Shown here: one piece after another, positions 1-38,954 of the stretch
Layout: the number at the start of each line of letters is the position of its first letter
Position numbering within the stretch: position 1 is the first letter of the stretch
Assembly (NCBI RefSeq): GCF_000003605.2
Contig: NW_003122882.1
Span: 1-38,954 of the forward strand
Source: Saccoglossus kowalevskii
Lineage: Eukaryota; Hemichordata; Enteropneusta; Harrimaniidae
Length of the DNA: 38,954 bases
Direction of reading: 5' to 3'
Made by a program: the position numbers and the translations under genes
The notes under the pieces: model-generated
The model's database searches: none
Seen by the model: the letters and a program-made list of their open reading frames with translations, nothing else
What the model was told of the DNA's origin: nothing

Positions 1-1035
1 CGTCAGGATACTCATGTCTACCACTAGTTTTGACTGTTGAAACCTCGGGATACTCATGTCTACCACTAGTTTTGACTGTTTAAACCTCCGGATACTCTTG
101 TCGACCACTAGTTTTGACTGTTGAAACCTCCGGATACTCATGTCTACCACTAGTTTTGACTGTTGAAACCTCCGGATACTCATGTCTACCACTAGTTTTG
201 ACTGTTGAAACCTCCGGATACTCTTGTCTACCCCTAGTTTTGACTGTTAACACCTCAGGATACTCATGTCTACCCGTAGTTTTGACTGTTGAAACCTCGG
301 GATACTCGTGTCTACCACACGTCTTGACTGTTGAAACCTCAGGATACTCATGTCTACCACTAGTTTTGACTGTTGAAACCTCTTAATACACATGTCTACC
401 CCTAGTTTTGACTGTTGAAACGTCGGGATACTCATGTCTACCCATAGTTGTGACTGTTGAAACCTCGAGATACTCTTGTCTGCCACTAGTTTTGACTGTT
501 GAAACGTCAGGATACTCATGTCTACCACTAGTTTTGACTGTTGAACCCTCCGAAAACTCATGTCTACCACTAGTTTTGACTGTTTAAACCTCAGGATACT
601 CATGTCTACCACTAGTTTTGACTGTTGAAACGTCGGGATACTCATGTCTACCACTAGTTTTGACTGTTTAAACCTCTGGATACTCTTGTCGACCACTAGT
701 TTTGACTGTTGAAACCTCCGGATACTCATATCTACCACTAGTTTTGACTGTTGAAACCTCCGGATACTCATGTCTACCACTAGTTTTGACTGTTTAAACC
801 TCCGGATACTCATGTCTACCACTAGTTTTGACTGTTGAAGCCTCCGGATACTCTTGTCTACCACTAGTTTTGACTGTTGAAACGTAAGGATATTCATGTC
901 TACCACTAGTTTTGACTGTTGAAACGTCGGGATACTCATGTCTACCACTAGTTTTGACTGTTTAAACCTCCGGATACTCGTGTCTATCCCTAGTTTTGAC
1001 TGTTGAAACTTCCTCGGGATACTCATGTGTACCCC

Positions 1036-1135
1036 TAGTTTGACTGTTCAAACCTCCGGATACTCTGTCGACACTAGTTTGACTGTGAAACCTTGGGATA
1101 CTCATGTGTCTATCCCTAGTTTTGACTGTGAAACC
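1036..1135 (+). other. Cluster of 1-bp deletions in repeat units
   Basis: Compared with the equivalent series near 35270-35380, this stretch lacks single bases at several places: AGTTTGACTG for AGTTTTGACTG (twice), CTCTGTCG for CTCTTGTCG, CGACACTAG for CGACCACTAG, and GACTGTGAAACC for GACTGTTGAAACC or GACTGTGGAAACC (twice). Most are in short homopolymers or dinucleotide steps. Either read or assembly error or a locally damaged segment would explain this. Confidence 0.75.
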
Positions 1136-1140
1136 TTGGG

Positions 1141-1814
1141 ATACTCATGTCTACCCCTAGTGTTGACTGTTGAAACCTTGAGATACTCATGTGTCTATCC
1201 CTAGTTTTGACTGTTGAATCGTTAGGATACTCGTGTGTACCCTTAGATTTGACTGTTGAAACCTACTCGGGATACTCATGTGTACCCCTAGTTTTGACTG
1301 TTGAAACCTCGGGATACTCGTGTCTATCCCTAGTTTTGACTGTTGAAACATCCTCGGGATACTAATTTGTACCACTAGTTTTGACTGTTGAAACCTCGAG
1401 ATACTCGTGTCTACCACTAGTTTTGACTGTTGAAACCTCCGTATACTCATGTCTACCACTAGTTTTGACTGTTTAAACCTCCGGATACTCATGTCTACCA
1501 CTAGTTTTGACTGTTGAAACCTCCGGATACTCTTGTCTACCACTAGTTTTGACTGTTGAAACGTCAGGATACTCATGTCTACCACTAGTTTTGACTGTTG
1601 AAACCTCGGGACACTCATGTCTACCACTAGTTTTGACTGTTTAAACCTCCGGATACTCTTGTCTACCCCTAGTTTTACCTGTTAACACCTCAGGATACTC
1701 ATGTCTACACGTAGTTTTGACTGTTGAAACCTCGGGATACTCGTGTCTATCCCTAGTTTTGACTGTTGAAACCTCCTCGGGATACTCATGTGTACCCCTA
1801 GTTTTGACTGTTGA
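1141..1814 (+). repeat. Long-range duplication (partner 35379-36052)
   Basis: The offset is 34238 bp, nearly the full window. Shared rare variants include GAATCGTTAGG, CATCCTCGGGATACTAATTTG and TTTTACCTGTTAAC (1673 and 35911). The stretch ends at 1814/36052, where the partner switches to a CTCTTAATACAC unit. Confidence 0.88.
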
Positions 1815-2570
1815 AACCTCGGGATACTCGTGTCTATCCCTAGTTTTGACTGTTGAAACCTCCTCGGGATACTTATTTGTACCACTAATTTTGACTGTTG
1901 AAACATTGGGATACTTATGTCTACCCCCTAGTTTTGACTGTTGAAACCTTGGGATACTCATGTCTACCCCTAGATTTGACTGTTGAAACCTCGAGATACT
2001 CTTGTCTACCACTAGTTTTGACTGTTGAAACGTCAGGATACTCATGTCTACCACTAGTCTTGACTGTTGAAACCTCGGGATACTCATGTCTACCACTAGT
2101 TTTGACTGTTTAAACCTCCGGACACTCTTGTCGACCACTAGTTTTGACTGTTGAAACCTCCGGATACTCATGTCTACGACTAGATTTGACTGATGAAACC
2201 TCTGCATACTCATGTCTACCACTAGTTTTGACTGTTGAAACCTCCGGATACTCTTGTTTACCCCTAGTTTTGACTGTTAACAACTCAGGATACTCATGTC
2301 TACCCGTAGATTTGACTGTTGAAACCTCTTAATACACATGTCTACGCCTAGTTTTGACTGTTGAAACGTCGGGATACTCATGTCTACCACTAGTTTTGAC
2401 TGTTGAAACCTCCGGATACTCTTGTCTACCACTAGTTTTGACTGTTGAAACGTCAAGATACTCATGTCTACCACTAGTTATGACTGTTGAAACCTCGGGA
2501 CACTCATGTCTACCACTAGTTTTGACTGTTTAAACCTCCGGATACTCTTGTCTACCCCTAGTTTTGACTG

Positions 2571-3407
2571 TTAACACCTCAGGATACTCATGTCTACACG
2601 TAGTTTTGACTGTTGAAATCTCGGGATACTCGTGTCTATCCCTAGTTTTGACTGTTGAAACCTCCTCGGGATACTCATGTGTACCCCTAGTTTTGACTGT
2701 TGAAACCTCGGGATACTCGTGTCTATCCCTAGTTTTGACTGTTGAAACCTCCTCGGGATACTTATTTGTACCACTAATTTTGACTGTTGAAACCTCGGGA
2801 TACTCATGTGTACCCCTAGTTTTGACTGTTGAAACCTCGGGATACTCGTGTCTATCCCTAGTTTTGACTGTTGAAACCTCCTCGGGATACTCATTTGTAC
2901 CACTAGTTTTGACTGTTGAAACCTCGAGATACTCGTGTCTACCACTAGTTTTGACTGTTGAAACCTCCGTATACTCATGTCTACCACTAGTTTTGACTGT
3001 TTAAACCTCCGGATACTCATGTCTACCACTAGTTTTGACTGTTGAAACGTCAGGATACTCATGTCTGCCACTAGTTTTGACTGTTGAAACCTCGGGATAC
3101 TCAAGTCTAGCACTAGTTTTGACTGTTTGAACCTCCGGATACTCTTGTCGACCACTAGTTTTGACTGTTGAAACCTCTTAATACACATGTCTACCCCTAG
3201 TTTTGACAGTTGAAACGTCGGGATACTCATGTCTACCCGTAGTTTTGACTGTTGGAACCTCCGGATACTCTTGTCTACCACGAGTTTTGACTGTTGAACC
3301 CTCAGGATACTCATGTCTACCACTAGTTTTGACTGTTGAACCCTCCGAATACTCATGTCTACCACTAGTTTTGACTGTTTAAACCTCAGGATACTCATGT
3401 CTACCAA
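2571..3407 (-). other. Longest minus-strand open frame (278 codons); not called as a gene
   Basis: It reads 14-residue repeats like MSIRRFQQSKLVVD, starts at a GTG and ends where GTTAAC puts TAA in this frame. A plus-strand frame (2564-3004) is open over part of the same bases. The repeat is basic and glutamine-rich but resembles no family I recognise. Other frames of this kind include 247-1026 (minus, 259 codons) and 36343-37119 (minus, 258 codons). Confidence 0.12.
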
Positions 3408-3607
3408 TAGTTTTGACTGTTGAAACCCCAGGATACTCGTGTCTACCCCTAGTTTTGACTGTTAACACCTCAGGATACTCATGTCTACCACTAGTTTTGA
3501 CTGTTGAAATCTCCGGATACTCATGTCTACCACTAGTTTTGACTGTTGAAACCTCCGGATACTCATGTCTACCCCTGGTTTTGACGGTTTAAACCTCCGG
3601 ATACTCA
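2910..3607 (+). repeat. Dispersed duplication (partner 25177-25874)
   Basis: The offset is 22267 bp. Rare shared variants are TCAAGTCTAGCACTAG, GTTTGAACCTCC, TTTTGACAGTTG, CCCCTGG and GACGGTTTAAACC. A related shorter piece with TCAAGTCTAGCAC also occurs at 5241-5434 and 23921-24114 (offset 18680). Confidence 0.88.
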
Positions 3608-3611
3608 TGTC

Positions 3612-4800
3612 TACCACTAGTTTTGACTGTTGAAACGTCGGGATACTCATGTCTACCACTAGTTTTGACTGTTTAAACCTCCGGATACTCTTGTCTACCA
3701 CTAGTTTTGACTGTTGAAACGTCAGGATACTCATGTCTACCACTAGTTTTGACTGTTGAAACCTCCGGATACTCTTGTCTACCACTAGTTTTGACTGTTG
3801 AAACCTCCGGATACTCATGTCTACCACTAGTTTTGACTGTTGAAACCTCCGGATACTCTTGTCTACCCCTAGTTTTGACTGTTAACACCTCAAGATACTC
3901 ATGTCTACCCGTAGTTTTGACTGTTGAAACCTCTGGATACTCTTGTCTACCCCTAGTTTTGACTGTTAACACCTCAGGACACTCATGTCTAAACGTAGTT
4001 TTGACTGTTGAAACCTCGGGATACTCGTGTCTATCCCTAGTTTTGACTGTTGAAACCTCCTCGGGATACTCATGTGTACCCCTAGTTTTGACTGTTGAAA
4101 CCTCGGGATACTCGTGTCTATCCCTAGTTTTGACTGTTGAAACCTCCTCGGGATACTCATTTGTACCACTAGTTTTGACTGTTGAAACCTCGGGATACTC
4201 ATGTGTACCCCTAGTTTTGACTGTTGAAACCTCGAGATACTCGTGTCTATCCCTAGTTATGACTGTTGAAACCTTCTCGGGATACTCATGTCTACCCCTA
4301 GTTTTGACTGTTGAAACATTGGGATACTTATGTCTACCCCTAGTTTTGACTGTTGAAACCTTGGGATACTCATGTTTACCCCTAGATTTGACTGTTGAAA
4401 CCTCGAGATACTCTTGTCTACCACTAGTTTTGACTGTTGAAACGTCAGGATACTCATGTCTACCACTAGTTTTGACTGTTGAAACCTCGGGATACTCATG
4501 TCTACCACTAGTTTTGACTGTTTAAACCTCCGGACACTCTTGTCGACCACTAGTTTTGACTGTTGAAACCTCCGGATACTCATGTCTACGACTAGATTTG
4601 ACTGTTGAAACCTCTGCATACTCATGTCTACCACTAGTTTTGACTGTTGAAACCTCCGGATACTCGTGTTTACCCCTAGTTTTGACTGTTAACAACTCAG
4701 GATACTCATGTCTACCCGTAGTTTTGACTGTTGAAACCTCTTAATACACATGTCTACGCCTAGTTTTGACTGTTGAAACGTCGGGATACTCATGTCTACC
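3612..4800 (+). repeat. Segmental duplication, left copy (partner 18535-19723)
   Basis: It matches 18535-19723 at an offset of 14923 bp for about 1.19 kb, including the CTAAACG subtype of the H module, the CCTTCTCGGG unit, and the CTACGACTAGATTTGAC and CTCTGCATACTC units. A third, partial copy lies at about 24330-25075 (offset 20704 for the H-module part) and then switches to CCCATAGTTGTGACTG units. Confidence 0.9.
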
Positions 4801-5979
4801 CGTAGTTTTGACTGTTGGAACCTCCGGATACTCTTGTCTACCACGAGTTTTGACTGTTGAACCCTCAGGATACTCATGTCTACCACTAGTTTTGACTGTT
4901 GAACCCTCCGAATACTCATGTCTACCACTAGTTTTGACTGTTTAAACCTCAGGATACTCATGTCTACCAATAGTTTTGACTGTTGAAACCCCAGGATACT
5001 CGTGTCTACCCCTAGTTTTGACTGTTAACACCTCAGGATACTCATGTCTACCCGTAGTTTTGACTGTTGAAACCTCGGGATACTCGTGTCTACCACAAGT
5101 TTTGACTGTTGAAACCTCAGGATACTCATGTCTACCACTAGTTTTGACTGTTGATACCTCTGAATACACATGTCTACCCCTAGTTTTGACTGTTGAAACG
5201 TCGGGATACTCATGTCTACCCGTAGTTTTGACTGTTTAAACCTCCGGATACTCATGTCTACCACTAGTTTTGACTGTTGAAACCTCGGGATACTCTTGTC
5301 TACCACTAGTTTTGACTGTTGAAACGTCAGGATACTCATGTCTACCACTAGTTTTGACTGTTGAAACCTCGGGATACTCAAGTCTAGCACTAGTTTTGAC
5401 TGTTTGAACCTCCGGATACTCTTGTCGACCACTAGTTTTGACTGTTGAAACCTCCGGATACTCATGTCTACCACTAGTTTTGACTGTTGAAACCTCCGGA
5501 TACTCATGTCTACCATTAGTTTTGACTGTTGAAACCTCCGGATACTCTTGTCTACCCCTAGTTTTGACTGTTAACACCTCCGGATACTCATGTCTACCCG
5601 TAGTTTTGACTGTTGAAACCTCGGGATACTCGTGTCTACCACAAGTTTTGACAGTTGAAACCTCAGGATACTCATGTCTACCACTAGTTTTGACTGTTGA
5701 AATCTCCGGATACTCATGTCTACCACTAGTTTTGACTGTTGAAACCTCCGGATACTCATGTCTACCCCTGGTTTTGACTGTTTAAACCTCCGGATACTCA
5801 TGTCTACCACTAGTTTTGACTGTTGAAACCTCCGGATACTCTTGTCTACCACTAGTTTTGACTGTTGAAACGTCAGGATACTCATGTCTACCACTAGTTT
5901 TGACTGTTGAAACCTCGGGATACTAATGTCTACCACTAGTTTTGACTGTTTAAACCTCCGGATACTCTTGTCGACCAGT

Positions 5980-7836
5980 AGTTTTGACTGTTGAAACCTC
6001 CGGATACTCATGTCTACCACTAGATTTGACTGTTGAAACCTCCGGATACTCATGTCTACCACTAGTTTTGACTGTTGAAACCTCCGGATACTCTTGTCTA
6101 CCCCTAGTTTTGACTGTTAAAACATCAGGATACTCATGTCTACCCGTAGTTTTGACTGTTGAAACCTCGGGATACTCGTGTCTACCACACGTTTTGACTG
6201 TTGAAACCTCAGGATACTCATGTCTACCACTAGTTTTGACTTTTGAAACCTCTTAATACACATGTCTACCCCTAGTTTTGACTGTTGAAACGTCGGGATA
6301 CTCATGTCTACCCGTAGTTTTGACTGTTGGAACCTCCGGATACTCTTGTCTACCACGAGTTTTGACTGTTGAACCCTCAGGATACTCATGTCCACCACTA
6401 GATTTGACTGTTGAACCCTCCGAATACTCATGTCTACCACTAGTTTTGACTGTTTAAACCTCAGGATACTCATGTCTACCAATAGTTTTGACTGTTGAAA
6501 CCGCAGGATACTCGTGTCTACCCCTAGTTTTGACTGTTAACACCTCAGGATACTCATGTCTTCCCGTAGTTTTGACTGTTGAAACCTCGGGATACTCGTG
6601 TCTACCACACGTTTTGACTGTTGAAACCTCAGGATACTCATGTCTACCACTAGTTTTGACTGTTGAAACCTCTGAATACACATGTCTACCCCTAGTTTTG
6701 ACTGTTGAAACGTCGGGATTCTCATGTCTACCCGTAGTTTTGACTGTTGAAACCCTCGGATACTCTTGTCTGCCACGAGTTTTGATTGTTGAACCCTCAG
6801 TATACTCATGTCTACCACTAGTTTTGACTGTTGAAACCTCCGGATACTCATGTCTACGACAAGATTTGACTGTTGAAACCTCCGCATACTCATGTCTACC
6901 ACTAGTTTTGACTGTAGAAACCTCCGGATACTCTTGTTTACCCCTAGTTTTGACTGTTAACAACTCAGGATACTCATGTCTACGCGTAGTTTTGACTGTT
7001 TAAACCTCCGGCTACTCATGTCTACCACTAGTTTTGACTGTTGAAACCTCGGGATACTCTTGTGTACCACTAGTTTTGACTGTTGAAACCTCCGGATACT
7101 CATGTCTACCACTAGATTTGACTGTTGAAACCTCCGGATACTCATGTCTACCACTAGTTTTGACTGTTGAAACCTCCGGATACTCTTGTCTACCCCTAGT
7201 TTTGACTGTTAAAACCTCAGGATACTCATGTCTACCCGTAGTTTTGACTGTTGAAACCTCGGGATACTCGTGTCTACCACACGTTTTGACTGTTGAAACC
7301 TCAGGATACTCATGTCTACCACTAGTTTTGACTTTTGAAACCTCTTAATACACATGTCTACCCCTAGTTTTGACTGTTGAAACGTCGGGATACTCATGTC
7401 TACCCGTAGTTTTGACTGTTGGAACCTCCGGATACTCTTGTCTACCACGAGTTTTGACTGTTGAACCCTCAGGATACTCATGTCTACCACTAGATTTTAC
7501 TGTTGAACCCTCCGAATACTCATGTCTACCACTAGTTTTGACTGTTTAAACCTCAGGATACTCATGTCTACCAATAGTTTTGATTGTTGAAACCTCAGGA
7601 TACTCGTGTCTACCCCTAGTTTTGACTGTTAACACCTCAGATACTCATGTCTACCCGTAGTTTTGACTGTTGAAACCTCGGGATACTCGTGTCTACCACA
7701 CGTTTTGACTGTTGAAACCTCAGGATACTCATGTCTACCACTAGTTTTGACTGTTGAAACCTCTGAATACACATGTCTACCCCTAGTTTTGACTGTTGAA
7801 ACGTCGGGATACTCATGTCTACCCGTAAGTTTTGAC
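5980..7836 (+). repeat. Tandem duplication with 1092-bp period
   Basis: Bases 5980-6745 recur at 7072-7836, 1092 bp (26 units) later. Shared markers are CCACTAGATTTGAC, GTTAAAAC, CACACGTTTTGAC and the TTTTGACTTTTGAAACC variant (near 6236 and 7328). The later copy has a 1-bp loss near 7639, and just after the matched stretch there is an extra A (CCCGTAAGTTTTG near 7828). Confidence 0.85.
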
Positions 7837-10689
7837 TGTTGGAACCTCCGGATACTCTTGTCTACCACGAGTTTTGACTGTTGAATCCTCAGGATACTCA
7901 TGTCTACCACTAGTTTTGACTGTTGAACCCTCCGAAAACTCATGTTTACCACTAGTTTTGACTGTTTAAACCTCAGGATACTCATGTATACCAATAGTTT
8001 TGACTGTTGAAACCTCAGGATACTCGTGTCTACCCCTAGTTTTGACTGTTAACACCTCAGGATACTCATGTCTACCCATAGTTTTGACTGTTGAAACCTC
8101 GGGATACTCGTGTCTACCACAAGTTTTGACTGTTGAAACCTCAGGATACTCATGTTTACCACTAGTTTTGACTGTTGAAACCTCTGAATACACATGTCTA
8201 ACCCTAGTTTTGACTGTTGAAACGTCGGGATACTCATGTCTACCACTAGGTTTGACTGTTGAAACCTCCGGATACTCTTGTCTACCACTAGTTTTGACTG
8301 TTGAAACGTCAGGATACTCATGTCTACCACTAGTTTTGACTGTTGAAACGTCGGGATACTCATGTCTACCACTAGTTTTGACTGTTCAAACCTCCGGATA
8401 CTCTTGTCGACCACTAGTTTTGACTGTTGAAACCTTGGGATACTCATGTGTCTATCCCTAGTTTTGACTGTTGAAACCTTGGGATACTCATGTCTACCCC
8501 TAGTGTTGACTGTTGAAACCTTGGGATACTCATGTGTCTATCCCTAGTTTTGACTGTTGAAACGTTAGGATACTCGTGTGTACCCTTAGATTTGACTGTT
8601 GAAACCTACTCGGGATACTCATGTGTACCCCTAGTTTTGACTGTTGAAACCTCGGGATACTCGTGTCTATCCCTAGTTTTGACTGTTGAAACCTCCTCGG
8701 GATACTCATTTGTACCACTAGTTTTGACTGTTGAAACCTCGAGATACTCGTGTCTACCACTAGTTTTGACTGTTGAAACCTCCGTATACTCATGTCTACC
8801 ACTAGTTTTGACTGTTTAAACCTCCGGATACTCATGTCTACCACTAGTTTTGACTGTTGAAACCTCCGGATACTCTTGTCTACCACTAGTTTTGACTGTT
8901 GAAACGTCAGGATACTCATGTCTACCACTAGTTTTGACTGTTGAAACCTCGGGACACTCATGTCTACCACTAGTTTTGTCTGTTTAAACCTCCGGATACT
9001 CTTGTCTACCCCTAGTTTTGACTGTTAACACCTTAGGATACTCATGTCTACACGTAGTTTTGACTGTTGAAACCTCGGGATACTCGTGTCTATCCCTAGT
9101 TTTGACTGTTGAAACCTCCTCGGGATACTCATGTGTACCCCTAGTTTTGACTGTTGAAACCTCGGGATACTCGTGTCTATCCTTAGTTTTGACTGTTGAA
9201 ACCTCCTCGGGATACTTATTTGTACCACTAATTTTGACTGTTGAAACCTCGGGATACTCATGTGTACCCCTAGTTTTGACTGTTGAAACCTCGGGATACT
9301 CGTGTCTACCACTAGTTTTGACTGTTGAAACCTCCGTATACTCATGTCTACCACTAGTTTTGACTGTTTAAACCTCCGGATACTCATGTCTACCACTAGT
9401 TTTGACTGTTGAAACCTCCGGATACTCTTGTCTACCACTAGTTTTGACTGTTGAAACGTCAGGATACTCATGTCTACCACTAGTTTTGACTGTTGAAACC
9501 TCAGGACACTCATGTCTACCACTAGTTTTGACTGTTTAAACCTCCGGATACTCTTGTCTACCCCTAGTTTTGACTGTTAACACCTCAGGATACTCATGTC
9601 TACACGTAGTTTTGACTGTTGAAACCTCGGGATACTCGTGTCTATCCCTAGTTTTGACTGTTGAAACCTCCTCGGGATACTCATGTGTACCCCTAGTTTT
9701 GACTGTTGAAACCTCGGGATACTCGTGTCTATCCCTAGTTTTGACTGTTGAAACCTCCTCGGGATACTTATTTGTACCACTAATTTTGACTGTTGAAACC
9801 TCGGGATACTCATGTGTACCCCTAGTTTTGACTGTTGAAACCTCGGGATACTCGTGTCTATCCCTGGTTATGACTGTTGAAACCTCCTCGGGATACTCAT
9901 GTCTACCCCTAGTTTTGACTGTTGAAACATTGGGATACTCATGTCTACCCCTAGTTTTGTCTGTTGAAACTTTGAGATACTCATGTCTACTCCTAGTTTT
10001 GACTGTTGAAACCTTGGGATACTCATGTGTCTATCCCTAGTTTTGACTGTTGAAACCTTGGGATACTCATGTCTACCCCTAGTGTTGACTGTTGAAACCT
10101 TGGGATACTCATGTGTCTATCCCTAGTTTTGACTGTTGAAACGTTAGGATACTCGTGTGTACCCTTAGATTTGACTGTTGAAACCTACTCGGGATACTCA
10201 TGTGTACCCCTAGTTTTGACTGTTGAAACCTCGGGATACTCGTGTCTATCCCTAGTTTTGACTGTTGAAACCTCCTCGGGATACTCATGTGTACCTCTAG
10301 TTTTGACTGTTGAAACCTCGGGATACTCGTGTCTATCCCTAGTTTTGACTGTTGAAACCTCCTCGGGATACTCATTTGTACCACTAGTTTTGACTGTTGA
10401 AACCTCGGGATACTCATGTGTACCCCTAGTTTTGACTGTTGAATCCTCGAGATACTCGTGTCTACCACTAGTTTTGACTGTTGAAACCTCCGTATACTCA
10501 TGTCTACCACTAGTTTTGACTGTTTAAACCTCCGGATACTCATGTCTACCACTAGTTTTGACTGTTGAAACCTCCGGATACTTTTGTCTACCACTAGTTT
10601 TGACTGTTGAAACGTCAGGATACTCATGTCTACCACTAGTTTTGACTGTTGAAACCTCGGGACACTCATGTCTACCACTAGTTTTGACT

Positions 10690-12410
10690 GTTTAAACCTC
10701 CGGATACTCTTGTCTACCCCTAGTTTTGACTGTTAACACCTCAGGATACTCATGTCTACACGTAGTTTTGACTGTTGAAACCTCGGGATACACGTGTCTA
10801 TCCCTAGTTTTGACTGTTGAAACCTCCTCGGGATACTCATGTGTACCCCTAGTTTTGACTGTTGAAACCTCGGGATACTCGTGTCTATCCCTAGTTTTGA
10901 CTGTTGAAACCTCCTCGGGATACTTATTTGTACCACTAATTTTGACTGTTGAAACCTCGGGATACTCATGTGTACCCCTAGTTTTGACTGTTGAAACCTC
11001 GGGATACTCGTGTCTATCCCTAGTTACGACTGTTGAAACCTTCTCGGGATACTCATGTCTACCCCTAGTTTTGACTGTTGAAACATTGGGATACTTATGT
11101 CTACCCCTAGTTTTGACTGTTGAAACCTTGGGATACTCATGTCTACCCCTAGATTTGACTGTTGAAACCTCGAGATACTCTTGTCTACCACTAGTTTTGA
11201 CTGTTGAAACGTCAGGATACTCATGTCTACCACTAGTCTTGACTGTTGAAACCTCGGGATCCTCATGTCTACCACTAGTTTTGACTGTTTAAACCTCCGG
11301 ACACTCTTGTCGACCACTAGTTTTGACTGTTGAAACCTCCGGATACTCATGTCTACGACTAGATTTGACTGTTGAAACCTCTGCATACTCATGTCTACCA
11401 CTAGTTTTGACTGTTGAAACCTCCGGATACTCTTGTTTACCCCTAGTTTTGACTGTTAACAACTCAGGATACTCATGTCTACCCGTAGTTTTGACTGTTG
11501 AAACCTCTTAATACACATGTCTACGCCTAGTTTTGACTGTTGAAACGTCGGGATACTCATGTCTACCACTAGATTTGACTGTTGAAACCTCCGGATACTC
11601 TTGTCTACCACTAGTTTTGACTGTTGAAACGTCAGGATACTCATGTCTACCACTAGTTTTGACTGTTGAAACCTCGGGACACTCATGTCTACCACTAGTT
11701 TTGACTGTTTAAACCTCCGGATACACTTGTCTACCCCTAGTTTTGACTGTTAACACCTCAGGATACTCATGTCTACACGTAGTTTTGACTGTTGAAACCT
11801 CGGGATACTCGTGTCTATCCCTAGTTTTGACTGTTGAAACCTCCTCGGGATACTCATGTGTACCCCTAGTTTTGACTGTTGAAACCTCGGGATACTCGTG
11901 TCTATCCCTAGTTTTGACTGTTGAAACCTCCTCGGGATACTTATTTGTACCACTAATTTTGACTGTTGAAACCTCGGGATACTCATGTGTACCCCTAGTT
12001 TTGACTGTTGAAACCTCGGGATACTCGTGTCTATCCCTAGTTATGACTGTTGAAACCTCCTCGGGATACTCATGTCTACCCCTAGTTTTGACTGTTGAAA
12101 CATTGGGATACTTATGTCTACCCCTAGTTTTGACTGTTGAAACCTTGGGATACTCATGTCTACCCATAGTTGTGACTGTTGAAACCTCGAGATACTCTTG
12201 TCTACCACTAGTTTTGACTGTTGAAACGTCAGGATACTCATGTCTACCACTAGTTTTGACTGTTGAAACCTCGGGATACTCATGTCTACCACTAGTTTTG
12301 ACTGTTTAAACCTCCGGATACTCTTGTCGACCACTAGTTTTGACTGTTGAAACCTCCGGATACTCATGTCTACCACTAGTTTTGACTGTTGAAACCTCCG
12401 GATACTCATG
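10690..12410 (+). repeat. Higher-order repeat with 1017-bp period
   Basis: H modules at 10733 and 11750 are 1017 bp apart, and the intervening unit series is repeated with moderate divergence. The same 1017-bp spacing separates the H modules at 18889 and 19906. Spacings of 889 bp (1682 to 2571, with one extra C near 1926) and 888 bp (31815 to 32703) are the same series minus 129 bp, equal to two 42-bp units and one 45-bp unit. Confidence 0.85.
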
Positions 12411-13719
12411 TCTACCACTAGTTTTGACTGTTGAAACCTCCGGATACTCTTGTCTACCCCTAGTTTTGACTGTTAACACCTCAGGATACTCTTGTCTACC
12501 ACGAGTTTTGACTGTTGAATCCTCAGGATACTCATGTCTACCACTAGTTTTGACTGTTGAACCCTCCGAAAACTCATGTCTACCACTAGTTTTGACTGTT
12601 TAAACCTCAGGATACTCATGTATACCAATAGTTTTGACTGTTGAAACCTCAGGATACTCGTGTCTACCCCTAGTTTTGACTGTTAACACCTCAGGATACT
12701 CATGTCTACCCGTAGTTTTGACTGTTGAAACCTCGGGATACTCGTGTCTACCACAAGTTTTGACTGTTGAAACCTCAGGATACTCATGTCTACCACTAGT
12801 TTTGACTGTTGAAACCTCTGAATACACATGTCTAACCCTAGTTTTGACTGTTGAAACGTCGGGATACTCATGTCTACCACTAGGTTTGACTGTTGAAACC
12901 TCCGGATACTCTTGTCTACCACTAGTTTTGACTGTTGAAACGTCAGGATACTCATGTCTACCACTAGTTTTGACTGTTGAAACGTCGGGATACTCATGTC
13001 TACCACTAGTTTTGACTGTTCAAACCTCCGGATACTCTTGTCGACCACTAGTTTTGACTGTTGAAACCTTGGGATACTCATGTGTCTATCCCTAGTTTTG
13101 ACTGTTGAAACCTTGGGATACTCATGTCTACCCCTAGTGTTGACTGTAGAAACCTTGGGATACTCATGTGTCTATCCCTAGTTTTGACTGTTGAAACGTT
13201 AGGATACTCATGTGTACCCCTAGTTTTGACTGTTGAAACATCGGGATACTCGTGTCTATCCCTAGTTTTGACTGTTGAAACCTCCTCGGGATACTCATTT
13301 GTACCACTAGTTTTGACTGTTGAAACGTCAGGATACTCATATGTACCCCTAGTTTTGACTGTTGAAACCTCCGGATACTCATGTCTACCACTAGTTTTGA
13401 CTGTTGAAACCTCCGGATACTCGTGTCTACCACAAGTTTTGACAGTTGAAACCTCAGGATACTCATGTCTACCACTAGTTTTGACTGTTTAAACCTCCGG
13501 ATACTCATGTCTACCACTAGTTTTGACTGTTGAAACCTCCGGATACTCATGTCTACCCCTGGTTTTGACTGTTTAAACCTCCGGATACTCATGTCTACCA
13601 CTAGTTTTGACTGTTGAAACCTCCGGATACTCTTGTCGACCAGTAGTTTTGACTGTTGAAACCTCCGGATACTCATGTCTACCACTAGTTTTGACTGTTG
13701 AAACCTCCGGATACTCATA

Positions 13720-14455
13720 TCTACCACTAGTTTTGACTGTTGAGACCTCCGGATACTCTTGTCTACCCCTAGTTTTGACTGTTAAAACCTCAGGATACTC
13801 ATGTCTACCCGTAGTTTTGACTGTTGAAACCTCGGGTTACTCGTGTCTACCACACGTTTTGACTGTTGAAACCTCCGGATACTCTTGTCTACCACTAGTT
13901 TTGACTTTTGAAACCTCTTAATACACATGTCTACCACTAGTTTTGACTGTTGAAACGTCGGGATACTCATGTCTACCCGTAGTTTTGACTGTTGGAACCT
14001 CCGGATACTCTTGTCTACCACGAGTTTTGACTGTTGAACCCTCAGGATACTCATGTCTACCACTAGATTTGACTGTTGAACCCTCCGAATACTCATGTCT
14101 ACCACTAGTTTTGACTGTTTAAACCTCAGGATACTCATGTCTACCAATAGTTTTGACTGTTGAAACCTCAGGATACTCGTGTCTACCCCTAGTTTTGACT
14201 GTTAACACCTCAGGATACTCATGTCTACCCGTAGTTTTGACTGTTGACACTTCGGGATACTCGTGTCTACCACAAGTTTTGACTGTTGAAACCTCAGGAT
14301 ACTCAAGTCTACCACTAGTTTTGACAGTTGAAACCTCTGAATACACATGTCTACCCCTAGTTTTGACTGTTGAAACGTCGGGGAACTCATGTCTACCCGT
14401 AGTTTTGACTGTTGAAACCCTCGGATACTCTTGTCTGCCACGAGTTTTGATTGTT
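13720..14455 (+). repeat. Dispersed duplication (partner about 30238-30971)
   Basis: The offset is about 16516-16518 bp, shifting slightly at small indels near 30415. Shared series are GTTAAAACC, CACACGTTTTGAC, GACTTTTGAAACC-like, CTCTTAATACAC, CCACTAGATTTGAC and GGGGAACTC. Substitutions are more frequent than in the other pairs, so this looks like an older duplication. The partner forms the right flank of the diverged island. Confidence 0.75.
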
Positions 14456-14701
14456 GAACCCTCCGGATACTCTAGTCGACCACTAGTTTTGACTGTTGAA
14501 ACCTCCGGATACTCATGTCTACCACTAGTTTTGACTGTTGAAACTTCCGGATACACATGTCTACCACTAGTTTTGACTGTTGAAACCTCCGGATAGTCTT
14601 GTCTACCACGAGTTTTGACTGTTGAACCCTCAGGATACTCATGTCTACCACTAGTTTTGACTGTTGAACCCTCCGAATACTCATGTCTACCACTAGTTTT
14701 T

Positions 14702-16007
14702 ACTGTTGAAACGTCAGGATACTCATGTCTACCACTAGTTTTGACTGTTGAACCCTCCGAAAACTCATGTCTACCACTAGTTTTGACTGTTTAAACCTCA
14801 GGATACTCTTGTCGACCACTAGTTTTGACTGTTGAAACCTCCGGATACTCATGTCTACCACTGGTTTTGACTGTTGAAACCTCGGGATACTCATGTCTAC
14901 CCCTAGTTTTGACTGTTGAAATATTGGGATACTTATGTCTACCCCTAGTTTTGACTGTTGAAACTTTGGGATACTCATGTCAACCCATAGTTGTGACTGT
15001 TGAAACCTCGAGATACTCTTGTCTGCCACTAGTTTTGACTGTTGAAACGTCAGGATACTCATGTCTACCACTAGTTTTGACTGTTGAAACCTCGGGATAC
15101 TCATGTCTACCACTAGTTTTGACTGTTTAAACCTCCGGATACTCTTGTCGACCACTAGTTTTGACTGCTGAAACCTCCGGATACTCATGTCTACCACTAG
15201 TTTTGACTGTTGAAACCTCCGGATACTCATGTCTACCACTAGTTTTGACTGTTGAAACCTCCGGATACTCTTGTCTACCCCTAGTTTTGACTGTTAACAC
15301 CTCAGGATACTCATGTCTACCCGTAGTTTTGACTGTTGAAACCTCGGGATACTCGTGTCTACCACACGTCTTGACTGTTGAAACCTCAGGATACTCATGT
15401 CTACCACTAGTTTTGACTGTTGAAACCTCTTAATACACATGTCTACCCCTAGTTTTGACTGTTGAAACGTCGGGATACTCATGTCTACCCATAGTTGTGA
15501 CTGTTGAAACCTCGAGATACTCTTGTCTGCCACTAGTTTTGACTGTTGAAACGTCAGGATACTCATGTCTACCACTAGTTTTGACTGTTGAACCCTCCGA
15601 AAACTCATGTCTACCACTAGTTTTGACTGTTTAAACCTCAGGATACTCTTGTCGACCACTAGTTTTGACTGTTGAAACCTCCGGATACTCATGTCTACCA
15701 CTGGTTTTGACTGTTGAAACCTCGGGATACTCATGTCTACCCCTAGTTTTGACTGTTGAAATATTGGGATACTTATGTCTACCCCTAGTTTTGACTGTTG
15801 AAACTTTGGGATACTCATGTCAACCCATAGTTGTGACTGTTGAAACCTCGAGATACTCTTGTCTGCCACTAGTTTTGACTGTTGAAACGTCAGGATACTC
15901 ATGTCTACCACTAGTTTTGACTGTTGAAACCTCGGGATACTCATGTCTACCACTAGTTTTGACTGTTTAAACCTCCGGATACTCTTGTCGACCACTAGTT
16001 TTGACTG
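14702..16007 (+). repeat. Tandem duplication with 840-bp period
   Basis: Bases 14702-15167 recur at 15542-16007, exactly 840 bp (20 units) on, with the same ordered variants: CCGAAAACTC, CCACTGGTTTTG, GAAATATTGGG, GTCAACCCATAG and GTCTGCCAC. A further relation at an offset of 1479 bp links 14880-15723 to 16359-17202. As a result, the series with GAAATATTGGG exists three times between 14880 and 16620. Confidence 0.9.
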
Positions 16008-18430
16008 TTTAAACCTCCGGATACTCTTGTCTACCCCTAGTTTTGACTGTTAACACCTCAGGATACTCATGTCTACACGTAGTTTTGACTGTTGAAACCT
16101 CGGGATACTCGTGTCTATCCCTAGTTTTGACTGTTGAAACCTCCTCGGGATACTCATGTGTACCCCTAGTTTTGACTGTTGAAACCTCGGGATACTCGTG
16201 TCTATCCCTAGTTTTGACTGTTGAAACCTCCTCGGGATACTTATTTGTACCACTAATTTTGACTGTTGAAACCTCGGGATACTCATGTGTACCCCTAGTT
16301 TTGACTGTTGAAACCTCGGGATACTCGTGTCTATCCCTGGTTATGACTGTTGAAACCTCCTCGGGATACTCATGTCTACCCCTAGTTTTGACTGTTGAAA
16401 TATTGGGATACTTATGTCTACCCCTAGTTTTGACTGTTGAAACTTTGGGATACTCATGTCAACCCATAGTTGTGACTGTTGAAACCTCGAGATACTCTTG
16501 TCTGCCACTAGTTTTGACTGTTGAAACGTCAGGATACTCATGTCTACCACTAGTTTTGACTGTTGAAACCTCGGGATACTCATGTCTACCACTAGTTTTG
16601 ACTGTTTAAACCTCCGGATACTCTTGTCGACCACTAGTTTTGACTGCTGAAACCTCCGGATACTCATGTCTACCACTAGTTTTGACTGTTGAAACCTCCG
16701 GATACTCATGTCTACCACTAGTTTTGACTGTTGAAACCTCCGGATACTCTTGTCTACCCCTAGTTTTGACTGTTAACACCTCAGGATACTCATGTCTACC
16801 CGTAGTTTTGACTGTTGAAACCTCGGGATACTCGTGTCTACCACACGTCTTGACTGTTGAAACCTCAGGATACTCATGTCTACCACTAGTTTTGACTGTT
16901 GAAACCTCTTAATACACATGTCTACCCCTAGTTTTGACTGTTGAAACGTCGGGATACTCATGTCTACCCATAGTTGTGACTGTTGAAACCTCGAGATACT
17001 CTTGTCTGCCACTAGTTTTGACTGTTGAAACGTCAGGATACTCATGTCTACCACTAGTTTTGACTGTTGAACCCTCCGAAAACTCATGTCTACCACTAGT
17101 TTTGACTGTTTAAACCTCAGGATACTCTTGTCGACCACTAGTTTTGACTGTTGAAACCTCCGGATACTCATGTCTACCACTGGTTTTGACTGTTGAAACC
17201 TCCGGATACTCATGTCTACCACTAGTTTTGACTGTTGAAACCTCCGGATACTCTTGTCTACCCCTAGTTTTGACTGTTAACACCTCAGGATACTCATGTC
17301 TACCCGTAGTTTTGACTGTTGAAACCTCGGGATACTCGTGTCTACCACACGTCTTGACTGTTGAAACCTCAGGATACTCATGTCTACCACTAGTTTTGAC
17401 TGTTGAAACCTCTTAATACACATGTCTACCCCTAGTTTTGACTGTTGAAACGTCGGTATACTCATGTCTACCCGTAGTTTTGACTGTTGGAACCTCCGGA
17501 TACTCTTGTCTACCAAGAGTTTTGACTGTTGAATCTTCAGGATACTCATGTCTACCACTAGTTTTGACTGTTGAACCCTCCGAAAACTCTTGTCTACCAC
17601 TAGTTTTGACTGTTGAAACGTCAGGATACTCATGTCTACCACTAGTTTTGACTGTTGAAACGTCGGGATACTCATGTCTACCACTAGTTTTGACTGTTCA
17701 AACCTCCGGATACTCTTGTCGACCACTAGTTTTGACTGTGGAAACCTTGGGATACTCATGTGTCTATCCCTAGTTTTGACTGTTGAAACCTTGGGATACT
17801 CATGTCTACCCCTAGTGTTGACTGTTGAAACCTTGGGATACTCATGTGTCTATCCCTAGTTTTGACTGTTGAATCGTTAGGATACTCGTGTGTACCCTTA
17901 GATTTAACTGTTGAAACCTACTCGGGATACTCATGTGTACCCCTAGTTTTGACTGTTGAAACCTCGGGATACTCGTGTCTATCCCTAGTTTTGACTGTTG
18001 AAACATCCTCGGGATACTAATTTGTACCACTAGTTTTGACTGTTGAAACCTCGAGATACTCGTGTCTACCACTAGTTTTGACTGTTGAAACCTCCGTATA
18101 CTCATGTCTACCACTAGTTTTGACTGTTTAAACCTCCGGATACTCATGTCTACCACTAGTTTTGACTGTTGAAACCTCCGGATACTCTTGTCTACCACTA
18201 GTTTTGACTGTTGAAACCTCGGGACACTCATGTCTACCACTAGTTTTGACTGTTTAAACCTCCGGATACTCTTGTCTACCCCTAGTTTTAACTGTTAACA
18301 CCTCAGGATACTCATGTCTACACGTAGTTTTGACTGTTGAAACCTCGGGATACTCGTGTCTATCCCTAGTTTTGACTGTTGAAACCTCCTCGGGATACTC
18401 ATGTGTACCCCTAGTTTTGACTGTTGAAAC
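16007..18430 (+). repeat. Segmental duplication, left copy (partner 33590-36055)
   Basis: This copy matches 33590-36055 at an offset of 17583 bp, covering an H module, a C-like series and a T module with the same rare variants (ACCAAGAG near 17513 and 35096; GACTGTGGAAACC near 17735 and 35318). The offset becomes 17625 after about 18216 because this copy lacks one complete 42-bp unit. The boundaries are where neighbouring variants stop matching. Confidence 0.9.
16050..16260 (+). repeat. H module: alternating 42/45-bp units (representative copy)
   Basis: This higher-order module starts with TTAACACC and TGTCTACACG. It then alternates a 42-bp unit containing CTCGGG and TGTCTATCCC with a 45-bp unit containing CTCCTCGGG and TGTACC. 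The last 45-bp unit carries TTATTTGTACC and is followed by the diagnostic ACTAATTTTG. Starts (position of TTAACA) are 1682, 2571, 3966, 9025, 9577, 10733, 11750, 16050, 18295, 18889, 19906, 21216, 24670, 29233, 31815, 32703, 33633, 35920, 37739 and 38249. Copies at 3966, 18889 and 24670 share CTAAACG in place of CTACACG and have CATTTGTACC plus ACTAGTTTTG at the end, marking a subfamily. The copies at 35920 and 38249 are short or atypical. Confidence 0.9.
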
Positions 18431-18534
18431 CTCGGGATACTCGTGTCTATCCCTAGTTTTGACTGTTGAAACCTCCTCGGGATACTTATTTGTACCACTA
18501 ATTTTGACTGTTTAAACATTGGGATACTTATGTC

Positions 18535-19723
18535 TACCACTAGTTTTGACTGTTGAAACGTCGGGATACTCATGTCTACCACTAGTTTTGACTGTTTAAA
18601 CCTCCGGATACTCTTGTCTACCACTAGTTTTGACTGTTGAAACGTCAGGATACTCATGTCTACCACTAGTTTTGACTGTTGAAACCTCCGGATACTCTTG
18701 TCTACCACTAGTTTTGACTGTTGAAACCTCCGGATACTCATGTCTACCACTAGTTTTGACTGTTGAAACCTCCGGATACTCTTGTCTACCCCTAGTTTTG
18801 ACTGTTAACACCTCAAGATACTCATGTCTACCCGTAGTTTTGACTGTTGAAACCTCTGGATACTCTTGTCTACCCCTAGTTTTGACTGTTAACACCTCAG
18901 GATACTCATGTCTAAACGTAGTTTTGACTGTTGAAACCTCGGGATACTCGTGTCTATCCCTAGTTTTGACTGTTGAAACCTCCTCGGGATACTCATGTGT
19001 ACCCCTAGTTTTGACTGTTGAAACCTCGGGATACTCGTGTCTATCCCTAGTTTTGACTGTTGAAACCTCCTCGGGATACTCATTTGTACCACTAGTTTTG
19101 ACTGTTGAAACCTCGGGATACTCATGTGTACCCCTAGTTTTGACTGTTGAAACCTCGAGATACTCGTGTCTATCCCTAGTTATGACTGTTGAAACCTTCT
19201 CGGGATACTCATGTCTACCCCTAGTTTTGACTGTTGAAACATTGGGATACTTATGTCTACCCCTAGTTTTGACTGTTGAAACCTTGGGATACTCATGTCT
19301 ACGCCTAGATTTGACTGTTGAAACCTCGAGATACTCTTGTCTACCACTAGTTTTGACTGTTGAAACGTCAGGATACTCATGTCTACCACTAGTCTTGACT
19401 GTTGAAACCTCGGGATACTCATGTCTACCACTAGTTTTGACTGTTTAAACCTCCGGACACTCTTGTCGACCACTAGTTTTGACTGTTGAAACCTCCGGAT
19501 ACTCATGTCTACGACTAGATTTGACTGTTGAAACCTCTGCATACTCATGTCTACCACTAGTTTTGACTGTTGAAACCTCAGGATACTCTTGTTTACCCCT
19601 AGTTTTGACTGTTAACAACTCAGGATACTCATGTCTACCCGTAGTTTTGACTGTTGAAACCTCTTAATACACATGTCTACGCCTAGTTTTGACTGTTGAA
19701 ACGTCGGGATACTCATGTCTACC
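18535..19723 (+). repeat. Segmental duplication, right copy (partner 3612-4800)
   Basis: This is the same unit order as 3612-4800. Small differences include CTACGCCTAG near 19302 against CTTTACCCCTAG-type spelling near 4375, and GATACTC for GACACTC near 18901. It begins where the region shared with 31477-32056 ends, so this point is a junction between two duplicated blocks. Confidence 0.9.
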
Positions 19724-22349
19724 ACTAGTTTTGACTGTTGAAACCTCTGGATACTCTTGTCTACCACTAGTTTTGACTGTTGAAACGTCAGGATACTCAT
19801 GTCTACCACTAGTTTTGACTGTTGAAACCTCGGGACACTCATGTCTACCACTAGTTTTGACTGTTTAAACCTCCGGATACTCTTGTCTACCCCTAGTTTT
19901 GACTGTTAACGCCTCAGGATACTCATGTCTACACGTAGTTTTGACTGTTGAAACCTCGGGATACTCGTGTCTATCCCTAGTTTTGACTGTTGAAACCTCC
20001 TCGGGATACTCATGTGTACCCCTAGTTTTGACTGTTGAAACCTCGGGATACTCGTGTCTATCCCTAGTTTTGACTGTTGAAACCTCCTCGGGATACTTAT
20101 TTGTACCACTAATTTTGACTGTTGAAACCTCGGGATACTCATGTGTACCCCTAGTTTTGACTGTTGAAACCTCGGGATACTCGTGTCTATCCCTGGTTAT
20201 GACTGTTGAAACCTCCTCGGGATACTCATGTCTACCCCTAGTTTTGACTGTTGAAACATTGGGATACTTATGTCTACCCCTAGTTTTGACTGTTGAAACT
20301 TTGGGATACTCATGTCAACCCATAGTTGTGACTGTTGAAACCTCGAGATACTCTTGTCTGCCACTAGTTTTGACTGTTGAAACGTCAGGATACTCATGTC
20401 TACCACTAGTTTTGACTGTTGAAACCTCGGGATACTCATGTCTACCACTAGTTTTGACTGTTTAAACCTCCGGATACTCTTGTCGACCACTAGTTTTGAC
20501 TGTTGAAACCTCCGGATACTCATGTCTACCACTAGTTTTGACTGTTGAAACCTCCGGATACTCATGTCTACCACTAGTTTTGACTGTTGAAACCTCCGGA
20601 TACTCTTGTCTACCACTAGTTTTGACTGTTAACACCTCAGGATACTCATGTCTACCCGTAGTTTTGACTGTTGAAACCTCGGGATACTCAAGTCTAGCAC
20701 TAGTTTTGACTGTTGAACCTCAGGATACTCATGTCTACCACTAGTTTTGACTGTTGAAACCTCTTAATACACATGTCTACCCCTAGTTTTGACTGTTGAA
20801 ACGTCGGGATACTCATGTCTACCCGTAGTTTTGACTGTTGGAACCTCCGGATACTCTTGTCTACCACGAGTTTTGACTGTTGAATCCTCAGGATACTCAT
20901 GTCTACCACTAGTTTTGACTGTTGAACCCTCCGAAAACTCATGTCTACCACTAGTTTTGACTGTTTAAGCCTCAGGATACTCATGTATACCAATAGTTTT
21001 GACTGTTGAAACCTCAGGATACTCGTGTCTACCCCTAGTTTTGACTGTTAACACCTCAGGATACTCATGTCTATCCGTAGTTTTGACTGTTGAAACCTCG
21101 GGATACTCATGTCTACCACTAGTTTTGACTGTTGAAACCTCGGGACACTCATGTCTACCACTAGTTTTGACTGTTTAAACCTCCGGATACTCTTGTCTAC
21201 CCCTAGTTTTGACTGTTAACACCTCAGGATACTCATGTCTACACGTAGTTTTGACTGTTGAAACCTCGGGATACTCGTGTCTATCCCTAGTTTTGACTGT
21301 TGAAACCTCCTCAGGATACTCATGTGTACCCCTAGTTATGACTGTTGAAACTTCAGGATACTCGTGTCTATCCCTAGTTTTTGGACTGTTGAAACCTCCT
21401 CGGGATACTTATTTGTACCACTAGTTTTGACTGTTGAAACCTCGGGATACTCATGTGTACCCCTAGTTTTGACTGTTGAAACCTCGGGATACTCGTGTCT
21501 ATCCCTAGTTATGACTGTTGAAACCTCCTCGGGATACTCATGTCTACCCCTAGTTTTGACTGTTGAAACATTGGGATACTTATGTCTACCCCTAGTTTTG
21601 ACTGTTGAAACCTTGGGATACTCATGTCTACCCATAGTTGTGACTGTTGAAACCTCGAGATACTCTTGTCTACCACTAGTTTTGACTGTTGAAACGTCAG
21701 GATACTCATGTCTACCACTAGTTTTGACTGTTTAAACCTCCGGATACTCATGTCTACCACTAGTTTTGACTGTTGAAGCCTCCGGATACTCTTGTCGACC
21801 ACTAGTTTTGACTGTTGAAACCTCCGGATACTCATGTCTACCACTAGTTTTGACTGTTGAAACCTCCGGATACTCATGTCTACCACTAGTTTTGACTGTT
21901 GAAACCTCCGGATACTCTTGTCTACCCCTAGTTTTGACTGTTAACACCTCAGGATACTCATGTCTACCCGTAGTTTTGACTGTTGAAACCTCGGGATACT
22001 CGTGTCTACCACACGTCTTGACTGTTGAAACCTCAGGATACTCATGTCTACCACTAGTTTTGACTGTTGAAACCTCTTAATACACATGTCTACCCCTAGT
22101 TTTGACTGTTGAAACGTCGGGATACTCATGTCTACCCGTAGTTTTGACTATTGGAACCTCCGGATACTCTTGTCTACCACGAGTTTTGACTGTTGAATCC
22201 TCAGGATACTCATGTCTACCACTAGTTTTGACTGTTGGAACCTCCGGATACTCTTGTCTACCACGAGTTTTGACTGTTGAAACGTCGGGATACTCATGTC
22301 TACCACTAGTTTTGACTGTTTAAACCTCCGGATACTCTTGTCGACCACT

Positions 22350-23745
22350 AGTTTTGACTGTTAACACCTCAGGATACTCATGTCTACCCGTAGTTTTGAC
22401 TGTTGAAACCTCCGGATACTCGTGTCTACCACAAGTTTTGACTGGTGAAACCTCAGGATACTCATGTCTACCACTAGTTTTGACTGTTGAAACCTCTGAA
22501 TACACATGTCTACCCCTAGTTTTGACTGTTGAAACCTCAGGATACTCATGTCTACCACTAGTTTTGACTGTTGAAACCTCTGAATACACATGTCTACCCC
22601 TAGTTTTGACTGTTGAAACGTCGGGATACTCTTGTCGACCACTAGTTTTGACTGTTGAAACCTCCGGATACTCATATCTACCACTAGTTTTGACTGTTGA
22701 AACCTCCGGATACTCATGTCTACCACTAGTTTTGACTGTTTAAACCTCCGGATACTCATGTCTACCACTAGTTTTGACTGTTGAAGCCTCCGGATACTCT
22801 TGTCTACCACTAGTTTTGACTGTTGAAACGTCAGGATACTCATGTCTACCACTAGTTTTGACTGTTGAAACGTCGGCATACTCATGTCTACCACTAGTTT
22901 TGACTGTTTAAACCTCCGGATACTCTTGTCGACCACTAGTTTTGACTGTTGAAACCTCCGGATACTCTTGTCGACCACTAGTTTTGACTGTTGAAACCTC
23001 CGGATACTCATGTCTACCACTAGTTTTGACTGTTGAAACCTCCGGATACTCATGTCTACCACTAGTTTTGACTGTTGAAACCTCCGGATACTCTTGTCTA
23101 CCCCTAGTTTTGACTGTTAACACCTCAGGATACTCATGTCTACCCGTAGTTTTGACTGTTGAAACCTCGGGATACTCGTGTCTACCACACGTCTTGACTG
23201 TTGAAACCTCAGGATACTCATGTCTACCACTAGTTTTGACTGTTGAAACCTCTTAATACACATGTCTACCCCTAGTTTTGACTGTTGAAACGTCGGGATA
23301 CTCATGTCTACCCCTAGTTTTGACTGTTGGAACCTCCGGATACTCTTGTCTACCACGAGTTTTGACTGTTGAATCCTCAGGATACTCATGTCTACCACTA
23401 GTTTTGACTGTTGAACCCTCCGAAAACTCATGTCTACCACTAGTTTTGACTGTTTAAACCTCAGGATACTCATGTATACCAATAGTTTTGACTGTTGAAA
23501 CCTCAGGATACTCGTGTCTACCCCTAGTTTTGACTGTTAACACCTCAGGATACTCATGTCTACCCGTAGTTTTGACTGTTGAAACCTCGGGATACTCGTG
23601 TCTACCACAAGTTTTGACTGTTGAAACCTCAGGATACTCATGTCTACCACTAGTTTTGACTGTTGAAACCTCTGAATACACATGTCTAACCCTAGTTTTG
23701 ACTGTTGAAACGTCGGGATACTCATGTCTACCACTAGGTTTGACT
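22350..23745 (+). repeat. Segmental duplication, left copy (partner 26097-27491)
   Basis: It matches 26097-27491 at an offset of 3746 bp, including rare markers: GACTGGTGAAACC at 22441, the ATATCTACC unit near 22677 and the TCGGCATACTC unit near 22872. Just before the partner's start there is a 1-bp indel difference (near 26117), which changes the local offset to 3747. Confidence 0.9.
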
Positions 23746-24368
23746 GTTGAAGCCTCCGGATACTCTTGTCTACCACTAGTTTTGACTGTTGAAACGTCAG
23801 GATACTCATGTCTACCACTAGTTTTGACTGTTGAAACGTCGGCATACTCATGTCTACCACTAGTTTTGACTGTTTAAACCTCCGGATACTCTTGTCGACC
23901 ACTAGTTTTGACTGTTGAAACCTCCGGATACTCATGTCTACCACTAGTTTTGACTGTTGAAACCTCGGGATACTCTTGTCTACCACTAGTTTTGACTGTT
24001 GAAACGTCAGGATACTCATGTCTACCACTAGTTTTGACTGTTGAAACCTCGGGATACTCAAGTCTAGCACTAGTTTTGACTGTTTGAACCTCCGGATACT
24101 CTTGTCGACCACTAGTTTTGACTGTTGAAACCTCTTAATACACATGTCTACCCCTAGTTTTGACAGTTGAAACGTCGGGATACTCATGTCTACTCGTAGT
24201 TTTGACTGTGAAACTCCAGGATACTCATGTCTACCACTAGTTTTGACTGTTGAAATCTCCGGATACTCATGTCTACCACTAGTTTTGACTGTTGAAACCT
24301 CCGGATACTCATGTCTACCCCTGGTTTTGACGGTTTAAACCTCCGGATACTCATGTCTACCACTAGTT

Positions 24369-25271
24369 TTGACTGTTGAAACCTCCGGATACTCTTGTCT
24401 ACCACTAGTTTTGACTGTTGAAACGTCAGGATACTCATGTCTACCACTAGTTTTGACTTTTGAAACCTCCGGATACTCTTGTCTACCACTAGTTTTGACT
24501 GTTGAAACCTCCGGATACTCATGTCTACCACTAGTTTTGACTGTTGAAACCTCCGGATACTCTTGTCTACCCCTAGTTTTGACTGTTACCACCTCAAGAT
24601 ACTCATGTCTACCCGTAGTTTTGACTGTTGAAACCTCTGGATACTCTTGTCTACCCCTAGTTTTGACTGTTAACACCTCAGGATACTCATGTCTAAACGT
24701 AGTTTTGACTGTTGAAACCTCGGGATACTCGTGTCTATCCCTAGTTTTGACTGTTGAAACCTCCTCGGGATACTCATGTGTACCCCTAGTTTTGACTGTT
24801 GAAACCTCGGGATACTCGTGTCTATCCCTAGTTTTGACTGTTGAAACCTCCTCGGGATACTCATTTGTACCACTAGTTTTGACTGTTGAAACCTCGGGAT
24901 ACTCATGTGTACCCCTAGTTTTGACTGTTGAAACCTCGAGATACTCGTGTCTATCCCTAGTTATGACGGTTGAAACCTTCTCGGGATACTCATGTCTACC
25001 CCTAGTTTTGACTGTTGAAACATTGGGATACTTATGTCTACCCCTAGTTTTGACTGTTGAAACCTTGGGATACTCATGTCTACCCATAGTTGTGACTGTT
25101 GAAACCTCGAGATACTCTTGTCTACCACTAGTTTTGACTGTTGAAACGTCAGGATACTCATGTCTACCACTAGTTTTGACTGTTGAAACCTCGAGATACT
25201 CGTGTCTACCACTAGTTTTGACTGTTGAAACCTCCGTATACTCATGTGTACCACTAGTTTTGACTGTTTAA
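24369..25271 (+). other. Longest open frame (300 codons); not called as a gene
   Basis: The frame begins at a TTG, not an ATG, and reads 14-15-residue repeats such as VETSGYSCLPLVLT. It ends at TAA in a GTTTAAAC unit. An antisense frame of 250 codons (24335-25087, minus) is open over most of the same bases. Its length follows from unit lengths of 42 and 45 bp being multiples of three and from the chance absence of GTTTAAAC here. There is no Shine-Dalgarno, promoter, splice structure or recognisable domain. I consider it non-coding unless transcripts show otherwise. Confidence 0.15.
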
Positions 25272-25874
25272 ACCTCCGGATACTCATGTCTACCACTAGT
25301 TTTGACTGTTGAAACGTCAGGATACTCATGTCTACCACTAGTTTTGACTGTTGAAACCTCGGGATACTCAAGTCTAGCACTAGTTTTGACTGTTTGAACC
25401 TCCGGATACTCTTGTCGACCACTAGTTTTGACTGTTGAAACCTCTTAATACACATGTCTACCCCTAGTTTTGACAGTTGAAACGTCGGGATACTCATGTC
25501 TACCCGTAGTTTTGACTGTTGGAACCTCCGGATACTCTTGTCTACCACGAGTTTTGACTGTTGAACCCTCAGGATTCTCATGTCTACCACTAGTTTTGAC
25601 TGTTGAACCCTCCGAATACTCATGTCTACCACTAGTTTTGACTGTTTAAACCTCAGGATACTCATGTCTACCAATAGTTTTGACTGTTGAAACCCCAGGA
25701 TACTCGTGTCTACCCCTAGTTTTGACTGTTAACACCTCAGGATACTCATGTCTACCACTAGTTTTGACTGTTGAAATCTCCGGATACTCATGTCTACCAC
25801 TAGTTTTGACTGTTGAAACCTCCGGATACTCATGTCTACCCCTGGTTTTGACGGTTTAAACCTCCGGATACTCA
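25177..25874 (+). repeat. Dispersed duplication (partner 2910-3607)
   Basis: This copy has the same order of rare variants as 2910-3607, with private changes such as AGGATTCTC near 25572. It follows directly on the CCCATAGTTGTGACTG series that ends the partial copy of 3612-4800. Blocks that are neighbours at 2.9-4.8 kb are therefore rearranged in order here. Confidence 0.87.
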
Positions 25875-26096
25875 TGTCTACCACTAGTTTTGACTGTTGA
25901 AACCTCCGGATACTCTTGTCTACCACTAGTTTTGACTGTTGAAACGTCAGGATACTCATGTCTACCACTAGTTTTGACTGTTGAAACCTCCGGATACTCT
26001 TGTCTACCACTAATTTTGACTGTTGAAACCTCCGGATACTCATGTCTACCACTAATTTTTGACTGTTGAAACCTCCGGATACTCTTGTCTACCCCT

Positions 26097-27491
26097 AGTT
26101 TTGACTGTTAACACCTCGGATACTCATGTCTACCCGTATTTTTGACTGTTGAAACCTCCGGATACTCGTGTCTACCACAAGTTTTGACTGGTGAAACCTC
26201 AGGATACTCATGTCTACCACTAGTTTTGACTGTTGAAACCTCTGAATACACATGTCTACCCCTAGTTTTGACTGTTGAAACCTCAGGATACTCATGTCTA
26301 CCACTAGTTTTGACTGTTGAAACCTCTGAATACACATGTCCACCCCTAGTTTTGACTGTTGAAACGTCGGGATACTCTTGTCGACCACTAGTTTTGACTG
26401 TTGAAACCTCCGGATACTCATATCTACCACTAGTTTTGACTGTTGAAACCTCCGGATACTCATGTCTACCACTAGTTTTGACTGTTTAAACCTCCGGATA
26501 CTCATGTCTACCACTAGTTTTGACTGTTGAAGCCTCCGGATACTCTTGTCTACCACTAGTTTTGACTGTTGAAACGTCAGGATACTCATGTCTACCACTA
26601 GTTTTGACTGTTGAAACGTCGGCATACTCATGTCTACCACTAGTTTTGACTGTTTAAACCTCCGGATACTCTTGTCGACCACTAGTTTTGACTGTTGAAA
26701 CCTCCGGATACTCTTGTCGACCACTAGTTTTGACTGTTGAAACCTCCGGATACTCATGTCTACCACTAGTTTTGACTGTTGAAACCTCCGGATACTCATG
26801 TCTACCACTAGTTTTGACTGTTGAAACCTCCGGATACTCTTGTCTACCCCTAGTTTTGACTGTTAACACCTCAGGATACTCATGTCTACCCGTAGTTTTG
26901 ACTGTTGAAACCTCGGGATACTCGTGTCTACCACACGTCTTGACTGTTGAAACCTCAGGATACTCATGTCTACCACTAGTTTTGACTGTTGAAACCTCTT
27001 AATACACATGTCTACCCCTAGTTTTGACTGTTGAAACGTCGGGATACTCATGTCTACCCCTAGTTTTGACTGTTGGAACCTCCGGATACTCTTGTCTACC
27101 ACGAGTTTTGACTGTTGAATCCTCAGGATACTCATGTCTACCACTAGTTTTGACTGTTGAACCCTCCGAAAACTCATGTCTACCACTAGTTTTGACTGTT
27201 TAAACCTCAGGATACTCATGTATACCAATAGTTTTGACTGTTGAAACCTCAGGATACTCGTGTCTACCCCTAGTTTTGACTGTTAACACCTCAGGATACT
27301 CATGTCTACCCGTAGTTTTGACTGTTGAAACCTCGGGATACTCGTGTCTACCACAAGTTTTGACTGTTGAAACCTCAGGATACTCATGTCTACCACTAGT
27401 TTTGACTGTTGAAACCTCTGAATACACATGTCTAACCCTAGTTTTGACTGTTGAAACGTCGGGATACTCATGTCTACCACTAGGTTTGACT
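26097..27491 (+). repeat. Segmental duplication, right copy (partner 22350-23745)
   Basis: This copy carries the same rare markers at +3746. Its left edge has an extra T (TAATTTTTGAC near 26054), a missing A (CACCTCGGATAC near 26117) and a TATTTTTGAC change (near 26138), so small indels cluster at this junction. On the right it runs straight into the C block and T module of the tandem pair at 27040-28947. Confidence 0.88.
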
Positions 27492-27660
27492 GTTGAAACC
27501 TCCGGATACTCTTGTCTACCACTAGTTTTGACTGTTGAAACGTCAGGATACTCATGTCTACCACTAGTTTTGACTGTTGAAACGTCTGGATACTCATGTC
27601 TACCACTAGTTTTGACTGTTCAAACCTCCGGATACTCTTGTCGACCACTAGTTTTGACTG
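27200..27660 (+). repeat. C block: unit series marked by GTATACCAATAG (representative copy)
   Basis: This is a fixed series of 42-bp units. The markers in order are GTATACCAATAG, a TTAACACC unit with CCCGTAG, a unit ending ACCACAAG, a CTCTGAATACACATG unit, an AACCCTAG unit, an ACCACTAGG unit, and then GTTCAAACC with TCGACC. The marker GTATACCAATAG lies near 7984, 12618, 20988, 23472, 27218, 28194, 33398 and 36698. Copies at 7966, 12600, 27200 and 28176 run almost unchanged into a T module. The 36680 copy has lost one 42-bp unit. Copies near 20988 and 33398 switch early to other unit types. Confidence 0.85.
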
Positions 27661-27666
27661 TTGAAA

Positions 27667-27868
27667 CCTTGGGATACTCATGTGTCTATCCCTAGTTTTG
27701 ACTGTTGAAACCTTGGGATACTCATGTCTACCCCTAGTGTTGACTGTAGAAACCTTGGGATACTCATGTGTCTATCCCTAGTTTTGACTGTTGAAACGTT
27801 AGGATACTCGTGTGTACCCTTAGATTTGACTGTTGAAACCTACTCGGGATACTCATGTGTACCCCTAG
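27667..27868 (+). repeat. T module: cluster with two 44-bp units (representative copy)
   Basis: The order here is a 44-bp unit (CCTTGGG and TGTGTCTATCCC), a 42-bp unit ending in CCCCTAGTGTTGACTG, a second 44-bp unit, a 42-bp unit with GTTAGGATACTCGTGTGTACC, and a 45-bp unit beginning CCTACTCGGG. The extra GT looks like a dinucleotide slippage of TGTCTATCCC. Nine copies are seen, near 1090, 8430, 10010, 13065, 17745, 27667, 28640, 35330 and 37100. The 28640 copy lacks one 44-bp unit. The 13065 copy lacks the CCTACTCGGG unit and has CATGTGTACCCC. Each 44-bp unit shifts the reading frame, so every T module ends whatever open frame enters it. Confidence 0.88.
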
Positions 27869-28689
27869 TTTTGACTGTTGAAACATCGGGATACTCGTGT
27901 CTATCCCTAGTTTTGACTGTTGAAACCTCCTCGGGATACTCATTTGTACCACTAGTTTTGACTGTTGAAACCTCGGGATACTCATGTGTACCCCTAGTTT
28001 TGACTGTTGAAACCTCGGGATACTCATGTCTACCCCTAGTTTTGACTGTTGGAACCTCCGGATACTCTTGTCTACCACGAGTTTTGACTGTTGAATCCTC
28101 AGGATACTCATGTCTACCACTAGTTTTGACTGTTGAACCCTCCGAAAACTCATGTCTACCACTAGTTTTGACTGTTTAAACCTCAGGATACTCATGTATA
28201 CCAATAGTTTTGACTGTTGAAACCTCAGGATACTCGTGTCTACCCCTAGTTTTGACTGTTAACACCTCAGGATACTCATGTCTACCCGTAGTTTTGACTG
28301 TTGAAACCTCGGGATACTCGTGTCTACCACAAGTTTTGACTGTTGAAACCTCAGGATACTCATGTCTACCACTAGTTTTGACTGTTGAAACCTCTGAATA
28401 CACATGTCTAACCCTAGTTTTGACTGTTGAAACGTCGGGATACTCATGTCTACCACTAGGTTTGACTGTTGAAACCTCAGGATACTCTTGTCTACCACTA
28501 GTTTTGACTGTTGAAACGTCAGGATACTCATGTCTACCACTAGTTTTGACTGTTGAAACGTCGGGATACTCATGTCTACCACTAGTTTTGACTGTTCAAA
28601 CCTCCGGATACTCTTGTCGACCACTAGTTTTGACTGTTGAAACCTTGGGATACTCATGTCTACCCCTAGTGTTGACTGTAGAAACCTTG

Positions 28690-29667
28690 GGATACTCATG
28701 TGTCTATCCCTAGTTTTGACTGTTGAAACGTTAGGATACTCGTGTGTACCCTTAGATTTGACTGTTGAAACCTACTCGGGATACTCATGTGTACCCCTAG
28801 TTTTGACTGTTGAAACATCGGGATACTCGTGTCTATCCCTAGTTTTGACTGTTGAAACCTCCTCGGGATACTCATTTGTACCACTAGTTTTGACTGTTGA
28901 AACCTCGGGATACTCATGTGTACCCCTAGTTTTGACTGTTGAAACCTCGAGATACTCGTGTCTACCACTAGTTTTGACTGTTGAAACCTCCGTATACTCA
29001 TGTCTACCACTAGTTTTGACTGTTTAAACCTCCGGATACTCATGTCTACCACTAGTTTTGACTGTTGAAACCTCCGGATACTCTTGTCTACCACTAGTTT
29101 TGACTGTTGAAACGTCAGGATACTCATGTCTACCACTAGTTTTGACTGTTGAAACCTCGGGACACTCATGTCTACCACTAGTTTTGACTGTTTAAACCTC
29201 CGGATACTCTTGTCTACCCCTAGTTTTGACTGTTAACACCTCAGGATACTCATGTCTACACGTAGTTTTGACTGTTGAAACCTCGGGATACTCGTGTCTA
29301 TCCCTAGTTTTGACTGTTGAAACCTCCTCGGGATACTCATGTGTACCCCTAGTTTTGACTGTTGAAACCTCGGGATACTCGTGTCTATCCCTAGTTTTGA
29401 CTGTTGAAACCTCCTCGGGATACTTATTTGTACCAGTAATTGTTACTGTTGGAACCTCGGGATACTCATGTGTACCCCTAGTTTTGACTGTTGAAACCTC
29501 GGGATACTCGTGTCTACCACTAGTTTTGACTGTTGAAACCTCCGTATACTCATGTCTACCACTAGTTTTGACTGTTTAAACCTCCGGATACTCTTGTCTA
29601 CCACTAGTTTTGACTGTTGAAACGTCAGGATACTCATGTCTACCACTAGTTTTGACTGTTGAAACCT
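28690..29667 (+). repeat. Segmental duplication (partner 37196-38173)
   Basis: This matches 37196-38173 at an offset of 8506 bp, including the shared TTGGAACC change after the last 45-bp H-module unit. The match stops at 29667, where the diverged island begins, while the partner continues with an ordinary CTCGGGACACTC unit. The partner therefore shows what sequence is expected at this point without the island. Confidence 0.9.
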
Positions 29668-29668
29668 C

Positions 29669-30165
29669 CGGGGGACCTGTTGTGTACCCCTTTTGACTGT
29701 TGTTCCTCCTCATACATACTGTCTATCTATCCCTATTGACTGTTGAAACCTCCTCCTCATACATACGTGTACCCCTACTATTGACTGTTGAAACCTCCTC
29801 ATACATACTGTCGATCCCCCCTTTTGACTGTTGAAACCTCCTCGAGATACTTATTTGTATCCCTAATTTTGACTGTTGAAACCTTCTCAGGATCCTGTGG
29901 ACCCCTCCTATTGATTGCTGATACCTCATTATAATCCTGACGACCACTCCTATTTATTGTTGATGACTCCTTATACTCCTGTCGACCACCCCTATATATT
30001 GCTGTTGAATCCTCATAATCCTCTTGACCACTACTATTTATGGCTGATGACTCCTCATGATCTTGTCGACTACTACTATTCATGGCTGATGAAACCTCAT
30101 ACTCCTGTCGTCTACTACTATTTATTGCTGATTACTCCTCACGATCCTCTTGACCACTACTATTG
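29669..30165 (+). repeat. Diverged island of old repeat units inside the array
   Basis: The repeat phase and orientation continue, but the units differ strongly from the rest. Spacings measured from TTGACTG to the next equivalent are 41, 43, 45, 43, 45, 42 and then runs of 42 bp. The first part has CATACATAC-containing units, and one of them carries CTC three times in a row. The second part (about 29911-30165) has six units such as TATTTATTGCTGATGACTCC, with tails like CTTGACCACTAC or GTCGACTACTAC. The left neighbour (to 29667) has an uninterrupted counterpart ending at 38173, where the array continues with ordinary units. The right neighbour returns abruptly to ordinary units at about 30166. 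This is either an ancient unhomogenised remnant or a piece of a related array. Confidence 0.88.
29799..30083 (-). other. Possible fossil coding frame in the diverged island
   Basis: This minus-strand frame is open for about 94 codons from an ATG. It reads as 14-residue repeats such as SGRQDYNEVSAINR and SSRQDHEESSAINS. In the same codon register the main array reads SGRHEYPEVSTVKT without a gap, and the differences are largely conservative (H/Q, E/D, V/I, T/A, K/N). Upstream of the ATG the frame continues for two more repeats and meets one TAA. Downstream, units of 43 bp shift the frame, after which the YEEVSTVN pattern resumes in a neighbouring frame. There is no recognisable domain, signal peptide or membrane segment. 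It may be a relic of a coding minisatellite or only a by-product of a unit length divisible by three. Confidence 0.25.
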
Positions 30166-31349
30166 ACGGCTGTTGAAACCTCCGGATACTCATGTCTACC
30201 ACTAGTTTTGACTGTTGAAACCTCTGCATACTCATGTCTACCACTAGTTTTGACTGTTGAAACCTCCGGATACTCTTGTCTACCCCTAGTTTTGACTGTT
30301 AAAACCTCAGGATACTCATGTCTACCCGTAGTTTTGACTGTTGAAACCTCGGGATACTCGTGTCTACCACACGTTTTGACTGTTGAAACCTCCGGATACT
30401 CTTGTCTACCACTAGTTTGGCTTTTGAAACCTCTTAATACACATGTCTACCACTAGTTTTGACTGTTGAAACGTCGGGATACTCATGTCTACCCGTAGAT
30501 TTGACTGTTGGAACCTCCGGATACTCTAGTCTACCACGAGTTTTGACTGTTGAATCCTCAGGATACTCATGTCTACCACTAGATTTGACTGTTGAACCCT
30601 CCGAATACTCATGTCTACCACTAGTTTTGACTGTTTAAACCTCAGGATACTCATGTCTACCAATAGTTTTGACTGTTGAAACCTCAGGATACCCGTGTCT
30701 ACCCCTAGTTTTGACTGTTAACACCTCAGGATATTCATGTCTACCCGTAGTTTTGACTGTTGAAACCTCGGGATACTCGTGTCTACCACAAGTTTTGACT
30801 GTTGAAACCTCAGGATACTCATGTCTACCACTAGTTTTGACTGTTGAAACCTCTGAATACACATGTCTACCCCTAGTTTTGACTGTTGAAACGTCGGGGA
30901 ACTCATGTCTACCCGTAGTTTTGACTGTTGAAACCCTCGGATACTCTTGTCTGCCACGAGTTTTGATTGTTGAACCCTCAGTATACTCATGTCTACCAAT
31001 AGTTTTGACTGTTGAAACCTCAGGATACTCGTGTCTACCCCTAGTTTTGACTGTTAACACCTCAGGATACTCATGTCTACCCGTAGTTTTGACTGTTGAA
31101 ACCTCGGGATACTCGTGTCTACCACACGTTTTGACTGTTGAAACCTCATGATACTCATGTCTACCACTAGTTTTGACTGTTGAAACCTCTGAATACACAT
31201 GTCTACCCCTAGTTTTGACTGTTGAAACGTCGGGATTCTCATGTCTACCCGTAGTTTTGACTGTTGAAACCCTCGGATACTCTTGTCTGCCACGAGTTTT
31301 GATTGTTGAACCCTCAGTATACTCATGTCTACCACTAGTTTTGACTGTT

Positions 31350-31470
31350 GAAACCTTCCGGATACTCATGTCTACGACTAGATTTGACTGTTTGAAACCT
31401 CCGCATACTCATGTCTACCACTATTTTGACTGTAGAAACCTCCGGATACTCTTGTTTACCCCTAGTTTTT
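31350..31470 (+). other. Second cluster of 1-bp indels
   Basis: Within about 120 bp there is an extra T (AAACCTTCCGG near 31353), an extra T (GACTGTTTGAAACC near 31391), a missing G (CCACTATTTTGAC near 31422) and an extra T (CTAGTTTTTGAC near 31466). The cluster sits immediately before the duplicated block starting at 31477, so it marks a junction. Confidence 0.72.
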
Positions 31471-31476
31471 GACTGT

Positions 31477-32056
31477 TGAAACCTCGGGATACTCGTGTCT
31501 ATCCCTAGTTTTGACTGTTGAAACATCCTCGGGATACTAATTTGTACCACTAGTTTTGACTGTTGAAACCTCGAGATACTCGTGTCTACCACTAGTTTTG
31601 ACTGTTGAAACCTCCGTATACTCATGTCTACCACTAGTTTTGACTGTTTAAACCTCCGGATACTCATGTCTACCACTAGTTTTGACTGTTGAAACCTCCG
31701 GATACTCTTGTCTACCACTAGTTTTGACTGTTGAAACCTCGGGACACTCATGTCTACCACTAGTTTTGACTGTTTAAACCTCCGGATACTCTTGTCTACC
31801 CCTAGTTTTAACTGTTAACACCTCAGGATACTCATGTCTACACGTAGTTTTGACTGTTGAAACCTCGGGATACTCGTGTCTATCCCTAGTTTTGACTGTT
31901 GAAACCTCCTCGGGATACTCATGTGTACCCCTAGTTTTGACTGTTGAAACCTCGGGATACTCGTGTCTATCCCTAGTTTTGACTGTTGAAACCTCCTCGG
32001 GATACTTATTTGTACCACTAATTTTGACTGTTGAAACATTGGGATACTTATGTCTA
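31477..32056 (+). repeat. Dispersed duplication (partner 17957-18536)
   Basis: The offset is 13520 bp. Both copies lack the same 42-bp unit (near 31736 and 18216) and both read TTTTAACTGTTAAC at the start of the H module. These shared losses indicate one copy derives from the other after the unit was lost. In both, the H module is shortened and leads into a CATTGGGATACTTATG unit. Confidence 0.88.
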
Positions 32057-33589
32057 CCCCTAGTTTTGACTGTTGAAACCTTGGGATACTCATGTCTACC
32101 CCTAGATTTGACTGTTGAAACCTCGAGATACTCTTGTCTACCACTAGTTTTGACTGTTGAAACGTCAGGATACTCATGTCTACCACTAGTCTTGACTGTT
32201 GAAACCTCGGGATACTCATGTCTACCACTAGTTTTGACTGTTTAAACCTCCGGACACTCTTGTCGACCACTAGTTTTGACTGTTGAAACCTCCGGATACT
32301 CATGTCTACGACTAGATTTGACTGTTGAAACCTCTGCATACTCATGTCTACCACTAGTTTTGACTGTTGAAAGCTCCGGATACTCTTGTTTACCCCTAGT
32401 TTTGACTGTTAACAACTCAGGATACTCATGTCTACCCGTAGTTTTGACTGTTGAAACCTCTTAATACACATGTCTACGCCTAGTTTTGACTGTTGAAACG
32501 TCGGGATACTCATGTCTACCACTAGTTTTGACTGTTGAAACCTCCGGATACTCTTGTCTACCACTAGTTTTGACTGTTGAAACGTCAGGATACTCATGTC
32601 TACCACTAGTTTTGACTGTTGAAACCTCGGGACACTCATGTCTACCACTAGTTTTGACTGTTTAAACCTCCGGATACTCTTGTCTACCCCTAGTTTTGAC
32701 TGTTAACACCTCAGGATACTCATGTCTACACGTAGTTTTGACTGTTGAAACCTCGGGATACTCGTGTCTATCCCTAGTTTTGACTGTTGAAACCTCCTCG
32801 GGATACTCATGTGTACCCCTAGTTTTGACTGTTGAAACCTCGGGATACTCGTGTCTATCCCTAGTTTTGACTGTTGAAACCTCCTCGGGATACTTATTTG
32901 TACCACTAATTTTGACTGTTGAAACCTCGGGATACTCATGTGTACCCCTAGTTTTGACTGTTGAAACCTCCGGATACTCATGTCTACCACTAGTTTTGAC
33001 TGTTGAAACCTCCGGATACTCTTGTCTACCCCTAGTTTTGACTGTTAACACCTCAGGATACTCATGTCTACCCGTAGTTTTGACTGTTGAAACCTCGGGA
33101 TACTCGTGTCTACCACACGTCTTGACTGTTGAAACCTCAGGATACTCATGTCTACCACTAGTTTTGACTGTTGAAACCTCTTAATATACATGTCTACCCC
33201 TAGTTTTGACTGTTGAAACGTCGGGATACTCATGTCTACCCGTAGTTTTGACTGTTGGAACCTCCGGATACTCTTGTCTACCACGAGTTTTGACTGTTGA
33301 ATCCTCAGGATACTCATGTCTACCACTAGTTTTGACTGTTGAACCCTCCGAAAACTCATGTCTACCACTAGTTGTGACTGTTTAAACCTCAGGATACTCA
33401 TGTATACCAATAGTTTTGACTGTTGAAACCTCAGGATACTCGTGTCTACCCCTAGTTTTGACTGTTAACACCTCAGGATACTCATGTCTACCCGTAGTTT
33501 TGACTATTGAAACCTCGGGATACTCATGTCTACCACTAGTTTTGACTGTTGAAACCTCGGGACACTCATGTCTACCACTAGTTTTGACT

Positions 33590-36055
33590 GTTTAAACCTC
33601 CGGATACTCTTGTCTACCCCTAGTTTTGACTGTTAACACCTGAGGATACTCATGTCTACACGTAGTTTTGACTGTTGAAACCTCGGGATACTCGTGTCTA
33701 TCCCTAGTTTTGACTGTTGAAACCTCCTCGGGATACTCATGTGTACCCCTAGTTTTGACTGTTGAAACCTCGGGATACTCGTGTCTATCCCTAGTTTTGA
33801 CTGTTGAAACCTCCTCGGGATACTTATTTGTACCACTAATTTTGACTGTTGAAACCTCGGGATACTCATGTGTACCCCTAGTTTTGACTGTTGAAACCTC
33901 GGGATACTCGTGTCTATCCCTGGTTATGACTGTTGAAACCTCCTCGGGATACTCATGTCTACCCCTAGTTTTGACTGTTGAAACATTGGGATACTTATGT
34001 CTACCCCTAGTTTTGACTGTTGAAACTTTGGGATACTCATGTCAACCCATAGTTGTGACTGTTGAAACCTCGAGATACTCTTGTCTGCCACTAGTTTTGA
34101 CTGTTGAAACGTCAGGATACTCATGTCTACCACTAGTTTTGACTGTTGAAACCTCGGGATACTCATGTCTACCACTAGTTTTGACTGTTTAAACCTCCGG
34201 ATACTGTTGTCGACCACTAGTTTTGACTGTTGAAACCTCCGGATACTCATGTCTACCACTAGTTTTGACTGTTGAAACCTCCGGATACTCATGTCTACCA
34301 CTAGTTTTGACTGTTGAAACCTCCGGATACTCTTGTCTACCACTAGTTTTGACTGTTAACACCTCAGGATACTCATGTCTACCCGTAGTTTTGACTGTTG
34401 AAACCTCGGGATACTCGTGTCTACCACACGTCTTGACTGTTGAAACCTCAGGATACTCATGTCTACCACTAGTTTTGACTGTTGAAACCTCTTAATACAC
34501 ATGTCTACCCCTAGTTTTGACTGTTGAAACGTCGGGATACTCATGTCTACCCATAGTTGTGACTGTTGAAACCTCGAGATACTCTTGTCTGCCACTAGTT
34601 TTGACTGTTGAAACGTCAGGATACTCATGTCTACCACTAGTTTTGACTGTTGAACCCTCCGAAAACTCATGTCTACCACTAGTTTTGACTGTTTAAACCT
34701 CAGGATACTATTGTCGACCACTAGTTTTGACTGTTGAAACCTCCGGATACTCATGTCTACCACTGGTTTTGACTGTTGAAACCTCCGGATACTCATGTCT
34801 ACCACTAGTTTTGACTGTTGAAACCTCCGGATACTCTTGTCTACCCCTAGTTTTGACTGTTAACACCTCAGGATACTCATGTCTACCCGTAGTTTTGACT
34901 GGTGAAACCTCGGGATACTCGTGTCTACCACACGTCTTGACTGTTGAAACCTCAGGATACTCATGTCTACCACTAGTTTTGACTGTTGAAACCTCTTAAT
35001 ACACATGTCTACCCCTAGTTTTGACTGTTGAAACGTCGGTATACTCATGTCTACCCGTAGTTTTGACTGTTGGAACCTCCGGATACTCTTGTCTACCAAG
35101 AGTTTTGACTGTTGAATCTTCAGGATACTCATGTCTACCACTAGTTTTGACTGTTGAACCCTCCGAAAACTCTTGTCTACCACTAGTTTTGACTGTTGAA
35201 ACGTCAGGATACTCATGTCTACCACTAGTTTTGACTGTTGAAACGTCGGGATACTCATGTCTACCACTAGTTTTGACTGTTCAAACCTCCGGATACTCTT
35301 GTCGACCACTAGTTTTGACTGTGGAAACCTTGGGATACTCATGTGTCTATCCCTAGTTTTGACTGTTGAAACCTTGGGATACTCATGTCTACCCCTAGTG
35401 TTGACTGTTGAAACCTTGGGATACTCATGTGTCTATCCCTAGTTTTGACTGTTGAATCGTTAGGATACTCGTGTGTACCCTTAGATTTGACTGTTGAAAC
35501 CTACTCGGGATACTCATGTGTACCCCTAGTTTTGACTGTTGAAACCTCGGGATACTCGTGTCTATCCCTAGTTTTGACTGTTGAAACATCCTCGGGATAC
35601 TAATTTGTACCACTAGTTTTGACTGTTGAAACCTCGAGATACTCGTGTCTACCACTAGTTTTGACTGTTGAAACCTCCGTATACTCATGTCTACCACTAG
35701 TTTTGACTGTTTAAACCTCCGGATACTCATGTCTACCACTAGTTTTGACTGTTGAAACCTCCGGATACTCTTGTCTACCACTAGTTTTGACTGTTGAAAC
35801 GTCAGGATACTCATGTCTACCACTAGTTTTGACTGTTGAAACCTCGGGACACTCATGTCTACCACTAGTTTTGACTGTTTAAACCTCCGGATACTCTTGT
35901 CTACCCCTAGTTTTACCTGTTAACACCTCAGGATACTCATGTCTACACGTAGTTTTGACTGTTGAAACCTCGGGATACTCGTGTCTATCCCTAGTTTTGA
36001 CTGTTGAAACCTCCTCGGGATACTCATGTGTACCCCTAGTTTTGACTGTTGAAAC
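33590..36055 (+). repeat. Segmental duplication, right copy (partner 16007-18430)
   Basis: This is the longer partner, retaining the 42-bp unit at about 35800 that the left copy has lost. It carries private changes such as CTGAGG for CTCAGG near 33642 and GATACTATTGTC near 34707, so it is a diverged rather than identical copy. At its right end TTTTACCTG (35911) replaces the TTTTAACTG of the left copy, and this variant links it to 1673. Confidence 0.9.
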
Positions 36056-37195
36056 CTCTTAATACACATGTCTACCCCTAGTTTTGACTGTTGAAACGTC
36101 GGGATACTCATGTCTACCCCTAGTTTTGACTGTTGGAACCTCCGGATACTCTTGTCTACCACGAGTTTTGACTGTTGAAACCTCCGGATACTCTTGTCGA
36201 CCACTAGTTTTGACTGTTGAAACCTCCGGATACTCATGTCTACCACTAGTTTTGACTGTTGAAACCTCCGGATACTCATGTCTACCACTAGTTTTGACTG
36301 TTGAAACCTCCGGATACTCTTGTCTACCCCTAGTTTTGACTGTTAACACCTCAGGATACTCATGTCTACCCGTAGTTTTGACTGTTGAAACCTCGGGATA
36401 CTCGTGTCTACCACACGTCTTGACTGTTGAAACCTCAGGATACTCATGTCTACCACTAGTTTTGACTGTTGAAACCTCTTAATACACATGTCTACCCCTA
36501 GTTTTGACTGTTGAAACGTCGGGATACTCATGTCTACCCCTAGTTTTGACTGTTGGAACCTCCGGATACTCTTGTCTACCACGAGTTTTGACTGTTGAAT
36601 CCTCAGGATACTCATGTCTACCACTAGTTTTGACTGTTGAACCCTCCGAAAACTCATGTCTACCACTAGTTTTGACTGTTTAAACCTCAGGATACTCATG
36701 TATACCAATAGTTTTGACTGTTGAAACCTCAGGATACTCATGTCTACCCGTAGTTTTGACTGTTGAAACCTCGGGATACTCGTGTCTACCACAAGTTTTG
36801 ACTGTTGAAACCTCAGGATACTCATGTCTACCACTAGTTTTGACTGTTGAAACCTCTGAATACACATGTCTAACCCTAGTTTTGACTGTTGAAACGTCGG
36901 GATACTCATGTCTACCACTAGGTTTGACTGTTGAAACCTCCGGATACTCTTGTCTACCACTAGTTTTGACTGTTGAAACGTCAGGATACTCATGTCTACC
37001 ACTAGTTTTGACTGTTGAAACGTCGGGATACTCATGTCTACCACTAGTTTTGACTGTTCAAACCTCCGGATACTCTTGTCGACCACTAGTTTTGACTGTT
37101 GAAACCTTGGGATACTCATGTGTCTATCCCTAGTTTTGACTGTTGAAACCTTGGGATACTCATGTCTACCCCTAGTGTTGACTGTAGAAACCTTG

Positions 37196-38173
37196 GGATA
37201 CTCATGTGTCTATCCCTAGTTTTGACTGTTGAAACGTTAGGATACTCGTGTGTACCCTTAGATTTGACTGTTGAAACCTACTCGGGATACTCATGTGTAC
37301 CCCTAGTTTTGACTGTTGAAACATCGGGATACTCGTGTCTATCCCTAGTTTTGACTGTTGAAACCTCCTCGGGATACTCATTTGTACCACTAGTTTTGAC
37401 TGTTGAAACCTCGGGATACTCATGTGTACCCCTAGTTTTGACTGTTGAAACCTCGAGATACTCGTGTCTACCACTAGTTTTGACTGTTGAAACCTCCGTA
37501 TACTCATGTCTACCACTAGTTTTGACTGTTTAAACCTCCGGATACTCATGTCTACCACTAGTTTTGACTGTTGAAACCTCCGGATACTCTTGTCTACCAC
37601 TAGTTTTGACTGTTGAAACGTCAGGATACTCATGTCTACCACTAGTTTTGACTGTTGAAACCTCGGGACACTCATGTCTACCACTAGTTTTGACTGTTTA
37701 AACCTCCGGATACTCTTGTCTACCCCTAGTTTTGACTGTTAACACCTCAGGATACTCATGTCTACACGTAGTTTTGACTGTTGAAACCTCGGGATACTCG
37801 TGTCTATCCCTAGTTTTGACTGTTGAAACCTCCTCGGGATACTCATGTGTACCCCTAGTTTTGACTGTTGAAACCTCGGGATACTCGTGTCTATCCCTAG
37901 TTTTGACTGTTGAAACCTCCTCGGGATACTTATTTGTACCACTAATTTTGACTGTTGGAACCTCGGGATACTCATGTGTACCCCTAGTTTTGACTGTTGA
38001 AACCTCGGGATACTCGTGTCTACCACTAGTTTTGACTGTTGAAACCTCCGTATACTCATGTCTACCACTAGTTTTGACTGTTTAAACCTCCGGATACTCT
38101 TGTCTACCACTAGTTTTGACTGTTGAAACGTCAGGATACTCATGTCTACCACTAGTTTTGACTGTTGAAACCT
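37196..38173 (+). repeat. Segmental duplication (partner 28690-29667)
   Basis: This is the uninterrupted partner of the segment left of the island. It continues past 38173 through CTCGGGACACTC and GTTTAAAC units into another H module at 38249. That last module is atypical: its first inner unit carries CCCTCCGAATACTCG, a hybrid of two unit types. Confidence 0.88.
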
Positions 38174-38954
38174 CGGGACACTCATGTCTACCACTAGATT
38201 TGACTGTTTAAACCTCCGGATACTCTTGTCTACCCCTAGTTTTGACTGTTAACACCTCAGGATACTCATGTCTACACGTAGTTTTGACTGTTGAACCCTC
38301 CGAATACTCGTGTCTATCCCTAGTTTTGACTGTTGAAACCTCCTCGGGATACTCGTGTCTACCCCTAGTTTTGACTGTTGAAACCTCAGGATACTCATGT
38401 CTACCACTAGTTTTGACTGTTGAAACCTCTTAATACACATGTCTACCCCCTCGTTTTGACTGTTGAAACGTCGGGATACTCATGTCTACCCGTAGTTTTG
38501 ACTGTTGGAACCTCCGGATACTCTTGTCTATCACGAGATTTGACTGTTGAACCCTCAGGATACTCATGTCTACCCGTAGTTTTGACTGTTGAACCCTCCG
38601 AATACTCATGTCTACCACTAGTTTTGACTGTTTAAACCTCAGGATACTCATGTCTACCAATAGTTTTGACTGTTGAAACCTCAGGATACTCGTGTCTACC
38701 CCTAGTTTTAACTGTTAACACCTCAGGATACTCATGTCTACCCGTAGTTTTGACTGTTGAAACCTCGGGATACTCGTGTCTACCACAAGTTTTGACTGTT
38801 GAAACCTCAGGATACTCATGCCTACCACTAGTTTTGACTGTTGAAACCTCTGAATACACATGTCTACCCCTAGTTTTGACTGTTGAAACGTCGGGATACT
38901 CATGTCTACCCGTAGTTTTGACTGTTGAAACCTCGGAATACTCTTGTCTACCAC

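Follow-up and report, generated by a model that had tools for sequence, protein, structure and literature searches.

A strongly diverged island in a 42-bp satellite array of Saccoglossus kowalevskii as a candidate relic of a higher-order module

How does a run of twelve strongly diverged units come to lie inside a satellite array whose remaining units keep close to a limited set of types, and does the order of its units record an earlier state of that array? The question arises on contig NW_003122882.1 of Saccoglossus kowalevskii, one whole contig of 38,954 bp that forms the window analysed here; genome searches covered the assembly of 572,110,611 bases in 4830 contigs. The contig is filled from position 6 to its last base, on the forward strand, by a 42-bp satellite (921.5 copies, 87% matches by TRF), which wraparound alignment resolved into 922 units, 811 of them of 42 bp and 70 of 45 bp, the last being incomplete. 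Segmentation of the contig revealed no non-satellite stretch and no mobile-element insert, and the satellite runs on both sides of the island to both contig ends.

The units fall into 48 frequent types, designated by letters assigned in the present analysis, and these types follow each other in recurrent orders, for example F D N G L B C B W C and D I K A A G H Q E M. Such modules recur irregularly along the array, and no strict higher-order period was detected (no lag of 1 to 139 units had a mean distance below 5.0). Six runs of at least 20 units were listed as long near-identical blocks, and in three of these the island lies between the two copies; one such pair, units 394-429 and 810-845, differs by 4 edits over 36 units. 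Block duplications lie at 16658 and 34241 (36 units, 4 edits) and at 22372 and 26118 (35 units, 4 edits). The array is satellite DNA with higher-order repeats: its units are arranged head-to-tail, are non-coding and belong to ordered, near-identical types, with strict periodicity absent.

Two other descriptions of the repeat were considered and rejected. A coding repeat protein (42 bp corresponds to 14 codons, and stop-free runs reach 310 codons) is contradicted by at least 673 stops in every one of the six frames, and a doubled 21-mer within the 42-bp unit gave no signal, 285 and 229 of 300 shuffles being as good. Rfam yielded no match for the array at gathering thresholds. The exact CENP-B box core has 0 matches, a result that decides nothing on a centromeric role.

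The module relevant to the island, the H module, reads L B C B W C in type letters. Type B (45 bp) is TGTCTATCCC, its tail carrying an additional CCT, type C carries TGTGTACCCC, and type W carries TTATTTGTACCACTAATTTTG, its mark being TTATTTG together with TAATTTTG. Outside the island, B-C-B-W stands in 15 places by unit type (14 by a strict DNA pattern) and B-C-B-X in four, and N G L precedes B-C-B with W or X in 14 of these 19 cases. The three types are separated by 6 (B-C), 10 (B-W) and 4 (C-W) edits.

The island comprises units 702-713 (29671-30183), whose nearest types read C B C B W C and then K K a K G K (Table 1). Each unit is separated by 7-13 edits from its closest type among the 48, compared with at most 5 for the 909 complete units outside, only eight of which reach 4 or 5; ten of the twelve differ from the consensus by at least 12. 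Measured as a relic higher-order repeat, the island thus diverges far beyond the rest of its array, and homology of type and order to the H module was found for units 703-707, weakly for unit 702, and was absent from units 708-713.

Table 1. Features of the satellite array and of the diverged island, with positions in the window
Feature	Position	Strand	Basis or remark
Satellite array	6..38954	+	Unit types recurring in recurring orders (TRF, segmentation, 48 frequent types)
Left flank, units 679-701	28690..29670	+	977 of 981 aligned positions identical to 37196-38175
Nearest ordinary H module, B C B W C, units 693-697	29286..29501	+	Segmentation, unit types
Unit 702, 39 bp, weakly C-like (TGTGTACCCC)	29671..29709	+	C, v and a tied in class calling
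Unit 703, B-like (TCTATCTATCCC, CCTCCTC tail), private front TCATACATAC	29710..29756	+	Segmentation, class calling
Unit 704, C-like (GTGTACCCC), without tail insert, private front	29757..29798	+	Segmentation
Unit 705, B-like (TCGATCCC, CCTCCTC tail), private front	29799..29844	+	Segmentation, class calling
Unit 706, W-like (TTATTTG...CTAATTTTG)	29845..29889	+	Joins W, UFBoot 96
Unit 707, C-like (GTGGACCCC), transitional to second half	29890..29928	+	Type calls; full-length tree groups it with 708-713
Second half, units 708-713, separate diverged group without class order	29929..30183	+	Distances, permutations, tree
Right flank, units 714-745, raised divergence from unit types	30184..31531	+	Mean 1.25 vs 0.47 edits

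A preliminary description, made from the letters alone, had named four motifs in the first half of the island, and all four were recovered where it placed them (TCTATCTATCCC ending at 29733, CGTGTACCCC at 29775, TGTCGATCCC at 29818 and TTATTTGTATCCCTAATTTTG at 29851-29871), in the order of the main H module. The oddity of the W unit that it reported for both is also shared, unit 706 having TTATTTG and TAATTTTG just as type W does. Its spacings of 43, 45, 43 and 45 need correction: the island motifs end at 29690, 29733, 29775, 29818 and 29863, giving 43, 42, 43 and 45, and the corresponding array spacings are 45 (B to C), 42 (C to B) and 45 (B to W, the printed 44 plus one base, as the search pattern ends one base early in W). 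The alternation of unit lengths that had been described is broken at the C unit because the spacing to CGTGTACCCC is 42; the CCT tail insert underlying it is nevertheless present in both B-type island units, masked in unit 703 by a loss elsewhere in the unit.

Taken alone, the order of the island units appears to exceed chance only modestly. By edit distance, 4 of 24 permutations of units 703-706 and 80 of 720 of units 702-707 were as good as the observed order. By affine alignment, the counts were 2 of 24 (703-706), 4 of 120 (703-707), 28 of 120 (702-706) and 28 of 200 (702-707), where 2 of 24 is the lowest value reachable for 703-706 because the two B units are interchangeable. With all twelve island units in order, 4 of 2000 shuffles were as good by edit distance.

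The match to the classes of the H module, by comparison of sequence, appears clearly beyond chance. When units 703-706 were aligned with the 633 distinct four-unit runs of the array, B-C-B-W scored best (108), followed by B-C-B-X (103.5), and the best run devoid of any H-type unit reached 82.5. Divergence was simulated for 150 non-H runs, three units of each being given the private front; none of these runs was best matched by B-C-B-W or B-C-B-X, and their H-minus-non-H score was at most -11.5, against +25.5 for the island. Single non-H units diverged by about 18% were rarely called B (7 of 3000), C (52 of 3000) or W (5 of 3000), and diverged true B, C and W units were recovered in 489, 438 and 481 of 500 trials, respectively. 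A whole-genome BLAST search with 29705-29830 (40 of 63 candidates scored, 228 matches, those listed all lying in the present contig) placed B-C stretches of this contig first after the island itself, at 80-81%, and the leading matches were mostly H modules.

A further trait of the first half is a private front of 10 bases, TCATACATAC, common to units 703, 704 and 705 and found nowhere else in the window at up to one mismatch. By bare count it is at shuffle level (3 against a mean of 3.5), yet all three copies are exact, in phase and in adjacent units; a wider form of the front occurs twice in the assembly, both times in the island. Class calling for unit 704 was tied between C and M until the front was removed. 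With the first 7-10 bases left out, the grouping of 703 with 705, of 702 with 704 and 707, and of 706 alone had the smallest within-group distance of 60 partitions computed on island sequences alone, a ranking that is not blind because the cut was chosen after the shared front had been seen.

The unit tree that the preliminary description had proposed as a check bore it out in part: unit 706 joined W (96), and units 702, 703, 705 and 704 came together (86, 59) away from B and C, beside M and q (40), with units 707-713 in a cluster of their own (90). This conflict arises because units 703-705 have the private front. In the tree built with the front removed, 703 and 705 grouped with B (70) and 706 with W (64), and 702, 704 and 707 formed one C-like group (76) unattached to C. 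The raw edit distance of unit 706 is 7 to W and 7 to B.

Descent of the first half from an H-type module is supported by this analysis of the sequence, from which it follows that the unit types and their order would predate its split from the array. Class membership, best-run alignment, simulation and BLAST agree on this point, which upholds the corresponding proposal of the preliminary description.

The second half differs from the first in having no detectable order: all 720 permutations of units 708-713 were as good by edit distance, as were 88 of 100 by affine alignment. CTACTATTTATTGCTGATGA is present within 3 mismatches in four of these six units. A G is common to unit 705 (TCGATCCC, 29809-29818), unit 707 (GTGGACCCC, 29897-29905), type K and most of the second half, B and C being without it; in units 705 and 707 this G is possibly the older state, and the second half may preserve the oldest satellite form present on the contig. 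A search of the assembly with 29900-30170 returned ten candidates, all of them scored and all in the present contig, namely the stretch itself and nine ordinary stretches at 65-68%.

The island stands in register with both of its flanks. The left flank is one copy of a recent 981-bp duplicate that stops at the left edge of the island; the other copy continues with the ordinary units D N G J B O and contains no island. An H module would be expected after this flank because 8 of 10 P(A)F(D/A) contexts elsewhere go on with N G (L or J) B; what follows is one odd unit and then B C B W C, unit 702 occupying the place where the array usually has N G L ahead of B. The right flank opens with E A G H, a context preceded by K in 14 and by A in five of 19 other occurrences of A/E-A-G-H, and the nearest types of unit 713 are K and A, tied by edit distance, and K alone by affine score. 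The W unit of the nearest ordinary H module (29418-29459), about 210 bp to the left of the island, has private changes (TTATTTGTACCAGTAATTGTT) and holds three of the four differences between the duplicates at 28690-29670 and 37196-38175.

The nearest relatives of the right flank start at unit 323. Divergence from unit types is raised in this flank and ordinary in the left one. The right-flank value was matched by 7.9, 3.4 and 0.4% of controls in windows of 10, 20 and 32 units, respectively; the 32-unit size was tried last, and because its windows overlap, 0.4% amounts to about the top one of some 28 independent windows. A symmetric halo of divergence was not detected, 7.5 to 41.5% of controls having nearest-neighbour distances as high as those of the two flanks taken together.

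We consider it moderately probable that the first half of the island (29671-29928) is a relic, a strongly diverged H module that dropped out of exchange while the array was renewed around it. The class membership of its units, their order, their shared private front and the near-identical blocks on both sides argue for this reading, as do the register kept with the flanks, the divergence of the right flank and the lack of island-type units elsewhere in the assembly; the full-length tree, the weakness of order alone and the unordered second half count against it. B, C and W would already have been arranged as B C B W C when the ancestor of the island parted from that of the present modules. Block duplication, unequal exchange and conversion would since have turned over the main array, leaving near-identical blocks on both sides, and the island stretch, out of exchange with the array, would have diverged, lost units at its left edge and swapped sequence internally.

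That the module was excluded at its present site and not imported, as the preliminary description had also proposed, we infer from this pattern, together with the time order and the exchange mechanisms; it is the H-type descent in that proposal that the comparisons bear out directly, and exclusion in place is the favoured account of the rest. No function of its own is assigned to the island, which in this reading is a by-product of satellite turnover. Distances to the own type (12 for unit 703, 7 for 704, 9 for 705 and 7 for 706) rival or exceed those between types, a relation that simple clock-like descent does not predict. With the island at least as far from the types as the types are from each other, conversion between array types or a phase of fast mutation would be needed. 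Divergence is also uneven along the island: the stretch around unit 706 is closer to the array (60 columns contain 3 substitutions and a 3-base insert), perhaps because conversion patched it at a later time.

The main rival reading, which we judge rather unlikely, is import in register, whereby conversion or unequal exchange introduced part of a separate, older or sister array as like modules paired. It draws on the sharp edges of the island, the left one ending a recent duplicate whose other copy lacks the island; that edge would fit insertion or misassembly as well as it fits a relic left in place. The fronts of units 703-705 and the sequence common to four of units 708-713 resemble homogenisation in another unit population, and a close join of the two flanks is not seen anywhere outside the island (best eight-unit join 11 edits among 895 places, best twelve-unit join 31). 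Against import stand the raised divergence of the right flank and the lack of any donor in the assembly.

The preliminary description had suggested searching the genome's other arrays for a copy of the island, and none was found: main-unit, W and island-front patterns revealed no donor array of island-type units in the 572-Mb assembly. A 23-base stretch of the common unit has 276 exact matches assembly-wide and 276 in the window, and the array is therefore seen, as far as exact matches tell, in the present contig only; TTATTTGTACCACTAATTTTG has 13 occurrences in the window and the same number assembly-wide, all in this contig. Satellite arrays are often missing from assemblies, and because they are, and because the contig ends within the array, a donor may be unassembled. 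The first stretches of contigs C1543, C1544 and C1546, which adjoin the present contig (C1545) in number but not necessarily in position, contain no unit anchor; the starts of C1544 (1-200) and C1546 (1-100) resemble other tandem repeats, unrelated by anchor count. Relatives of the unit were not found in plasmids, phages or E. coli, viral contigs had no match to exact 40-, 20- and 19-base patterns, genome contigs had none to exact 37- and 21-base patterns, and a literature text search with three stretches of the unit returned no paper.

A further reading, also rather unlikely in our estimate, is that two separately homogenised populations of one satellite share a single skeleton, the island being a sample of the second, older B C B W C array. 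Were this true, a higher-order module could outlast heavy turnover of its own sequence.

It is improbable that the island reflects a local burst of mutation, in which an ordinary H module, no longer homogenised, mutated fast, so that its divergence would not imply great age. Dead alpha-satellite arrays have been suggested to be hypermutable (PMC2729386, PMC9549924), and both the size of the island-to-type distances, which rival those between types, and the uneven divergence would suit a burst. The same 10-base front in three adjacent units and the sequence shared within the second half are, however, not what independent random changes would leave, and transitions and transversions in the island (10 and 23) show no clear difference from those among private variants of the array (141 and 252).

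An assembly artefact, a chimeric join that placed diverged satellite sequence in the array, seems more improbable still. In its favour, the contig consists entirely of satellite and the left island edge coincides with a near-identical repeat. Against it, the units of the island are related to one another, form a coherent set and keep register with the left and right flanks alike, and no other contig was found to contain the island sequence. That the match to the H module is coincidental or convergent is very improbable: order alone is weak and most island units cluster together in the full-length tree, but B, C and W calls are rare from non-H units, no simulated run in 150 reproduced the match, the class partition ranked first of 60, and H modules came first in the independent BLAST ranking.

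Relic, diverged higher-order repeats are known beside or among homogeneous ones in human centromeres (PMC9549924, PMC2729386). The relic (dead) higher-order and monomeric layers of alpha satellite described there resemble the favoured reading of the island as a relic H module: homogenisation stopped, divergence exceeds 10% against 1-2% within the array, and unit classes are still recognisable. As those accounts describe them, the dead layers lie at array flanks, whereas the island is a stretch of about 0.5 kb within the assembled part of its array, with near-identical blocks on both sides, and it differs further in being free of other inserts and in consisting of 42-bp units. Reported arrays in which old and new higher-order modules are interleaved share that interleaving with the array studied here, but, as far as those reports describe the modules, the island is far more diverged from its own array (177 of 225 aligned columns identical, 210 of 225 gap-free). 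The "segment cut off scenario", as outlined in PMC2729386, likewise has part of an array severed from the bulk and excluded from homogenisation; unlike in that outline, the island showed no sign of an inversion, a mobile element or a different tandem repeat that would have severed it.

Relic higher-order repeats are thus of a kind already known, and what is new is a small instance in a 42-bp satellite. Satellite arrays tend to erase their own history, and a diverged module that has kept its type order offers a fixed point for dating the higher-order pattern against array homogenisation; the satellite concerned has a unit of 42 bp, compared with 171 bp in alpha satellite. Leaving aside what caused the exclusion of this copy, the island indicates that the higher-order pattern arose before the array was homogenised.
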